Shown piece after piece: positions 1 through 64,000 of a stretch of 64,000 nucleotides of DNA; position 1 is the first letter of the stretch; the number at the start of each line of letters is the position of its first letter. The position numbers and the translations under genes are program-made. Origin of the DNA: Bradyrhizobium ontarionense (lineage in GTDB: Bacteria > Pseudomonadota > Alphaproteobacteria > Rhizobiales > Xanthobacteraceae); NCBI RefSeq assembly GCF_021088345.1, contig NZ_CP088156.1:5704001-5768000 (forward strand), written 5' to 3'. The notes under the pieces are model-generated. The model had not been told where the DNA came from and did no database searches. It worked only from the letters and a program-made list of their open reading frames with translations.

Positions 1-112
1 CACCCCACCCCGCTCGCCCGCTTCGCGGTGCGACCCTCCCCCTCCAGGGGAGGGTGGCACCTCGCGCTGGGCTGAGCGATGCGATGACACATCAAAGCAG
101 CCTCGCCGCATC

Positions 113-190
113 GTCATTGCGAGCGCAGCGAAGCAATCCAGAATCATTCCGCGGCGGCAGTCTGGATCGCTTCGCTGCGCTCGCAATGAC
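113..190. repeat. Palindromic intergenic repeat downstream of polA
   Basis: Two 30-base arms (113-142 and 161-190) are inverted copies with one mismatch. Each runs from GTCATTGC to ATCCAGA. The same GTCAT...ATCCA frame recurs around other repeats in this window. It lies 25 bases past the polA stop, so it could act as a terminator or mRNA 3' end for polA, but no T-run follows. A separate small hairpin (ACCCTCCCC/GGGGAGGGT, 33-55) lies upstream. No gene is seen in 1-214. Confidence 0.75.
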
Positions 191-214
191 GGAGGAGAGG
201 GCTGTGCGCGCAGC

Positions 215-3200
215 TCAATGCGCCTCGTCCCAATTGTTGGCGGCGCGGGCGTCGACGTGCAGCGGCACCGACAACAGCACGGCTGGGAACGGCGCGTCCT
301 GCATCACGTGCTGCACCACCGGCAAGGTCGCGGCGACCTCGTCGTCGGGGACCTCGAAGATCAACTCGTCATGCACCTGCAGCAGCATCTGCGCCGAGAG
401 CTTCTTCTGCGCGAGCGCATCCTCCACCCGCGTCATGGCGCGGCGGATGATGTCGGCAGCCGTGCCCTGCAGCCGCGCGTTGATCGCGGCGCGCTCGTTG
501 AAGGCACGGACCGAGGCGTTCGACGCCTTGATCTCGGGGTAGTGGCACTTGCGGCCGAACAGCGTGGTGACATAGCCGTGCTTGCGGCAGAACTCGCGGG
601 TCTCGTCCATGTAGGCGCGGATGCCCGGGAAGCGCTCGAAATAGCGCTTGATGTAGGCCCCGGCCTCCTCGCGGGCGATGCCGAGCTGGTTGGCGAGGCC
701 GAACGCGGAAATGCCGTAGATGATGCCGAAGTTGATCGCCTTGGCGCGGCGGCGGACCTCGCTCGGCATGTCCTTGATCGGCACGCCGAACATTTCGGAG
801 GCCGTCATGGCGTGAATGTCGAGCCCATCCTTGAAGGCCTGCTTCAATACGGGAATGTCGGCGATCTCGGCGAGCAGGCGCAATTCAATTTGAGAGTAGT
901 CCGCCGAGACCAGCTTGTGGCCGGGCGTCGCGATGAAGGCGCGGCGGATCTTGCGGCCGTCCTCGGTTCGCACCGGGATGTTCTGCAAATTCGGCTCGTT
1001 CGACGACAGCCGGCCCGTGGTGGTCGCGGCCAGCGCGTAGGTGGTGTGCACGCGATGGGTCTGCGGGTTGACGTAGGTCGGCAGCGCATCGGTGTAGGTC
1101 GATTTCAGCTTGGAGACCTGGCGCCATTCCAGGATCTTGCGCGCGAAATCGTTGCCTTGCTCGGCGAGGTCGTCGAGAATCGACGCGGATGTCGACCACG
1201 CGCCGGTCTTGGTCTTGCTGCCGCCGGGCAGGCCCATCTTGCCGAACAGGATGTCGCCGATCTGCTTCGGGCTGCCGACATTGATCGGCTCGCCGGCCAG
1301 GTCCTGCAACTCGGCCTCGACGCGGGCGGCGGTCTGGGCGAAATCGCCGGACAGGCGCGACAGCACCTGGCGGTCGATCGAGATGCCGCGCCGCTCCATG
1401 CGCGCGAGCACGGCGACCAGCGGCCGTTCCAACGTCTCGTAGACGGCGGTCATGCGCTCGGCCACCAGCCGCGGTTTCAGCACGCGCCACAGCCGATGAA
1501 TGACATCGGCGGCTTCGGCCGAATGCGCGGTGGCGCGGTCGATCGCGACCTGCTCGAATGTCAGCTTGTTCCGGCCGCTGCCGATCAGCTCGCCTTCACT
1601 GATTATGGCGTGACCGAGCACGTGTTCAGCCAGCGAGTCGAGCTTCTGCGAGCCCCGTCCGGCGTCCAGCGCGTAGCTCATCAGCTGCACGTCATCAGTG
1701 TTGGTCAGCGTGATGCCGGCCTGCGCCAGCATCACGGCCGTGAACTTGATGTTGAAGCCGACCTTCAGGATGCCGGCGGATTCCAGGATGGGCTTCAACG
1801 CCTCGAGCGCGTCGCCGTCCTTGATCTGGTCGGGCGCGAGCCCGGCATCGAACAGGCCGCCGCCGTCGCCGGCCTGGCGATGCGCCAGCGGGATGTAGCA
1901 GGCGTCGTTGGGCGCCAGCGCCAGCGCGATGCCGCACAGATTGGCCTGCATCGGATCGATCGAGCTGGCCTTGACCTCGATGGTGACACGGCCAAAGTCA
2001 TGGACGCGGGCAAGCCAGGCGTTCAGCTCGGGCAGGCTGCGGAGGGTCTGATATTTGTCGCGATCGATGCGCGCCGTCTTGGCCGCCTCGGCGCGCGCCT
2101 CAGCGAGGCTGACCGGTGTGCCCTTGCTCATGGCCGATTTGTCAGTGCGCGGATCGCCGCCTCGTCTCACTGCCCCGGATGCGGGGGAGGGCGGGGTGGG
2201 GGCACTTGCGGCGGGCAAGCCCCCACCCGGATCGCTGCGCGATCCGGCCTCCCCCGCAGGTGGGGGAGCTGCACCACCACCACTCTTCAGCTGCTCGTCG
2301 GCCGACACGTCGGCGGGATCGATCTGCGAATACTCGGCGACGCGCCGCGTCAGCGTGGTGAACTCCATCGCCTTGAGGAAGGCGATCAGCTTGCGTGGAT
2401 CCGGCTCGTGCACCGCGAGGTCGTCGAGTGGAACCTCGAGCGCGACCTTGTCGTCGAGCAGCACCAGCTGACGCGAGATCCGCGCCTTTTCGGCATTCTC
2501 GATCAGCGCCTCGCGCCGCTTCGGCTGCTTGATCTCGGTCGCACGCGACAGCAAGGCTTCGAGATCGCCGTAGTCGTTGATCAGCTGCGCAGCGGTCTTG
2601 ATGCCGATGCCGGGCACGCCCGGCACATTGTCGGTGGAGTCGCCGGCCAGCGCCTGCACCTCGACCACCTTCTCCGGCGGCACGCCGAACTTCTCGATCA
2701 CCTCGGCGATGCCGATGCGGCGGTCCTTCATCGTGTCGTACATCGTGACGCAGTCGTTGACGAGCTGCATCAGGTCCTTGTCGGAGGACACGATCGTGGT
2801 GGTGGCGCCGCGCTCGCAGGCAAGCCTTGCATAGGTCGCGATCAGGTCGTCGGCCTCGAAGCCGCCCTGCTCCAGGCAGGGCAGATCGAAGGCGTGCACG
2901 GCCTCGCGGATCAGCGCGAATTGCGGAATCAGGTCATCCGGCGCCGGCGGCCGGTGCGCCTTGTAGTCGCCGTAGATCTTGTTGCGGAACGTGACCTCGG
3001 ACTTGTCGAACACGATGGCCAGATGCGTCGGCCGGTCGGTCTCGGGCATGTCGCGCAACAGCTTCCACAGCATGTTGCAGAAACCGAGCACGGCGTTGAC
3101 CTGCAGCCCGTCGGACTTGCGGTTGAGCGGCGGCAGCGCGTGATAGGCGCGGAAGATGTAGGACGAGCCGTCGACCAGGAACACATGGTCGCCCTTGACG

Positions 3201-3295
3201 GCCCCCTTGACGGTCTCCTTGGCCGCGCCTTTGGCGGCAGCTGGCACAGGGGCGGCGGGGCTGGTGGCGGCGGCTTTCTCGGGGGCTTTGGGCAT
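215..3295 (-). CDS. polA: DNA polymerase I
   Basis: Family A DNA polymerase for gap filling, primer removal and repair (1026 aa). The N-terminal 5'-3' exonuclease begins near residue 36 (VFLVDGSSYIFRAYHAL) and has the helix-hairpin-helix region GDSTDNVPGVPGIG. The polymerase domain has motif A (DYSQIELRLL, about 798), motif B (KAINFGIIYG, about 851) and motif C (QVHDELIFEV, about 972). The central 3'-5' exonuclease domain is recognisable, but its metal-binding acidic residues look replaced: IEVKA where E. coli has FDTET, KFTAVML where E. coli has KYDRG, and EAAD where E. coli has EDAD. Proofreading is therefore probably lost. Residues about 339-380 are a Pro/Gly/Ala-rich in-frame insertion encoded by a palindromic repeat. 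The ATG start is followed by a low-complexity Ala/Lys/Pro leader, so the true start could be further in. Confidence 0.97.
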   Translation of the reverse strand: MPKAPEKAAATSPAAPVPAAAKGAAKETVKGAVKGDHVFLVDGSSYIFRAYHALPPLNRKSDGLQVNAVLGFCNMLWKLLRDMPETDRPTHLAIVFDKSEVTFRNKIYGDYKAHRPPAPDDLIPQFALIREAVHAFDLPCLEQGGFEADDLIATYARLACERGATTTIVSSDKDLMQLVNDCVTMYDTMKDRRIGIAEVIEKFGVPPEKVVEVQALAGDSTDNVPGVPGIGIKTAAQLINDYGDLEALLSRATEIKQPKRREALIENAEKARISRQLVLLDDKVALEVPLDDLAVHEPDPRKLIAFLKAMEFTTLTRRVAEYSQIDPADVSADEQLKSGGGAAPPPAGEAGSRSDPGGGLPAASAPTPPSPASGAVRRGGDPRTDKSAMSKGTPVSLAEARAEAAKTARIDRDKYQTLRSLPELNAWLARVHDFGRVTIEVKASSIDPMQANLCGIALALAPNDACYIPLAHRQAGDGGGLFDAGLAPDQIKDGDALEALKPILESAGILKVGFNIKFTAVMLAQAGITLTNTDDVQLMSYALDAGRGSQKLDSLAEHVLGHAIISEGELIGSGRNKLTFEQVAIDRATAHSAEAADVIHRLWRVLKPRLVAERMTAVYETLERPLVAVLARMERRGISIDRQVLSRLSGDFAQTAARVEAELQDLAGEPINVGSPKQIGDILFGKMGLPGGSKTKTGAWSTSASILDDLAEQGNDFARKILEWRQVSKLKSTYTDALPTYVNPQTHRVHTTYALAATTTGRLSSNEPNLQNIPVRTEDGRKIRRAFIATPGHKLVSADYSQIELRLLAEIADIPVLKQAFKDGLDIHAMTASEMFGVPIKDMPSEVRRRAKAINFGIIYGISAFGLANQLGIAREEAGAYIKRYFERFPGIRAYMDETREFCRKHGYVTTLFGRKCHYPEIKASNASVRAFNERAAINARLQGTAADIIRRAMTRVEDALAQKKLSAQMLLQVHDELIFEVPDDEVAATLPVVQHVMQDAPFPAVLLSVPLHVDARAANNWDEAH
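2158..2280. repeat. Palindromic repeat inserted in frame in polA
   Basis: This GC-rich stretch inside polA contains a palindrome at 2227-2247 (CCGGATCG...CGATCCGG) and another at 2249-2268 (CTCCCCC...GGGGGAG). This is the look of an intergenic repeat, not of a coding domain. On the polA strand it is read without a stop and gives a Gly/Pro/Ala/Ser-rich linker between the 5' nuclease and the exonuclease-like domain. Rickettsia palindromic elements are a known precedent for in-frame insertion. Confidence 0.65.
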
Positions 3296-3367
3296 GGCCG
3301 CAATGTAGGGATTTTCGCTCGTATTGACAGCCGTGACGACGCCGTGCGCACCGGATTTTTCCGACCC

Positions 3368-4222
3368 TCAGATCGGCCCAACGCAGCGGACCAGGAAGTC
3401 CATGACGGCGCGAATGAGGGGCGTGCGCCTGAGGTCGCGATGAACGACGAGCCAGATATCGCGGCTGATGTCCCCGCGGCCTTCGTCGCAGCGGACCAGA
3501 CCGGGATCGTGGTCGCCGAGAAAATGCGGCAGGGCGGCGAGGCCGAGGCCCGCACGCGCCGCCGCGGCCTGGTTCTCGAGATCGCCGGTCTGGAACACGA
3601 TCGCGCGCCGGCCGGCGACGGCTTTCAACCATTGCTGCTGGGGCGCCGAGTCCATGCTGGCATCGTAGGCGATGAATCCGAACGCATGCTGCGGCGTCTC
3701 CTTGAGATAGTGAGGCGCGCCATAGAGGCTGAAGCCGAATCGACCAACCTTGCGTGCGATCAGGCCGGGTTCGTCGGGACGCGACAGCCGCAGGGCAATG
3801 TCGGCTTCCCGGCGGTTGAGCGAGGCGATGCGCTTCTCGCCGATCAGCTTGATGGTGATGGCCGGATGCTGACGGTGCAGCTCGACCAGCCGTGGCGCGA
3901 TCATCCTGTTGGCGAGCGTCGGTGGCGCGCTGATCGAGACCTCGCCCGCCAGACCCGGACGCGATGCGACCACGGTGCGCTCGATCGCGAAGGCGGCCTG
4001 CTCCATCGGACCGGCGGCCGCGGCAAGGCGGCGGCCGTCCTCGGTCAGGGCATAGGTCCGCGCGCGCCTGTCGACCAGCTTCAGTCTCGTTGCGCGCTCC
4101 AGTGCCGCGACGCGGCGCGCGACCGTGACATGGTCGACGCCGAGGGCGCGTGCGGCTGCCGACAGCGTGCCTTCGCGGGCGAGCATCAGGAAGTGATGGA
4201 GGTCGGTCCAGTCGATCTGCAT
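3368..4222 (-). CDS. LysR family transcriptional regulator
   Basis: A 284-residue LysR-type regulator. The winged helix-turn-helix is at the N-terminus (WTDLHHFLMLAREGTLSAAA, then VDHVTVARRVAALE), followed by a substrate-binding domain with the usual ISAPPTLANRMIAPRL pattern. The chosen ATG at 4222 begins MQIDWTDLHHF; an upstream extension would add residues that do not fit the family. The gene is transcribed away from a quinone oxidoreductase gene with about 100 bases between starts. That is the classic layout for a LysR protein controlling its divergent neighbour. The inducer is unknown. Confidence 0.9.
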   Translation of the reverse strand: MQIDWTDLHHFLMLAREGTLSAAARALGVDHVTVARRVAALERATRLKLVDRRARTYALTEDGRRLAAAAGPMEQAAFAIERTVVASRPGLAGEVSISAPPTLANRMIAPRLVELHRQHPAITIKLIGEKRIASLNRREADIALRLSRPDEPGLIARKVGRFGFSLYGAPHYLKETPQHAFGFIAYDASMDSAPQQQWLKAVAGRRAIVFQTGDLENQAAAARAGLGLAALPHFLGDHDPGLVRCDEGRGDISRDIWLVVHRDLRRTPLIRAVMDFLVRCVGPI

Positions 4223-4321
4223 GTTCAAATATTCACAATAGACGAGACAAGATGGGCAATTCCGCAGATCGATAACGCAGACCACAATGTCCCGATGCAG
4301 GCAACATGCATGGAGGCGGAG

Positions 4322-5290
4322 ATGGCCGTTGTCGTTCGAGTGAAGGCGCCGGGTGGCGCAGAAAATCTGGTGCTGGAAACCGTCGAGCTGCCGGCGCCGC
4401 GGCCGGATGAGATCCGTCTGCGCCAGACCGCGATCGGTGTGAACTTCATCGACATCTATCAGCGCAGCGGTCTCTATCCGCTTCCGGACCGCGTTCTCGG
4501 TGTCGAAGGAGCGGGAGTCGTGACGGCGACGGGCGCTGACGTGACCTGCCTGTCCGTCGGCGACCGCGTCGCCTATGCCGGCGCGCCGGTGGGCGCCTAT
4601 GCGTCAGAGCGAAATCTGCCGGCCTGGCGCGCGATGCCGCTGCGCGCCTCCGTTTCGGAAGCGCGCGCCGCATCGACATTGCTGAAGGGCATCACCGCCG
4701 CGATGCTGCTCGGTCGAACCTATGCCGTCGGACCCGGAACGACGCTGTTGGTGCACAGTGCTGCCGGCGGGCTTGGCCAGGTGTTGACACGGCTGGCCCG
4801 GCTGCGCGGCGCGACCGTCATCGGCACGGTGAGCTCGGAGGCCAAGGCGGCGGTCGCGCGCGCCGCAGGTGCGCATCATCTGATCGTCGGGCGAGACGCG
4901 GACTTTGTCGATGCCGTCAGGCGATTGACCGGCGGGCGCGGCGTCGACGTGGCCTATGACGGCGTCGGCGGCGGCACCCTGGCGCGAACGCTGGCCTGCG
5001 TCAGGCTGTTCGGAACGGTTGCCAGCATCGGTCAGTCTGCCGGTCCGATCCCAGACCTTGCCGTTGAGGAGCTGGGGCCTCGGCGCAGCCTGTCCCTGGC
5101 ACGCCCGAGCGTGATGGCCCATGTGAACGATGTCGCTGACTATCGCAGGGACGCCGAGATCGTTCTCACCGCACTGGCCGATGGCGAGCTCGGCGGCGAT
5201 GGCACCGCCTATCCGCTTGCGCAGGCGGTCCAGGCGCATATCGATCTCGAAAGCGGCCGCAGTCGTGGCGCGCTCTATCTGGTGCCGTGA
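4322..5290 (+). CDS. Zinc-independent quinone oxidoreductase (MDR family)
   Basis: Medium-chain dehydrogenase/reductase of the NADPH:quinone reductase type, 322 aa. The N-terminal GroES-like fold carries NFIDIYQRSGLYPLP, the signature of quinone reductases, and no structural zinc cysteines are seen. The nucleotide-binding motif AAGGLGQ lies at residues 147-153. Probable role: NADPH-dependent reduction of quinones or enones. The ATG at 4322 has GGAGG about 5 bases upstream; in-frame ATGs at 4310 and 4295 are alternatives. It is probably regulated by the divergent LysR gene. The stop is 8 bases from the convergent acyltransferase stop. Confidence 0.9.
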   Translation: MAVVVRVKAPGGAENLVLETVELPAPRPDEIRLRQTAIGVNFIDIYQRSGLYPLPDRVLGVEGAGVVTATGADVTCLSVGDRVAYAGAPVGAYASERNLPAWRAMPLRASVSEARAASTLLKGITAAMLLGRTYAVGPGTTLLVHSAAGGLGQVLTRLARLRGATVIGTVSSEAKAAVARAAGAHHLIVGRDADFVDAVRRLTGGRGVDVAYDGVGGGTLARTLACVRLFGTVASIGQSAGPIPDLAVEELGPRRSLSLARPSVMAHVNDVADYRRDAEIVLTALADGELGGDGTAYPLAQAVQAHIDLESGRSRGALYLVP

Positions 5291-5298
5291 TGGCCGGG

Positions 5299-6351
5299 CT
5301 ATTCGGCCGGCTGCAGCGCGGCGCGCGGCTTCGGCGGCGCGATCCAGAACGTGATTGGCCGCTCGAACAGGAACTGCGCGTTGAAGCGCAGCGCAAGGCG
5401 CCAGATCAGGAGCGCGCCGATCACGCCTGCGATGGTCACGAGCAGCGAGATGGTTCCGATGTCGGCGATCACGCCGGTCTTCAGCAGCACCGTGCGGGTC
5501 ACCGCCATCGGCAGGAAGAAGGCGAGATAGATCACGATCGAATGCTCGCCGCAGAAGCGCAGCGCGTTGAGAAGCTGCGCGCGCGCCAGCAGGGTGCCGG
5601 CGATGATGATGGCGACCGCGCCGGCATAGCCCAGCGCCAGCGAGACGACCGGCCATTCGCTGATGCCGAGGTCGACGAGGCCCTGGTTGATCACCGCCCA
5701 GGCGAGCAGTCCGGCAATGGCGAAAGCGGGGCGCGCGCGGGCGCGATCCGACAGCGCGAAGATGTAGGTCGCGAACAGATAGCCGGAGTAGATGTAGACG
5801 AAACGGGCGCAGAACTCGTCGATCACGGTCCAGCCGGTGACGATGTGCGACATTTCGAGGCCGGCGGCGATGCCCCAGATCACGGGCGCCGGCGCCTTGC
5901 GTGTCAGCTTGATGACGACGAAGAAGATCGGCAGCAGGTAGATGAACCACAGCGTGCCGAACGGCTCGATGAAGGATTCGAGATAGAGATAGCCGGCATG
6001 GGGCCAGCCGCTTGCGGCGGCAAAGCCGGGGGCCTTGAAGCCGAACTGGATCGTCACCCACAGCACGTAGAAATAGGCGAAATGCACCACCTTGCGGTCG
6101 AGATAGGTGCGCCAGTCGCGGTCGATCACGAGCGGCAGGAAAAGCCCGGAGATCAGGAAGAAGTCCGGCATCCGGAACGGCTTGGCGAAGGCCACGACGG
6201 CATGCATGAAGCCGGTCTCGCCGGCCGCCAGCTCCACGCCGAGCACCGAGTGCATCATCACGACCATGATGATGCAGATACCCTTGGCGTAGTCGACCCA
6301 GTCGATGCGCGCCTCGGTTCCGACCGTTTTCGGCGTGCCATTTGCGGTCAT
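5299..6351 (-). CDS. Membrane acyltransferase (acyltransferase 3 family)
   Basis: A 350-residue polytopic inner-membrane protein with about ten hydrophobic segments. The N-terminus (RIDWVDYAKGICIIMVVMMH) is the hallmark of the acyltransferase 3 family, which O-acylates cell-surface glycans, glucans or lipids. The substrate cannot be told. The ATG at 6351 has GGGGGA just upstream; longer starts read through non-conserved sequence. It is divergent from UDP-glucose dehydrogenase, so a cell-surface polysaccharide role is plausible. Confidence 0.87.
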   Translation of the reverse strand: MTANGTPKTVGTEARIDWVDYAKGICIIMVVMMHSVLGVELAAGETGFMHAVVAFAKPFRMPDFFLISGLFLPLVIDRDWRTYLDRKVVHFAYFYVLWVTIQFGFKAPGFAAASGWPHAGYLYLESFIEPFGTLWFIYLLPIFFVVIKLTRKAPAPVIWGIAAGLEMSHIVTGWTVIDEFCARFVYIYSGYLFATYIFALSDRARARPAFAIAGLLAWAVINQGLVDLGISEWPVVSLALGYAGAVAIIIAGTLLARAQLLNALRFCGEHSIVIYLAFFLPMAVTRTVLLKTGVIADIGTISLLVTIAGVIGALLIWRLALRFNAQFLFERPITFWIAPPKPRAALQPAE

Positions 6352-6502
6352 GCTGTCCCCCTTTGGCGCGGAGCTGCCGCATCTTCGGGCAGAGCCGTTA
6401 ATACTCCCTGCTGTCATCCAAACGTCATGCCGTTTTCTAAATTCCCCTTGGACCGCAAATGGTTTAAGACGCAAAAGTATTAACCACGAAGGATGGGTTT
6501 CG

Positions 6503-7822
6503 ATGCGAATTGCGATGATCGGCACGGGCTATGTGGGGCTGGTGTCCGGCGCCTGCTTCGCCGATTTCGGCCACCAGGTCACCTGCGTGGACAAGGACGA
6601 GAGCAAGATCGCCGCGCTTCATCGCGGAGAAATCCCGATCTTCGAGCCCGGGCTGGATGCGCTGGTCGCGACCAACGTGAAGGCCAAGCGGCTCGACTTC
6701 ACCACCGACCTCAAGCAGCCGGTCGCCGAGGCCGATGCGGTCTTCATCGCGGTCGGCACGCCGTCACGGCGCGGCGACGGGCATGCCGACCTGTCCTATG
6801 TCTATGCCGCCGCGCGCGAGATCGCGGCGTCCTTGACCGGTTTTACGGTGGTGGTGACCAAGTCGACGGTGCCGGTCGGCACCGGCGACGAGGTCGAACG
6901 CATCATCCGCGAGACCAACCCGGCGGCCGATGTCGTCGTCGCCTCCAATCCGGAATTCCTGCGCGAGGGTGCGGCGATCCGCGACTTCAAATGGCCGGAT
7001 CGCATCGTCGTCGGGACCTCGGACGAGCGCGGCCGCAAGGTGCTCGGCGACATCTACCGTCCGCTGTCGCTGAACCAGGCGCCGATGATGTACACCGAGC
7101 GCCGCACCGCTGAGCTGATCAAATACGCCGCCAATGCGTTTCTCGCCACCAAGATCACCTTCATCAACGAGGTCGCGGACCTCGCCGAGAAGGTCGGCGC
7201 CGACGTGCAGGAAGTCGCGCGCGGCATCGGCCTGGATAACCGCATCGGCGCGAAGTTCCTGCATGCCGGTCCGGGTTTCGGCGGCTCCTGCTTCCCGAAG
7301 GATACGCGGGCGCTGATCAAGATCGCGCAGGACTACGACACGCAGCTGCGCATCGTCGAATCGGTGCTGGCCGTCAACGACAACCGCAAGCGCGCGATGG
7401 CGCGCAAGGTGGCTGCGGCTGTCGGCGGCAGCCTGCGCGGCAAGACGGTCGCGGTGCTCGGCCTGACCTTCAAGCCAGAGACCGACGACATGCGCGAGGC
7501 GCCGTCGATCCCGCTGGTGACGGGGCTGCTCGACATGGGCGCTAAGGTGCGCGCGCATGACCCGGTCGGCATCGAGCAGGCGAAGAAGGAACTGCCCGAC
7601 ATCGAATATTGCGACGATCCCTACGTCTGCGCCACCGGCGCCGATGCGATCGTGCTGGTCACCGAGTGGGTGCAGTACCGCGCCATGGACCTGGCCCGCT
7701 TGAAGGAGGTGATGGCGCATCCGGTCGTTGTCGACCTGCGCAACGTCTATCGCCCCGAGGAGATGGCCGAGCACGGCTTCATCTACGAGAGCATCGGCCG
7801 GCCGCCGGTGAAGGGCGCTTGA
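6503..7822 (+). CDS. ugd: UDP-glucose 6-dehydrogenase
   Basis: Converts UDP-glucose to UDP-glucuronate with two NAD+, supplying precursor for exopolysaccharide and lipopolysaccharide. 439 aa, the normal length. The Rossmann motif MIGTGYVGLVSG is at residues 5-16. The catalytic cysteine is Cys263 in GPGFGGSCFPKDT. The C-terminal UDP-binding domain includes LGLTFKPETDDMREAPS. The ATG at 6503 has GAAGGA about 9 bases upstream. A promoter is expected in the 151-base divergent gap shared with the acyltransferase. Confidence 0.96.
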   Translation: MRIAMIGTGYVGLVSGACFADFGHQVTCVDKDESKIAALHRGEIPIFEPGLDALVATNVKAKRLDFTTDLKQPVAEADAVFIAVGTPSRRGDGHADLSYVYAAAREIAASLTGFTVVVTKSTVPVGTGDEVERIIRETNPAADVVVASNPEFLREGAAIRDFKWPDRIVVGTSDERGRKVLGDIYRPLSLNQAPMMYTERRTAELIKYAANAFLATKITFINEVADLAEKVGADVQEVARGIGLDNRIGAKFLHAGPGFGGSCFPKDTRALIKIAQDYDTQLRIVESVLAVNDNRKRAMARKVAAAVGGSLRGKTVAVLGLTFKPETDDMREAPSIPLVTGLLDMGAKVRAHDPVGIEQAKKELPDIEYCDDPYVCATGADAIVLVTEWVQYRAMDLARLKEVMAHPVVVDLRNVYRPEEMAEHGFIYESIGRPPVKGA

Positions 7823-7848
7823 TGGGGAGTGCGTGACGGGGAGTGATT

Positions 7849-7943
7849 GTCATACCCCGCGCAGGCGGGGTATCCAGTACGCTCGATCCTCGTGATCCCT
7901 GAGGTCGGCGTTTACTGGATCGTCCGCCTTCGCGGACGATGAC
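7849..7943. repeat. REP-like inverted repeat doublet (copy A)
   Basis: Two inverted units face each other. The left one starts GTCATACCCCGC and ends ATCCAGTA. The right one starts TACTGGATCGTCCGC and ends GATGAC. Each unit contains its own hairpin, and the two hairpin stems differ in sequence but both pair. Related units occur at 21127-21579 and 24648-24747. It ends 13 bases before the TTG start of hrpB. Confidence 0.8.
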
Positions 7944-7956
7944 TGGTCCCTAACCA

Positions 7957-10431
7957 TTGTCCCTTCGCTTCGACACACCGCTGCCCATCGACGCCGTGCT
8001 GGACGAGCTGTCCGGCACGCTCGCGCGCAGCAATACCGCCGTCCTGGTGGCGCCGCCGGGCGCCGGCAAGACGACGCGGGTGCCGCTGGCGCTGCTGGAT
8101 GCGCCCTGGGTCGGGACCAGGAAGATCATCGTGCTGGAGCCGCGGCGCATCGCGGCGCGCGCCAGCGCCGAGCGCATGGCCAAGTCGCTGGGCGAGCGCG
8201 CCGGCGACACCGTCGGCTACCGCGTGCGCTTCGGCTCGAAGATCTCGCGCGCGACCCGCATCGAGGTCGTCACCGAGGGCATCTTCACCCGGCAGATTCT
8301 GGATGACCCCGAACTCGGCGGCGTCGCCGCCGTGCTGTTCGACGAATTCCACGAGCGCTCGCTCGATGCGGACCTGGGCCTTGCGCTGGCGCGCGATGCG
8401 CAGCAGGGCCTGCGTGAGGATCTCCGGATCCTCGTGATGTCGGCGACGCTCGATGGTGCTCGGGTGGCGAAGCTGCTCGGCGATGCGCCGGTGGTCGAGA
8501 GCGAGGGCCGCGCCTATCCGGTGGAGACGCGCTATGTCGGCCGCAAGCCGGACGCGCCGGTCGAGCGCCAGATGGCGGAGACGATCGCGAGCGCGCTGCG
8601 CGCCGACTCAGGCTCCGTGCTGGCCTTCCTGCCCGGCGCGGCCGAGATCCGGCGCACGCAGACCATGCTGACCGAGCGCATTCACGATGCGGCCATCGAG
8701 ATCGTCCCGCTGTTCGGCGCGCTCGATGCCGCGGTCCAGGATCGGGCGATTTCGCCCGCCCCCAAGGGCAGCCGCAAGGTCGTGCTGGCGACCTCGATCG
8801 CCGAGACCTCGCTGACGATCGAGGGCGTGCGGATCGTGGTGGATTCCGGCCTCGCCCGTGTGCCGCGCTACGAGCCGGATATCGGCCTGACCCGGCTGGA
8901 GACGGTGCGGGCCTCGCGCGCCGCCGTCGATCAGCGCCGCGGCCGCGCCGGCCGCACCGAGCCGGGCGTCTGCTACCGTCTGTGGGACGAGCCGCAGACC
9001 GCCTCGCTGGCGGCGTATACGCAGCCGGAAATCCTCAGCGCCGATCTGTCCTCGCTGGTGCTCGATCTCGCGCAATGGGGCGTCAGCGATCCCTTTGCGC
9101 TCGGCTTCCTCGATCCGCCGCCGCTTCCAGCCTGGAAGGAGGCGCGGGACCTGCTGAGCGAACTTGGTGCGCTCGATGCCGACGGCCGCCTGACCGACGA
9201 GGGCCGGCGGCTGCGGGCGCTGGCGCTGCCGCCGCGGCTCGCCCGCATGATCGTCGATTCGGCCGACGACGGAGCGGCCGCGCAAGCGGCCGACATCGCT
9301 GCGATCCTGACCGAGCGCGGTCTTGGCGGCGACAGCGTCGATCTCGAGGTGCGGCTCGACCAGTTCCGCCGCGACCGCTCGCCACGTGCGCAGAGCGCGC
9401 GTGAGCTGGCGCGGCGCTGGGCGCAGCAGGTGGCGTCGTCGTCCTCCCAGCAGGGGGGAGGGGACATCTCGACCGGCATGATGCTCGCGTTCGCCTTCCC
9501 CGACCGGGTCGCGCGCAACCGCGGCAACGGGAGCTTCGTGCTCGCGAATGGCCGCGGGGCCGCGGTCGAGCAGACCTCAGCGCTGGCGCGCGCGCCCTAT
9601 ATCGCCGTCGGCGAGCTGACCGGGACGGCGGCGAGCGGCCGCATCCTGCTCGCGGCAGCGCTCGCGATCGAGGACATCGAGCGCCACTTCGCCGCTCAGA
9701 TCGAAGCCCGCGACGAGGTCAGCTTCGACCGGGACGCGATGGCGCTGCGGGCGCGCCGCAGGCGCAAGCTGCACGCGATCACAATGGCCGATGCGCCGGT
9801 CGCGCTGACGCCGTCCGAAGAAACTGCGCGCATCTTTGCCGAGGGCATCTGCGCCGCCGGCCTCGAGAGGTTGCCCTGGTCGAAAGCGGCGAAGCAATGG
9901 CGTGACCGGGTCATGTTCCTGCGCAAGGCCGAGGGAGACAGCTGGCCGGACCTGTCGGACACCGGCCTTGCTGAGCGGCGCGAGGACTGGCTGGTGCCGC
10001 TGCTCGCCGACAAGACCTCGCTGCGTGATGTCTCTCCCGGCGAGGTTTCCGACGCCGTCATGGCGTTGCTGCCGTGGGATCTGCGCGCCCGGCTCGACCG
10101 CGAGGCGCCGACTCATTTCGAGGCGCCGACCGGGACCATGCTCGCGATCGACTACGAGGCCGAGCAGGGCCCGACCATCGCGGTCCGGCTGCAGGAGCTG
10201 TTCGGGCTTGATGTCCACCCCTCGATTGCCAAGGGGGCGGTGCCGCTGGTGCTGGAGCTGCTATCGCCGGCACAGCGGCCGGTGCAGGTCACGCGCGATC
10301 TGCCCGGTTTCTGGCGCGGCTCCTATGCCGCCGTCCGCACCGACCTCCGCGGTCGCTACCCGCGCCATCCCTGGCCGGATGACCCTGCGCATGCGGTTCC
10401 GACGCGCCGAGCGAAGCCACGGGGGACATAG
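7957..10431 (+). CDS. hrpB: ATP-dependent helicase HrpB
   Basis: DEAH-type RNA helicase of the HrpB family, 824 aa, the usual size. Walker A is APPGAGKTT (residues 32-40). The DEAH box appears as DEFHERSLDADL near residue 128, the HrpB variant. Motif III is SATLDG and motif VI is QRRGRAGRTEPG. The C-terminal HrpB-specific domain follows. Its physiological substrate is not well defined in most bacteria. The start is a TTG at 7957; no ATG is better placed in frame, and Walker A would be damaged by later starts. The upstream 130 bases are taken up by a repeat. Confidence 0.93.
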   Translation: MSLRFDTPLPIDAVLDELSGTLARSNTAVLVAPPGAGKTTRVPLALLDAPWVGTRKIIVLEPRRIAARASAERMAKSLGERAGDTVGYRVRFGSKISRATRIEVVTEGIFTRQILDDPELGGVAAVLFDEFHERSLDADLGLALARDAQQGLREDLRILVMSATLDGARVAKLLGDAPVVESEGRAYPVETRYVGRKPDAPVERQMAETIASALRADSGSVLAFLPGAAEIRRTQTMLTERIHDAAIEIVPLFGALDAAVQDRAISPAPKGSRKVVLATSIAETSLTIEGVRIVVDSGLARVPRYEPDIGLTRLETVRASRAAVDQRRGRAGRTEPGVCYRLWDEPQTASLAAYTQPEILSADLSSLVLDLAQWGVSDPFALGFLDPPPLPAWKEARDLLSELGALDADGRLTDEGRRLRALALPPRLARMIVDSADDGAAAQAADIAAILTERGLGGDSVDLEVRLDQFRRDRSPRAQSARELARRWAQQVASSSSQQGGGDISTGMMLAFAFPDRVARNRGNGSFVLANGRGAAVEQTSALARAPYIAVGELTGTAASGRILLAAALAIEDIERHFAAQIEARDEVSFDRDAMALRARRRRKLHAITMADAPVALTPSEETARIFAEGICAAGLERLPWSKAAKQWRDRVMFLRKAEGDSWPDLSDTGLAERREDWLVPLLADKTSLRDVSPGEVSDAVMALLPWDLRARLDREAPTHFEAPTGTMLAIDYEAEQGPTIAVRLQELFGLDVHPSIAKGAVPLVLELLSPAQRPVQVTRDLPGFWRGSYAAVRTDLRGRYPRHPWPDDPAHAVPTRRAKPRGT

Positions 10432-10578
10432 TTGACGCAAATTATACCGCCGCAGGGCTGTCGTTAACGCTTCGCTCATCGTTTTCGCCAAAATGGCGGC
10501 GGCAGCTGGTTTGGCTCAGTCGTATGTCGGCGGCTTTGATGGTCAAATCGCCGGCAGGACAAAGTTGAGCGTGGCGTA

Positions 10579-11088
10579 ATGCGTAACATCATGATCTTCG
10601 CGGCCGTGCTGGTGGGTCTCGGCACCTTCATGGCGCAGCTGGCCGATCGCCTGACGCCCGCGCCGGCGTCTGCAACGCCTGCCGTCCGCGTCGCCACGAT
10701 GGAGTCCAGCGCCGCAGGTCGCAGCCTCAGCATTCCGACCGACCGCCGCGGGCATTTCCGGGCCGACGGCCGCATCGACGGCCAGCGTATCAGCTTCATG
10801 GTCGATACCGGCGCCTCGATGGTCGCGCTGAACGAGAGTTCGGCCGCCCGCTTCGGCCTGCGCCCCGCGCGCGGCGAATACACCGCCAATGTGACCACGG
10901 CCAACGGCACGGTGAAAGCCGCGCGGGCCAGGCTCGCCATGGTCGAGCTCGGCGAACTGACCATCCGTGACGTCGATGCGCTGGTGCTGCCCGATGCGGC
11001 GCTGTCGGAGAACCTGCTCGGCCTGTCCTTCCTGTCCAAGCTCAAGCGCTTCGCCTACGCCAACGGCCAGATGGTGCTCGAGCAGTAA
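10579..11088 (+). CDS. Retropepsin-like aspartic protease, membrane-anchored
   Basis: 169 aa. The N-terminal hydrophobic segment (IMIFAAVLVGLGTFMAQ) is probably a membrane anchor. It is followed by a clan AA aspartic protease domain with catalytic Asp76 in FMVDTGASMVAL and a C-terminal LLGLSFLSKLKRF, as in the TIGR02281 family. Such proteins carry one catalytic motif per chain and would act as dimers, probably in the periplasm. The substrate is unknown. Upstream is a 147-base gap; no operon partner is clear. Confidence 0.87.
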   Translation: MRNIMIFAAVLVGLGTFMAQLADRLTPAPASATPAVRVATMESSAAGRSLSIPTDRRGHFRADGRIDGQRISFMVDTGASMVALNESSAARFGLRPARGEYTANVTTANGTVKAARARLAMVELGELTIRDVDALVLPDAALSENLLGLSFLSKLKRFAYANGQMVLEQ

Positions 11089-11238
11089 TTGATCCGCTAC
11101 AGACCGCTCTCCGGACTCAATTCTGAGGGAGACGGGGCGCCTTAACGCATCTCGACGAAACCTGCCCGGTGGCCTTCCGCTTGCATGCCACTTTGGGTAA
11201 GGCTCTGTCGTCGATTTTCCGAGAAGGCGTCATTTTAC

Positions 11239-12741
11239 ATGTTGTTCCCCAAGCCCAAGCCCGTCCTGGTTCCCAACACCTACGCCTTCGAATCCGAGCC
11301 GATGGTGAAGCCGACCGGCTTCCGCGAATATGACGCGCGCTGGCTGTTCAACAAGGAAATCAACCTGATGGGGGTGCAGGCGCTCGGCATGGGGCTGGGT
11401 GCGCTGATCGCCGAACGCGGCGTCAAGCAGGAGATCGTGACCGGCCACGACTTCCGCGGCTACTCCGCCTCGATCAAATACGCGCTGATCTCAGGCCTGA
11501 TGGCGGCCGGCTGCAAGGTGCACGACATCGGCCTTGCCGTGACGCCGATGGCCTATTTCGCTCAGTTCGATCTCGACGTGCCCTGCGTGGCGATGGTCAC
11601 GGCTTCGCACAACGACAATGGCTGGACCGGCGTCAAGATGGGCGCCAACCGGCCGCTGACCTTTGGCCCTGAGGAGATGACTCGGCTCAAGGAGATCGTG
11701 CTCAACGCCGAGTTCAGGAACGGCAGCGGCGGCTCCTATCAGTTCCATGAAAATTATCCGGCGCGCTACATCGCCGACCTCACCAGCCGTCCCAAGCTGA
11801 AGCGCAGGCTGAAGGTCGTCGCAGCCTGCGGCAACGGCACCGCGGGCGCGTTCGCGCCGCAGGTGCTGGAGGCGATCGGCTGCGAGGTGGTCCCGCTCGA
11901 TACCGAGCTCGATCACACCTTCCCGAAATACAATCCCAATCCCGAAGACATGGAGATGCTGCACGCCATCCGCGACGCTGTGCTCGCGCACAAAGCCGAC
12001 GTCGGCCTCGGCTTCGATGGTGATGGCGACCGCTGCGGCGTGGTCGACAACACTGGCGAGGAGATCTTCGCCGACAAGGTCGGCGTGATGCTGGCACGCG
12101 ACATGTCGGCGATCCACAAGGATGCGCAGTTCGTCGTCGACGTGAAATCGACCGGCCTGTTCATGACCGACCCGGTGCTGCAGGCCCAGGGCGCCAAGAC
12201 GGTCTATTGGAAGACCGGCCACTCCTACATGAAGCGCCGGACCAACGAGCTCGGCGCGCTCGCCGGCTTCGAGAAGTCGGGCCACTTCTTCTTCAACAAG
12301 CCGTTCGGCCGCGGCTATGATGATGGCCTCGTCTCGGCGATCGCGATCTGTGAGATGCTCGACCGCGCGCCGGAAAAATCGATGGCGGATCTCAAGGACG
12401 CGCTGCCCAAGACCTGGTCGTCGCCGACGATGTCGCCGCATTGTGCCGACGAGGTCAAATACGGCGTGGTCGACGCGGTCGTGAAGCACTTCCAGGCGCT
12501 GCAGCAGCAGGGCGGCAAGGTGGCTGGACAGCCGATCCGCGATCTCGTCACGGTGAACGGCGTCCGCGTCACCGTCGAAGATGGCAGCTGGGGCCTGGTG
12601 CGGGCGTCATCCAACAAGCCGGAGCTGGTTGTCGTTGTCGAAAGCCCGGTGTCGGACCGGCGCATGCACGACATGTTCGACGCCGTCAATGAGGTGCTGA
12701 GGACGCATCCGGAGGTCGGCGCCTACAACCAGACGATCTGA
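11239..12741 (+). CDS. Phosphomannomutase/phosphoglucomutase
   Basis: Alpha-D-phosphohexomutase, 500 aa, interconverting hexose 1- and 6-phosphates for nucleotide-sugar synthesis. The active-site serine is Ser123 in TASHNDNGW. The metal loop is GFDGDGDRCG (about residue 259). The sugar-binding motif appears as GFEKSGHFFF. The C-terminal phosphate-binding loop is VRASSNKPELVV. The ATG at 11239 gives MLFPKPKPVLVPNTY; GAGAAGG lies about 11 bases upstream. Glucose versus mannose preference cannot be read from the sequence. Confidence 0.93.
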   Translation: MLFPKPKPVLVPNTYAFESEPMVKPTGFREYDARWLFNKEINLMGVQALGMGLGALIAERGVKQEIVTGHDFRGYSASIKYALISGLMAAGCKVHDIGLAVTPMAYFAQFDLDVPCVAMVTASHNDNGWTGVKMGANRPLTFGPEEMTRLKEIVLNAEFRNGSGGSYQFHENYPARYIADLTSRPKLKRRLKVVAACGNGTAGAFAPQVLEAIGCEVVPLDTELDHTFPKYNPNPEDMEMLHAIRDAVLAHKADVGLGFDGDGDRCGVVDNTGEEIFADKVGVMLARDMSAIHKDAQFVVDVKSTGLFMTDPVLQAQGAKTVYWKTGHSYMKRRTNELGALAGFEKSGHFFFNKPFGRGYDDGLVSAIAICEMLDRAPEKSMADLKDALPKTWSSPTMSPHCADEVKYGVVDAVVKHFQALQQQGGKVAGQPIRDLVTVNGVRVTVEDGSWGLVRASSNKPELVVVVESPVSDRRMHDMFDAVNEVLRTHPEVGAYNQTI

Positions 12742-12760
12742 GTCCGAACTGGCTTCAAGA

Positions 12761-13261
12761 TCAGACCGGCGGCACCGGCAGGGCCGTCACCGACTTGATC
12801 TTCTCCATGGCGAAGCGCGAGGTGACGTTCTTGAGCGGCACCGCGCTGATCAGCTTCTTGTAGAAGACGTCGTAGCTCTGCATGTCGGCAACGACGACGC
12901 GGAGCATGTAGTCGACGTCGCCCGCCATCCGGTAGAACTCCATCACCTCCGGCATCGAGCTCACCGCCTCGGCGAATTTCCGCAGCCAGGCCTCGGAATG
13001 GTCGGCGCTCTCGACAGAAACGAAGACGGAGATGCCGAGCCCGATCTTGTTCTGATCGACCAGGGCGACCCGGCGCAGGATCACGCCATCGGCCTCCAGC
13101 CTCTGGATGCGCTTCCAGCACGGTGTCGACGACAGCCCGACCCGGTCGCCGATCTCGGCGACGGACAGGGACGCATCCTCCTGCAGGACCATCAGGATCT
13201 TGCGGTCGATGGCGTCGAGCCGGCGATTGGCTTCGGAGCTCTGGGCGGAGACGTCGGTCAT
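12761..13261 (-). CDS. Lrp/AsnC family transcriptional regulator
   Basis: 166 aa. The N-terminal helix-turn-helix (LDAIDRKILMVLQEDASLSV, then VGLSSTPCWKRIQRLEADG) is followed by an RAM/AsnC ligand-binding domain (VMEFYRMAGDVDYMLRVVVADM). Such proteins sense amino acids and form octamers. The ATG at 13261 begins MTDVSAQSSEANRRLDAIDR. It is convergent with the phosphohexomutase, with 19 bases between stops. The ligand and targets are unknown. Confidence 0.93.
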   Translation of the reverse strand: MTDVSAQSSEANRRLDAIDRKILMVLQEDASLSVAEIGDRVGLSSTPCWKRIQRLEADGVILRRVALVDQNKIGLGISVFVSVESADHSEAWLRKFAEAVSSMPEVMEFYRMAGDVDYMLRVVVADMQSYDVFYKKLISAVPLKNVTSRFAMEKIKSVTALPVPPV

Positions 13262-13400
13262 GGAGAAATTTGTTCCATATGAAGGTCTATAAACCCTCAT
13301 ATAGAGAAAATCGTTCCAAAGCAAGGAGGGGCCGTTCAGGCCTTCCCAGGGGTGTCCGGTCGCGTCTCACGACATGCCAAGATGCGGTCTCTAATTACCG

Positions 13401-14339
13401 CTACTCGCCATTCTTCAACCAACGGCCGACCAGATGATGGGCGATGGCGAAGGGATGCGGGCCCGCGAGGCCGTCCTGATGTTGCCGCTGCAGCATCAGT
13501 CGGGCCTCGTCGCGGCTGAACCAGCGGACATCCTCGAGCTCGGTGCGGTCGATGACGATGTCCTCGTTCAGCGCCCGCGCGCTGCAGCCGATCATCAGGG
13601 ACGACGGATAGGGCCAGGGTTGTGTCATGTAATAGGCGACATCGGTGCAGCGGATTCCCGACTCCTCGAACACCTCGCGACGGACCGCGTCCTCGATCGT
13701 CTCGGCCGCCTCCACGAAACCGGCGAGGCACGAATACATTCCGGGCGGAAACTGCTTCTGACGCCCGAGCAGGCATTTTTCGCCGAAGGCGACCAGCGAG
13801 ATCACCACGGGGTCGGTGCGGGGGAAATGCTCGGCCTTGCAGCTCGGACATTCGCGCTTCCAGCCGCCTTCGCGCATCGCGGTCTTGGTGCCGCAATTGG
13901 CGCAGAAGCCGTGCCGCTGATGCCAGGAGACCATGGACTTGGCCATCGCAATGGTCGCCAGCTGATCCGGCGGGATCGCGCCCTGCATTGCGATGCCGCG
14001 CAGTTCGGTGACCGACACGTCCTCGCGACCCGCGAGCTTCTCGACGGCCCCCGGCGAGATGCCCATGCCGAATACAGCCTCGCCATCGCGCAGCCCCAGG
14101 AAAATCGTGCCCGGATTGGCGCCGAACTTGAGAGCCTCGTCGATCGACAACAGTGCGCGGAGCTGGTCGCCGTCGCGCCCAAGCACCAGCGAGTCGCGAT
14201 GAACGACATAGGCGCGCGTGCCCGGCTTGCCTTCGAGGGCAATCAGCTTCTCGTCATGGAAGCGCAGGTGGGCGGCACGATCGATCGGATGGCCGACGAA
14301 GGCCGGCTGTCCAAGAGGGAACAAGTCGAATGGCGACAT
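13401..14339 (-). CDS. nudC: NAD(+) diphosphatase / RNA deNADding enzyme NudC
   Basis: Nudix hydrolase of 312 aa that cleaves NAD(H) to NMN(H) and AMP and can remove NAD caps from RNA. A four-cysteine zinc ribbon (Cys146, Cys149, Cys164, Cys167) precedes the Nudix box (207-229: GFVEAAETIEDAVRREVFEE). The NudC signature after the box reads TQPWPYPSS. It lies 3 bases after the HIT gene, so the two are probably co-transcribed. Confidence 0.96.
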   Translation of the reverse strand: MSPFDLFPLGQPAFVGHPIDRAAHLRFHDEKLIALEGKPGTRAYVVHRDSLVLGRDGDQLRALLSIDEALKFGANPGTIFLGLRDGEAVFGMGISPGAVEKLAGREDVSVTELRGIAMQGAIPPDQLATIAMAKSMVSWHQRHGFCANCGTKTAMREGGWKRECPSCKAEHFPRTDPVVISLVAFGEKCLLGRQKQFPPGMYSCLAGFVEAAETIEDAVRREVFEESGIRCTDVAYYMTQPWPYPSSLMIGCSARALNEDIVIDRTELEDVRWFSRDEARLMLQRQHQDGLAGPHPFAIAHHLVGRWLKNGE

Positions 14340-14342
14340 CTC

Positions 14343-14762
14343 TCACCCTAGCCAGATCTTGCGCCGGATCGCGCTGATGAAATGCTGCACCTCCTGCCCA
14401 TCGTGCGGCACCGGCGGCGCGACGCCCCAGACCGGACGCGGCCACGCGACGTCACTGGTGCGGCGCGCGATAATGTGGATGTGAAGCTGCGGCACCACGT
14501 TGCCGAGTGCCGCGACGTTGAGCTTGTCGCACTTGGTGATCTCTTTGAGCGCCCGTGACACCCGTGTGGTCTCGGTCATCAGCTGCGCCTGCGCGACCTC
14601 GTCGAGATCGATGATCTCCACCGCGCCCTCGCGGCGCGGCACCAGCAGCAGCCACGGATAATTCGCATCCTTGATCACCAGCACCCGCGACAGTGGCAGG
14701 TCGCCGATGTCGATCGTGTCCTTCGCAAGTTGCGGATGCAGCGACCAGGCGGATTCGGGCAT
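14343..14762 (-). CDS. HIT domain protein
   Basis: 139 aa. The histidine triad segment reads PQLHIHIIAR (His94 and His96; the first triad position is Gln92), which fits a proteobacterial HIT branch that acts on nucleotide-phosphate conjugates such as Ap4A. The ATG at 14762 (MPESAWSLHPQL) has AGGAA 6 bases upstream; a start at 14813 would add an unconserved stretch. The gene is tightly upstream of nudC, so both may handle nucleotide waste. Confidence 0.9.
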   Translation of the reverse strand: MPESAWSLHPQLAKDTIDIGDLPLSRVLVIKDANYPWLLLVPRREGAVEIIDLDEVAQAQLMTETTRVSRALKEITKCDKLNVAALGNVVPQLHIHIIARRTSDVAWPRPVWGVAPPVPHDGQEVQHFISAIRRKIWLG

Positions 14763-14915
14763 GGCAGGTTCCTGGCGGGGCTCCGTTATCGTGCCTTCCG
14801 GCGGGAGCGTCATTGCACCTAAAGCCTTCCGAGCCAGGGTACAAGCCCGGCAGGGAGGTGGTCTGATCCGGCGAAGCTCGCGCTTGCTTTCCGGACCGTT
14901 TGGCCCCAAATAGGC

Positions 14916-15017
14916 GGCGGGAGATTGGCGGTGGACGAGCCACTCGCCAATCGGGTCAGGTCCGGAAGGAAGCAGCCCTAACGAGGTCCGGATCGGGTCG
15001 CTCGTCAGTCTCCTACC
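14916..15017 (+). ncRNA. ffs: Signal recognition particle RNA, small bacterial type (4.5S)
   Basis: The core GGTCAGGTCCGGAAGGAAGC at 14954-14973 is the universal SRP RNA apical loop that binds Ffh. The ends GGCGGGAGATTG and CAGTCTCCTACC pair to close a long hairpin of about 102 nt, the expected size. The exact ends are set from this pairing and could be off by a few bases. It precedes dnaX on the same strand. Confidence 0.95.
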
Positions 15018-15149
15018 TGTTTTCTCGAGCGAATCGCGCACAGATGGCGGGGACCCCGCGCAGGGCGGGCGCTCGACCGCACTCCGGCTGATTGCGTCGA
15101 CGATCGCGATCGATGCCGGCCTGGAATACGCTCACTTGCGGATCGCTCG

Positions 15150-16988
15150 ATGACCGACGCTGGCGCCCCACCCGTTCCGCCCGACAGCGCCGGCGCTCCT
15201 GCCAAGCCCTACCGGGTGCTGGCGCGCAAATACCGCCCTTCCAGCTTCGCAGATCTGATCGGCCAGGAAGCGGTGGTGCGCACCGTCTCGAACGCGTTCG
15301 AGACCGGCCGCATTCCGCAGGCCTGGATCCTGACGGGGGTCCGCGGCGTCGGCAAGACCACCACCGCCCGCATCCTTGCCCGCGCCCTGAATTACGAGCT
15401 GCCCGACGGCTCGGTGAAGGGCCCGACCATCCACATGCCCGTGCTCGGCACCCATTGCCAGGCGATCATGGAAAGCCGGCACATGGATGTGCTGGAGATG
15501 GACGCCGCCTCCCACACCGGCGTCGACGATGTCCGTCAGATCAATGACAGCGTCCGCTATGCGCCGGCCAGCGCGCGCTACAAGGTCTACATCATCGACG
15601 AAGTCCACATGCTGTCGACGGCGGCGTTCAACGCCTTCCTGAAGACGCTTGAGGAGCCGCCGGAGCACGCAAAGTTCGTGTTCGCCACCACCGAGATCCG
15701 CAAGGTGCCGGTGACGGTGCTGTCGCGCTGCCAGCGCTTCGACCTGCGCCGGGTCGAGGCCGACATCCTGATGAAGCATCTTGCCGGCATCGCGGCGAAG
15801 GAGGGCGTGACAATCGAGCCCGAGGCGCTCGGCATCATCGCGCGCGCCGCCGAAGGCTCGGTGCGTGATTCGCTGTCGCTGCTCGATCAGGCGATTGCGC
15901 ACAGCGCCGGCGAGGTTCGCGCCGACGATGTCCGGCAGATGCTCGGCCTCGCCGACCGCACCCGCGTCATCGACCTGTTCCATCATCTCGCCAGCGGCGA
16001 CATCGCCGCCGCGTTCAAGGAATTCCGCGAGCAGTACGACGTGGGCGCCGATCCGGTGGTCGTGCTGTCCGATCTCGCCGAGTTCGTCAACTTCGTCACC
16101 CGCGTGAAGGTGGTGCCGGCCACCGCTGATAACGTCGCCTTCAGCGAGACCGAGCGGCTGCGCGCGCGCGATTTCGCCACCAAGCTGTCGATGCGCGTGC
16201 TGTCGCGGATGTGGCAGATGCTGCTCAAGGGCATCGCCGAGACGCAAGGCGCGACGCGGCCTGCCGCCGCGGCGGAAATGGTGCTGGTACGGATCGCCTA
16301 TGCCGCCGATCTGCCGACGCCCGATGAAGCCATCCGTATGATCGACCAGAACGGCGGAGGGGCACCGATCATCACGAGCGGCGTGGCGTCTCGTCCTGCG
16401 CCTGCATCCAGCATGAGTGCGGGTGCATCGCCGGTCATGACGTCGGCGCCGATGCAGGCGCCGCGCACGCAAGGCCCGACGCTCGCCGCGGTCGGCGGCG
16501 GGATGCGCCCGCAGGCGATGTCATCGCAGCCGTCACCGGCATCACAGGAGCAGCCCGCGCTGCGCCTGGCAAGCTTCCAGGAGCTCGTCGCGCTCGCCGG
16601 CAAGAACCGTGACCTGATCACGAAGAGCGCGCTCGAGATGGACGTGCGGCTGGTCCGCTTCGAAGAAGGGCGCTTGGAGATCGCGCTGGAACGGACGGCG
16701 CAGCGCTCGCTTGTCTCGGACCTCGGCCGCAAGCTGGAAGACTGGACCGGCCGGCGCTGGACGGTGATCGTTTCGAATGAGCCGGGACAGGCGACCTTGC
16801 GCGAGCAGAATCTGCGCGCCAAGAGCGAGCGCGAGGCGGCAGCGGAGGCCGATCCGCGTGTGCAGGAGATCCTGGCGCGGTTCCCGGGCACCAAGGTGGT
16901 CGAAGTGCGCAGGCTCGCCCCCGAGCCGCCCGAATCGGACGCCAGTGCTGTCGAGCCGCCAGACGAGTCCGACAACGATGATTTCTAG
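15150..16988 (+). CDS. dnaX: DNA polymerase III subunits gamma and tau
   Basis: Clamp-loader ATPase of 612 aa. Walker A is GVRGVGKTTT (63-72), Walker B region YIIDEVHMLS, sensor 1 ATTEIRKVPVTVLSRCQRFD. The usual zinc module has only one of its four cysteines (THCQAIMES). The C-terminal half is Pro/Ala/Met-rich followed by a tau domain that would bind the polymerase. It begins a dnaX-ybaB-recR cluster with 20- and 25-base gaps, probably an operon. Confidence 0.96.
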   Translation: MTDAGAPPVPPDSAGAPAKPYRVLARKYRPSSFADLIGQEAVVRTVSNAFETGRIPQAWILTGVRGVGKTTTARILARALNYELPDGSVKGPTIHMPVLGTHCQAIMESRHMDVLEMDAASHTGVDDVRQINDSVRYAPASARYKVYIIDEVHMLSTAAFNAFLKTLEEPPEHAKFVFATTEIRKVPVTVLSRCQRFDLRRVEADILMKHLAGIAAKEGVTIEPEALGIIARAAEGSVRDSLSLLDQAIAHSAGEVRADDVRQMLGLADRTRVIDLFHHLASGDIAAAFKEFREQYDVGADPVVVLSDLAEFVNFVTRVKVVPATADNVAFSETERLRARDFATKLSMRVLSRMWQMLLKGIAETQGATRPAAAAEMVLVRIAYAADLPTPDEAIRMIDQNGGGAPIITSGVASRPAPASSMSAGASPVMTSAPMQAPRTQGPTLAAVGGGMRPQAMSSQPSPASQEQPALRLASFQELVALAGKNRDLITKSALEMDVRLVRFEEGRLEIALERTAQRSLVSDLGRKLEDWTGRRWTVIVSNEPGQATLREQNLRAKSEREAAAEADPRVQEILARFPGTKVVEVRRLAPEPPESDASAVEPPDESDNDDF

Positions 16989-17008
16989 ACAGGTTATGAG
17001 GTGCTCCG

Positions 17009-17329
17009 ATGGCTGACTTTCTCGGCATGATGAAACAGGCGGCGCAGCTGCAATCGAAAATGCAGGAGATGCAGGCGGAGCTCGGCAATGTCGAGGTCGA
17101 GGGCATCTCGGGCGGTGGCCTCGTCGCCGTGCGCATGACCGCCAAGATGGAAGTGAAGGGGATCAAGATCGATCCGTCGCTGCTGAAGCCGGAGGAGACA
17201 GAGATCCTGGAGGATCTCCTGGTGACGGCGCATGGCGACGCGCGCCGCAAGGCGGAAACCGCGATGCAGGAGAAGATGCAGGCCATCACCGGCAAGCTCG
17301 GCCTGCCGCCGGGCTTCGGCTTCGGCTAG
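17009..17329 (+). CDS. ybaB: YbaB/EbfC family nucleoid-associated protein
   Basis: 106 aa, DNA-binding dimer of the YbaB/EbfC fold. The start [20 protein letters not shown] and the body [20 protein letters not shown] are typical. The position between dnaX and recR is the conserved one across bacteria, suggesting a link with recombination and replication. Confidence 0.96.
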
Positions 17330-17354
17330 CCGAACCAATGACATTCGTGAACTG

Positions 17355-17954
17355 ATGGCCGTCGCCGGTCCCGAGATCGAACGCCTGATCCAGTTGCTTG
17401 CGCGCCTGCCCGGTCTGGGGCCGCGCTCGGCGCGGCGTGCCGCGCTGCATCTGATCAAGAAGCGCGAGGCGCTGATGGTGCCGCTCGCGTCAGCAATGCA
17501 GGTCGCGATCGAGCGTATCCAGGTCTGCAAGACCTGCGGCAACATCGATACGCAGAGCCCCTGTACGGTGTGCACCGATCCGCGCCGCGATCCGGCGATG
17601 ATCGTCGTCGTCGCCGATGTCGCCGACCTCTGGGCGCTGGAGCGCGCCAAGGCCAGCAACGGCCGCTATCACGTGCTCGGCGGCACCTTGTCGCCGCTCG
17701 ACGGCGTCGGCCCGCAGGACCTCACCATCGATGCGCTGGTGCAGCGCGCGCATGCACCCGAGGTGCAGGAGATCATCCTCGCCCTGAATGCGACGGTGGA
17801 TGGACAGACCACCGCGCACTATATCACCGACCTCCTCCAGGAGGCGAACGTCAAGGTCACGCGACTGGCGCACGGCGTGCCGGTCGGCGGCGAGCTCGAC
17901 TATCTCGACGAAGGAACGCTGTCGGCCGCGATGCGGCAGCGGACTTTGTTCTAA
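17355..17954 (+). CDS. recR: Recombination protein RecR
   Basis: 199 aa, the family length. It works with RecF and RecO to load RecA at gaps. A helix-hairpin-helix ([20 protein letters not shown]) is followed by a four-cysteine zinc finger ([16 protein letters not shown]) and a Toprim domain ([15 protein letters not shown]). The ATG at 17355 is chosen because the sequence upstream in frame is the ybaB coding region read in another frame. Confidence 0.97.
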
Positions 17955-17971
17955 GCACAGACGGAAGTGGA

Positions 17972-18400
17972 ATGATGACGAAACGCGGATTCGGCAAACG
18001 GCTGGCTTTGGGCGCGATTCTGGTGGCCGTGTCGGCGCCGCTGGCCTTGGCGCAACAAAGCGAGGCGCCGCAGAAGGCCGGCAAACCGCTGAATGCCGGC
18101 GACGTGCTGTCGGGCGAGCTCACCGTGCTCAAGGTCCGCGGCGCCAAGCCCGGTCAGCCTGCCGCCGCCTATCAGATCACAAGCGAGCCCCGCCGCCTGC
18201 CGCCGCCGAGCGGGTTGTGCAACCTGGAGACCGGCCCCGAGACGTTCCAGCTGATCATCGCCAACAATGCCCAGGCCTCGCAGCTGAAAGGCCTGCTCGG
18301 CAAGCAGATCGTGGTCAAGGTCGACGAGATCGCCTGTGCCCAGGACGCGGGCCAGATGAGCGAGGCGGTGGTGACGAAGTGGAGCCTGATGAAGCGCTGA
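17972..18400 (+). CDS. Putative periplasmic protein of unknown function
   Basis: 142 aa. A clear Sec signal peptide (RLALGAILVAVSAPLALAQQ, cleavage after ALA) precedes a soluble domain of about 115 residues with two cysteines (GLCNLETG and IACAQDAG) that could pair. It starts 17 bases after recR with GGAAGTGG upstream, so it may be the tail of the dnaX-ybaB-recR operon. I do not recognise the family. Confidence 0.8.
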   Translation: MMTKRGFGKRLALGAILVAVSAPLALAQQSEAPQKAGKPLNAGDVLSGELTVLKVRGAKPGQPAAAYQITSEPRRLPPPSGLCNLETGPETFQLIIANNAQASQLKGLLGKQIVVKVDEIACAQDAGQMSEAVVTKWSLMKR

Positions 18401-18506
18401 AGGTCGAACGATAGTCGATCATAGATTGCGCGAATTTCTCTCTCCTCCTAGCATCGAACGGCGCCGATCCGCGTAGTTCGCTTCGGTGTCGCCCAGGGAG
18501 AGGATG

Positions 18507-19265
18507 ATGCCGTTCATATATGACGAAACGCAGATCGAGTGGCCAGAGGACGGCTCGGAGCCGGCACCGCCGCGTGCGAGCGATTTCGTCTACCTGCCTT
18601 CTCCCGAATTCGGCGGAGTGAAGGAGCCGGTTCAATTCTCGCTCGATGCGCCTGCCGAAGTAGCCGCGCCCGCGCCAGCCGACGAGGGCACCCCGCCGTT
18701 TGTATCGGGTGAGCCACCAAGACGGAGCATCCTCGATCGTCTCTTCCGTCGGTGGAGCCCGGCTGCCTCGCAACAGCGCCGCGATCGGAAGTTCGAACGG
18801 CAGTTTCACCGGGCAAAGTTGGAGCATCAACGGCGTTCGCAATTGCTTCTCTCGACCATGATTCCTCCGCTACGAGCGGCCGGCGCACGGCGCGCCTACT
18901 GCCGCTACGATGGCGGCAACGACGAAGGATTCTCCTGGCTCGACCACTATGAGAGCGAGCGTGGGAATCGCATCGACCTCAATGTGTTGGCAGAACGGCT
19001 CTTCGAAATGAACGTGCATGATCGGCTGCGCGACGCGGGATTTGGCCTTCTGACCGCGACCTCGAAGGATCAAAAACTCGCTGAGTTGAGGGGATTTGCG
19101 TCGGGCTGGTTGGTCGATGATTGGGCAACACGGCTGTTCGGCGGAAGCTTCGGTACCGGCGAATACTCCATGTTTGGAGCGTTCTGGGTGGATCTCGAGA
19201 CGTGCACGATCACGGATGATCCCAACGCCGAACCGGCCGTGCAGAACATCACGATTGCCGAGTAG
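18507..19265 (+). CDS. Hypothetical protein, first of an accessory pair
   Basis: 252 aa, not recognised. The N-terminus is acidic and Pro-rich, the middle is Arg-rich (RRDRKFERQFHRAKLEHQRR), and the C-terminal half is folded-looking with YCRYDGGNDEGFSWLDHYES and LFGGSFGTGEYSMFGAFWVD. No signal peptide or membrane helix. GGGAG lies 6 bases before the ATG at 18507; an ATG at 18504 and a GTG at 18486 are alternatives. It lies 8 bases upstream of the next gene, so the two are probably one transcript. Confidence 0.72.
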   Translation: MPFIYDETQIEWPEDGSEPAPPRASDFVYLPSPEFGGVKEPVQFSLDAPAEVAAPAPADEGTPPFVSGEPPRRSILDRLFRRWSPAASQQRRDRKFERQFHRAKLEHQRRSQLLLSTMIPPLRAAGARRAYCRYDGGNDEGFSWLDHYESERGNRIDLNVLAERLFEMNVHDRLRDAGFGLLTATSKDQKLAELRGFASGWLVDDWATRLFGGSFGTGEYSMFGAFWVDLETCTITDDPNAEPAVQNITIAE

Positions 19266-19273
19266 GAAGGGGC

Positions 19274-19684
19274 ATGGCTCATCCCTATCACCACGCCGTC
19301 CGCCCTGCCCGCTTGTTTGGGGGAGAGCCGGCCGATTATTTGGCGATCCACAATTGGTTCGACGAGAGCAAGGCGCATCTTGCTGACGTTCGCCATCGCG
19401 CGCTCCGCCACCACAGCGAAGGAATCTTCCTGTGTGAGGCGATCTTCGGCGCCACCATGACCAACAGCGCCGGCAAGGTCGTGCCTGTCCGCACCGTCGG
19501 CGAACAGCACGTCAAGGACGATCTGGGCTGGATTCCGACGGTCAAGGATTGGCTGCAGCACCTGGACGTCCAGCCCTGGATGGGACGAACGCCATTCCGT
19601 CCGCAAACGGACGAGCAGCACGCCGGGGGAAGTGGCCCCCCGGATGACCAGCAGCACGAAGCAGCGGCCCCGCTGGGCCGTTGA
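19274..19684 (+). CDS. DUF6915-like protein
   Basis: 136 aa. The pattern MAHPYHHAVRPARLFGG, then DYLAIHNWFDESKAHLADVR and HRALRHHSEGIFLCEAIFG fits, from memory, a His-rich family listed as DUF6915 in proteobacteria and phages. The repeated histidines suggest metal binding, but no activity is known. A strong AGGAAGGGG precedes the ATG. The C-terminal 30 residues are low complexity. It is convergent with ampG, with 9 bases between stops. Confidence 0.75.
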   Translation: MAHPYHHAVRPARLFGGEPADYLAIHNWFDESKAHLADVRHRALRHHSEGIFLCEAIFGATMTNSAGKVVPVRTVGEQHVKDDLGWIPTVKDWLQHLDVQPWMGRTPFRPQTDEQHAGGSGPPDDQQHEAAAPLGR

Positions 19685-19693
19685 CTTCCGGAC

Positions 19694-21079
19694 CTACACC
19701 TTTACAGGCCCCAGCGCCGCAAAATGTCCGCGCCGCTGCAGCCAGGCCAGCAGGATGAGGCTGGGAATCGCGACCAGCACGCAGATCACGAAGAATGCTG
19801 GCCAGCCGGTCGCCTTCGCCACATAGCCTGCGCCTGACGACAGATAGGTGCGGCCGACAGCCGCGAGCGCCGTCAGCAGCGCATATTGAGTCGCGGTATG
19901 CAGCGGGTTCCGGCACAGCGCGGAGAGATAGGCGACGAAGATCACGGTGCCGACCGCGCTGGTGAAGTTCTCTGCTGATATTGCCAGCGCCAGCGCCCAT
20001 TGGTTGACGCCGACGATCGCGAGCCAGGAGAACGACAGGTTGGCGAGCGCCTGTACGATGCCGCCGATCCATAGGCTCGTCGCGAGCGAATAGCGGCGTG
20101 CGACGAAGCCGCCGGCAAAGCCGCCGACGAGTGTCGCGGCGAGGCCGACACCTTTCACGATCGCGGCGTAGTCGACCTTGCTGAAGCCGAGATCGATCAC
20201 GAACGGCGCGGTCATCGTGCCCGAGAAGGCGTCGGTGAACTTGAACAGCACGACGAAGGCGAGCGCCGCAAGCGCATCGCGCCGGCTGAGGAACTCCACG
20301 AACGCACCGGCGGCCGCGTGCATGACGCGGGCAAGGGCCGTATCCGCCCCCGTCTCGGCTTCCGCCTGCTTCGACTGGGCCGGCTCGGTCGCGGCCAGCG
20401 CCGTGACCGTGCCGATCAGCACCAGCGCGGCCATCACGGCATAGCCCCACATCCAGGATGTCGACCGCGAGAACCCGCTGTTTTCGAAGGCGCTGACCAC
20501 GACCAGCGCGCCCGCGGTCGAGACCAGCATGCCGATGCGGTACGCGGCGACGTAAGATGCCATGCCGGCAGCCTGTTCGCTCTCCGGCAGGCTCTCGACG
20601 CGGAAGGCGTCGACCACGATGTCCTGCGTCGATGACATCGCGGCCACCAGCAATGCGGCCAGCGCCACCATGAACGGCGCGCGTGCGGGGTCGGTCAGCG
20701 CGAGCAGCAGGATAGCCGCGATCAGCAGGATCTGTGCGAACACCAGCCAGCCGCGCCGCCGTCCGAACGCGCGGGTGAGCAGCGGCACGTGCAGCGCGTC
20801 GACCAGCGGCGCCCAGAGGAATTTCAGCGTGTAGGGCGTTCCGACGAGGGCGAACAGCCCGATCGTGCCGAGATCGACGCCGAGCTCGCGCATCCAGATC
20901 TGCAAGGTCGAGCCGGACAATGCGAGCGGAAGTCCGGACGAGAAGCCGAGGAACAGCACCACGAGCACGCGCGGCTGCAGATACACCGCGATGCTCTCGC
21001 GCCAGGTGGGCGCCGGCTTAGCCGGGGCGGACTTCGCAATCGGAGTGGCGATCTCAGAGGCGGTGTCAGGTGCGGTCAT
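19694..21079 (-). CDS. ampG: AmpG-type muropeptide permease (MFS)
   Basis: 461 aa, about 12 membrane helices. The segments FLGFSSGLPLALSGSTLQIW, ALVGTPYTLKFLWAPLVDA and AAMSSTQDIVVDAFRVESL are AmpG hallmarks. The protein imports anhydro-muropeptides from the periplasm for peptidoglycan recycling, and in many bacteria it influences beta-lactamase induction. The N-terminal 25 residues are an Ala/Pro-rich tail. No linked ampD or ampR is seen here. Confidence 0.92.
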   Translation of the reverse strand: MTAPDTASEIATPIAKSAPAKPAPTWRESIAVYLQPRVLVVLFLGFSSGLPLALSGSTLQIWMRELGVDLGTIGLFALVGTPYTLKFLWAPLVDALHVPLLTRAFGRRRGWLVFAQILLIAAILLLALTDPARAPFMVALAALLVAAMSSTQDIVVDAFRVESLPESEQAAGMASYVAAYRIGMLVSTAGALVVVSAFENSGFSRSTSWMWGYAVMAALVLIGTVTALAATEPAQSKQAEAETGADTALARVMHAAAGAFVEFLSRRDALAALAFVVLFKFTDAFSGTMTAPFVIDLGFSKVDYAAIVKGVGLAATLVGGFAGGFVARRYSLATSLWIGGIVQALANLSFSWLAIVGVNQWALALAISAENFTSAVGTVIFVAYLSALCRNPLHTATQYALLTALAAVGRTYLSSGAGYVAKATGWPAFFVICVLVAIPSLILLAWLQRRGHFAALGPVKV

Positions 21080-21126
21080 GAGAATGTGCTACCAGATTTG
21101 TGCAAGAAACGCTCCCCATCCCCGCT

Positions 21127-21579
21127 GTCATCGTCCGCGAAGGCGGACGATCCAGTAACCACCGGCATCTCGGGTCTCCATAGCCGCTGCGGCGTACTGG
21201 ATGCCCGCCTGCGCGGGCATGACGGTCTTAGATCTGGCTACCGCCAATTCCTGGATAGAGGTCATCCCAATTTGGATTGTTCTCCTCGATCAGTCGGATC
21301 TTCCACGCACGATTCCATTTCTTCAGCCGCTTCTCCCGTCCGATCGCGTTCTCCGGATCGTCGAATTCTTCGAAGTAGACGAGGCGAACGACGTCATATT
21401 TCTCCGTGAAGCTCTCGATCAGCTTTGACTTATGTTCGGCAACACGACGGATCAGATCATTTGTAACACCGATGTAAAGCGTGCCTCCGATGCGGCTTGC
21501 GAGAATGTAGACATAGAAGCTGCGAGGACCCATCTGATGTCTCTGGGATACTGGATCGTCCGCCTGCGCGGACGATGAC
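21127..21579. mobile_element. REP-like unit with inverted ends enclosing a GIY-YIG gene
   Basis: The left end at 21127-21157 and the right end at 21549-21579 are 31-base inverted copies with one mismatch, running GTCATCG...ATCCAGTA and TACTGGAT...CGATGAC. An extra inner unit (TACTGGATGCCCGCCTGC..., 21195-21223) makes the left end a doublet. The GIY-YIG gene starts 15 bases from one end and stops 4 bases from the inner unit. The same doublets occur without a gene at 7849-7943 and 24648-24747. This layout resembles a nuclease gene moving with, or moving, its repeats; mobility is inferred. Confidence 0.6.
21228..21533 (-). CDS. GIY-YIG nuclease family protein
   Basis: 101 aa single-domain endonuclease of the UvrC/SLX1-like GIY-YIG group. 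The signature reads YVYILASRIGGTLYIGVTND, followed by the conserved Arg and His of LIRRVAEHK and the catalytic-type Glu in the YFEEFDDPENAIGREKRLK region. The ATG at 21533 (MGPRSFYVYIL) is chosen because earlier in-frame codons lie in repeat DNA. It sits inside a repeat unit with inverted ends. Cellular target unknown. Confidence 0.9.
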   Translation of the reverse strand: MGPRSFYVYILASRIGGTLYIGVTNDLIRRVAEHKSKLIESFTEKYDVVRLVYFEEFDDPENAIGREKRLKKWNRAWKIRLIEENNPNWDDLYPGIGGSQI

Positions 21580-21620
21580 ACCGAATTTGCTGCGAGCTGT
21601 AAACGTCCACAACGCCTTGG

Positions 21621-22853
21621 TTACTCCCCCGCCTGCACGCGCCCCGCCAGCGGAAGCAGCTCCGGCGTCGTGCCGGCGGCCGGCGCGATGCGTGGCGAGT
21701 CCACCGGCGCATCCTGCTTGCTGAAATCGAGCTCCTCGATGCGCCCGGCGCGCTTCTCGATCTTGTCGGCCGAGATCAGGATCTGCCGGAGATCCTCGCC
21801 GACGTCGCCAAAGTGCTTCTGCAGCTTGAGCACGCGTTCGCGCAGGCGGCCGAGATCATCGCCGAGATGGATCACCTCGTTGCGGATCTGGTCGGCGGCG
21901 TCGCGGATGCGTGCATCCTTCATGATCTGCTGCATGACCTGGATCGCGAGCATCAGGAGCGACGGCGACACCAGCACGACGTGGGCGCGATAGGCCTTCT
22001 GGATCACGTCGTCGAAGCCGTCGTGAATCTCGGCATAGACCGACTCCGAGGGCACGAACATCAGCGCGGTGTCCTGCGTCTCGCCGACGACCAGGTATTT
22101 CTCGGCGATGTCGTTGACGTGCCGCAGCACGTCCGTGCGCAGCCGCTGCGCGGCGGCGCGCTTCTCCTCGTCGCTCGTGGCATCATGCAGCGCGGTCACC
22201 GCCTCCAGCGGGAATTTGGCATCGATGCACAGCGGTCGCGTGTCGGGTAGGAACACGACGCAGTCCGGCCGTTTGCCGCTGGCGAGGGTGTACTGGAAGG
22301 CGTAGCTGCCCTTCGGCAGCCCGTCCTGGACAATCGCCTCCATGCGGGCCTGGCCGAAGGCGCCGCGCGACTGCTTGTTGGCGAGCACGTCGCGCAGGGT
22401 CGTCACCTGCGTCGTCAGCTCGCTCAGGTCGCGATGCGCGCTGTCGATGATGCCGAGGCGCTCGTGCAGCACGCGCAAGCTGTCCATCGTGTGGCGTGTG
22501 CTCTGCTCCATCGACTGGCCGACGCGGTGGGTCACCGTATCGAGCCGCTCGTTGACACTGCGCGCAAGTTCCACCTGGCGGCCGGCCAGGAGCTGCGCCA
22601 TCGCGTCGACCCGCCCGGAGGCCTCGCTCTGGATCCGCATCATGTCGCCGAACCGCTGCTCGAGCTCGTCGGCGCGCACCGCCTGCGCGATGGCCAGTTG
22701 AGTGCCATGCCGGCCGGAACGGGCCACCGCAATCGCAATCATGACGAGCAGCAGCAACACCAGCACGCCGAAGCCGATCAGTGCATCGCTGGCCCTGACG
22801 GGAAGGTCGCCGATCATGACGACGACAGGATTGAGAGGTGGACTGGCGGTCAT
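21621..22853 (-). CDS. rmuC: DNA recombination protein RmuC
   Basis: 410 aa. An N-terminal membrane helix (ALIGFGVLVLLLLVMIAIAV) is followed by a coiled-coil region (about 45-140) and the RmuC domain (LPKGSYAFQYTLASGKRPDC, CIDAKFPLEAV, ALMFVPSESVYAEI). RmuC limits DNA inversion and rearrangement at inverted repeats. The ATG at 22853 is preferred over a GTG one codon upstream. It is divergent from def; three CtrA-like boxes lie in the shared region. Confidence 0.94.
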   Translation of the reverse strand: MTASPPLNPVVVMIGDLPVRASDALIGFGVLVLLLLVMIAIAVARSGRHGTQLAIAQAVRADELEQRFGDMMRIQSEASGRVDAMAQLLAGRQVELARSVNERLDTVTHRVGQSMEQSTRHTMDSLRVLHERLGIIDSAHRDLSELTTQVTTLRDVLANKQSRGAFGQARMEAIVQDGLPKGSYAFQYTLASGKRPDCVVFLPDTRPLCIDAKFPLEAVTALHDATSDEEKRAAAQRLRTDVLRHVNDIAEKYLVVGETQDTALMFVPSESVYAEIHDGFDDVIQKAYRAHVVLVSPSLLMLAIQVMQQIMKDARIRDAADQIRNEVIHLGDDLGRLRERVLKLQKHFGDVGEDLRQILISADKIEKRAGRIEELDFSKQDAPVDSPRIAPAAGTTPELLPLAGRVQAGE

Positions 22854-22908
22854 CACCCCCGTCTATCCGATTCGCACAAGCTCGCGAACGAAGAGAGAAC
22901 ATTTATGG

Positions 22909-22971
22909 TTAAGGTCGGGTTAAGATGTATGGTTAACGAGACGTTGAAATTCATGGTTAGCGAAGTCTTAA
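22909..22971. promoter_or_regulatory. Three CtrA-like boxes with exact 24-base spacing
   Basis: A full TTAA-N7-TTAA box lies at 22909-22923. One-mismatch versions follow at 22933-22947 (TTAACGAGACGTTGA) and 22957-22971 (TTAGCGAAGTCTTAA). The starts are exactly 24 bases apart and each is preceded by ATGG, so this is a degenerate 24-base tandem repeat. CtrA, the alphaproteobacterial cell-cycle regulator, binds TTAA-N7-TTAA. The array is 56 bases from the rmuC start and 52 from the def start and could act on either. Confidence 0.6.
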
Positions 22972-23022
22972 CCGGGCGGCCTCACATTGACCGCGCCGGT
23001 TCCGCGGCTTAAATCGCGCGCC

Positions 23023-23550
23023 ATGTCCCTACGCGAAATCATCATCCTGCCGGACAAGCAGTTGCGGCTGGTGTCCAACCCTGTCGAGAAGGTCACGCCG
23101 GAGATCCGGCAACTGGTCGACGACATGTTCCAGACCATGTACGACGCGCCCGGCATCGGGCTCGCGGCGATCCAGGTCGCGCAACCCTTGCGTGTCATCA
23201 CCATGGATCTGTCCAAGCCGGATGCGGAAGGCGAGACCAAGCGGGAGCCGCGCGTCTTCATCAATCCCGAGATCATCGCCAGGTCGGACGAGCTGTCGGT
23301 CTACGAGGAGGGTTGCCTGTCGATCCCCGAATATTACGAGGAGGTCGAGCGGCCGGCGCGGGTCCGCGTCCGCTTCATCGATATCGAAGGCCGGGTGCGC
23401 GAGGAGGATGCCGAAGGGCTCTATGCCACCTGCATCCAGCACGAGATCGATCATCTCAACGGCGTCCTGTTCATCGACTATCTGTCGAAACTCAAGCGCG
23501 ACCGCGTGATGAAGAAGTTCACCAAGGCCGCCAAGCGCGCGGTGGAGTAA
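23023..23550 (+). CDS. def: Peptide deformylase
   Basis: 175 aa. Removes the formyl group from nascent N-terminal methionine. All three family motifs are present: [17 protein letters not shown] (metal Cys) and QHEIDHLNG (metal His pair and catalytic Glu). The ATG at 23023 gives [15 protein letters not shown]. It precedes fmt and truA, a common translation/tRNA cluster, although each gene is separated by repeat DNA. Confidence 0.97.
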
Positions 23551-23565
23551 TCGACAACTCTCTCC

Positions 23566-23650
23566 GTCATGGCCGGGCTTGACCCGGCCATCCACGCGAT
23601 GGCCGCGAACGACCAACGACGTGGATGCCCGCGACAAGCGCGGGCATGAC
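23566..23650. repeat. Intergenic inverted repeat between def and fmt
   Basis: The left unit starts GTCATGGCCGGGCTTGACC and ends ATCCACG; the right unit starts CGTGGATGCCCGCG and ends GGGCATGAC. Each unit has its own hairpin. The same unit type occurs at 32854-33008 and 35050-35133. Confidence 0.75.
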
Positions 23651-23690
23651 GAGCGCAGGGAGGCTGACCTCGCACGACGAGAATGCGTCA

Positions 23691-24626
23691 ATGCCCCTTC
23701 GTCTGATCTTCATGGGCACGCCCGACTTCGCCGTGCCGACCCTGCTAGAGCTCGCCGGCCACGGCCACGAGATCGCGGCGGTGTATACGCGTGCGCCGAA
23801 GCCCGGCGGCCGCCGTGGCCTGGCGCTGCAGCCGACGCCGATCGAGACCGAGGCGCGCCGGCTCGGCATTCCCGTGTTCACGCCGAAGACGCTGAGGACC
23901 GAGGATGCGCTGGCCGAGTTCCGCGCGCATCAGGCCGATGCGGCCGTCGTCGTCGCCTATGGCATGATCCTGCCGCAGGCCATTCTCGATGCGCCGAGGC
24001 TCGGCTGCTACAATCTTCACGCCTCGCTGCTGCCGCGCTGGCGCGGCGCCGCGCCGATCAACCGGGCCGTCATGGCCGGTGATGCCGAGACGGGCGTCAT
24101 GGTCATGAAGATGGACGTTGGCCTCGATACCGGCGATGTCGCGATGGCCGAGCGCCTCGCGATCACCGACGCGATGACGGCGTCCGATCTGCACGACCGG
24201 CTGGCGCGGATCGGCGCCGACCTGATGGTGCGGGCGATGGCGGCGCTGGAGCGCGGCGGGCTCACGCTGACTGCGCAGGCCGAGGACGGCGTCACCTACG
24301 CCGCCAAGATCGACAAGGCGGAAGCGCGGATCGACTGGACGAAGCCGGCCCACGCGGTGCTGCGCCACATCCACGGCCTGTCGCCGTTTCCGGGCGCCTG
24401 GAGCGAGATCACGCTCGACGGCGAGGCGGTCCGCCTGAAGATCCTGCGTTGTGAGCGGGCAGCCGGGACGGGCACGCCCGGCACTGTTCTGGACGAGCAG
24501 CTCACCATCGCCTGCGGCGACGGTGCCATCCGCATCGTCGAGCTGCAACGTGCCGGCAAGGCGCCGATGAAGGCTGTCGACTTTCTCCGCGGGACGCGCG
24601 TCGCGCCGGCGCTGCGCTTCGGGTGA
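23691..24626 (+). CDS. fmt: Methionyl-tRNA formyltransferase
   Basis: 311 aa. Formylates Met-tRNA(fMet) with 10-formyl-tetrahydrofolate. The N-terminal catalytic domain has [20 protein letters not shown] and the folate site [17 protein letters not shown]; the C-terminal OB-like domain starts near residue 205. The ATG at 23691 ([13 protein letters not shown]) is the first that fits the family. It follows def by 140 bases of repeat DNA. Confidence 0.97.
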
Positions 24627-24647
24627 GCCCGTTCCTCTTCTCCCTCT

Positions 24648-24747
24648 GTCATACCCCGCGCAGGCGGGGTATCCAGTACGCGGAGACGTCCGTGATCGAA
24701 CCGAGACGTTGGTGATTACTGGATCGCCCGCCTGCGCGGGCGATGAC
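24648..24747. repeat. REP-like inverted repeat doublet (copy D)
   Basis: It begins GTCATACCCCGC, reaches ATCCAGTA, and after a short spacer returns with TACTGGATCGCCCGCC and GATGAC. The left unit is identical to that of copy A at 7849; the right unit has a different but still self-paired stem. It lies between fmt and truA, 16 bases before the truA start. Confidence 0.78.
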
Positions 24748-24763
24748 GGCCGCAACAAACCGC

Positions 24764-25501
24764 ATGCCCCGCTACAAGCTCACCATCGAATATGACGGCA
24801 CGCCGTTCTGCGGCTGGCAGCTGCAGCCGACGCTGCCGTCGGTGCAGGGGGCGCTCGAGGCTGCGGTGCGGGCGACCTGCGGTGTAGCAACCCGCGTGCA
24901 CGGCTCGGGGCGCACTGACGCCGGCGTTCACGCCACCGGTCAGGTCGCGCATTGCGACATCGAAAAAGAGTTCAGGCCGGACAAATTGCGCGACGCGCTC
25001 AACGCCCATCTGCGGCCAAACCCGATCGCGGTGCTCGGTGCCGAGACCGTGCCCGACACGTTCGAAGCGCGGTTCTCGGCCAGGAAGCGGCACTATCGCT
25101 ACCGCATCGTCAATCGCCGCTCCAATCTTGCCTTGGAGGCGGGCCGTGTCTGGCGCGTGCCGCAGCGGCTCGATTCGGAGGCGATGCATGCGGCCGCACA
25201 GCGCCTGATCGGCAAGCATGATTTCACGACGTTCCGCGACACCGAATGTCAGGCGAAATCGCCGGAGAAGACACTCGATCAGCTCGACGTCGTCAGAGAC
25301 GGCGATGCGGTGACGATCCTCACCTCGGCGCGCTCCTACCTGCACAGCCAGGTGCGCTCGATGGTCGGCTCGCTGGTATGGGTCGGGCAGGGCCGCTGGA
25401 CCGCGGACGATCTTGCCGCCGCGCTCGCCGCGCGCAACCGCGCCGCCTGTGGCGTCGTCGCGCCGCCGGAGGGACTCTATTTGGTCAGAGTCGACTACTG
25501 A
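24764..25501 (+). CDS. truA: tRNA pseudouridine(38-40) synthase
   Basis: 245 aa. Isomerises U38-U40 in the anticodon arm. The catalytic aspartate is Asp52 in [14 protein letters not shown]. Other family segments are [11 protein letters not shown] and [18 protein letters not shown]. The ATG at 24764 ([13 protein letters not shown]) is chosen; an upstream ATG at 24743 lies in the repeat. Confidence 0.97.
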
Positions 25502-25653
25502 GTTCGGCGGCACGGCGCATTGGTCTCTGCAACTCATCCGCGATATTTTTGATCGCACTCTCGTGCCATCCAAATGCACCTCGCTTAACTTATAATTGAA
25601 TGGTCGGCGGTATTTTCTGAGGCTTCCGTGGTCCCCACCCCAGTGAAGTCATC

Positions 25654-27711
25654 ATGCGCATTCGCCAAGTCTTCCTGCTCTCGCTTATGCTCGGGGCCGC
25701 GATCGGCCTCGTCGCGACCTTGCTGTTCGCCTGGCAGCAATTGGGTGCGCTTCAGACGGCACGTGCAGTCGCCGCCGACACGCAACTGCTTGGCGCGATG
25801 GTACGCCTCCCGGAAAAGTTGAACCTGGAGCGGGCCTGGATCAACCCGCGACTGGCCTCGGCCAACGTCGCCACCGCGGATGAGCTTGCAGCGCTGCAGA
25901 ACTACACGCGCGGTTCCGACGAGGCGCTGGCCAAGGCCCGCAGCCTCGCGCAGTTGCGCGAGGATCTCGCCGCACTCGATGCGATCGAGCAGAGGTTGCG
26001 CTCGCTGCGCTCTGCGGCGCTCGACGCCGTCGTGCAGCCGAAGCAGATGCGGCCTGAAACCGTCGTGCGGGACTACGTGCCGCAGATGTTCACGGTTCAG
26101 GAAACCACCGGCGCCCACATCGACATCGTCCGCCGCCGCGTCAATGCCGCCAATCCGGCGGTCGGCCAGGCTGCCCGTCTCGCCGTGCTGGGCTGGGATC
26201 TGCGCGACTGGGCCGGGCGGGCCACGACGACCCTGGTGCGCTACATCGCCACCCGTCAGCCGATGGTTGGCGAACCGGCCGAGACGATGGCGACGTTCAA
26301 GGGGCGGCTCGACCGGATCTGGTCGGCCGTGAAGGTCGCGGCGACCGAGATCGACCAGAAGCCGATCTACGCCGCACTTGCGGATGTCGAGAGCGGCTAT
26401 TGGGCGCGTGGCGGCGAACTCTATACGTCGCAGGTGGTGCCGAACCGCGGCAAGGTTCTCGATCTCGATCCCGATCAGTTCCTGCGCATGATTTTCCCGA
26501 CCCTCGACACGATCCAGCCGCTGCGCGACGCCGCGGTCACCGAAGCGCTGCGCCAGAGCGAGGTCGCCATTGCCGATTCGCAATTCCGCTTCGTCCTGGC
26601 TGTCGTGCTGGTGCTCGTCAATGTGGTCGCCGCCGCACTCGGCACCTGGTACTTCAACGCCCGCGTGATCAAGCCGCTCTCCAACCTGACCGTTCTCATC
26701 CGTCGCATCGCAGACGGCGCCCGCGATGTCGACGTCGCCTATCGCGACCGCACCGACGAGATCGGCACGCTCGCCAATGCGATCGGCGTCTTGAAGGACA
26801 AGTCCGCTGACGCGGACCGGCTGGCGCTCGAAGGCGCCGAGACCGAGGCGCGGCGCGAAGCGCGCCGGCAGAAGATCGAGGCGCTCACCCGTCGCTTCGG
26901 CGAAATCATCGACGCGCTGTGCGGCCGGCTGAGCGATGCCGCGAGCGGTCTCAAGCAGTCCGCCGAGGCACTCGACGGCTCAGCCAATGCCACCGCGGCG
27001 CGTGCTACGGCCGTGGCCGAAGCGGCGGCGCAGGCAACCTCCGGCGTCAACACGGTCGCGGCCGCCTCCGAGGAACTCGACGCCTCGATGAAGGAGATCA
27101 CCCGCCAGATCGCGGAAGCCGCATCGGAATCCGGCAATGCCACCACTCAGGCGCTCGACACCACCGACAAGGTTCGCACCCTTGCGGGCAGCGCGACGCG
27201 CATCGGCGACGTCGTGCAGCTGATCCGCGCGATCGCCTCGCAGACCAACCTGCTGGCGCTCAATGCGACGATCGAATCGGCGCGGGCGGGCGAGGCCGGA
27301 AAGGGCTTTGCCGTCGTTGCTTCCGAGGTGAAGAGTCTCGCATCCCAGACCAGCAAGGCCACCGAGGAGATCGAGAGCCAGATCGCCGCGATCCAGAACG
27401 AGACCGGCAGCACGGTCACGGCGATCGAGAAGATCGCTGCCGTCGTCAACAGCATCAGCGGAGTCACCAGTTCGGTCGCCGCTGCGGTCACCCAGCAGAG
27501 CGCCACGACGCGGGAAATGGCCCGCAGCGTGCAACAGACGGCGACCGGCACCCGCGACGTCTCCTCGTCGATCGCGCTGGTCAGCGCGGCCGCCGACGAC
27601 ACCCGCGGCTCGGCGCGCTCGCTGCTCGATTCGGCTGCGATCCTCGCCGGCCAGGCCACCGACCTGCGCCGTGAGGTCGATCAGTTCCTGGCGGAGGTGA
27701 AAGTCGCCTGA
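25654..27711 (+). CDS. Methyl-accepting chemotaxis protein
   Basis: 685 aa membrane receptor. Membrane helix 1 is at residues 5-27, then a periplasmic helical domain of about 280 residues, helix 2 near 308-335 ([20 protein letters not shown]), a HAMP domain ([20 protein letters not shown]), and a signalling domain with the hairpin tip [20 protein letters not shown]. It would pass a ligand signal to CheA/CheW. No che genes are nearby, so it is an orphan receptor. The ligand is unknown. Confidence 0.94.
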
Positions 27712-27788
27712 CTTGGGCCGGCGCGCGACGTGAGCATGTCCGGGGCTGCGGCGATTGACGCGCCGCGGCCTGAGCCGAGGTCACTCGC

Positions 27789-28955
27789 CTAGGCGAAATA
27801 CCTGTCGAGAATGCCGCGATAGATCTTCGTCAAGGTCGCGATGTCGGCGACCGAGGCGCGCTCGTCGATCTGGTGCATGGTCTGCCCGACCAGGCCGAAT
27901 TCGATCACCGGGCAGTACGATGAGATGAAGCGCGCATCCGACGTGCCGCCGGTGGTGGACAGCTCCGGCTTGCGTCCCGTGACCTCTTCGATGGCGGCGA
28001 CCGCGAGATCGGTGAACGGTCCCGACTTGGTCAGGAACACGTTGGAGTTCGACGGCAGCCAGTCGATGTGGGCGCGGATGCGGTTGCCACAAGCCGCCCT
28101 CAGCCGCTCCTCGACCAGCGCGCGCAGCGAGTCCTGGGTGTGGCAGTCATTGTAGCGGATGTTGAACTTCGCCCGCGCCAGGCCCGGGATCACGTTGCCG
28201 GCGGTGTTGCCGACATCGACCGTGGTGAATTCGAGATTCGACGGCTGGAACTGCGCGCTGCCGTGATCGAGCGGCTCGTCCGACAGCGCGACGATCAGCC
28301 GGGAGATATCCGGCACCGGATTGGAGGCGCGGTGCGGATAGGCGACATGGCCCTGCTTACCCTCGACGATCAGAGTGCCGGACTGCGAGCCGCGGCGGCC
28401 GATCTTGATGCAGTCGCCCATGACTTCTTGATTGGACGGCTCGCCGAGCACGCAATGGTCGAACCGCTCGCCGCGCTCGGCCGCCCATTTCAGCAGCTTG
28501 ACGGTGCCGTTGACCGAGACGTCCTCCTCGTCGCCGGTGATCAGGAACGAGATCGAGCCCTTGCCGTCCGCGCGGGGCTTGCTGTCGTTGCTGCGCAGAT
28601 AGTCGAGCACGGCTGCAACGCTGCAGGCGATGCCGCCCTTCATGTCGACGGCGCCGCGACCATGGATGTAGCCGTCCTTGACCTCGCCGGAGAACGCGCC
28701 GAGGCTCCACGCCGCCTCATCACCGGGCGGCACCACGTCGGTGTGGCCGGCGAATGTGATGTGCGGCCCCTCGGCGCCGATGCGGGCGTAGAGGTTGTCG
28801 ATATCGGCGGTGCCTGCTTCCGAGAAGGTCACGCGATGAGTCGCGAAGCCCGCGTCTTTCAGCAGGGCGTCGAGCACGCCGAGCGCTCCGGCGTCGGCAG
28901 GCGTCACGGAGGGACAGCGGATCAGGTCGCGGGTGATGGCGAGGGCATCGGTCAT
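27789..28955 (-). CDS. dapE: Succinyl-diaminopimelate desuccinylase
   Basis: 388 aa M20 metallopeptidase-fold enzyme of lysine and diaminopimelate synthesis. Metal-binding segments are [20 protein letters not shown] and [12 protein letters not shown]; the dimer domain follows, and the last ligand is in the [10 protein letters not shown]...MHQIDE region. With dapD just upstream on the same strand, two steps of the succinylase pathway are co-located. Confidence 0.95.
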
Positions 28956-28972
28956 GCCCCTCGCTTAACACG

Positions 28973-29629
28973 CTATTTTGCCGGCGGGCTAGTGCTGCTA
29001 ATTGCCGCTTCCGCCAGGGGCGGGCTCGCAACGTGCGGGGTGAATTCCAGCTCCTTGTGCTGATCCCAGGCGGGCGCGGACGGTCTTGGCCGGCCGGAGC
29101 GCTCGCTGGATCGGACCTTCGGCAACGGGTTGGGCCCGAAGCGATTGGGCCAGGGATCGCCGGCAAGGCAGTACAATTCGACGAAGCCCCACAGCGAGAG
29201 CAGGGCGCCGGCGCCGCCGACGATCGCGGGAAGGTTCGTGCCGGGGATGCGCTCCGCGTATTGGTTGATCAGCCCGGGAACGACGAAGAACGGCACCGTC
29301 CACCAGCCGCTCCTGTCGCGGTCATGCAGCCGCTTGATGGCGCCTGCGGCAAACGCCCAGACGAACAAGGGGGTGAGGATGACGTGGAAGGCGGCCGGGA
29401 CGATATCGGCGCGGGTCAGGCCACGGAAAGTGTCGGGGTCGAGGACCGCGAAAATGTCGGTCAGATTGAAGCTGAAGGCCGTCGGGCCGCCCAGCAGTCT
29501 GCCTGCGCCGGCCACCAGCGCGGCGACGAAGGCCATCCAGCACAGGACCACCAGCAACGACAGCCAGAGCCTGGCGCGGTTGATCCGGCCGTGGAAGCGG
29601 AACAGAAACCAGGTCCAGTCCATGGACAT
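28973..29629 (-). CDS. DUF805 membrane protein
   Basis: 218 aa with about four membrane helices. The N-terminus WTWFLFRFHGRINRARLWLS and IKRLHDRDRSGWW are the DUF805 signature. Function unknown. The ATG at 29629 is preferred over a TTG at 29692. It lies between dapD and dapE, 17 bases from dapE, so it is probably carried on the dap transcript. The C-terminal 45 residues are a charged, Pro-rich tail. Confidence 0.88.
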   Translation of the reverse strand: MSMDWTWFLFRFHGRINRARLWLSLLVVLCWMAFVAALVAGAGRLLGGPTAFSFNLTDIFAVLDPDTFRGLTRADIVPAAFHVILTPLFVWAFAAGAIKRLHDRDRSGWWTVPFFVVPGLINQYAERIPGTNLPAIVGGAGALLSLWGFVELYCLAGDPWPNRFGPNPLPKVRSSERSGRPRPSAPAWDQHKELEFTPHVASPPLAEAAISSTSPPAK

Positions 29630-29692
29630 TCTCCGGACCGATGGCTTGGGCCGGTCCGGAGATTCGTTGCCGCGGCGGCAGCCGTGGTTCAA

Positions 29693-30538
29693 TCAGTCGC
29701 GCAGCAGCTCGTTGATCGAGGTCTTGGAGCGGGTCCGCTCGTCGACGCGCTTGACGATGACGGCGCAGGCGGTCGACGGGCCGATCTGGCCGTTCTTCAT
29801 CGGCTTGCCCGGCAGCGCGCCCGGCACCACGACGGCATATTCCGGCACCTCGCCGACGAACACCTCGCCGGTCTCGCGGTCGACGATCTTGGTCGAGGCG
29901 CCCAGGAACACGCCCATCGACAGCACCGCGCCCTTGCGCACGACCACGCCCTCGGCAACCTCCGATCGGGCGCCGATGAAGCAGTCATCCTCGATGATCA
30001 CGGGACCTGCCTGCAGCGGCTCCAGCACGCCGCCGATGCCGACGCCGCCGGAGATGTGCACACGCTTGCCGATCTGGGCGCAGGAGCCGACCGTCGACCA
30101 GGTGTCGACCATGGTCGCCTCGTCGACATAGGCGCCGAGATTGACGAAAGACGGCATCAGCACGACGTTCCGGGCGATGAAGGCCGAGCGACGCACGATC
30201 GCGCCGGGCACGGCGCGGAAGCCGGCGTCGCGGAAGCGGTTCTCGCCCCAGCCCTCGAACTTCGAGGGCACCTTGTCCCACCACGCCGCCTGGCCGGGGC
30301 CGCCGGGGATGACGCTCATGTCGTTGAGGCGGAACGACAGCAGCACGGCCTTCTTCAGCCACTGGTTCACGCTCCATTTGCCGTCCGAGCCGCGCTCGGC
30401 GACCCGCGCCTCGCCCTTGTCGAGCAGCTCCAGCGCGCTCTCCACGGCGTCGCGAACCTCGCCCTTGGTGGTGGTCGAGATGCCGTCGCGGGCGTCGAAG
30501 GCGCTGTTGATGGCGGATTCCAGGGCGGACAGTGACAT
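29693..30538 (-). CDS. dapD: Tetrahydrodipicolinate N-succinyltransferase
   Basis: 281 aa. Uses succinyl-CoA to succinylate tetrahydrodipicolinate on the way to diaminopimelate and lysine. The left-handed beta-helix has hexapeptide turns ([40 protein letters not shown]). The ATG at 30538 ([17 protein letters not shown]) fits the family. It is upstream of DUF805 and dapE on the same strand. Confidence 0.96.
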
Positions 30539-30653
30539 CGGTCGATCCTCGCTTGGTCCTGGGGCATGGTCCCCCCGGGCAGTCTTTGACGGATATTTCT
30601 GGCAGGGCGGCTTTTTCGGAATTTGAACCGGGAGAGTCAAGGCACCCATAGCC

Positions 30654-30870
30654 GTCGTCCCGGACAAGCGGAGCGCCCGGCGGTCTCTTTTGGACGCAGC
30701 TTAGCACGCGAGCGCGATCCGGGGCCCATACCCACAGGACGTCGTTGTCGCACAAGGTCTCTGTGATCGTGCCCCAAGACGGATTCCGCGGTATGGGTCC
30801 CGGATCGCGCTCGCGTGCGTAGACCTGTGTCCAGCTGGGACCGCCGGGCGCTTCGCTTGTCCGGGACGAC
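30654..30870. repeat. 217-base inverted repeat between dapD and the HAD gene
   Basis: The outer arms GTCGTCCCGGACAAGCGGAG... (30654) and its inverted partner ending at 30870 match over 32 bases with one mismatch. An inner pair (CGCGAGCGCGATCCGGG... and its inverse) also pairs. The element nearly fills the 340-base gap and would fold into one long hairpin, like a MITE or a bidirectional terminator. A related partial copy is at 31640-31775. Confidence 0.75.
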
Positions 30871-30878
30871 AGGGAGTT

Positions 30879-31571
30879 CTATGCGGTCACCAGCCGCTGC
30901 AAGAACCCGGTCAGATCATCCGTGACATGGTCGACATGCGGGTCGTCGCGGCCCGACAGCTCCCAGTCCTCGCGCACGACCTCCTTGGTGCCGTCCGGCA
31001 CCACCAGCACCGTGGTCATGCCGAGGTCGTGGGGGACGACGAGGTTGCGGGCGAGGTCCTCGAACATCGCGGACCGCGTCGGATCGACAGCGTGGAGCTT
31101 GAGGAATTTGTCGTAGGTCTCGCGCGCCGGCTTCGGCGTCAGCTCGGCGGCGATGATGTCGAACACACCGTGGAAATGCCCGGCGATGCCGAGCCGCGCC
31201 AGCACCGCGTCGACATGGTCGACCGAGCCGTTGGTCAGGATCAGCTTGCGCCCCGGCAGCTTCTCGATCGCCGCCCCCATCGCCGGGTTCGGCTCCAGCG
31301 GCGAGTGGTCGATCTTGTGCACGTAGGCCAGGAAGTCGTCGGCGTGCACGCCATGCTCGGTCATCATGCCGCGCATCGTCGTGCCGTAGCGGCGGTAGTA
31401 GTCCTTCTGGATGCGCCGCGCCTCCGGTGCATCGACCTTCAGCCAGTTCGACACGAACTCGCCGATGCGCGCATCGACCTGCTGCCACAGATTGACGTGA
31501 TGCGGATACAGTGTGTTGTCGAGATCGAACACCCAGGTGTCGATATGGCCGAAGGCACGGGGCTGGGTCAT
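30879..31571 (-). CDS. HAD family pyrimidine 5'-nucleotidase
   Basis: 230 aa HAD phosphatase. The nucleophile motif is FDLDNTLYP (Asp16, Asp18), motif II is ILTNGS, motif III Lys is in LTPKPARETYDKF, motif IV reads FEDLARNL. The sequence style matches the SDT1/pyrimidine 5'-nucleotidase group. The ATG at 31571 begins MTQPRAFGHIDTWVFD. Precise substrate is an inference from family. Confidence 0.9.
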   Translation of the reverse strand: MTQPRAFGHIDTWVFDLDNTLYPHHVNLWQQVDARIGEFVSNWLKVDAPEARRIQKDYYRRYGTTMRGMMTEHGVHADDFLAYVHKIDHSPLEPNPAMGAAIEKLPGRKLILTNGSVDHVDAVLARLGIAGHFHGVFDIIAAELTPKPARETYDKFLKLHAVDPTRSAMFEDLARNLVVPHDLGMTTVLVVPDGTKEVVREDWELSGRDDPHVDHVTDDLTGFLQRLVTA

Positions 31572-31639
31572 CTCGTTCCCTTGCTCATGGTCGTGACGCG
31601 TGCTCGTGGTCGCGACGAGCCGCGGCCCCACATTCCGCT

Positions 31640-31775
31640 GTCGTCCCGGACAAGCGAGCGGCAGCGAGCGTGATCCGGGATCCATACCGCGTGATCTATC
31701 TCGAGGCAGGGTGGCTGATGCCGGTGGCCCAAACCAGGGCCGGTGGTTATGGGTCCCCGCGTTCGCGGGGACGAC
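31640..31775. repeat. Intergenic repeat upstream of the HAD gene
   Basis: It begins GTCGTCCCGGACAAGCG, as does the 30654-30870 element, includes GTGATCCGGGATCCATACC, and ends with a different right unit CGCGTTCGCGGGGACGAC. It looks like a composite or decayed copy. The 31572-31818 gap holds no gene. Confidence 0.6.
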
Positions 31776-31818
31776 AGCGGAGTTTGTTGCGGCGTCCCGG
31801 GCATGATCGACACGACCA

Positions 31819-32829
31819 TCACGGCAGTGCAAACCGCAGCGTCTTGCCGCTGCGGGTGATGTCGACCGCCGTGAAGCCTGTCGCGGTGAAGCCGCGGCTC
31901 GGGCAATCGCCCTGCTCGGAGCTCTCGAACTTGTTTTCACGGGTGCACAGCTGCACCAGCCCGCCCCAGTTCAGCGGCTTGTCCTTGAGCTTGATGGTGC
32001 GGTTGTCGGCGTCCACGGCTTCGGCGAAACTGTAGACCTTCTTCGGCTGGCCGGTAATGTCGGGATGCAGGCATTTGCCGGGATCGATGCGGTACCAGCC
32101 GCGGCTGACCACGGTCCTGCCGTCGTCGGTCGCGACCGCCGCCATCACCTTGTGCGGAGTGTCGTTGCACCAGGTCAGCCCGTTGGGCGACGGCGTCTGC
32201 ACCGCGTCCACCATGGTGGCGAAGAAGGTCGGCTGCGAGACGATGTCCGACGCCAGGCTGCGGCTCTTCAGGAACGCCGCGAGCGCGCCTTGCGTCTTCG
32301 GTCCGTCGACACCGTCGATCGGTGAGACGTCATAGCCGGCGATGCCGAGCAGCCGCTGGATGCCGGCGAGCCGCGCCTGCTCGTCGTCATATTCGGCGCT
32401 TTCGGCGAGATAGGCGATCAGCGTGCCGTCGTCGGTCTTGGTCGGCGTGACCTGCGTGAACGGCGCCGGTGTCTGGCCGGTGCGGCACTGCCGGGCGGCC
32501 GCGATCACGAAATTGTCGGCCGCCACGCACAGCTGGTCATTGCCGTTCTCGGCGATCGGCGAGGCGCCGTACAGGCTCAGCGCGCGCGCATGCAGCAGGA
32601 TGCGATCGGCGGTCAGCGCGCCCTGCAGCACCACGCGGCAGGCCGCAGGATCGAGCCGGAACCAGCCTCGGGTGGCGGTGGCCGCCTTGTCGTCGATGCC
32701 GATCGCGGCCTCGACGACGTAGCTCATGCGGTTGCAGAGCTTGAGGTCGGCGCGGGCAGGGGAGGCCGCAACGAGAAGGGTAAGAAGGATCGTCGACAGG
32801 GCGAGGAAGAGGCGACTCGTGAGGGGCAT
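31819..32829 (-). CDS. Secreted protein with two DUF1036 domains
   Basis: 336 aa. A Sec signal peptide (LFLALSTILLTLLVAASPARA) precedes a DUF1036 domain (LKLCNRMSYVVEAAIG, then TRGWFRLDPAACRVV), a peptidoglycan-binding-like helical segment (QRLLGIAGYDVSPIDGVDGP), and a second DUF1036 domain (LTWCNDTPHKVMAAVATD, then SRGWYRIDPGKCLHP). Cysteines recur in matching positions. It is likely periplasmic. The function of DUF1036 is unknown. The ATG at 32829 gives the signal peptide at once. Confidence 0.85.
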   Translation of the reverse strand: MPLTSRLFLALSTILLTLLVAASPARADLKLCNRMSYVVEAAIGIDDKAATATRGWFRLDPAACRVVLQGALTADRILLHARALSLYGASPIAENGNDQLCVAADNFVIAAARQCRTGQTPAPFTQVTPTKTDDGTLIAYLAESAEYDDEQARLAGIQRLLGIAGYDVSPIDGVDGPKTQGALAAFLKSRSLASDIVSQPTFFATMVDAVQTPSPNGLTWCNDTPHKVMAAVATDDGRTVVSRGWYRIDPGKCLHPDITGQPKKVYSFAEAVDADNRTIKLKDKPLNWGGLVQLCTRENKFESSEQGDCPSRGFTATGFTAVDITRSGKTLRFALP

Positions 32830-32853
32830 TGTAGGCCCGTATATCCCCACATC

Positions 32854-33008
32854 GTCATGCCCGGGCTCGACCCGCCTGCGCGGCCGAAGCCGCTTCGGCG
32901 CGGCGGAGGCCCGGGCATCCACGTCTCTCTCTCCGACTTCGCCGCACGACGTGGATGGCCGGGATGTTCTCAGTGCGAAGACGCGCTCCGCGCTTTTGCC
33001 CGGCCATG
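32854..33008. repeat. Intergenic repeat upstream of the DUF1036 gene
   Basis: The left unit reads GTCATGCCCGGGCTCGACCC and is interrupted by an extra palindrome (GCGGCCGAAGCCGCTTCGGC) before ATCCACG. The right unit (CGTGGATGGCCGGGATG...CGGCCATGA) is decayed. It is a diverged copy of the 35050 type. Confidence 0.6.
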
Positions 33009-33032
33009 AAGGTGAGAGATGGTCGCGCCTGC

Positions 33033-33929
33033 TCACTTGTGGATCAGCGTGCCCGTGCCCTGGTTGGTGAACAACTCGAGCAGCACGGCGTGTGGCACCT
33101 TGCCGTCCAGGATCACCACGCCCTGCACGCCCTGTTCGAGCGCGTAGATGCAGGTCTCGACCTTCGGAATCATGCCGCCGGAAATGGTGCCGTCGGCGAT
33201 CAGCTTGCGGGCGTCCTTCACCGACAGCTCCGGAATCAGCTTCTTCGACTTGTCGAGCACGCCGGGCACGTCGGTCAGCAGCAGCAGCCGCTTGGCCTTC
33301 AGCGCGCCGGCCACGGCGCCGGCGAAGGTGTCGGCATTGACGTTGAACGTCTGCCCGTCCTTCGAGGTCGCGAGCGGCGCCAGCACCGGGATCAGCTCGT
33401 AGCCGATCAGCTGGTTGAGCAAAGTGAGGTCGACCTTGTCGGGCTCGCCGACGAAGCCGAGATCGACCACCTTCTCGATGTGGCTGTCCGGATCGACCAT
33501 CGTGCGCGTCGCCTTGACTGCGCGCACCATGTTGCCGTCCTTGCCGCACAGGCCGACCGCCTTGCCGCCGGCCTCGTTGATGTAGCCGACCAGCTGCTTG
33601 TTGATCGAGCCGGCCAGCACCATTTCGACGATCTCGATCGTGGCGGCGTCGGTGATGCGCAGGCCGGCGGCGAATTCGGAGACGATGCCGAGGCGCTTCA
33701 GCATGGTCGCGATCTGCGGACCACCGCCATGCACGACCACCGGGTTGATCGCAGTCTGCTCGAGCAGCACGATGTCGCGCGCGAACGCCTTCGCGGTGTC
33801 CTCGTCGCCCATGGCGTGACCGCCATATTTGATGACGATGGTTTCATCGTCATATTCCTGCATGTGCGGCAGCGCTTCCGACAGGATGCGGGCCTGATCG
33901 AGCGGGCTGATGTGGGGCGCGTCGGTCAT
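33033..33929 (-). CDS. argB: Acetylglutamate kinase
   Basis: 298 aa. Second step of arginine synthesis: ATP-dependent phosphorylation of N-acetylglutamate. Motifs: [12 protein letters not shown] (phosphate loop), [10 protein letters not shown] (substrate), [20 protein letters not shown] and [10 protein letters not shown]. The N-terminal helix of about 25 residues before the kinase core is typical of the arginine-inhibited hexameric type. The ATG at 33929 is chosen. Confidence 0.97.
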
Positions 33930-34003
33930 GTCTGGGGGATCTCGGCTCTCGGGATGATCGCGCGGGGTTCTATCCGATTGCCGCCGGTCGCGCAAAGTGG
34001 GCG

Positions 34004-34375
34004 TTATCCCCGCCGCGGCCACAGCGCGCAGACCGCGAGCGCAATCCAGCTCGCAATCTGCAGGCTACCGCCGATCGGCGCTGCGAACGGAAACAGCCGG
34101 TCGCCGGTGAACTGTCGCATCGTGAGGTCGCCGGCAAACAGCACCGCCCCCAGCACGAACCCAGTTGCCGCGATCAGGCCGATGCGCCGATGAACGACAC
34201 CACGCTCAGCCAGCGCGACCGTGCCGAGCACGGCGCAGGCGTGGAACAGCAGCATGGTGGAGGCGGTCGCGAGCCGCGACGCGTCGGGCTCATGCGCCGC
34301 CTTGGCCGCCAGCGCCACGCCGGCGGCGCCCATCAGGCCGGCCAACGCAATCAGCATCCGCCACAGCCTGTTCAT
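34004..34375 (-). CDS. DUF423 membrane protein
   Basis: 123 aa with four predicted membrane helices. The segments [27 protein letters not shown] and [16 protein letters not shown] fit DUF423 (YwdK-like). Function unknown. Its ATG overlaps the engB stop by 4 bases (ATGA), so the two are translationally coupled. Confidence 0.9.
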
Positions 34376-35031
34376 GCGCCGCGCTCCTCCAGCAGCCGCG
34401 TGATCGCCGCGCGCAGTTCCGGCATGCCGGTCGCGGATCGCGACGAGGTCGCCAGCACCTGCGGGAACGCCGCCGGGTGCTTGGCGAGCGCAGCCTCGGT
34501 CTCGGCGATCCGGCTCGCAAGCTCGGCCGGCTTGATCTGGTCGGCCTTGGTCAGGATCAGCTGATAGCTGACCGCGGATCGGTCGAGAGTCTTGAGAATC
34601 TCCTGATCGACCTCCTTCAGCCCGTGGCGGGCGTCGATCAGCACATAGACGCGGGCGAGAGATGTGCGCCCGAGCAGGAACTGGTGGATGAGCTCGGTCC
34701 AGGACGCGACCTTGGTCTTCGCCGCGGCGGCGTAGCCATAGCCTGGCATGTCGACCAGCCGCAGCGGCGCATATTCAGGTCCCTCGAAGAAGATCAGCTC
34801 CTGGGTGCGGCCCGGCGTGTGCGAGGTGCGCGCCAGCGCGTTCTGGCCGGTCAGCGCGTTGATCAGGCTGGACTTGCCGACATTGGAGCGGCCGGCGAAG
34901 GCGACTTCGAGGCTCCCCATCGGGGGCAGGCTCTCGATCGACGGCGAGGCGTGGGTGAAGCGCCACGATTGGGCGAACAGCTTGCGGCCTTTTTCGATCA
35001 GGCGCTCGTCGGTGTCGTGGCTGGTGGTCAT
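34372..35031 (-). CDS. engB: Ribosome biogenesis GTPase YihA/YsxC/EngB
   Basis: 219 aa. TRAFAC GTPase needed for 50S subunit assembly. G1 is GRSNVGKSS, G2 region TSHTPGRTQ, G3 DMPGYGYA, G4 LTKAD. The ATG at 35031 (MTTSHDTDERLIEKG) avoids upstream repeat sequence. It follows yidC on the same strand with a repeat in the gap. Confidence 0.96.
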   Translation of the reverse strand: MTTSHDTDERLIEKGRKLFAQSWRFTHASPSIESLPPMGSLEVAFAGRSNVGKSSLINALTGQNALARTSHTPGRTQELIFFEGPEYAPLRLVDMPGYGYAAAAKTKVASWTELIHQFLLGRTSLARVYVLIDARHGLKEVDQEILKTLDRSAVSYQLILTKADQIKPAELASRIAETEAALAKHPAAFPQVLATSSRSATGMPELRAAITRLLEERGA

Positions 35032-35049
35032 GACAAGCCCTCGCTCTTC

Positions 35050-35133
35050 GTCATGCCCGGGCTTGACCCGGGCATCCACGCCCATTGCGCGGGATATCAA
35101 AACGTGGATGGCCGGGACAAGCCCGGCCATGAC
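35050..35133. repeat. Intergenic inverted repeat between yidC and engB
   Basis: The left unit is GTCATGCCCGGGCTTGACCC through ATCCACG; the right unit is CGTGGATGGCCGGGACAAGC through CCATGAC. Each has a strong hairpin with different stem sequence. The best-preserved copy of this type in the window. Confidence 0.8.
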
Positions 35134-35176
35134 GGTAGATGGTTCGTTGCTTCAGTGGCTCACGCCGCCTTACTCG

Positions 35177-37042
35177 TCACGCCGTCTTTTTCTTGAACGT
35201 GCCGCGGATGTTGTCGAACAGCTCCACCTTCACGCCGTTGCGGCGCATGATGAAGCCCTGTTGGAGCACCGACAGCGTGTTGTTCCAGGCCCAGTAGATC
35301 ACGAGGCCGGCCGGGAAGCCCGCGAGCATGAAGGTGAAGATCAGCGGCATCCAGTTGAAGATCATCGCCTGCGTCGGATCCGGCGGCGTCGGGTTCAGCT
35401 TCATCTGGAACCACATCGTGATGCCCATGATGATCGGCCAGATGCCGAGCGCGAGGTAGTGACCGAACAGCGGCAACTGGGTCGGGTCGAACGGGATCAG
35501 ACCGAACAGCGTGAACAAATTGGTCGGATCCGGCGCCGACAAGTCCTTGATCCAGCCATAGAACGGCGCGTGTCGCATCTCGATGGTGACGAACAGCACC
35601 TTGTAGAGCGAGAAGAACACCGGGATCTGCAGCGCGACCGGAAGACAGCCGGCGATCGGGTTGATCTTCTCCTTCTTGTAGATCTCCATCATCTCCTGCT
35701 GCTGCTTCATCCGGTCGTCCGGGAAGCGCTCCTTGAGCGCCTGCAGCTGCGGCTGGATCGCCTTCATCTTCGCCATCGAGGCGTAGGACTTGTTGGCCAG
35801 CGGGAAGAACAAGAGCTTGACCAGCACGGTCACCAGCAGGATCGAGATGCCGAAATTGCCGAAGAAGCGGTAGAAGAAGTCGAGCGCCAGGAACATCGGC
35901 TTGGTCAGGAAGTAGAACCAGCCCCAGTCGATCAGAAGATCGAAATGGTTGAGCCCGAGCTTCTGGTTGTAGCCGCCGAGGCCGCCGACCGGGAAGTTGA
36001 TGCCGACCACGCCGGCTTCCTTGGCGCCGGCGAACAGCCGGGTGGAGACGGTGTTGGTGGCGCCCGGTGCGACCGTCTGCGCGTCCTGCAGATAGTCGGT
36101 CTGGTAGCGGCGAACGTTGTCGACGAGGTTGGACTGGTAGCGCGCCTTCAGATGGGCGTCGCTGGCCGGCAGCAGCGCCGCGGCCCAGTACTTGTCGGTG
36201 ATCCCCATCCAGGCGTCAGTGACGGTGAACTCGGCGTTCTTGTCGTCGTCGATCTTCTTGTAGGTGTATTCCTGCAGGCCCTTTTCGCCGAGATAGCCGA
36301 TCAGGCCTTCGTGCAGGATGTAGTAGCCGGAGACGTGCGGCGTGCCATGGCGGGAAATCAGGCCGTAGGGATAGAGCGTCGCCGGTGCCGAGCCGGTGTT
36401 GGTGACCTCGTCCTTGATCGAGAACAGGTAGTGGTCGTCGACCGCGATAGTGCGGCGGAAGGTGAGGCCCTGGCCGTTGTCGTAGGTGAGCTTGACCGGC
36501 GTCGCGGACGTCAGCGCGTTGGAGCCGTCCTGCTGCCACACCGTGCTCGGGTCGGGCGCCTGGGCCTTGGCGCCGGGCGCGCTGACCCAGCCGAACTCGG
36601 CATAATAGGGGGTCGCGGTGTTGGACGGCGAGAACAGCACGATCGCAGGCGAGGTCGGATCGACCGTGTCGCGGTACTGCACCAGCGCGAGATCATCGAT
36701 GCGCGCGCCCTTGAGTGCGATGCTGCCGGTCAGCCGCGGCGTATCGATCTTGACGCGGGGAGAGGCTGCGATCGCGGCCTCGCGGGGCAGCACGGCCCCG
36801 GCGGCCGGCGCCGCGCCGCCCGGCACGTTGGGGTTGCCGGTTGCGGCCGCGCCCGGCTGCGGGGTGGCGGCCGGTGTGCCGTCGGGCTGCGGCGCGGGAG
36901 CCTGCTTCTTGGCGAGCTCGGCCTGCATCTGGGCCTGCGCCCGCTGCTTCTCCATCTGCGGTCCGTTGTAGAAGACCTGCCAGAGGATCAGCACGAGGCC
37001 GGACAGAATGACGGCGAAGATGGTGTTGCGATTGTCGGTCAT
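35177..37042 (-). CDS. yidC: Membrane protein insertase YidC
   Basis: 621 aa. N-terminal membrane anchor (TIFAVILSGLVLILWQVFY), a Pro/Ala/Gln-rich linker, the large periplasmic beta domain, then the conserved insertase core (FFYRFFGNFGISILLVTVLV, NPIAGCLPVALQIPVFFSLY) and a basic tail. It inserts inner-membrane proteins alone or with SecYEG. It is the third gene of the rpmH-rnpA-yidC run, 22 bases after rnpA. Confidence 0.97.
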   Translation of the reverse strand: MTDNRNTIFAVILSGLVLILWQVFYNGPQMEKQRAQAQMQAELAKKQAPAPQPDGTPAATPQPGAAATGNPNVPGGAAPAAGAVLPREAAIAASPRVKIDTPRLTGSIALKGARIDDLALVQYRDTVDPTSPAIVLFSPSNTATPYYAEFGWVSAPGAKAQAPDPSTVWQQDGSNALTSATPVKLTYDNGQGLTFRRTIAVDDHYLFSIKDEVTNTGSAPATLYPYGLISRHGTPHVSGYYILHEGLIGYLGEKGLQEYTYKKIDDDKNAEFTVTDAWMGITDKYWAAALLPASDAHLKARYQSNLVDNVRRYQTDYLQDAQTVAPGATNTVSTRLFAGAKEAGVVGINFPVGGLGGYNQKLGLNHFDLLIDWGWFYFLTKPMFLALDFFYRFFGNFGISILLVTVLVKLLFFPLANKSYASMAKMKAIQPQLQALKERFPDDRMKQQQEMMEIYKKEKINPIAGCLPVALQIPVFFSLYKVLFVTIEMRHAPFYGWIKDLSAPDPTNLFTLFGLIPFDPTQLPLFGHYLALGIWPIIMGITMWFQMKLNPTPPDPTQAMIFNWMPLIFTFMLAGFPAGLVIYWAWNNTLSVLQQGFIMRRNGVKVELFDNIRGTFKKKTA

Positions 37043-37064
37043 CGTTCTCTTATCGTCTCGTCAT

Positions 37065-37475
37065 TCAATCCGGTTTGCGGGATTGCGCGTCCGGTGCGGG
37101 AGCGTTTCGCCTGTCCGCACCCGACGGTTTTCGCGGCTGCGGCTTGGCCCGCGGCCGGTCGAGGCGGCGGAGCGTCGCCTGGAGGTCGGCGAGCATGGTC
37201 GAGAAGTCGCGTGACAGGGCATCCCGGCGACCGACCATCACGTAATCACTGTGCGGCCGCATCGACAGGGGATCGAGCCGCTTCACAAGCTCGCGCAACC
37301 GCCGACGGATGCGATTACGCTCCGTGGCGGTGCCATTCTTCTTGGTGACGGTAAAGCCGACCCGGATCGGGCCCTGGTCCGGCCGTTCCCGGCGCTGGAC
37401 GACGAAGGCAGGGCTGTTCGCCCGCACGCCATCGGCAACGGCGAGAAAGTCCGCCCGCTGCCGCAGCCGATCCAT
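37065..37475 (-). CDS. rnpA: Ribonuclease P protein component
   Basis: 136 aa. Protein subunit for tRNA 5' maturation. The signature is VGFTVTKKNGTATERNRIRR (RNR motif) followed by RLRELVKRL. The N-terminus MDRLRQRADFLAVADG and the basic, disordered C-terminal tail are typical of alphaproteobacteria. It lies 31 bases after rpmH. Confidence 0.95.
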   Translation of the reverse strand: MDRLRQRADFLAVADGVRANSPAFVVQRRERPDQGPIRVGFTVTKKNGTATERNRIRRRLRELVKRLDPLSMRPHSDYVMVGRRDALSRDFSTMLADLQATLRRLDRPRAKPQPRKPSGADRRNAPAPDAQSRKPD

Positions 37476-37506
37476 GATGGAAATCTCCGGGACAGGCGCC
37501 CTGGCT

Positions 37507-37641
37507 TCAGGCGCTCAGACGCTTGCGGCCGCGCGCCCGACGGGCGGCGAGGACCTTGCGGCCGCCGGTGGTGGCGAGACGGGCGCGGAAGCCGTGACGG
37601 CGCTTGCGCACCAGTTTGCTGGGTTGATAAGTCCGCTTCAC
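37507..37641 (-). CDS. rpmH: 50S ribosomal protein L34
   Basis: 44 aa ([20 protein letters not shown] to the C-terminal GRKRLSA), full length and strongly basic. The initiation codon is GTG at 37641, placed by the universal MKRTYQPS start. First gene of the rpmH-rnpA-yidC run; the promoter should lie in the 460-base region beyond it. Confidence 0.97.
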
Positions 37642-38103
37642 GGGTCGTTCTCCGCTGACGGGCAATTTGCCAGTTGACAACTTGCCGGCTTGAAATGTCG
37701 ATTGATGTCCGGTGATGCTTGCTGGCCCAAAGCGGACCGCTGCCGGCCCTTGATCGAGCCGTCCCCGGGCGAGCCGGGTCATCGCGGACGGTTGGCGCGG
37801 CTTATAGGGGAGCGCCCCGCCTTCGTCAATCGCGGCAAGTCGTTTCCGAGGCCGCAGGAAGCCGGACGGTGCGCGCCGGGTACGATCGCGGCACACGCAA
37901 GTAGAGCGCAAGGATAGAGCGCAAGAAAAGCGCGAGAATAACCCCCGCCCGAAGGGGTTCATCATGAAGGGATCGTACAGCTTCGGGTTCCATTCTGAAC
38001 GGACGGAAGCCGTAACATGAGCGATCCGTAATTTGACGGGACTCCGGTGCAGTCCCATCTTGCAGTCCCGTAAGGGTGGGGGTGACTCTTACAAAGGCAA
38101 TAC
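37642..38103. other. Divergent intergenic region, rpmH and sensor kinase
   Basis: 462 bases without a convincing gene. It must hold the rpmH promoter and leader on the minus strand and the kinase promoter on the plus strand. The AT-richer part near 37640-37700 is the rpmH leader. Short duplications are seen (GAGCGCAAG twice near 37906-37924; GCAGTCCC twice near 38048-38068). AAGG precedes the kinase GTG. No riboswitch or clear terminator is seen. Confidence 0.5.
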
Positions 38104-39579
38104 GTGTCAGAGAGCGACAACCAGCCGATCCTGGAGCGTCTGCGGCCGAAAAGGTCGCGCCGGCTCGGCTTGTCCGGAAAGCTGCTGCTGTTAACCATTC
38201 CGCTCGTGATGATCGCGGAAGTGCTGATCTATGTGCCCGCGATCGCCAATTTCTGGAGTAACCGCCTCAACGACCGCCTGGCTGCGGCGAATACCGCTGC
38301 GCTGGTGCTCGATGCCGCGCCCTCCGGCATGGTGCCGGATTCACTGGCGCGCCAGATCCTGACCTCGATCAATGCGCGTGGCGTCGCGATCAAGATGGGC
38401 CAGCAGCGGCGCCTGCTTGCCAGCGCCGACCTGCCGGCCTCGATCGACCACGATTACGACATGCGGGACATGACCGCCTGGTCGTCGATCGTCAATTCGC
38501 TGAAGATGATGACCGAAACCGGCGACCACACCATGCGCGTGATCGGACCTTCGCCGGGCCGGGCGCAGTTCATCGAGGTCGTGACCGACGAGAAGCCGCT
38601 GCGGCGGGCGATGTACCGCTTCTCGCGCAACCTGCTCGGCATGTCGCTGCTGCTGGCGGTGCTGACCGCGGCGTTGGTCTACCTCGCCCTGCACTTCCTG
38701 TTCGTGCGGCCGATGCGGCGATTGACCGCAAGCCTGGTCGGGTTCCATGAGAATCCGGAGAGCGTGGCGCGCATCATCGTGCCGAGCCAGCGCTCGGACG
38801 AAATCGGCGTCGCCGAGCGCGAGCTCGCCGACATGCAGCGCGACCTGGTCTCGATGCTGCACCAGAAGAGCCGGCTGGCGGCGCTCGGTCTCGCCGTGTC
38901 CAAGATCAATCACGATCTGCGCAACCTGCTGGCGTCGTCGCAGCTGCTGTCGGACCAGCTCGCCAGCGTGCCCGACCCGCGGGTGCAGCGCTTCGCGCCG
39001 AAGCTGATGCGCTCGCTGGAGCGCGCCATCGCGTTCTGCCAATCGACGCTGTCCTACGGCAAGGTGCAGGAGCCGGCGCCGGATCGCCGCATGGTCGCGG
39101 TCGAGCCCGTCGTGGCCGAGGTGCGGGAGACCGCGGGGCTGTCGCCCGACGCCTCGATCACCTGGATCGCCGCGATCGAGCGCGGCCTGAAGATCGATGC
39201 CGATCCCGACCAGCTGTTCCGTGTGCTGCTCAACCTCGTGCGCAACGCGGCGCAGGCGATGGAGAGCCTCTCCGGCAGCGCCGGTGTGCGGCAGATCCGC
39301 ATCATCGGCCGCCGCGAGGGCGCGGTTGCGATCCTCGAAGTCTCGGATACCGGGCCCGGCGTGCCGGCCAAGGTGCGCGAGCACCTGTTCGAGGCGTTCC
39401 GTGGCGCCGGCCGCCCCGGCGGCTCGGGGCTGGGCCTGGCGATCGCGGCCGAGCTGGTGCGCGCCCATGACGGCGACATCCAGCTGGTCGAGGGCACCTT
39501 GGGCGCCACGTTCCGGATCGTGATCCCGGACCGGCCGGTTGAGCTGCAGACATTCTGGAACGAGCGCGCCAGCGCCTGA
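38104..39579 (+). CDS. Orphan sensor histidine kinase
   Basis: 491 aa, GTG start. Helix 1 (LLLLTIPLVMIAEVLIYVPA) and helix 2 (LLGMSLLLAVLTAALVYLAL) enclose a periplasmic sensor of about 130 residues. A HAMP-like linker follows, then an atypical H-box, SKINHDLRNLLASSQLL, and an ATPase domain with N-box NLVRNAAQAM, G1 DTGPGVP and G2 GGSGLGLAIA. No response regulator is adjacent. The H-box and domain order resemble kinases that dimerise through HDLRN-type helices. The signal is unknown. Confidence 0.9.
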   Translation: MSESDNQPILERLRPKRSRRLGLSGKLLLLTIPLVMIAEVLIYVPAIANFWSNRLNDRLAAANTAALVLDAAPSGMVPDSLARQILTSINARGVAIKMGQQRRLLASADLPASIDHDYDMRDMTAWSSIVNSLKMMTETGDHTMRVIGPSPGRAQFIEVVTDEKPLRRAMYRFSRNLLGMSLLLAVLTAALVYLALHFLFVRPMRRLTASLVGFHENPESVARIIVPSQRSDEIGVAERELADMQRDLVSMLHQKSRLAALGLAVSKINHDLRNLLASSQLLSDQLASVPDPRVQRFAPKLMRSLERAIAFCQSTLSYGKVQEPAPDRRMVAVEPVVAEVRETAGLSPDASITWIAAIERGLKIDADPDQLFRVLLNLVRNAAQAMESLSGSAGVRQIRIIGRREGAVAILEVSDTGPGVPAKVREHLFEAFRGAGRPGGSGLGLAIAAELVRAHDGDIQLVEGTLGATFRIVIPDRPVELQTFWNERASA

Positions 39580-39979
39580 GCCGGCTGCAAACATTCGTCG
39601 CGGGGCGGGCCGAACCCGGAATCTCGCTCCAACGCCGTCAGCCCAAGGCAGCGCCGTGGGCGTTGAACCGGGTATCGCGACCCCACAGAATCAACCCCGG
39701 GGCAGCGCTGCAGGCGCCGAACTCGGAATCCCGAGATTATTGAAACCCGGAGCCAGTCCGATCCGGCCAGACCCGGCTCGACCTTCCACGCTTCCCATCC
39801 CGCCGGCCCCGAGCAGCCGGTGCGCGCGGAAAAATGGTCGCAAAATATCTCCCTGCCGCCTTGCCAAGCGGCCCTCCAGCCGTTAGTCAGAGGCCCTTCG
39901 CGAGCCCTGCCGGTGTTTCAGCCGCCAGGGCTTCCGGGCCACGGCCTGACCGGCCTGCAGCCCGCCATAGGCGAAAAAC
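39580..39979. other. Intergenic region before tRNA-Arg
   Basis: 400 bases with no believable gene. Several loose repeats of CCGAACCCGGAATC / GTTGAACCGGG / GCCGAACTCGGAATCC type are seen at 39605-39735. It should contain the tRNA promoter just before 39980, but no clear boxes stand out. Confidence 0.45.
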
Positions 39980-40056
39980 GCGCCCGTAGCTCAGCTGGAT
40001 AGAGCATCAGACTACGAATCTGAGGGTCGGACGTTCGAATCGTTCCGGGCGCGCCA
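39980..40056 (+). tRNA. tRNA-Arg (anticodon ACG)
   Basis: 77 nt cloverleaf including an encoded CCA. Acceptor arms GCGCCCG and CGGGCGC pair, discriminator G. The D arm is GCTCAGCTGGATAGAGC, the anticodon stem-loop TCAGA-CTACGAA-TCTGA gives ACG (read as ICG), and the T loop is TTCGAAT. The sequence beyond its 3' end changes to accessory genes, so it is a likely island attachment site. Confidence 0.97.
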
Positions 40057-40899
40057 TTCAAATCAAGCACTTAGCCAAAATCACCGTTTGAGTTTTGAAA
40101 ACTAAAACGGTTTTTCAAACGGTCCAACGCTCGGCGCGAACCTGGGCGCTTGGCCCGATGATCACCGTTCGATTCTGAATATTGACCGGGCGGAGGGGCG
40201 TCCCTCTCGCGATCCGCATTGGCGTTTCCCGTTATGCCGAAATATGACGAGATCGGTAGGGATAGGGCTGAAAAGAAGAAGCGTGGGATGGCCTCATCAC
40301 GCGGCTTCACGGTGTCGCTCGCCGGAGGCACTCGCGTTCGGGACTGCCGCTTTGCGGCACCGCTAGCGCTGTCCCAAACGCGGGTGCCTTGTTAACCGGT
40401 CTCGCGACTGCACTCGGTCCCGGGTCCCACCGCTGACGCGGCGGCCGCTATGCTGACCCTCCTGCGGGTGCCTTCTCTGCCTTCGCATCAATGAGGTTCC
40501 GGCGGAGGTGATGCGAAAAAGGGCGGGCATCTTCGGCGGCATCCTCAATCAACCGATTGTTTCTATCTACGCTCCCGCGCGGGGAACGGCCCGCTCCATG
40601 GCGTCATCTGCCGGTGGAGTCGCGAGATTGAACTTTCATTGGCGCATCGGCCGCGAAGTCGCGCAGTTCTAGGGCGTCTCGGGTGCCTACTTGGGCATCG
40701 ACGTCTCTATTATCGTTGGCGCGGGCAGCATTGGTGCGCGCCTCCAGTGCGGCAGCGTGCCGTCAGTGTCTGGCGCTGTCGTCTCTCCCATTAAAACATC
40801 AGGAAAGAGCCTACTGCGGACGTAAAAATCAATTGACTCAAATTCAGAATCGCCTGATGATGTTTACGAAAATAATTTTTGCCGAAAGCCTGTACTGCT
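40057..40899. other. Gene-poor island edge
   Basis: About 840 bases with no convincing coding sequence. Just after the tRNA are AT-rich interlocked repeats (AAACGGTTTTTCAAACGGT near 40105). A GC-rich segment with short palindromes follows (about 40320-40470), then AT-richer sequence towards the next gene. No integrase remnant is recognised. It could hold the attachment site and recombinase-binding arms. Confidence 0.45.
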
Positions 40900-41484
40900 T
40901 TGAAAGTGCCTCTTGCCAAGATTGCTCAAGTTCGGCCCGGCCTCTCTTTCAGGGAGGCCATTCGGCATGTCGAGGGCGGGTCCATTTCAGTCGTTCAGGC
41001 TGGCGATATCGGTGTGGACGGCGTGATCAACCCGGCTGAGTTGCTCCGCATTGCAGTCGTGCCGGTGCAGGGCGGAATCCCCGAGTTGAAGCAAGGTCAG
41101 GTTTTGCTGCAGTCGCGTGGGCAAAGCTATCGGGCGGGTGTCGTGCCGCCGCATCACGGGGCGATGGTTGCCACGGCGAGCCTTCTGGTCATAACCCCAG
41201 GCGCGACCGTTCTCTCCGCCTATCTTGCCCATTTCCTCAATGATCCGGTCACCCAGGCCGAGCTGCGCAAACGCGCGGCCGGCGCAACCATCGCCAATCT
41301 GAAGCGGAGCGAACTCGAGGATCTCGAGGTGCTCGTGCCTTCACTGGAGGATCAGAAGAGAATTGTCGCGCTGGGGGAAGCCCTGCGCCAGCAATCGCGG
41401 ATCGAGGCCCGGTTGGTCGAGCTTCGCCGCATCCAGCTTCGCGCGCTCATCGAGGAGCGAGCGGAGAGGAACCGAGGACGTTAG
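40900..41484 (+). CDS. Half-size type I restriction S subunit
   Basis: 194 aa from a TTG at 40900 (a TTG at 40879 is possible). It has one target-recognition domain ending in NLKRSELEDLEVLVPSLEDQ, the usual join to the conserved helix, and a helical C-terminus (LRQQSRIEARLVELRRIQLR). Normal HsdS has two such halves; half-size forms can dimerise. It is separate from the full hsdS at 43510 and in a different transcription unit from hsdMSR. It could give alternative specificity or act in another system. The basis is motif similarity only. Confidence 0.75.
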   Translation: MKVPLAKIAQVRPGLSFREAIRHVEGGSISVVQAGDIGVDGVINPAELLRIAVVPVQGGIPELKQGQVLLQSRGQSYRAGVVPPHHGAMVATASLLVITPGATVLSAYLAHFLNDPVTQAELRKRAAGATIANLKRSELEDLEVLVPSLEDQKRIVALGEALRQQSRIEARLVELRRIQLRALIEERAERNRGR

Positions 41485-41574
41485 TGCGTCCCCGGTTCCT
41501 TGAGCGGCTTGGTCAGGCGTTGGTAGCGCCCCCCAGGCCATGTCCTAGGACCCTAAGACCGAAAGAACCTATAC

Positions 41575-41871
41575 ATGACGATCAACATCAGCAACTACAC
41601 CTTCGACGGGCCTTATGCGTCGCCCGGACAGCTGGCCGACCGGTCCGGCGTTTATGCCGTGCTCGGAGCCAGCCCTGGCAGCACCAAGGTGGTCGATATC
41701 GGCGAATCCGGCTGGATTCGGACCCGGCTCCAGGGGCACGATCGCGCCACGGCGTGGGCGCGCCAGGGCCTGCCGCTCTCCTATGCGGCGCTGTATTGCG
41801 ATGAGTCGACTCGCATGCGGATCGAGCGCGAGCTGCGGGCTCGGTTCAATCCGCCCTGCGGCGATCGCTAA
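41575..41871 (+). CDS. Small GIY-YIG-like protein
   Basis: 98 aa. GVYAVL at residues 26-31, KVVDIGESGWIRTRL at 38-52, HDR at 55-57 and the C-terminal RIERELRARFNPP follow the order of a GIY-YIG fold (Y, then G-ES, R, H, E..N). The second motif is degenerate (DIG for YIG). It may be a nuclease or a nuclease-derived DNA-binding protein. It lies between the half-S gene and hsdM, about 90 bases from each, suggesting a role in the restriction block. Confidence 0.65.
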   Translation: MTINISNYTFDGPYASPGQLADRSGVYAVLGASPGSTKVVDIGESGWIRTRLQGHDRATAWARQGLPLSYAALYCDESTRMRIERELRARFNPPCGDR

Positions 41872-41966
41872 GAAAGCCGCGACGAGCAGGGGAGGGGTGG
41901 GCGCAACGTCCGCCCCTCGCTATCCGACTCGTAGTACTGTGACCCGAGCAAGTTGAGAGAAGGCGT

Positions 41967-43517
41967 ATGACGGACCAGAATGTTCAAGCAGGGAAGACGT
42001 CAATGGACGACATCAAGCGTGTCGCCTGGGCAGCCTGCAATACGTTTCGCGGGTTGATCGATCCAGCCGAATACAAAGACTACATCCTGATCATGTTGTT
42101 CCTGAAGTTCATCTCGGACGTCTGGAAGCAGCATCTCGAAGACAATCTTCGCGACCTCAAGGGGGACGAAGTCCGCGTGCAGCGGCGCATGCAGCGCGAG
42201 CGCTTCGTCATGCCCGAGGGCTCAACCTTTGATGAGCTCCACGCCGCGCGTGACAGTGACAACATCGGCGAGCGCGTCGACATCGCGTTGGAGGCAATCG
42301 AGAGCACGAACAAGGCCAAGCTCGGCGGCGTGTTCCGCAACGTGAGTTTCAATTCGGCGACCAAGCTCGGCGAAACCAAGGACCGCAATCGCCGCATCAA
42401 GAACCTCCTCGATGATTTTGCCAAGCTCGACCTTCGGCCTGGCCACGTCGTCGAGGACGAGGCCATCGGCGAAGCCTATATCTATCTGATCGAACGCTTC
42501 GCCTCTGAAGCGGGCAAGAAAGCGGGCGAATTCTATACGCCCCTGCAGGTGAGCCGCGTTCTCGCAAAGCTGGTCGCACCGAAGTCGGGCGAGCGTATCT
42601 GCGATCCGGCCTGCGGTTCAGGATCGCTTCTGATCGAGACGGCCTATGAAGTCGGCAGCAAGGACTTCGCCCTGTTCGGGCAAGAGGTCAATGGCGGTAC
42701 GCATGCACTCGCCAAGCTCAACATGTTCCTCCATGATATCGACGGCGCGCGAATCGAGTGGGGCGACACTCTTAACAATCCGCAGCTGATTGAGGACGAC
42801 AAGCTCGCAGTCTTCGATATCGTCGTCGCGAATCCGCCTTTCTCGCTGAAGAAGTGGGGTGGCAACGAAAAGACGGAGGATGGCAAGCCTAAGCCCGATC
42901 GGTTCAATCGATGGCATCGCGGGCTTCCGCCACCCTCTACGGGCGATTGGGCCTTCATCACGCATATGGTGGAGACGGCCAAGCCGAAGCTCGGCCGCGT
43001 CGCGGTCGTGGTGCCGCACGGCGTGCTGTTCCGAGGTGGAGCCGAGGGCAAGATCCGCGAGGCTATGATCCGCGAGAATCTTCTCGATGCCGTTATTGGG
43101 CTGCCGTCGAACCTGTTCCAATCGACGTCGATCCCGGTGGCCGTGCTCGTCTTCGACCGGCGGCGAGAAAAGAGCGGAGCGCGTGCCGAGACAACGGATG
43201 TACTGTTCATCGACGCCAGCCGTGACTTCAAACAGGCCAAGACACAGAACATTCTGGAATCGGCGCATACCGCCAAGATCATTGAAACGTATAACACGCG
43301 CAAGGATGTCGAGAGGTATGCGCGTGACGTTCCGGCGAGGGAGATCGCAGAGAACGGATTTAACCTCAACATTCCCCGCTACGTCGATACATTCGAGGCT
43401 GAAACGGAAGTCGACGTAAGGGCCGTTCAGGTTGAGATTGAGCAACTCGAAGCAGAGCTATTAAAAGTTAGAGAGCGCATGGTCGGCTATCTAAAGGAGC
43501 TCGGCGTGGATGCATAA
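41967..43517 (+). CDS. hsdM: Type I restriction-modification methyltransferase subunit
   Basis: 516 aa N6-adenine methyltransferase. The HsdM N-terminal helical domain is followed by GEFYTP (187-192), SAM motif I DPACGSGS (213-220) and catalytic NPPF (289-292). GAGAAGG precedes the ATG. With HsdS it methylates the recognition site and with HsdR it restricts unmethylated DNA. It overlaps hsdS by 8 bases. Confidence 0.97.
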   Translation: MTDQNVQAGKTSMDDIKRVAWAACNTFRGLIDPAEYKDYILIMLFLKFISDVWKQHLEDNLRDLKGDEVRVQRRMQRERFVMPEGSTFDELHAARDSDNIGERVDIALEAIESTNKAKLGGVFRNVSFNSATKLGETKDRNRRIKNLLDDFAKLDLRPGHVVEDEAIGEAYIYLIERFASEAGKKAGEFYTPLQVSRVLAKLVAPKSGERICDPACGSGSLLIETAYEVGSKDFALFGQEVNGGTHALAKLNMFLHDIDGARIEWGDTLNNPQLIEDDKLAVFDIVVANPPFSLKKWGGNEKTEDGKPKPDRFNRWHRGLPPPSTGDWAFITHMVETAKPKLGRVAVVVPHGVLFRGGAEGKIREAMIRENLLDAVIGLPSNLFQSTSIPVAVLVFDRRREKSGARAETTDVLFIDASRDFKQAKTQNILESAHTAKIIETYNTRKDVERYARDVPAREIAENGFNLNIPRYVDTFEAETEVDVRAVQVEIEQLEAELLKVRERMVGYLKELGVDA

Positions 43518-44733
43518 GGAATGGGTCGAAGCCAAACTGGCAGATATTTGCGCACCACATGGCCTTCAGACGGGGCCGTTCGGCAGTCAATTGAAGGCAG
43601 AGGAATACGTCGATGATGTTGACGGCGTCCCGGTTGCGATGCCGAAGGATCTCATTGATGGTCGTATCAATTCGGCAACAATTGCGCGGGTCAGTCGCAA
43701 AAAAGCTCGAGAGATGGCGCGTCATGAGCTTCGCAAGGGCGATTTAGTTTTTGCGCGAAGGGGCGAGTTGGGGCGTATTGCCATCGTCACACAAGCTGAG
43801 GACGGCTGGATTTGTGGTACCGGTTGCTTGCGTGCAAGGCTGTTGTCCGCGGTCGATCCTGAGTTTGTCGCTCTTTTTTTCACGACAGCTAGTTCGGTCC
43901 AGTGGTTGAACGATAATGCTGTTGGCCAGACGATGTTGAACCTCAACACTGAGATCCTCGCCGCGCTACCAATAAAATTTCCGCCGATTGGAGAACAGCG
44001 AGGCGTTGCGAGAATTCTGCGTACCTGGGACTGCGCTATCGAAACCGCCGAGCGGCTGATAAATGCGAAGGCCGCGGTGTTCGAGCACTGGTCGCACGCG
44101 CTCCTGACTGGTCGGCGGCAGCTTGGGCGAAAACGTATCAACTGGCAGTCTGTCCCCTTGACGGACGCTACGCTCGAAGTTTCGGCTCGTAATGAGGATC
44201 GCCAACTCGCGGCAAATTCCGTTATGGCTGTCAACAAGGTGCATGGCATGATTCCGATGAAGGATCATGTCCGCGCCGCGGACCTTTCGCGGTACAAAGT
44301 CGTTCACCCAAAGGCGTTTGCTTACAATCCGATGCGCCTCAACATAGGTTCGATCGCTCAAAATAATCATGGGCGCGACGTGCTCGTGAGTCCAGACTAT
44401 GTTGCTTTCGAGGCGCGCGCGGATCTGTTGATGCCGGCGTATTTCGACCACGTCAGGCGCGCGCCCATGTGGAGCCGCTTCGTAAAGACAGCTGGAAGTG
44501 GGGGAGTCCGTATTCGTATCTACTACGAGGATCTATCCGGCTTCATATTGGAGTTGCCCTCTCTCGAAGAGCAAGCCCGTATAGTTGAAGTTCTTGATAC
44601 AGCACGCCGAGAGATGGCGATCCTTGAACGACAGCGCGATGCCCTCGTTCTACAGAAGCGCGGGCTTATGCAGAAGCTGCTGACGGGCGAGTGGTCGGTG
44701 AGCATTTCGGGGTCGTGCGAGGCCGCCGAATGA
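43510..44733 (+). CDS. hsdS: Type I restriction-modification specificity subunit
   Basis: 407 aa with the standard two-half design. Target-recognition domain 1 ends in the conserved helix starting LPPIGEQRGVARILRTWDCA; domain 2 ends with LPSLEEQARIVEVLDTARRE and QKRGLMQKLLTGEWSV. The two recognition domains are AT-richer than hsdM and hsdR, typical of fast exchange of specificity. AAGGAG precedes the ATG at 43510. It overlaps hsdR by 4 bases (ATGA). Confidence 0.94.
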   Translation: MHKEWVEAKLADICAPHGLQTGPFGSQLKAEEYVDDVDGVPVAMPKDLIDGRINSATIARVSRKKAREMARHELRKGDLVFARRGELGRIAIVTQAEDGWICGTGCLRARLLSAVDPEFVALFFTTASSVQWLNDNAVGQTMLNLNTEILAALPIKFPPIGEQRGVARILRTWDCAIETAERLINAKAAVFEHWSHALLTGRRQLGRKRINWQSVPLTDATLEVSARNEDRQLAANSVMAVNKVHGMIPMKDHVRAADLSRYKVVHPKAFAYNPMRLNIGSIAQNNHGRDVLVSPDYVAFEARADLLMPAYFDHVRRAPMWSRFVKTAGSGGVRIRIYYEDLSGFILELPSLEEQARIVEVLDTARREMAILERQRDALVLQKRGLMQKLLTGEWSVSISGSCEAAE

Positions 44734-47700
44734 GTGGCTTTCGCGATGGCGAGATTCACAACTCCCAGCTGTCGGCTCTTCATTTGCTTCAGACCCTGCA
44801 GCCGACCTGGACGGTGTTGACCAAAGCGGAAGTCAACCTTGAGCGACGGGGGCGGCTCGGGAACGTTCTGCTTGAGGACATACTTGCAGCTCAGCTCAGC
44901 AAGCTCAATCGGATCGAGCAGGACGGCTGCTTCCATCCCTTTTCTGAGGCGAATGTCCGCACTGCGATCGAGCGACTGCGCGCACCCGAGCCGCTTGGCC
45001 TGATGACGCTGAACGAGAAGACGACCGACCTTCTGCAGCTTGGTACGTCGCTCGATCAGACCATCGACGGCGTTACCCGGGGGCGGTCGCTCCGTTACAT
45101 CGATTGGGAAACGCTAGAAAACAACGCGTTCCATGCTGTCGCCGAGTTTGAGGTTGAGAAGGCCGGAAGCCATGAGACCCGCCGTCCCGACATCGTACTA
45201 TTCGTCAACGGCATCCCGCTTGCGGTGATCGAATGCAAGGCGCCGCATGTCGAGCTCGGCGAGGGTATCGGTCAGATCGTTACTTACCAGCGGGGAGACG
45301 AGATCCCGCACCTGTTCCGTAGCGTGCAGCTGGTGCTTGCCGTGAAACCAGCTGAGGCAAGATACGCGACTGTGGGCACGGCCGCGAAATTCTGGGCGGT
45401 CTGGAAAGAAAAGGAGTTCGACAACGCAGCGCTAGCGCAGCTTGTGAACGCCCCGCTCGACGTGGCCCAGACGCGCCGCACATTTGGCGACGGATTCGCC
45501 GAGGAACAGGTGCCATTTGAGGCGCGCCGGGGCGAGGGGCGCATCGTCACGGAGCAGGATCGCTTGATCCATGCGCTCTGCCGGCCGGATCGGCTCCTGG
45601 ACCTCGTCCGTCGCTTTACGTTGTTCGATCTCGGCGTCAAGAAGGTCGCGCGGTATCAGCAGTTCTTCGCTGTCCGCAAAATCATGGATCGGGTGAAAGG
45701 CGAGCGCGACGAGCAGGGCGCGCGGCGGGGCGGCGTCGTCTGGCATACCCAGGGTTCCGGCAAGTCGCTCACCATGGTCATGCTGGCCAAGGCCCTAGGG
45801 CTCGACCGCGCGATCACGAACCGCCGCGTCGTTCTCGTTACCGACCGCATTGATCTCGACGATCAGCTTCGGGACACCTTCAAGGCGTGCGGTACGGATG
45901 TGGTCCAGGCCAAGACCGGATCGCATCTGCTTGATCTCATTGTACGTGACAAGGCGGCGATCGTCTCGACGGTCATCAACAAGTTCGAGGCCGCGATCGC
46001 CAAGCGCGACTTCAAGGACGAATCTACGGACGTCTTCCTGCTAGTCGACGAAAGTCATCGTGGTCAGTACGGCGAGATGCACACACGCATGAAGCGCGTG
46101 TTTCCGCGTGCTTGCTATATTGGCTTCACCGGCACGCCGTTGATGAGGGCCGAGAAGAGCACCGCGGCACGCTTCGGCGGGATCATCGATGCCTACACCA
46201 TCGACCAGGCGGTCGACGACAAGGCCGTTCTGCCACTGATCTATGAGGGTCGGCAGGTCGCGCAGGAGGTCAATCGGGCCGGGATCGATAGCTGGTTTGA
46301 ACGGGTGACGCGCGAGTTGCCAGAACAGCAGCGCTTCGACCTCAAGCGGCGGCTTGCCCGCTATAGCGAGATCGCCCAGGGCGACCAGACCATCACGGCC
46401 ATCGCCTATGATATCGCCGAGCATTTCACGAAATTCTGGAAAGGAACGCGCTGGAAAGCGCAGTTCGCTGTCCGATCCCGCGCCGCCGCCGTCAAATACT
46501 ACGAGATCTTCAAGGAGATGGGGACGATCTCGGCGGAGGTCATCATGTCCGCGCCGGATGATCGGTCGACGGGGGATGACCCGGCTGAGGAGGTCACCGA
46601 GCCGGTTGTCCGGTTCTGGAAGACCATGATGGCGAGATATGGGGGCGAGGAGTCGTACAACCGCCAGATCGTCGAGGGATTCAAGAAGCGGGAGGAGCCA
46701 GAGCTTCTGATCGTGGTCTCCAAGCTACTGACCGGCTTCGACGCGCCCGTGGATACCGTGCTATATATCGACAAGCCGCTGACCGGGCACAATCTGCTCC
46801 AGGCCATCGCCCGGGTGAACCGCGTCGAGGAGGACAAGGAGTACGGCTACATCGTCGACTATGCCGGAGTTCTCGGCGATCTCGATACAGCGATGCGGGT
46901 CTATTCGGCGCTTGCCGAGTTCGAGCCCAACGACCTGGATGTCGGACATGCGATCATCGACGTGCAGGATCAGATCGCCAGATTGCCTCAGGCGCACGCG
47001 AACTTGGTCAATCATTTCAAGGGCGTCGCCAAGGTGCGCGACGAAGAGGCCTATGAGGTCTTCCTCGCCGACGAGGTCGTTCGCAAGGAGTTCTACGAGC
47101 TGCTCGCCGAATTCGCGCGGCTGCTGGCTACAGCGCTGGCAACGGCGAACTGGGCCAACCATCCCAAGAGCGAGGCTCAGGTGCGGATCTACCGGGACGA
47201 CCTGCGTCGCTATCAAAAGTTGCGTACAGCCGTCCGCAATCGTTACCGTGAAGCGATCGACTTCAAGCAGTATGAGGCGCGCATCCGCAAGCTGCTCGAT
47301 ACGCACATCAGCGCCGACGCGGTCGAGGTTGTGACTGAGGCAGTGAACATCTTTGACACGGCCGCGTTCGACCGCGCCGTGGCCGAGCAGACCACGCCCG
47401 CCTCAAAGGCGGACCTGATCGCGAGCCAGACCAAGCGCACGATCACCGAGCGCATGGAGGAGGACCCCGTCTTCTTCAAGAAGATCTCCGATCTGATCGC
47501 CGATGCGATCGCCGAGCATCGTGCCAAGCGCCTGAGCGACAACGATTACCTCGCCAGGATCCGTGAGGCTGCGGAGCAAGTTCGCCGGCCCAAGCACGAC
47601 GACGTTCCGGCTGAAGTCAGGGCCGACGAGCACGCCGTCGCCATTTTCAATTCGCTCAACAATGCAATGGGGGGCATCGGCGGACCGCAGGGAGGGAACA

Positions 47701-47927
47701 TCCGGCCTGTGCTAGCTGCCGCTGCGTTGGAGCTGGTATCGATCGTCAAGAGCCTGAAGGTCGTGAACTGGACGGAGAACGTGGATGTCCAAAACGCGAT
47801 GCGAAACCGGATCGACGACTATTTCTTCGACGTAATCCGTGACCAGCACGGTATCGATCTGGCGCCGGAGCAGATTGATATGATTGTCGACAGCGTGCTC
47901 AAGGTCGCTCGCGCACGGATGGCCTGA
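44730..47927 (+). CDS. hsdR: Type I restriction endonuclease subunit
   Basis: 1065 aa. The N-terminal nuclease has RRPDIVLF (Asp154) and VIECK (Glu168, Lys170) of the PD-(D/E)xK fold. The translocase has Walker A HTQGSGKS (339-346), DESH (440-443), and helicase motifs FTGTPL and LTGFDAP. A C-terminal helical domain binds the HsdM/S core. The start at 44730 is set by the ATGA overlap with hsdS. The full reading frame implies an active enzyme. Confidence 0.97.
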   Translation: MSGFRDGEIHNSQLSALHLLQTLQPTWTVLTKAEVNLERRGRLGNVLLEDILAAQLSKLNRIEQDGCFHPFSEANVRTAIERLRAPEPLGLMTLNEKTTDLLQLGTSLDQTIDGVTRGRSLRYIDWETLENNAFHAVAEFEVEKAGSHETRRPDIVLFVNGIPLAVIECKAPHVELGEGIGQIVTYQRGDEIPHLFRSVQLVLAVKPAEARYATVGTAAKFWAVWKEKEFDNAALAQLVNAPLDVAQTRRTFGDGFAEEQVPFEARRGEGRIVTEQDRLIHALCRPDRLLDLVRRFTLFDLGVKKVARYQQFFAVRKIMDRVKGERDEQGARRGGVVWHTQGSGKSLTMVMLAKALGLDRAITNRRVVLVTDRIDLDDQLRDTFKACGTDVVQAKTGSHLLDLIVRDKAAIVSTVINKFEAAIAKRDFKDESTDVFLLVDESHRGQYGEMHTRMKRVFPRACYIGFTGTPLMRAEKSTAARFGGIIDAYTIDQAVDDKAVLPLIYEGRQVAQEVNRAGIDSWFERVTRELPEQQRFDLKRRLARYSEIAQGDQTITAIAYDIAEHFTKFWKGTRWKAQFAVRSRAAAVKYYEIFKEMGTISAEVIMSAPDDRSTGDDPAEEVTEPVVRFWKTMMARYGGEESYNRQIVEGFKKREEPELLIVVSKLLTGFDAPVDTVLYIDKPLTGHNLLQAIARVNRVEEDKEYGYIVDYAGVLGDLDTAMRVYSALAEFEPNDLDVGHAIIDVQDQIARLPQAHANLVNHFKGVAKVRDEEAYEVFLADEVVRKEFYELLAEFARLLATALATANWANHPKSEAQVRIYRDDLRRYQKLRTAVRNRYREAIDFKQYEARIRKLLDTHISADAVEVVTEAVNIFDTAAFDRAVAEQTTPASKADLIASQTKRTITERMEEDPVFFKKISDLIADAIAEHRAKRLSDNDYLARIREAAEQVRRPKHDDVPAEVRADEHAVAIFNSLNNAMGGIGGPQGGNIRPVLAAAALELVSIVKSLKVVNWTENVDVQNAMRNRIDDYFFDVIRDQHGIDLAPEQIDMIVDSVLKVARARMA

Positions 47928-47930
47928 GCG

Positions 47931-48635
47931 ATGCGTGGATCGATCGCCTATGCCGGCCAAAGGATCGAATATCGCGCCCGGCGCACGGCGCGGAAAACGC
48001 TTGCGATTTCTGTCCATCCGGACGGTAGCGTCGAAGTCGTTGCCCCCTCAGGCACGACCCCTGTGGTCATCGAGCAGCGCCTGCTAAGCCGTGCGGGGTG
48101 GGTCCTGAGGCAGCGACGCTACTTCGAGCAGTTTCTGCCGCGGACGCCCGAACGGCGACATGTCGGCGGGGAGACTCACCTTTATCTCGGCAGGCAATAT
48201 CGCCTGAAGGTCGAGCATGGAGAGGAGGAGCGAGTCCGCCTGACATCCGGGCACTTCCGGATTACCGTGAAGCGTCAGCCGGTACCCGACCGCGTCCGGG
48301 AGCTTCTGGATGATTGGTACCGGGGGCACGCCGAGCGCAAGATCCGCGAGCGCTTCGACGTGGTCGCCAAGCGCTTCTCCAGCATCCTGCCGGTGACGCC
48401 GAGCTTGGCGATCCGGCCGATGCGTCGTCGCTGGGGCAGCTATAGCCGCAAGGGCCGTATCACCCTGAATCGCGACCTCATCCGTGCCCCGCTGCCCTGC
48501 ATCGACTATGTCATCATCCACGAGCTGGCCCATAGCCGGCATCCCAACCACGGCCGGGCCTTCTTCGACCTTCTGACCCAGATGATGCCCGATTGGGAAC
48601 GCCGGAAGCTGGCGCTGGAGCGCATGTTGGCTTGA
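47931..48635 (+). CDS. YgjP-like zinc metallopeptidase (DUF45)
   Basis: 234 aa. The zinc site is HELAH (197-201) with a third ligand in HPNHGRAF; the WGSYSRKGRITLN segment before it is a YgjP/SprT-like hallmark. It starts 3 bases after hsdR, so it is part of the same operon. Linkage of this peptidase to type I systems is common in bacteria, but its job is not established; turnover of HsdR or of stalled complexes is a guess. Confidence 0.88.
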   Translation: MRGSIAYAGQRIEYRARRTARKTLAISVHPDGSVEVVAPSGTTPVVIEQRLLSRAGWVLRQRRYFEQFLPRTPERRHVGGETHLYLGRQYRLKVEHGEEERVRLTSGHFRITVKRQPVPDRVRELLDDWYRGHAERKIRERFDVVAKRFSSILPVTPSLAIRPMRRRWGSYSRKGRITLNRDLIRAPLPCIDYVIIHELAHSRHPNHGRAFFDLLTQMMPDWERRKLALERMLA

Positions 48636-48647
48636 GGGGGGCGTTTA

Positions 48648-48658
48648 GGGGGGGGGGG
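48648..48658. repeat. Run of 11 G
   Basis: An uninterrupted G tract just after the metallopeptidase stop and 90 bases before the left inverted site of the next cassette. Such tracts can slip in replication and also cause sequencing errors. It is not in a coding region, so any effect would be on spacing of a promoter or leader. Confidence 0.85.
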
Positions 48659-48748
48659 CGTACTTGCCTAGGTCAGGCAGCCCAAAATTGGTGGTTGAGG
48701 GATTGTATTTTGCTCTCCAGGCGATAGCATGGTTGGCATTTCAATGAA

Positions 48749-48768
48749 ACATAACTCCGAATTATGCG
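48749..48768 (-). repeat. Left inverted 20-bp site, dif-like
   Basis: ACATAACTCCGAATTATGCG on the plus strand. Read on the minus strand with flanks, its arms are CGTGCGCATAA and TTATGTTTCAT around a 7-base centre TTCGGAG. E. coli dif has arms GGTGCGCATAA and TTATGTTAAAT around 6 bases, so the arms agree at 19 of 22 positions. A perfect inverted copy is at 50473. The ATG of the methyltransferase gene is inside the site. It is also a near-palindrome, so an operator is an alternative reading. Confidence 0.75.
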
Positions 48769-49507
48769 CACGCAGCAATCATACTTGGAACGAATTCGCA
48801 GCAAGTACAACAAAATTGGAGAGATTTGGGAGCAGGCCGATCGCTGGCACATGTGGAGTAAGCTCCAGATCGAGCACGAGATGCAATTCGTCGCGAGCCA
48901 AATCGTCCACCTCGATCAGGACCGCGATTTGATCCTCGACGTCGGTTCGGGAGGATACTCATACTTCAACAGCGAGACCCCCGTTGTCGAGATCGATATC
49001 GCTGAGCAACGATTACGCGGATCACAATTAGCAGTATGCGCGAGTGCAGAAAGCCTGCCGCTATCGCCAAGCATAGCAAGCCTGACAATTTGCGTGGGGC
49101 CTGTCGTAAATTACTGCTCTTTGGAAGAGGTGATCAGCGAATTATCGTCAGTCACGAAGGAAGGCGGACTTTTAGTTCTTCATGTAGAGCTGAGCAACAG
49201 TTTCGAGTTCTTTGGATCTAGTTCTTATCGCGCCGACGTCGCCTTTGTTACCACATTTTATAGGGGTGAAGAGCAGTATTGGGTTTACTCAAACAAGTTC
49301 GTACGACGCATGCTCTCTGCATATGGATTCGAGATTGAGAGGGTTAGGTACTTCCACATCATCTCAAGTCTCATTTATCGTCTATCTCGCCGGCCGAATT
49401 TTTCATGCTTTTTCTCAACCGCCGATTCGCTTTTCCAGCGCCTGAATTTGGGGGCAGAGATTGCGGATAGTGCAATCTTTGTTTGCCGCCGCGCAACAAT
49501 TGAGTAG
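48764..49507 (+). CDS. Class I SAM-dependent methyltransferase
   Basis: 247 aa. SAM motif I is LILDVGSGGYSYF (residues 56-68), then VVEIDIAEQRL, a CASAESLPLS acidic-loop segment and ISELSSVTKEGGLLVLHVEL, a normal Rossmann methyltransferase of the small-molecule or protein type. No NPPY/DPPY motif is seen, so DNA adenine methylation is unlikely. A stop codon 9 bases before the ATG fixes the start; no good ribosome site is seen. Its last 137 bases overlap the opposing gene. AT-richer than the chromosome. Substrate unknown. Confidence 0.8.
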   Translation: MRTQQSYLERIRSKYNKIGEIWEQADRWHMWSKLQIEHEMQFVASQIVHLDQDRDLILDVGSGGYSYFNSETPVVEIDIAEQRLRGSQLAVCASAESLPLSPSIASLTICVGPVVNYCSLEEVISELSSVTKEGGLLVLHVELSNSFEFFGSSSYRADVAFVTTFYRGEEQYWVYSNKFVRRMLSAYGFEIERVRYFHIISSLIYRLSRRPNFSCFFSTADSLFQRLNLGAEIADSAIFVCRRATIE

Positions 49508-50477
49508 TCGCTTCAAAAACCTCAAACGCCTTTCCACTGCTGATTGAAACAATTCCTCCAAATACCGCAAGCAATGTCATCAACAGCAGCGCGGCTGAAT
49601 TTGGCGGAATTTGGAGCTCGTATATGGCAGTTCCTGAGATCGCGACAACAGCAGCGAACATTACTATGTGCAGCCCGGCGCGGAATTCCGCGGAAGGAGC
49701 CTGCGCGCTGATTGGGTTTGCAATTAACGTATCCGATTCGGGTCCATTCACTTTTATTGTTGGCTGATTACCGACTCGAGCTTCAAACTCGCTGTATAGC
49801 CCCTCTAGGTAATCCTTATACGCCGACGTGCGACTACCGAAGAAATCTCTGTACCATGGCAGATAGTGCTCAAACAGAATGCCGCGGGTGATTTGAAGCA
49901 GATCCTCTTTTCGGATTCGGTACAGCTTTTGACTTCCGCGGATCATCAAGATCCCAGGATACCTCGCTTCATAATTTACAGGCTCAATGTTCGGAAGAGA
50001 ATAATCCGCATGGACCTTGCCAAAACCAACCTGTCCGAGCAGGCGAACCAGCTCATTTCCACCCGTCTGTTCCGACCCATACTCATTACCGTCTTCCAGC
50101 TCGACCGCTGTGAAATCGATCTCCACGTTTAAAGCCTGGATAGTATCGTGCAATAGCTGGGAAAATATAAAGAACGCTGCAGCGCCGCGGGAGTCGGCGT
50201 CGATCACCATGTGATCAATGACCAGTAGCTTGGAGTGAGGGTAGTAGCCGAACATCGCGAATCCTATAATCGCCTTTGAGCGACATAGGGCTGCGAAATA
50301 GAAGGTACCCTCAGGGGTCTCCGGGTTATCAATCTTCTTTCGGATTTGGTTTGTCTTCGTGCGGAGCAGTGCCGATGTGTTCTTAACGAAGATCGCAAGC
50401 GCTCTATCCACGTCCGCGCGGTCAGAAGGGCTCGAGCCTAGGAGTTTCAGCTCAAATGAGGCATTGGTTCTACGCAT
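49371..50477 (-). CDS. GNAT-like protein with C-terminal membrane hairpin
   Basis: 368 aa. The N-terminal 170 residues resemble an acetyltransferase fold (TFYFAALCRSKAIIGFAMFG, then LLVIDHMVIDADSRGAAAFF). A middle soluble part follows, then two membrane helices (HIVMFAAVVAISGTAIYELQ and AALLLMTLLAVFGGIVSI) and a basic tail. The acetyl-CoA loop is not canonical, so catalysis is uncertain. The ATG lies inside the right inverted site. No close family is recognised. It converges on and overlaps the methyltransferase. Confidence 0.72.
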   Translation of the reverse strand: MRRTNASFELKLLGSSPSDRADVDRALAIFVKNTSALLRTKTNQIRKKIDNPETPEGTFYFAALCRSKAIIGFAMFGYYPHSKLLVIDHMVIDADSRGAAAFFIFSQLLHDTIQALNVEIDFTAVELEDGNEYGSEQTGGNELVRLLGQVGFGKVHADYSLPNIEPVNYEARYPGILMIRGSQKLYRIRKEDLLQITRGILFEHYLPWYRDFFGSRTSAYKDYLEGLYSEFEARVGNQPTIKVNGPESDTLIANPISAQAPSAEFRAGLHIVMFAAVVAISGTAIYELQIPPNSAALLLMTLLAVFGGIVSISSGKAFEVFEATTQLLRGGKQRLHYPQSLPPNSGAGKANRRLRKSMKNSAGEIDDK

Positions 50478-50492
50478 AATTCGGAGTTATGT
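50473..50492 (+). repeat. Right inverted 20-bp site, dif-like
   Basis: CGCATAATTCGGAGTTATGT on the plus strand, the exact reverse complement of 48749-48768. The identity ends abruptly on both sides, which fits a recombination core and not a chance duplication of a longer promoter. Orientation is opposite to the left site, so recombination between them would invert 1.7 kb. It lies 126 bases before the tyrosine recombinase start. Confidence 0.75.
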
Positions 50493-50618
50493 GCTGTTAA
50501 AATAGCGCGTAAGTGCGAAGATCGCGGTTCATCAATTAACCAACTCGGTCGGTACAACTCTACGGCGATGACGCAATCCTCCGCCAGAACGTAGACTGCG
50601 AAAGTCCGGAGGAGCGAT

Positions 50619-51521
50619 ATGCGCGTCAGCGTTGCGGTTGATGAATTCTTGAGATACTGCGCCGTCGAGAGGCAGCTTTCTCCGCATACGATCGATGCCT
50701 ATACGGCCGATCTCAAGGAGTTTGCTCGGTTTCTGCGAGAAGATCCGCTCGTTTCGTCTATTAATGAAAATACCCTGGCGGGATATCTTGTCGATCTGCT
50801 CGAGAGCAGGAAACTGTCTATTGGTACGGTCCGGCGCCGATTTGCATGTCTGCGGGCGTTTGCACGGCGACTGGCGAAAGTCGATGGCTTTACCGACCCG
50901 TTTGCCAAGTGGCAGCTACAGCTTCCCAAGCGTAAAAGACTTCCACGATCGCTATCGCGCCCAGAAGTTTCGCGGCTGCTCGCAAGCTTTCCTTCGCAGA
51001 AGTCAGGAGCTTCAAAGGCCTCCCACGCCTTTATTGCGGCGCGATTGATGATTGCGACGGGAATTCGGGTTGGGGAGCTATGCCGGATTTCGATGCAGGA
51101 CGTTGTAGCCGACGGCGAAGCCATTCGCATATTCGGGAAGGGGGCCCGGGAGCGGATGGTTTACATTTCTGATTCGTCGCTTCGAGCCGATCTCCTCAAG
51201 ATTTTAGTATGGCATCGTGAAAACGGTCGCGTTGCAGGAAATCTATTCATTAATCGCCGGGGCGCGGCCCTCAGACCCCAATCGATGCGGATCGTGTTGC
51301 GTCGTCAATACGAGCAAAAGAATGGTCGCCGTATTACGCCGCATATGCTGAGGCACACTGCGGCAACTCTTTTGATGGAGCGTGGAGTCGACATACGGTT
51401 TGTTCAGCGCCTATTGGGTCATTCGAGTATTGCTACCACTGAGATCTACACTCATGTCTCGGACGAGGCGCTGAGGTCCACTCTGGAGAGAGCAGACGTC
51501 CTGGGACAGCTGGCTGCTTGA
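50619..51521 (+). CDS. Tyrosine recombinase, XerC/XerD size
   Basis: 300 aa. The N-terminal core-binding domain (VDEFLRYCAVERQLSPHTID) and C-terminal catalytic domain carry Arg150 (ATGIRVGELCRI), His242 and Arg245 (HMLRHTAATLL), His268 (LLGHSSIATTEIYTH) and Tyr277, the full set. Length and lack of an extra arm-binding domain match Xer-type enzymes, not phage integrases. AGGAG precedes the ATG. It is AT-richer than the core genome and is adjacent to the inverted dif-like sites, its natural candidate substrates. Confidence 0.93.
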   Translation: MRVSVAVDEFLRYCAVERQLSPHTIDAYTADLKEFARFLREDPLVSSINENTLAGYLVDLLESRKLSIGTVRRRFACLRAFARRLAKVDGFTDPFAKWQLQLPKRKRLPRSLSRPEVSRLLASFPSQKSGASKASHAFIAARLMIATGIRVGELCRISMQDVVADGEAIRIFGKGARERMVYISDSSLRADLLKILVWHRENGRVAGNLFINRRGAALRPQSMRIVLRRQYEQKNGRRITPHMLRHTAATLLMERGVDIRFVQRLLGHSSIATTEIYTHVSDEALRSTLERADVLGQLAA

Positions 51522-51626
51522 GTTCGTGGCCACGGAGGCGGTGGAACGACGCTGGTGTCCGCTCGCGGTAACCAACGATGTTTTGGGCGTGCCAGCTAGA
51601 GGAAGAGTGCAGGCCGGGTTGGCCGT

Positions 51627-51673
51627 GACGGGTTGGAAGCGGCGAGAGAGTTCCGCCGCGCCCGTCGCGGAGA
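51627..51673 (+). promoter_or_regulatory. Hairpin leader upstream of ardC
   Basis: An outer stem GACGGG/CCCGTC encloses an inner stem (GCGGC/GCCGC) with GAGAGAG in the loop, then GCGGAG as the ribosome site 7 bases before the ATG. The same layout stands before parB at 52687-52733 with different inner stem bases. The Shine-Dalgarno follows the hairpin directly, so folding could control translation. Confidence 0.55.
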
Positions 51674-51679
51674 TCCGCG

Positions 51680-52636
51680 ATGCACGGACGGAGAGTTGGA
51701 GCGCGTGCCGGTGAGGGCCGGGCGAGCCTCTATGAGGAGATCACGAATACGATCATCGGCGAGCTGGAGGCTGGCCACGTGCCCTGGGTGCAACCATGGG
51801 GGACGCAAGCGGCGAAGGCTCAGCTGGCGTTGCCCAGGAATGCTGCGACTCGTCGGCCGTATTCGGGGATCAACGTGCTGATCCTCTGGGGAGCGGTGAT
51901 CGAGCGCGGCTTTGCCGGCCAGAGCTGGCTCACGTTCCGGCAGGCGCTGTCTCTCGGCGGCCATGTCCGCAAAGGCGAGCGCGGAGTTACGGTCGTCTAT
52001 GCCGACCGCTTCGTCCCATTGGATGCGCAGCAGCGTGCGCGCGAGACCGGCGACGAGGCGCAGGCGATTCCGTTTCTGAAGCGGTTTACGGTCTTTAACT
52101 CCGAGCAATGCGACGGTCTGCCGGAGGACATCGTGACAGCGGCGCCCCTACCGCCGGCCGGAGCGATCGAGCCTGTGGTGGAGTCGCTGATCGCGAACAG
52201 CGGCGTCGACTTCCGGATTGGCGGTGACCGGGCGTTCTATGCTCCAGTTGAAGATTTCGTGCAGGTGCCGCCGCCCTCGGCGTTCTTCGAGCCGATCAAC
52301 TGGCACCGCACGGCCTTGCATGAGCTCGCGCATGCCAGCGGACATGCGTCGCGGCTCGATCGTGATCTGTCTGGGCGGTTCGGCAGCCGCAAATACGCCT
52401 TCGAGGAGCTGATAGCCGAGATCGCGTCCGCCTTCAGCTGCGCCGCGCTCGGTATCGTGCCGACCGTGCGCCATGCCGACTATATCGGCTGCTGGCTCGA
52501 CGTCCTGCGCGAGGACAATCGCGCCATCGTCCGGGCGGCGAGCCAGGCGAGCCGTGTGGCCGATTATCTCCTCGGTTTTGCACCCGGAGCAGCTGGGGTC
52601 GTTGAGGCGAGCGGAACGGACTGCGCCGCGGCCTGA
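51680..52636 (+). CDS. ArdC-like antirestriction protein
   Basis: 318 aa. The N-terminal ssDNA-binding domain (DUF1738: SLYEEITNTIIGELEAGHVP, then YSGINVLILWGAVIERGF) is followed by a zincin-like metallopeptidase domain with HELAHASGH near residue 214 and the conserved YAFEELIAEIASA. ArdC proteins protect incoming conjugative DNA from restriction. The ATG at 51680 fits the ribosome site; the first 15 residues are not conserved. It sits next to a resident restriction block and before parB. Confidence 0.9.
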   Translation: MHGRRVGARAGEGRASLYEEITNTIIGELEAGHVPWVQPWGTQAAKAQLALPRNAATRRPYSGINVLILWGAVIERGFAGQSWLTFRQALSLGGHVRKGERGVTVVYADRFVPLDAQQRARETGDEAQAIPFLKRFTVFNSEQCDGLPEDIVTAAPLPPAGAIEPVVESLIANSGVDFRIGGDRAFYAPVEDFVQVPPPSAFFEPINWHRTALHELAHASGHASRLDRDLSGRFGSRKYAFEELIAEIASAFSCAALGIVPTVRHADYIGCWLDVLREDNRAIVRAASQASRVADYLLGFAPGAAGVVEASGTDCAAA

Positions 52637-52686
52637 GTATCGTGCTCTGCTAGCAGAGGAGAGGAAGAGGGCGAGAGGTGCTCTGC

Positions 52687-52733
52687 GACGGGTGAAGGCC
52701 TGAGAGAGAGGCTCCGGGCTACCCGTCGTGGAG
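52687..52733 (+). promoter_or_regulatory. Hairpin leader upstream of parB
   Basis: GACGGGT (52687-52693) pairs with ACCCGTC (52721-52727). The inner stem GCCT/AGGC has a GAGAGAG loop. GTGGAG follows at once and is the ribosome site for the ATG at 52743. Same design as the ardC leader, with inner stem sequences changed while pairing is kept. Confidence 0.55.
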
Positions 52734-52742
52734 AACCAAGAC

Positions 52743-54869
52743 ATGACCAAAGCCGCCCAGAAGATCACGCTGTCGCCCTCGCGCGACATTCCCTTCAACA
52801 AACTGGTCCTGAGCCAGTCCAACGTACGCCGCATCAAGGGCGGCATTTCCATCGAGCAGTTGGCGGAGAGCATTGCTGAGCGGACGCTGTTGCAAAGCCT
52901 GAACGTTCGAGCGGTTCTCGATGGAGAGGGTAAGGAGACCGGGATGTTCGAGGTGCCGGCGGGCGGCCGCCGCTACCGTGCCCTTGAACTCCTCGTCAAG
53001 CAGAAGCGGATGGCGAAGACACAAGCTGTACCTTGCGTAGTGCGGGACCAGGGCTCCGCTCTGGACGACTCGCTTGCCGAAAATGACCAGCGTGTCGGCC
53101 TGCATCCCCTCGACCAGTTCCGCGCATTCCAGGCGCTGCGCGAGGGCGGCATGAGCGAGGAGGAGATCGCGGCGCGGCATTTCGTGGCGGTTGCGGTCGT
53201 CAAGCAGCGGCTGCGGCTGGCTGCGGTCTCGCCGGCGCTGCTCGATGTCTACGCCGCCGACGGCATGACGCTCGAGCAGCTGATGGCGTTCACAGTGACG
53301 GCGGATCATGTCCGCCAGCAGGAGGTCTGGGACAAGGTCAGCCGCTCCGGCTGCGACGAGCCTTACCAGATCCGCCGCCAGCTCACCGAGCAGACTGTGC
53401 GGGCGTCCGATCGCAGGGCTCAGTTCGTCGGGCTCGCATCCTACGAGGCGGCCGGCGGGGTGGTGCTGCGCGATCTGTTCGAAGCCGATGACGGAGGCTG
53501 GCTGCAGGATGTCGCGCTGCTCGACCGGCTCGTGGCGGAGAAGCTGCAGGCCGAAGCCGAGCGAGTTGGCGCCGAGGGCTGGAAGTGGATCTCGGCAGCC
53601 GTCGACTTCCCGTTCGGACATACCCATGGTTTGCGCGAACTTGACGGAGAGCCGGCCGCGTTCGCCGCGGACGAGCTGGCCGCGATCGAGGCGCTCAAGA
53701 CCGAACAGGCCAAGATCGAGGCGGACTATGGCCAGGCCGACGAGCTGCCCGACGACGTCGATCAGCGTCTCGGCGAGATCGAGGCGGCGCTGCAGTCGTT
53801 CGACGATCGGCCGATGATCTACGATTCCGCCGAGATGGCGCGGGCCGGCGCGTTCGTCAGCGTCGAATCAGACGGCCGGCTCCGCGTCGCGCGGAGCTTC
53901 GTCCGCCCCGAGGATGAGGTCGTGGCGACCAGCGATCAGCCGGGTGCCGAAGCCGAGGCCGACAGCGACAACCAGCTCGCCGTTCCCGATGCGAAGGCCC
54001 GCACCAGTTCGCCGACGATCGTGATCGGCAACACCGAGACCGAGGCGACGGATGAGGACGGGGAGGATATCGAGCGTCCGTTGCCGGATCGCCTGATCAC
54101 CGAGCTGTCGGCGTATCGCACGCTCGCCCTGCGCGATGCGCTCGGCCGAGAGCCGTCCATCGCATTCCAGGCCGTGCTGCACAGTTTCGTGCTGGCGACG
54201 TTCTATCCGTTCGGGTCAGCGCTCAATTGCCTGGAGATCTCGCTGCGCACCCCGAGCTTCCCGGCGCAGCCGCCTGGCCTGCAGGACAGCATTCCCGCCA
54301 AGGCGATCGCCGCCCGTCACGCGGCCTGGAAGGCGAAGCTGCCGGCCAGCGACAGGGAGCTCTGGGCGGCGCTGACCGCGATGGACGGGGCGGCCCAGGC
54401 CGAGCTCTTCGCCCACTGCGCCGCGCAGGCGGTGAACGCGATCTTTGAGCCGGCCAACCGGGTGCATCAAGGTCGCCTGTCGGTACATGGTGTCCGCGGC
54501 CGCCTCGAACAGGCGGACCGGCTGTCGCGCGCGGTCGGGCTCGACATGATCAGCGCCGGCTGGAAGCCGACCGTGGACAATTATCTCGGTCGCGTCACCA
54601 AGCACCGCATCCTGCAGGCGGTGCGCGAGGCCAAGGGCGAGGCCTCGGTGCAGCTGATCGATCACATGAAGAAGCCGGACATGGCGCGTGAGGCCAAGCG
54701 GCTGCTCGAAGGCAGCCGCTGGCTGCCGGAGCCGCTGCGTGGAACGGAGACCGAGGTGACCGCCGAGTCTGAAGGCGGCGATGCCGAAAGCCTGCCGGCG
54801 TTCCTCAGCGAGGATAAGGAGGCGACGGAAGGCGCTGACGAAGTCGAGGAGATCGTCGCCGCGGAATGA
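52743..54869 (+). CDS. Large ParB/RepB/Spo0J family protein
   Basis: 708 aa, much longer than chromosomal ParB (about 300). The N-terminal ParB/sulfiredoxin-like domain has LVLSQSNVRRIKGG, the CTP-site-like AGGRRYRAL and DDSLAENDQRVGLHPLDQFR; a helix-turn-helix follows (MSEEEIAARHFVAVAVVKQR). The acidic middle and C-terminal helical region are typical of the alphaproteobacterial plasmid and ICE form. No ParA is adjacent, so its role may be gene control or DNA processing, not segregation. The ATG at 52743 is preferred to a GTG at 52728 because GGAG lies 9 bases upstream. Confidence 0.9.
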   Translation: MTKAAQKITLSPSRDIPFNKLVLSQSNVRRIKGGISIEQLAESIAERTLLQSLNVRAVLDGEGKETGMFEVPAGGRRYRALELLVKQKRMAKTQAVPCVVRDQGSALDDSLAENDQRVGLHPLDQFRAFQALREGGMSEEEIAARHFVAVAVVKQRLRLAAVSPALLDVYAADGMTLEQLMAFTVTADHVRQQEVWDKVSRSGCDEPYQIRRQLTEQTVRASDRRAQFVGLASYEAAGGVVLRDLFEADDGGWLQDVALLDRLVAEKLQAEAERVGAEGWKWISAAVDFPFGHTHGLRELDGEPAAFAADELAAIEALKTEQAKIEADYGQADELPDDVDQRLGEIEAALQSFDDRPMIYDSAEMARAGAFVSVESDGRLRVARSFVRPEDEVVATSDQPGAEAEADSDNQLAVPDAKARTSSPTIVIGNTETEATDEDGEDIERPLPDRLITELSAYRTLALRDALGREPSIAFQAVLHSFVLATFYPFGSALNCLEISLRTPSFPAQPPGLQDSIPAKAIAARHAAWKAKLPASDRELWAALTAMDGAAQAELFAHCAAQAVNAIFEPANRVHQGRLSVHGVRGRLEQADRLSRAVGLDMISAGWKPTVDNYLGRVTKHRILQAVREAKGEASVQLIDHMKKPDMAREAKRLLEGSRWLPEPLRGTETEVTAESEGGDAESLPAFLSEDKEATEGADEVEEIVAAE

Positions 54870-54918
54870 GGCGCATTCCGTACGGCTGATCTCCACTCTG
54901 GAAGACATCGATGATTGA

Positions 54919-54944
54919 AGCCCGGCCAGATCGGCCGGGCTTTT
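54919..54944 (+). terminator. Rho-independent terminator after parB
   Basis: AGCCCGGCC (54919-54927) and GGCCGGGCT (54933-54941) form a 9-bp stem with a 5-base loop, followed by a short T-run. It ends the parB transcript and separates it from the next gene. Confidence 0.85.
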
Positions 54945-55078
54945 GTCATGCAGGTCATGATCTCTCTGACAGCGGCCGAGAGTGAGAGAGGCGAGGGAGC
55001 GCGGATGAGGTCGCCGGACAAGAGAGAGCTTCGGCGGCATTCCTCCCGCTTCACTGCTCTCCTTGAAGGTCCTCCGAG

Positions 55079-58000
55079 ATGGTCACCAACGCGAGCTGCC
55101 CTACGGCATCCTTTGCGCTCCTTGCGCGCGCCCAAGCCGTCCGCCGTGCCGCCCAGCTGCTACTGCAAAGCCTCACCCGCGGCGAGCGGATCGATGCAAG
55201 TTGCCTCCGCCTGATCATGCAGCGCGCGTTCGGCGGCAGTGATGCCGATGGCAGCTGGGACTGGAAGACGGCGTACGAGGCCTGCGAGATCGCCGCTGTC
55301 CTGTTCCTGGCCAAATATGGTCCGGCGATCATCAAGGCCAGCAATGGCTTGCCCTCCGCCATGCTGCCGATGGTCGCCAAGATCGCAGCGCTGCTGCCGA
55401 GCCACACCAGGCGCTCGCTGGAGAGCCAGAGCTTCCAGCAGTTCTCGACGCCGCTTCCGCTGGCCCTCGCCGTGGCCGCGGCTGCGCAAGTGACGTCGGC
55501 CGATCGCGTGCTCGAGCCATCCGCGGGGACGGGGAGTCTCGCCATATTCGCGGAGCTCGCGGGCGGATCGCTGCTGCTCAACGAGCTCGCTGCAAGCCGC
55601 GCCGCCATGCTCGATCTGGTGTTTCCGGGCGTGAGCGTGACGCGCTTCGATGCCGCGCAGATCGATGACCATCTCGATGCTACCTGCGTTCCAAGCGTCG
55701 TCCTGATGAACCCGCCGTTCTCGGCGACCGCCAATGTGGATCGCCCTCTGGCGGATACAACGTGGCGCCATCTGTCTTCGGCGCTGGCGCGGCTCGGAGA
55801 GGGTGGGCGGTTGGTCGCCATCACCGCCGCCGGATTTGCGCCGGACAATCCGACATGGACCGCCGCCTTCATGCACCTGCAGCAGCGCGGCCGTCTGGTG
55901 TTCTCCGCTGCGATCGATGGCGCTGTTTACGCGCGGCAAGGAACCACAACCACGACGCGGCTGCTGGTGATCGACAAGCAGCCGGCGCTGGATCCCTGTG
56001 TCTTTCCGCAGTCGGCTGGGATGGCTCCTGACGTCAGGACCTTGCTTGATTGGATCACCGTGCTCGTGCCGCCGCGGCTGCCCATGGCAGGCCGCTTCGT
56101 GGCTGAGGTCAGCCAGCGCGCTATGCTCCGGCCGAGGGAGAGCCGAGCGACGGTCCCTCGGTCCTCTCCACCCTCGTCCGCTAGCTTGGAGCCTGAAGGA
56201 AGCGAACTCATCTACGAGTTCGTCGATGACGCGCCGGAGCCGGAGCTCCGCCTGACGGATTCGCTGTACGAGGGATATCAGCTGCAGTTGATCCGGATTC
56301 CCGGCGCGAAGGCTCACCCAACGAAGCTCGTGCAATCCGCAGCCATGGCGTCCGTCGCGCCGCCCAAGCCGACCTATCGGCCGCATGTGTTGCCGCGGCT
56401 TGTCACCGACGGCGTGCTCTCGGAGGCACAGCTCGAGAGCATCATCTATGCCGGCGAAGCGCATGGTGGATTCCTCGCGGGCTCGTGGGCTGTCGACGAG
56501 ACCTTCGACCAGGTCCGTGCGACGAGTGAGGATACCGAGGGTGCGGTGCGCTTCCGGCGCGGCTGGTTCCTTGGAGATGGCACGGGCGCGGGGAAGGGCC
56601 GCCAAGTCGCCGGCATCCTGCTCGACAATTGGCTGAAGGGCCGACGCCGGGCGATCTGGGTCAGCAAGTCGGACAAGCTGATCGAGGACGCGCAGCGCGA
56701 CTGTGCGGCGCTCGGCATGGAGCGGTTGCTGGTCACGCCGCTGTCGCGCTTCCGCCAGGGCACGCCGATCCGGCTCGATCAAGCCATCCTTTTTACGACC
56801 TACGCCACGCTACGGACCGACGAGAGGGCCGAGAAGCTTTCCCGCGTACGCCAGATCGTCGACTGGGTAGGGCGGGATTTCGATGGCGTGATCATCTTCG
56901 ACGAGAGCCATGCGATGCAGAACGCCGCGGGCAACAAGGGCGATCGGGGCGAGCAGGCGGCTTCACAGCAGGGGCGCGCCGGATTGAGACTGCAGCACGC
57001 GCTGCCCAATGCCCGCATCGTCTACGTCTCGGCCACGGGCGCGACCACGGTCCATAATCTGGCTTACGCCCAGCGGCTCGGATTGTGGGGCGGCGCGGAC
57101 TTCCCGTTTGCGACGCGCGCGGATTTCGTGGCGGCGATCGAGGAGGGCGGGGTTGCGGCCATGGAGGTGATGGCCAGGGATCTCAAGGCGCTCGGCCTGT
57201 ACACCGCTCGGTCGCTGTCCTTCGAGGGCATCGAATACGAACTGCTCGAGCACCGGCTCACGGACGAGCAGGTCAGGACCTACGATACCTATGCCGAGGC
57301 GTTCGCGGTCATTCACAACAATCTCGAAGCCGCGATGCGCGCGGCCAATATCACCGGCGCAAACGGGACGCTGAACGCGCAGGCCAAGTCTGCGGCGCGC
57401 TCGGCCTTCGAATCCGCCAAGCAACGGTTCTTCGGGCATCTGTTGACTTCGATGAAGACGCCGACGCTGATCAACGCGATCAAACGCGATCTCGACGCCG
57501 GCCAGGCCGCGGTCATCCAGATCGTATCCACGGGCGAAGCTCTGATGGAGCGCCGATTGGCCGAGATTCCGACCGAGGAGTGGGGCGACGTCCAGGTCGA
57601 TATCACGCCCCGCGAATACGTTCTCGACTATCTCGCTCATTCCTTTCCGGTCCAGCTCTACGAGCCCTTCACCGACGGCGAGGGCAATCTGTCGTCGCGG
57701 CCCGTCTACCGCGATGGTCAGCCGGTCGAGAGCCGCGAGGCGGTGGCACGTCGCGACCAGATGATCGAGCATCTCGCCTCGCTTGCTCCGGTGCCAGGTG
57801 CACTCGACCAGATCGTCCAGCGCTTCGGCACCGACGTGGTCGCCGAGGTCACGGGACGATCGAGACGGATCGTCCGTATCCGTGACCGGCTCGCAGTCGA
57901 GACCAGGGCGGCCTCTGCCAACCTGGCGGAGGCTGCCGCCTTCATGGATGACCAGAAGCGCATCCTGGTGTTCTCGGATGCCGGCGGCACCGGGCGCAGC

Positions 58001-59392
58001 TATCACGCCGAGCTCTCGGCCAAGAACAAGCGGTTGCGGGTGCACTACCTGCTGGAGCCGGGCTGGAAGGCGGATGCCGCGATCCAGGGGCTCGGGCGGA
58101 CCAACCGCACCAACCAGGTGCAGCCGCCGCTGTTTCGGCCGATCGCGACCGACGTGAAGGCGGAGAAGCGCTTCCTGTCGACGATCGCGCGCCGGCTCGA
58201 CACCTTGGGCGCCATCACCCGCGGACAGCGCCAGACCGGCGGGCAGGGGCTGTTCCGGCCTGAGGACAACCTGGAAAGCCCGCACGCCCGAGATGCCCTG
58301 CGCCAGCTCTATGGGCTTCTGGTCCGCGGTCAGGTTGGGAGTTGCTCGCTGCAGCGGTTCGAGCAGGCGACGGGCTTGAAGCTGACGGACGACAATGGCC
58401 TGCGCGATGAGCTGCCGCCGATCACGACGTTCCTGAACCGGCTGCTGGCGCTGACGATCGAGCTGCAGAACATCCTGTTCACGGTGTTCGAGCAGTTGCT
58501 GGCTGCGCGGATCGAGGGGGCGATCGCGTCTGGCACTTTCGATGCTGGTCTGGAGACGCTGCGTGCCGAGAGCTTCGTCGTCACGGAGCGGCTCGCGATC
58601 TACAGCCATCCCGCGACAGGCGCCGAGACTCATCTCGTCACCATCACGCAGCGTGACCGCAACCGGCCGATGCCGTTGAACGAGGCCTTGGAGCGGCTCC
58701 TGCAGCGCCGCGCCGTTCCGCTGCGCAATGTTCGCTCGGGGCGGACGGCGATTCAGGTGCCGGCGCCGAGCCTGTTGCTCGACGACGGCGAGATCGAACA
58801 GCGCGTCCACTTGATCGGACCGATGGGACGTCAGACTTTGCCGCTTGCGAGGCTCGCGGAGCAGGATTGGGTGGAGGCCGATCGTGAGCAGTTCGAGACG
58901 GGCTGGAGTGCGCAGCTCGCGTCGATCCCGGAGTTCACGAACAGCACGATCTATCTGATCACGGGGCTCCTGCTACCAATCTGGAAGCGCCTCCCTCAGG
59001 AGTCCACGCGGGTCTACCGCCTGCAGACTGATGCCGGCGAGCGCATCATCGGCCGCAAGGTCCCGCTCAGCTGGGTCACGGCAATGGCGGCGGAGAGACC
59101 GGTCCTCGCAGCGGAGGACGTGTTTTCAGCCGTGCTGCGCGACGGCTACGTGCTCGATCTGGCTGAAGGACTGCAGCTGCGGCGAGCGCGCGTCATGGGT
59201 GTCGATCGTATCGAACTGTTGGGCTTCTCGGAGCGACTGCGGGACTGCCTCCGGGCCTACGGGCTGTTCGGCGAGATCATCTCCTGGAAGCTGCGGATGT
59301 TCGTGCCGACCGATGCGGGTGGCGCGGCGATCCTGGCCAAGGTGCTGGAGCGTTTTCCGATCGCGCAGGTCCGTGGGCGGGAGCAACCGTGA
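55079..59392 (+). CDS. Strawberry notch-like helicase with methylase domain
   Basis: 1437 aa. An N-terminal methyltransferase-like domain has LEPSAGTGSL (145-154) and NPPF (211-214), the DNA adenine methylase motif. The central SF2 helicase has Walker A GDGTGAGKGRQ (about 499-509) and FDESHAMQN (about 607), and the C-terminal helicase part has GRSYHAELSAKNKR and IQGLGRTNRTNQ. This fusion is a marker of alphaproteobacterial conjugative plasmids and ICEs; its role is unproven but may be processing or marking transferred DNA. The stop overlaps the next start by one base. Confidence 0.92.
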   Translation: MVTNASCPTASFALLARAQAVRRAAQLLLQSLTRGERIDASCLRLIMQRAFGGSDADGSWDWKTAYEACEIAAVLFLAKYGPAIIKASNGLPSAMLPMVAKIAALLPSHTRRSLESQSFQQFSTPLPLALAVAAAAQVTSADRVLEPSAGTGSLAIFAELAGGSLLLNELAASRAAMLDLVFPGVSVTRFDAAQIDDHLDATCVPSVVLMNPPFSATANVDRPLADTTWRHLSSALARLGEGGRLVAITAAGFAPDNPTWTAAFMHLQQRGRLVFSAAIDGAVYARQGTTTTTRLLVIDKQPALDPCVFPQSAGMAPDVRTLLDWITVLVPPRLPMAGRFVAEVSQRAMLRPRESRATVPRSSPPSSASLEPEGSELIYEFVDDAPEPELRLTDSLYEGYQLQLIRIPGAKAHPTKLVQSAAMASVAPPKPTYRPHVLPRLVTDGVLSEAQLESIIYAGEAHGGFLAGSWAVDETFDQVRATSEDTEGAVRFRRGWFLGDGTGAGKGRQVAGILLDNWLKGRRRAIWVSKSDKLIEDAQRDCAALGMERLLVTPLSRFRQGTPIRLDQAILFTTYATLRTDERAEKLSRVRQIVDWVGRDFDGVIIFDESHAMQNAAGNKGDRGEQAASQQGRAGLRLQHALPNARIVYVSATGATTVHNLAYAQRLGLWGGADFPFATRADFVAAIEEGGVAAMEVMARDLKALGLYTARSLSFEGIEYELLEHRLTDEQVRTYDTYAEAFAVIHNNLEAAMRAANITGANGTLNAQAKSAARSAFESAKQRFFGHLLTSMKTPTLINAIKRDLDAGQAAVIQIVSTGEALMERRLAEIPTEEWGDVQVDITPREYVLDYLAHSFPVQLYEPFTDGEGNLSSRPVYRDGQPVESREAVARRDQMIEHLASLAPVPGALDQIVQRFGTDVVAEVTGRSRRIVRIRDRLAVETRAASANLAEAAAFMDDQKRILVFSDAGGTGRSYHAELSAKNKRLRVHYLLEPGWKADAAIQGLGRTNRTNQVQPPLFRPIATDVKAEKRFLSTIARRLDTLGAITRGQRQTGGQGLFRPEDNLESPHARDALRQLYGLLVRGQVGSCSLQRFEQATGLKLTDDNGLRDELPPITTFLNRLLALTIELQNILFTVFEQLLAARIEGAIASGTFDAGLETLRAESFVVTERLAIYSHPATGAETHLVTITQRDRNRPMPLNEALERLLQRRAVPLRNVRSGRTAIQVPAPSLLLDDGEIEQRVHLIGPMGRQTLPLARLAEQDWVEADREQFETGWSAQLASIPEFTNSTIYLITGLLLPIWKRLPQESTRVYRLQTDAGERIIGRKVPLSWVTAMAAERPVLAAEDVFSAVLRDGYVLDLAEGLQLRRARVMGVDRIELLGFSERLRDCLRAYGLFGEIISWKLRMFVPTDAGGAAILAKVLERFPIAQVRGREQP

Positions 59393-60444
59393 TGGCAGGC
59401 GACGCGTCCGAACTGGCGCGCCGCCTCGCCCGTGAGGCCGAGGCGGTGTGCCGTCACTATCTCTCCAATGGCCGACGGGAGGGGCGCTATTGGCTGGTAG
59501 GTGATATCAACAACACGCCCGGCCGCTCGCTGTTCGTGCGGCTGCACGCCTCGTCGAAGGGACCGGCCGGCAAATGGACCGATGCCGCGACCGGCGAGCA
59601 TGGCGATCTGCTCGACGTGATCGGCACAACATGCGCACTGCGCAGCTTCCGCGAAATTGCCGAGGAGGCGCGGCGATTCCTGAAACTGCCTCGCTGGCAG
59701 CGTGAGCCGCCGATTGAAACCAATGCTCCCCTGCGTTCGCGCGACCCGACCAAGGCGGCGCGCCGGCTCTTTGCGATGTCTCAGCCGCTGACCGCGACGC
59801 TTGGCGAAGCTTATCTGCGTAATCGCGGCATCGATCCGCTTGTCAGTGCTGCGGCACTCCGGTTCCATCCGCAGTGCTTCTATCGCCCGGAGGACGCAAC
59901 GACTGTCGAGACCTGGCCGGCCATGATTGCCGCCGTGACCGATCTCGAAGACCGCATCACCGGCGTTCATCGCACCTGGCTCGATCCCGACGGCTTTGAT
60001 GATCGGCGGCTCGGCAAGGCGCCGATCGAGACGCCGCGGCGGGCGATGGGTGATCTGCTTGGCCATGCTGTGCGCTTTGGAATTGCGGACGACGTCTTGG
60101 CGGCCGGCGAAGGCATCGAGACCATGCTGTCGTTGCGAACCGTGCTGCCGTCCTTGCCCGTTGCCGCAGCACTCTCGGCCAACCACCTCGCCACTCTGCT
60201 CTGGCCGGCAACGCTGCGCCGGCTCTATGTCGCTATCGACGCTGACCATGCTGGCGTGACGGCTGCAGAAGCGTTGAGCGCACGTGCCCTCGACGCTGGC
60301 ATCGAGGCGATCGTCGTGTGCCCGCGCTTAGAGGACTTCAACGAAGACCTGTGCGCGTTCGGGAAAGCCCAGCTCCGGGATATGCTACGCGATCAGTTGC
60401 TGCCTGTGGACGTCGCGCGCTTCATGGACGTGATTCCGGCCTAG
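59392..60444 (+). CDS. Toprim domain protein (DUF7146/Toprim_3)
   Basis: 350 aa. The N-terminal domain (WLVGDINNTPGRSLFVRLHA, then KWTDAATGEHGDLLDVI) resembles a primase zinc-less DNA-binding part; the C-terminal Toprim domain has GEGIETMLS (about 241) and YVAIDADHAG (about 282), the acidic metal sites. Probably a primase-like or topoisomerase-like enzyme for the element's replication. The ATG at 59392 shares a base with the upstream stop (TGATG), so translation is coupled to the helicase. A GTG one codon upstream is possible. Confidence 0.9.
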   Translation: MAGDASELARRLAREAEAVCRHYLSNGRREGRYWLVGDINNTPGRSLFVRLHASSKGPAGKWTDAATGEHGDLLDVIGTTCALRSFREIAEEARRFLKLPRWQREPPIETNAPLRSRDPTKAARRLFAMSQPLTATLGEAYLRNRGIDPLVSAAALRFHPQCFYRPEDATTVETWPAMIAAVTDLEDRITGVHRTWLDPDGFDDRRLGKAPIETPRRAMGDLLGHAVRFGIADDVLAAGEGIETMLSLRTVLPSLPVAAALSANHLATLLWPATLRRLYVAIDADHAGVTAAEALSARALDAGIEAIVVCPRLEDFNEDLCAFGKAQLRDMLRDQLLPVDVARFMDVIPA

Positions 60445-60781
60445 ACGTCCGCTCGATGCGGGGCTGCTCTGTATTCATGACACGTGGGTACGAGCAAGAG
60501 GACTTCTTCTATGGCTCGTGAAAGCCGCACCTAGGCCTTCTGAAAGCGCGATCGGACGGCAGCCGGTCCGGTCCGGCAATGGCGGGTCGCGGCTATTTTC
60601 CGCCGGCCCGCGCGGGCCTTTGCATCGCGAGGCAAAATAGCCGCGCACCGCCATCCTCCGCTTCGCTCCGGCCCGCTGCTCGAAGGGATCAGCGGGTTCT
60701 GGTCCGGTCCGCCCACCGTCTTGGAGATCGCTATGGAAGGCCGCGATCGGCGCGGCTCTTACGATCACAGACGAGGTCATC
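60445..60781. other. Leader region before the DUF2493 gene
   Basis: 337 bases with no gene. It is dominated by the hairpin at 60581-60662 and a following GC-rich palindromic stretch (CCCGCTG...CAGCGGG near 60680-60697). The sequence directly before the DUF2493 ATG contains GAGG. Confidence 0.6.
60581..60662 (+). promoter_or_regulatory. Long hairpin leader element upstream of DUF2493
   Basis: Arms 60581-60599 and 60634-60652 (GGCGGGTCGCGGCTATTTT with its partner) pair at 17 of 19 positions. The loop contains a second palindrome GGCCCGCGCGGGCC and then CATCGCGAGG. The block is followed by CCATCCTCCGCT. An element of the same plan lies before DUF736 at 62722-62800. The ATG is 119 bases downstream. 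Confidence 0.6.
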
Positions 60782-61714
60782 ATGTCCGACCAGCACGAGC
60801 TGCATGAGCCGCACGACAACCGGTCGACGACCGACGACGCCTTGGCCGAACTCCAGCTCTATGGCTACCGGCCCTTCGACGACGAGCCTGATCCGCGACC
60901 GCTGCCGGAGGGCAGGGCCATCACCGGCGCAATCGCCGACATCTTCGACGCCCTGGTGGCGACGCTCGCTGACACTCGCCTCGAGCCTGAGCTGAAGGAT
61001 CTCTTGTGGTCGACGGTCAACCTGTTTCACCGTGCGACGATGCGCATCGAGCGTGAGCTCGACGAAAACGAGCAGGCGCAGCGTTCGAGCCAGCGTGAGC
61101 AGAATGGCTCGGAGGTCCGCTCGGTCGAGCTCGAGCGCCTGACGACGGAAGGGCTGTCGCTGGTCGAGCGCCGCAACGTCATGGAGCTGTTCCGTGATCT
61201 CGCAGCAGAAGCCTTTGAGCTCCATACGCGATCGCCCTGGCGCCCGCGGTCAGGCTCCCAGGTCAACCACCGCACGCTGACAGCTGCCATGATCGACTCT
61301 CGCGACTTTCTCGCCGCCAAGCGCCGCGCCGAGACCGAGGTCATGCTGCCGCAGGGGCCAAAGATCGCGCTCACCGGGGGACCAGACTTCAACGACGTCG
61401 CACTCATCTGGGACCGGCTCGACAAGGTTCACGCCAAGCATCCCGACATGGTCCTCCTGCACGGCGGCTCGCCGAAAGGCGCCGAACTGATCGCCTCCAA
61501 ATGGGCAGCGAACCGGAAGGTGCCGCAGATCGCCTTCAAGCCCGACTGGACGAGGCACAACAAGGCCGCCCCCTTCAAGCGCAACGACGCCATGCTGGAG
61601 ACGCTGCCGATCGGCGTCATGGTCTTCCCCGGTTCGGGGATCCAGGGCAACCTTGCCGACAAGGCCCGTCGCCTCGGCATTCCCGTCTGGACCTTCGGGA
61701 GGGGCGGCGCGTGA
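60782..61714 (+). CDS. DUF2493 protein (YspA-type SLOG family)
   Basis: 310 aa. The N-terminal 190 residues are helical and acidic. The C-terminal SLOG Rossmann-like domain has KIALTGGPDFNDVALIWDRL, VLLHGGSPKGAELIASKWA and VMVFPGSGIQGNLADKAR. SLOG domains bind nucleotide-derived ligands such as ADP-ribose or modified nucleotides. It is a standing member of the alphaproteobacterial conjugative module; its exact role there is unknown. Confidence 0.9.
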   Translation: MSDQHELHEPHDNRSTTDDALAELQLYGYRPFDDEPDPRPLPEGRAITGAIADIFDALVATLADTRLEPELKDLLWSTVNLFHRATMRIERELDENEQAQRSSQREQNGSEVRSVELERLTTEGLSLVERRNVMELFRDLAAEAFELHTRSPWRPRSGSQVNHRTLTAAMIDSRDFLAAKRRAETEVMLPQGPKIALTGGPDFNDVALIWDRLDKVHAKHPDMVLLHGGSPKGAELIASKWAANRKVPQIAFKPDWTRHNKAAPFKRNDAMLETLPIGVMVFPGSGIQGNLADKARRLGIPVWTFGRGGA

Positions 61715-61884
61715 GCGCCGTCAACTCCTCAACGCTCCGCCCATCTCACAACGCGTCGGACGCTGATCGAGCGTCGGCTCGACTCTCCGCAACTTTGTCC
61801 AAATCAGGATATATGTTGTTCGTATCGCGCCGCGGTGGTGGTGGAAGGCGCATCCCGTCATAGCTTTGCACGGAGGCCACCATC

Positions 61885-62349
61885 ATGCTTGCGATTGCTC
61901 TCATCCTTGGACTGGTCAGCGTCGGACTGTTGTGCCGTGCGCTGTTGAAGCTTGCCGTTCACGCCCTCCCGTTCTTCGCTGCGGTCAGCACCGGCACGGC
62001 GGTCCTGAATGCCGGCGTCGGGATCGGCTGGGCATTTTTGGCCGGCCTCACCGCGGCGGCCCTCACCCTGACGGGCGGCCGACTTCTGTTTGCAACTTCG
62101 CGATCCCTGCTGATGCGCGCCTTCGTGGCAGCTTCCTTCCTCGTCCCGGCGGCGATGGCCGGCCGCTACACGGCGTTGGGAGTTGCATTGCTCGCCGAGC
62201 CGTCGTCGTTCTGGCGTGGGATCATCGGATGGTCGGGGGCACTCCTGGTCGCCGGATGCGCTCTGCACCAGTTGCTGAGTCACGATCGGCTCCGCCCGTT
62301 ACAGTCCGAGCAGGACGGCGCTCGGTCTCTCCACTCCTCGCGACTTTGA
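61885..62349 (+). CDS. Small polytopic membrane protein
   Basis: 154 aa with four or five hydrophobic segments (LAIALILGLVSVGLLCRALL, GWAFLAGLTAAALTLTGG, FVAASFLVPAAMAG, GIIGWSGALLVAGCALHQLL) and a short basic tail. No family recognised. GGAGG lies 9 bases before the ATG. It sits in the conjugative module, so it may act at the envelope during transfer, which is only a guess. Confidence 0.7.
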   Translation: MLAIALILGLVSVGLLCRALLKLAVHALPFFAAVSTGTAVLNAGVGIGWAFLAGLTAAALTLTGGRLLFATSRSLLMRAFVAASFLVPAAMAGRYTALGVALLAEPSSFWRGIIGWSGALLVAGCALHQLLSHDRLRPLQSEQDGARSLHSSRL

Positions 62350-62900
62350 ACCTGGACTGAGCAGCCCAGCCACCTGCGCCTCGAACGGTCGGCGACGATG
62401 GAGTTCGGGAGCAGGGATGCGCTCGTGCTGGGCGAAAGCGAGCTACGACGTTCTGGAGCTTGCGACCCACTGCGGAACGATCTTTCAAGCGCAAGGCATT
62501 GGCTGACCAGTTTACGGCAGGTTCGCTGACACAGGACTGAGATCAACACGCGCTTTTCTTGTCGGCGGTTTCTGATCGTACGCCTGGTTCATCGGACGTC
62601 TTGTGCGGACGAAGCCCGCCATGTCTCTCCTGGAAGCTGATCGGGGCGGCGACGCACCTTGCCTCGTGATGGCTCGATCTGGCCGAAGACCGGCTACGCC
62701 TCGCTCGCCTGATCGCAACGCCGCCGGCCAACTTTCTTCCCCTGGGCGGAGCCGCCCATTCCTCGCGGGACAAGAAAGTTGTCCGGCGCCGTCCTCCGCT
62801 GCCGCTTCAGCCCTTCGGGTGCGCCGTCGATCGCCGTTCGCCCGAGATGCGCCATCGAGGCCACGGTGGTCGCGGCCCGAACCAGCCAAGGAGAGACAAC
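62350..62900. other. Long leader region before DUF736
   Basis: 551 bases without a convincing gene. It contains the hairpin element at 62722-62800 and ends with a strong AAGGAGAG ribosome site for DUF736. The first half (62350-62700) shows nothing I can name. Confidence 0.55.
62722..62800 (+). promoter_or_regulatory. Long hairpin leader element upstream of DUF736
   Basis: Arms 62722-62738 (CGCCGGCCAACTTTCTT) and 62772-62788 pair at 16 of 17 positions. The loop has a second palindrome GGGCGGAGCCGCCC and then CCTCGCGGG. It is followed by CCGTCCTCCGCT. The order of parts matches the element at 60581 while arm sequences differ, so pairing is conserved without sequence. The ATG is 100 bases downstream. 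Confidence 0.6.
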
Positions 62901-63221
62901 ATGGCTTCCATCGGTTCCTTCAAGAAGGTCGGCGACGATTTCCAGGGCGAGATCATCACCCTGAGCCTCAAGGCCAAGGGCGTGCGCATCGTCCCCGAAG
63001 CGACCCGCTCCAGCGAGAACGCGCCCAGCCACCGCGTCTACGCGGGCCAAGTGGAGATCGGAGCCGCCTGGGCGCGCCGCTCCGAGGAGGGACGCGACTA
63101 TCTCTCGCTCAAGCTTGACGACCCCTCATTCAACGCCCCGATCTACGCCAACCTGTTCGACGACGAGGGCGGCGAGGGCTACACGCTTCTCTGGTCACGG
63201 CCGCGCAAGACGGCGGAGTGA
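62901..63221 (+). CDS. DUF736 protein
   Basis: 106 aa. MASIGSFKKVGDDFQGEIIT and the C-terminal APIYANLFDDEGGEGYTLLW are the DUF736 pattern, found almost only in alphaproteobacterial plasmids and integrative elements. It is abundant-looking by its strong AAGGAGAG ribosome site. Biochemical function is unknown. It typically lies near relaxase genes, which would be beyond this window. Confidence 0.92.
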   Translation: MASIGSFKKVGDDFQGEIITLSLKAKGVRIVPEATRSSENAPSHRVYAGQVEIGAAWARRSEEGRDYLSLKLDDPSFNAPIYANLFDDEGGEGYTLLWSRPRKTAE

Positions 63222-63414
63222 GGAGACAATCGGCTCCGCCCGGATTCTCCTGGCGGATCCCATTGACCCGGGTCACGCGGACCGGGGCTGTTCGTCCAGC
63301 CCCGAAGGCGAACGCCAGAAAGTCCTTAGGTCTGAGCCGAGTGACAAGCGGACTTGAGTAGTGCACAACGGCAAGAACGTATAGGACGCGACGGGACAGT
63401 TTGCGACACGGGCT

Positions 63415-63783
63415 ATGAAAGTTTTCCGAAGTTATCGCTGTGACCAGGGTCATCATTGGGAAGTGCAACGGCGTGATAGCGAAAAAGAGCAGCCTTCGGA
63501 CTGCATCTGCCCGGAGGGGCACCCTGCAATCACTTGCCGCGTCGAGCTGCCCGTCGAGGATGTGCAGATATTGATCAGTCCTGCAGCAAGAGTTACTGAC
63601 CAAATAACGCGTCAGCGTGTCCTCGATGGGCGATACTATCTTTCTCTGCTCGACAGGGCCGGAATCGAACTCTGCGCATCTAGCGGTCACTATGACTGGA
63701 ATACAGCCGTGAAGCTGTCCGCCTTCTTCAAGGATAAGTCAGTCGAGCAAGCGCTTGCCTGGTGGGAAAAGCGCAAGCTGTGA
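63415..63783 (+). CDS. Hypothetical protein with zinc-ribbon-like N-terminus
   Basis: 122 aa. The N-terminal 35 residues have CDQGHHWE and CICPEGH, a C-x2-GH pair repeat that resembles a zinc ribbon. The remaining domain includes YYLSLLDRAGIELCASSGHY and a C-terminal helix ALAWWEKRKL. No family recognised. No clear ribosome site is seen before the ATG, so the start is uncertain. Base use is AT-richer than DUF736. Confidence 0.65.
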   Translation: MKVFRSYRCDQGHHWEVQRRDSEKEQPSDCICPEGHPAITCRVELPVEDVQILISPAARVTDQITRQRVLDGRYYLSLLDRAGIELCASSGHYDWNTAVKLSAFFKDKSVEQALAWWEKRKL

Positions 63784-64000
63784 CCGCGGCGTATTCTTCT
63801 TTGGCGCATAACCTGCGGTTTGGCGCTCATCCGTCATAGCTCGCTTCCGGTAAGACGGAAGACGATGATAGTTAAATGCCAAGCAGCCGCTTCCTTATCA
63901 TTGCGAAGCGGCCTTGAGATAACCTGTGCGCCAAAGCGCAAGCGTCAGATGTCACCTGGACCTCAGTGCTGTACCGGCGGCTTCCACGACTATCGCGGCT
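63784..64000. other. Non-coding end of the window
   Basis: 217 bases, no gene seen. TTTGGCGCATAACCTG near 63800 and ATAACCTGTGCGCCAAA near 63922 share parts in direct (ATAACCTG) and inverted (TTTGGCGCA) order. A perfect hairpin GCCGCTTC/GAAGCGGC lies at 63886-63912. The region continues outside the window. Confidence 0.5.

Follow-up and report, generated by a model that had tools for sequence, protein, structure and literature searches.

A putative invertible and exchangeable two-gene cassette beside a XerC/D-like recombinase in Bradyrhizobium ontarionense, and its relatives in Proteobacteria

Most known inversion switches either turn a promoter round or exchange alternative forms of a single protein, and the R64 shufflon swaps pilus-protein ends. 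In the G segment of phage Mu and the C segment of phage P1, inversion by the serine recombinases Gin and Cin determines which of two convergent gene sets is read from a single external promoter, the cargo being fixed and the sets encoding alternative tail-fibre versions. Integrons combine a XerC/D-like recombinase beside a fixed site with exchangeable cassettes and an outside promoter; their attC sites are direct and single-strand folded, and their cassettes form arrays.

Inversion by tyrosine recombinases is well known, and the systems closest in design to the locus described here are, as far as the accessible portions of the two sources extend, the pdif (pXerC/D) modules of Acinetobacter (PMC9947245) and the R64 shufflon (PMC11852207). 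Active pairs of the XerC/D-type Acinetobacter sites share identical spacers, with reversible inversion between oppositely oriented sites (PMC9947245, in excerpt); the modules are plasmid-borne, have a 6-bp spacer and depend on host XerC/XerD. The shufflon and its tyrosine recombinase Rci rely on a 7-bp core for their inversions, with four segments and asymmetric 12-7-12 sites (PMC11852207, in excerpt). In invertons and hsdS inversions (PsrA, Streptococcus pneumoniae), a tyrosine recombinase flips DNA between inverted repeats and generates phase variation, rearranging promoters or related specificity genes (PMC7096588, PMC4948785, both in excerpt). The accessible part of a survey of inversions (PMC5903667) does not mention a two-gene type with the start codon in the site, and a full-text literature search, outside which most subscription papers lie, returned no recognised account of a two-gene, start-codon-in-site, exchangeable cassette.

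Here we analyse a window of 64,000 nucleotides from Bradyrhizobium ontarionense (contig NZ_CP088156.1, positions 5,704,001 to 5,768,000), which very probably carries an invertible, exchangeable two-gene cassette acting as an either/or switch served by the adjacent recombinase (Table 1). The recombinase would cut at a pair of inverted sites with a private 7-bp spacer in common, and the intervening DNA would flip, swapping the transcribed gene: a methyltransferase in the present orientation and, once inverted, a GNAT-fold protein. In the course of evolution, unrelated gene pairs would also take the place of the whole cassette between the same sites. Such a design would share with pdif modules the XerC/D-type sites and inversion between inverted sites of identical spacer, while differing in its 7-bp spacer, its own recombinase beside one site and its site-supplied start codons. 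With the shufflon it would share a tyrosine recombinase, a 7-bp core and inversion; however, its sites are near-symmetric, and each pair bounds one segment encoding two unrelated proteins. A shufflon assignment was rejected, as there is one segment per site pair, with unrelated cargo, rather than several segments with asymmetric sites. Like the Mu and P1 segments, the cassette would choose between convergent genes behind one outside promoter; unlike invertons and hsdS systems, it would rearrange whole unrelated genes, with cargo exchanged between strains.

Table 1. Features of the cassette and its surroundings, in window positions
Feature	Position	Strand	Remarks
Distal outer flank, conserved, away from recombinase	48682..48748	+	89% identity across elements with differing cassettes
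Promoter-like motif TTGTAT-N16-TAGCAT, reading into the cassette	48703..48730	+	Post hoc pattern from these flanks
Left (distal) crossover site, predicted	48749..48768	-	Core 48750-48766; spacer 48755-48761 (CTCCGAA read inward)
Cargo gene A, class I SAM-dependent methyltransferase-like, 247 aa	48764..49507	+	ATG inside left site
Cargo gene B, GNAT-fold plus apparently membrane-spanning C-terminal helices, 368 aa	49371..50477	-	ATG inside right site
Right (recombinase-side) crossover site, predicted	50473..50492	+	Core 50475-50491; spacer 50480-50486 (TTCGGAG)
Dedicated XerC/D-like tyrosine recombinase, 300 aa	50619..51521	+	Pfam PF00589, E 1.5e-34
Mobile-element backbone start, ArdC-like gene first	51598..53500	+	Outer limit of element; end is the limit of the stretch compared

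An earlier note on this DNA, made from the letters alone, had described perfect 20-bp inverted repeats round an AT-richer 1.7-kb segment with two convergent genes, each having its ATG inside a repeat, and every part of this description holds. By sequence reading, the repeats bound exactly 1,744 bp (48749-50492); a repeat search extends them to 31 nt at 84%, the perfect arm being 20 bp. GC content is 0.498 in the cassette and rises to 0.604 and 0.641 in the adjoining 5-kb stretches on its two sides. Read from outside inward, the core at both ends is CATAA-CTCCGAA-TTATG, with the arms and 7-base centre of the left site as the note wrote them beside the E. coli dif form, which we take as given for the comparison.

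The two genes overlap at their 3' ends by 137 bp. Predicted structures indicate a methyltransferase fold for the product of gene A. That of gene B combines a GNAT fold with C-terminal helices, whose membrane-spanning character was judged by eye. The AlphaFold model of gene A (mean pLDDT 90.2) finds its best PDB match in 2avn, a methyltransferase-related protein (E 2.8e-11), and the Pfam match to Methyltransf_11 (E 0.0013, 19.7 bits) falls under the 21.2-bit cut-off. A Pfam scan gave no match for gene B; the N-terminal part of its model (mean pLDDT 76.7) resembles GNAT acetyltransferases, the best being 3ey5 (E 7.8e-8).

As the note had it, a XerC/D-sized tyrosine recombinase begins 126 bp past the right repeat, with matches in Pfam to Phage_integrase and an N-terminal SAM-like domain. 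Residues R150, K174, H242, R245, H268 and Y277, presumably the complete catalytic set that the note had recognised, are invariant in an 11-member alignment. The protein scores 202.6 of 335.15 bits (XerC) and 191.6 of 329.6 bits (XerD), under both NCBIfam equivalog cut-offs; the host XerC/XerD-like copies are themselves below these cut-offs, at 292 and 325.1 bits, so that the cut-off is indecisive.

A search of the 8.4-Mb genome for the core, with up to 2 mismatches, found the window sites and one further pair, and no others. At a distance of 1.7 Mb, this second pair (spacer CTCGGAA) neighbours a recombinase that shares 71% identity with that of the window, and because the sole other pair genome-wide adjoins such a protein, the association is beyond chance. 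The cargo of the second element is unlike the window's, and its distal flank is 89% identical over 85 bp, site included; the element of genome G176, again with a differing cassette, matches the same flank at 89% over 83 bp. The spacers of the window element and the second element differ at both ends, as expected if recombination requires a spacer match. The note had proposed a search for the 20-bp site beside other cargo; this second pair and the loci described below have sites of related form with different gene pairs.

The stretch 51598-60444 is a mobile-element backbone with the cassette at its edge; 187 of 257 genomes of the genus have matches to its first part. Of 29 loci compared, 28 begin their main match to the window at 51595-51598. 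In the remaining one (L177, genome G256) it begins at 51340, and homology to the backbone thus extends into the recombinase gene, as though part of an element had stayed behind. None of the 29 loci joins the backbone to the window's left flank, within 1.5 kb at most on either side and among best matches only. On the other side, 40879-48635 holds a type I restriction-modification operon (HsdM, HsdS and HsdR-like, by eye) followed by a YgjP-like metallopeptidase gene (Pfam) and bordering directly on the cassette. A further HsdS-like fragment lies upstream (Methylase_S just below cut-off), and just after the YgjP-like gene comes a run of 11 G (48648-48658) that may be a slippage tract. No known RNA element reaches the gathering score in 47500-52500.

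The note's invertible two-gene cassette with a recombinase is supported, although not as a one-off: by sequence comparison, the segment belongs to a family of cassettes with inverted sites beside a separate XerC/D-like recombinase, carrying many different cargoes. Matches to the recombinase at E 1e-60 or better occur in 19 of 265 Bradyrhizobium genomes (10 of 146 in a first genus sample), at 1e-50 in 10 of 397 genomes of an order sample and, with a Massilia query, at 1e-45 in 4 of 398 of a phylum sample, the genus, order and phylum counts each including the window's own genome. A scan of genome contigs for two common recombinase motifs, which is not a census, gave at least 80 loci, 15 of 80 being examined, and yielded full site pairs beside the recombinase in Reyranella, Rhodopseudomonas, Massilia and Alteromonas. 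Pairs were also found on examining contigs of Ralstonia, Burkholderia and Gallionellaceae. A Magnetospirillum and a Candidatus Binatia MAG (L035, L046) gave single sites. The machinery is spread over Alpha-, Beta- and Gammaproteobacteria.

We counted 43 recombinase loci (L028, a second copy of L027, is omitted; L032 and L142 are one contig), 25 of which hold 27 complete cassettes, and the site pairs are inverted in all 27 and direct in none. With the core pattern NATAA-N7-TTATN, 54 of the 70 sites within 7 kb of a recombinase have an inverted mate of identical 7-bp spacer, and the arm pattern occurs 0 times in 94,555 bp of background. Seven of the 16 unmated sites lack the spacer ends common to all mated sites and look like chance; six of the other nine lie some 130 bp or less from a contig end and that of L046 about 1.1 kb, while those of L147 and L151 are not near ends. 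Perfect arms measure 16-29 bp, and 40 bp in L147. The family-wide scan fixed the spacer at 7 bp; a scan of 16 loci allowing 6-8 bp found mated pairs at 7 only. Spacers are identical within a pair and different between neighbouring cassettes, as at L145 and L146, where two complete cassettes, each with its own spacer, flank one recombinase.

A complete pair is missing from 18 of the 43 loci; at 11 of them, the site side has less than 200 bp of contig left, and at L046 it has about 1.1 kb. No pair was found at L029, L030, L032 (the L142 contig) and L141, where sequence is present on at least one side, nor at four more distant relatives (L079, L094, L098, L106). L151 has a lone site, and L147 a lone site besides its pair; these sites, that of L147 downstream of the recombinase and both beside an open recombinase frame, may be half-lost cassettes. 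At L171 (898-4960 of G999:C112), matched inverted sites with spacer CTGGTAA bound a GT2/PIG-L protein opposite a 912-aa protein; no recombinase was noticed in the 7.0 kb read of this 7.3-kb contig, and the cassette may be served in trans.

Flipped copies occur among these relatives. The single contig of the Bradyrhizobium genome G015 has 21.5-kb overlapping ends, base 1 corresponding to 7,820,447 and the last base to 21,500, which align with zero mismatches, small indels only and a clean inversion of the 1,748-bp cassette; the two copies are 100% identical to each other and about 70% identical to the window's. We read this as one locus assembled twice from a culture with both orientations; a true duplication at the contig ends is less likely, and one copy would still have flipped. 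The ends of G015:C1 (L027, L028, L155, L156) are an untrimmed overlap, and genes there are present twice. At L010 and L135, one locus in two species, the cassette (97%) lies in opposite orientations, with upstream identity of 99.5% over 4.8 kb and 98.6% over 370 bp, and of 90.8% over 1.1 kb on the recombinase side, where the alignment stops just past the recombinase gene.

Draft assemblies also break at the sites. The cassette forms its own contig in Ralstonia A12 (3,525 bp) and in Burkholderia WAC0059 (3,508 bp), and both flank contigs stop at the site; contigs of G034, G184 and G999 end within about 8 bp of a site and those of G255 and G507 within about 80 bp, making 7 of 20 genomes checked. 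Of the remaining 13, nine hold an intact pair within a contig, one (G426) a single site and three none; elsewhere in G999 there is likewise one intact pair. In the protein collection, the longest contig measures 1,740-1,763 bp for 7 of 44 methyltransferase relatives and 6 of 37 GNAT-type relatives, hand-counted in a 1,735-1,765 bin from two lists that probably share contigs; the next 30-bp bin up holds 1 and 0, and the bin below none. A protein 100% identical to the window methyltransferase lies on a contig of 1,744 bp, the repeat-bounded length; that contig is known by length only, a circular form would also fit, and arms exceeding the word size of an assembler would break contigs even without inversion. 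The window's own genome record holds no flipped copy of its element. Inverted recombinase sites around a segment that occurs in both orientations, the hallmark of DNA-inversion (phase-variation) systems, are thus present in the relatives and, for the window, indicated only indirectly. The flipped copies and the broken assemblies support the inversion that the note had inferred.

Exchange is apparent where unrelated cassettes sit between the same flanks. Between L024 and L025, int plus flank are 95% identical, 4.1 kb downstream 94.5% and the distal 245 bp 92%, and the cassettes are unalignable; for L146 and L147, identity is 97% across the stretch between the one site and the other, recombinase included, and outside it their cassettes are unalignable. 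The window recombinase is itself 88% identical to one carrying another cassette. Conversely, the alignment of the window with L027 covers the cassette (70%) and, beyond it, only 193 bp inside the recombinase, which argues for movement as a unit. Exchange of the cassette as a unit, which the note had offered as an alternative, is in keeping with these comparisons, its mechanism being predicted. Cargo exchanged between fixed flanks, as at L024/L025 and L146/L147, recalls integrons, as do the adjacent XerC/D-like recombinase and the predicted outside promoter; here, however, the sites are inverted, with one cassette per pair. Integron membership was rejected, there being no direct pairs and the recombinase scoring 112.4 of 265 bits against the integron integrase model TIGR02249, below its cut-off.

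Cargo, typed by Pfam scans and homology, is diverse, and gene-pair types recur across distant hosts. A SAM methyltransferase with a GNAT-type partner is found in the window, L023 and L137 by scan (the GNAT matches of L023 and L137 and the window methyltransferase match being below cut-off) and in L025-L027 by homology; a 2OG-Fe oxygenase with GNAT plus a 326-aa protein in L010 by scan and in L134 and L135 by homology; and a D-Ala ligase-like ATP-grasp protein with a STAND-like AAA_16 protein in L031, L138, L144, L136 (split in two) and the Ralstonia and Burkholderia contigs, several AAA_16 matches being below cut-off and L040 being a weaker case. An aminotransferase-like and a pentapeptide-repeat protein are paired in L148 (above cut-off), L145 (below), L024 (NCBIfam, below) and L147 (by size and position). 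Either gene may lie on the recombinase side in three of these four recurrent types, while the pentapeptide type has the same order in 4/4. Other cargo includes glycosyltransferases (L143, L153, L171), serine hydroxymethyltransferase, spermidine synthase, PAP2, CDP-alcohol phosphotransferase and cyclopropane-synthase-like proteins and, in L152, an aminotransferase plus a sulfotransferase opposite a SIR2-NACHT protein; several partners gave no match in the Pfam scans. Domains of this kind suggest a defence role for cargo; PADLOC, run on 10 cargo proteins, returned matches for the SIR2-NACHT protein of L152 only.

The sites often supply the start codon: the inner arm provides an ATG at 35 of 54 cassette ends, the site ATG opens an ORF of 150 aa or more at 30 ends and not at the other 24, and in 12 of 27 cassettes both ends do so, the two ORFs filling 99-107% of the cassette. 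The outside promoter that the note had placed on the side away from the recombinase has a predicted counterpart in a conserved promoter-like motif, TTG[CT][ACT]T-N16-TA[GT]NAT, a post hoc pattern drawn from the very flanks on which it was scored: it occurs in 11 of 28 distal flanks (L027 and L028 being one locus), in 0 of 28 proximal flanks and never outward on either side. Within Bradyrhizobium, 10 of the 11 loci of the window's layout have it starting 47-68 bp outside the distal site, directed inward; it is absent from L026, of that layout, and from L138, of the same genus and another layout. Beyond Bradyrhizobium loci of the window's layout, no shared flank motif was found. A generic sigma-70 score hardly separates the flanks: read inward, it averages 8.16 on the distal and 7.49 on the proximal side, and read outward, 7.95 and 7.56, respectively. 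Because the window genes start at site ATGs and the promoter-like motif lies outside the left site only, a flip would swap the transcribed gene, and we infer that the recombinase at 50619-51521 does the inverting, that the window copy is active and that expression alternates.

The selected function might instead be integron-like cassette exchange, inversion being a by-product and both genes being expressed from promoters on both sides, a reading that we regard as rather unlikely. Unrelated cassettes between conserved flanks speak for it, as does a recombinase tree that, by eye, is not sorted by cargo. So does the second layout, in which the recombinase coding match mostly ends 2-25 bp before the site (65-80 bp in L138, L153 and L046), close enough that the near gene may be co-transcribed with the recombinase. 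Nonetheless, the promoter motif is on the distal side only in those 10 of 11 loci, and exchange alone does not require gene-pair types to recur in distant hosts.

It is very improbable that flips and swaps arise by RecA-dependent homologous recombination at short repeats or shared flanks, with the recombinase a relic or otherwise employed. In close pairs, the same boundary would also result from homologous recombination between shared flanks, and the L024/L025 replacement could have arisen in this way. However, the perfect arms of 16-29 bp (40 bp in L147) are short for RecA, spacers match within pairs and differ between neighbours, recombinase and site pair co-occur in two layouts, and the window and L027 align over the cassette alone apart from the 193-bp stretch, all of which speak against it.

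Still less probable is a dif/pdif-type module moved by host XerC/XerD, which the dif-like arms, the adjacent XerC/D-like protein and the inversion of DNA by such Acinetobacter sites (PMC9947245, in excerpt) would favour. The spacer is 7 bp in 27 of 27 pairs (the family scan required 7; the 6-8 bp scan of 16 loci found 7 only), the genome encodes separate XerD-like and XerC-like proteins outside the window element, and all 27 pairs have a dedicated recombinase alongside, although it was the recombinase that served to find the loci. Searched genome-wide with up to 3 mismatches, the E. coli dif form gave one poor match, at neither element. We therefore rejected dif/pdif membership, given a 7-bp spacer instead of an 11-6-11, 28-bp site and a recombinase of its own, and on the same two counts, spacer length and a recombinase distinct from the genome's XerC- and XerD-like proteins, the note's dif-module-like label falls. 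That the repeats are non-recombining operators for a repressor of both cargo genes is scarcely credible, even with near-palindromic sites overlapping both gene starts, and an operator-only role was rejected, because the flipped copies and assembly breaks at sites already contradict it for relatives.

The family might tentatively be viewed as a separate gene-exchange platform, in which inverted, spacer-addressed sites flip and exchange two-gene modules, and in which, as the site often gives the start codon, a captured module becomes an either/or pair at once. For a population, it may be a means of bet-hedging, alternating between a state of defence and one in which surfaces or metabolites are modified, since cargo pairs often oppose an enzyme and an immune-like protein (STAND/NACHT ATPase, SIR2, pentapeptide repeat); we hold this broader view with considerable reserve. 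One compact design appears both to choose between two unrelated proteins and to exchange its cargo, and it looks widespread and little described. Matched private spacers would allow a single recombinase to have two cassettes at its side, a natural parallel to the orthogonal sites of synthetic biology. With many cargo proteins uncharacterised or immune-looking, the family may offer a searchable tag for such genes.
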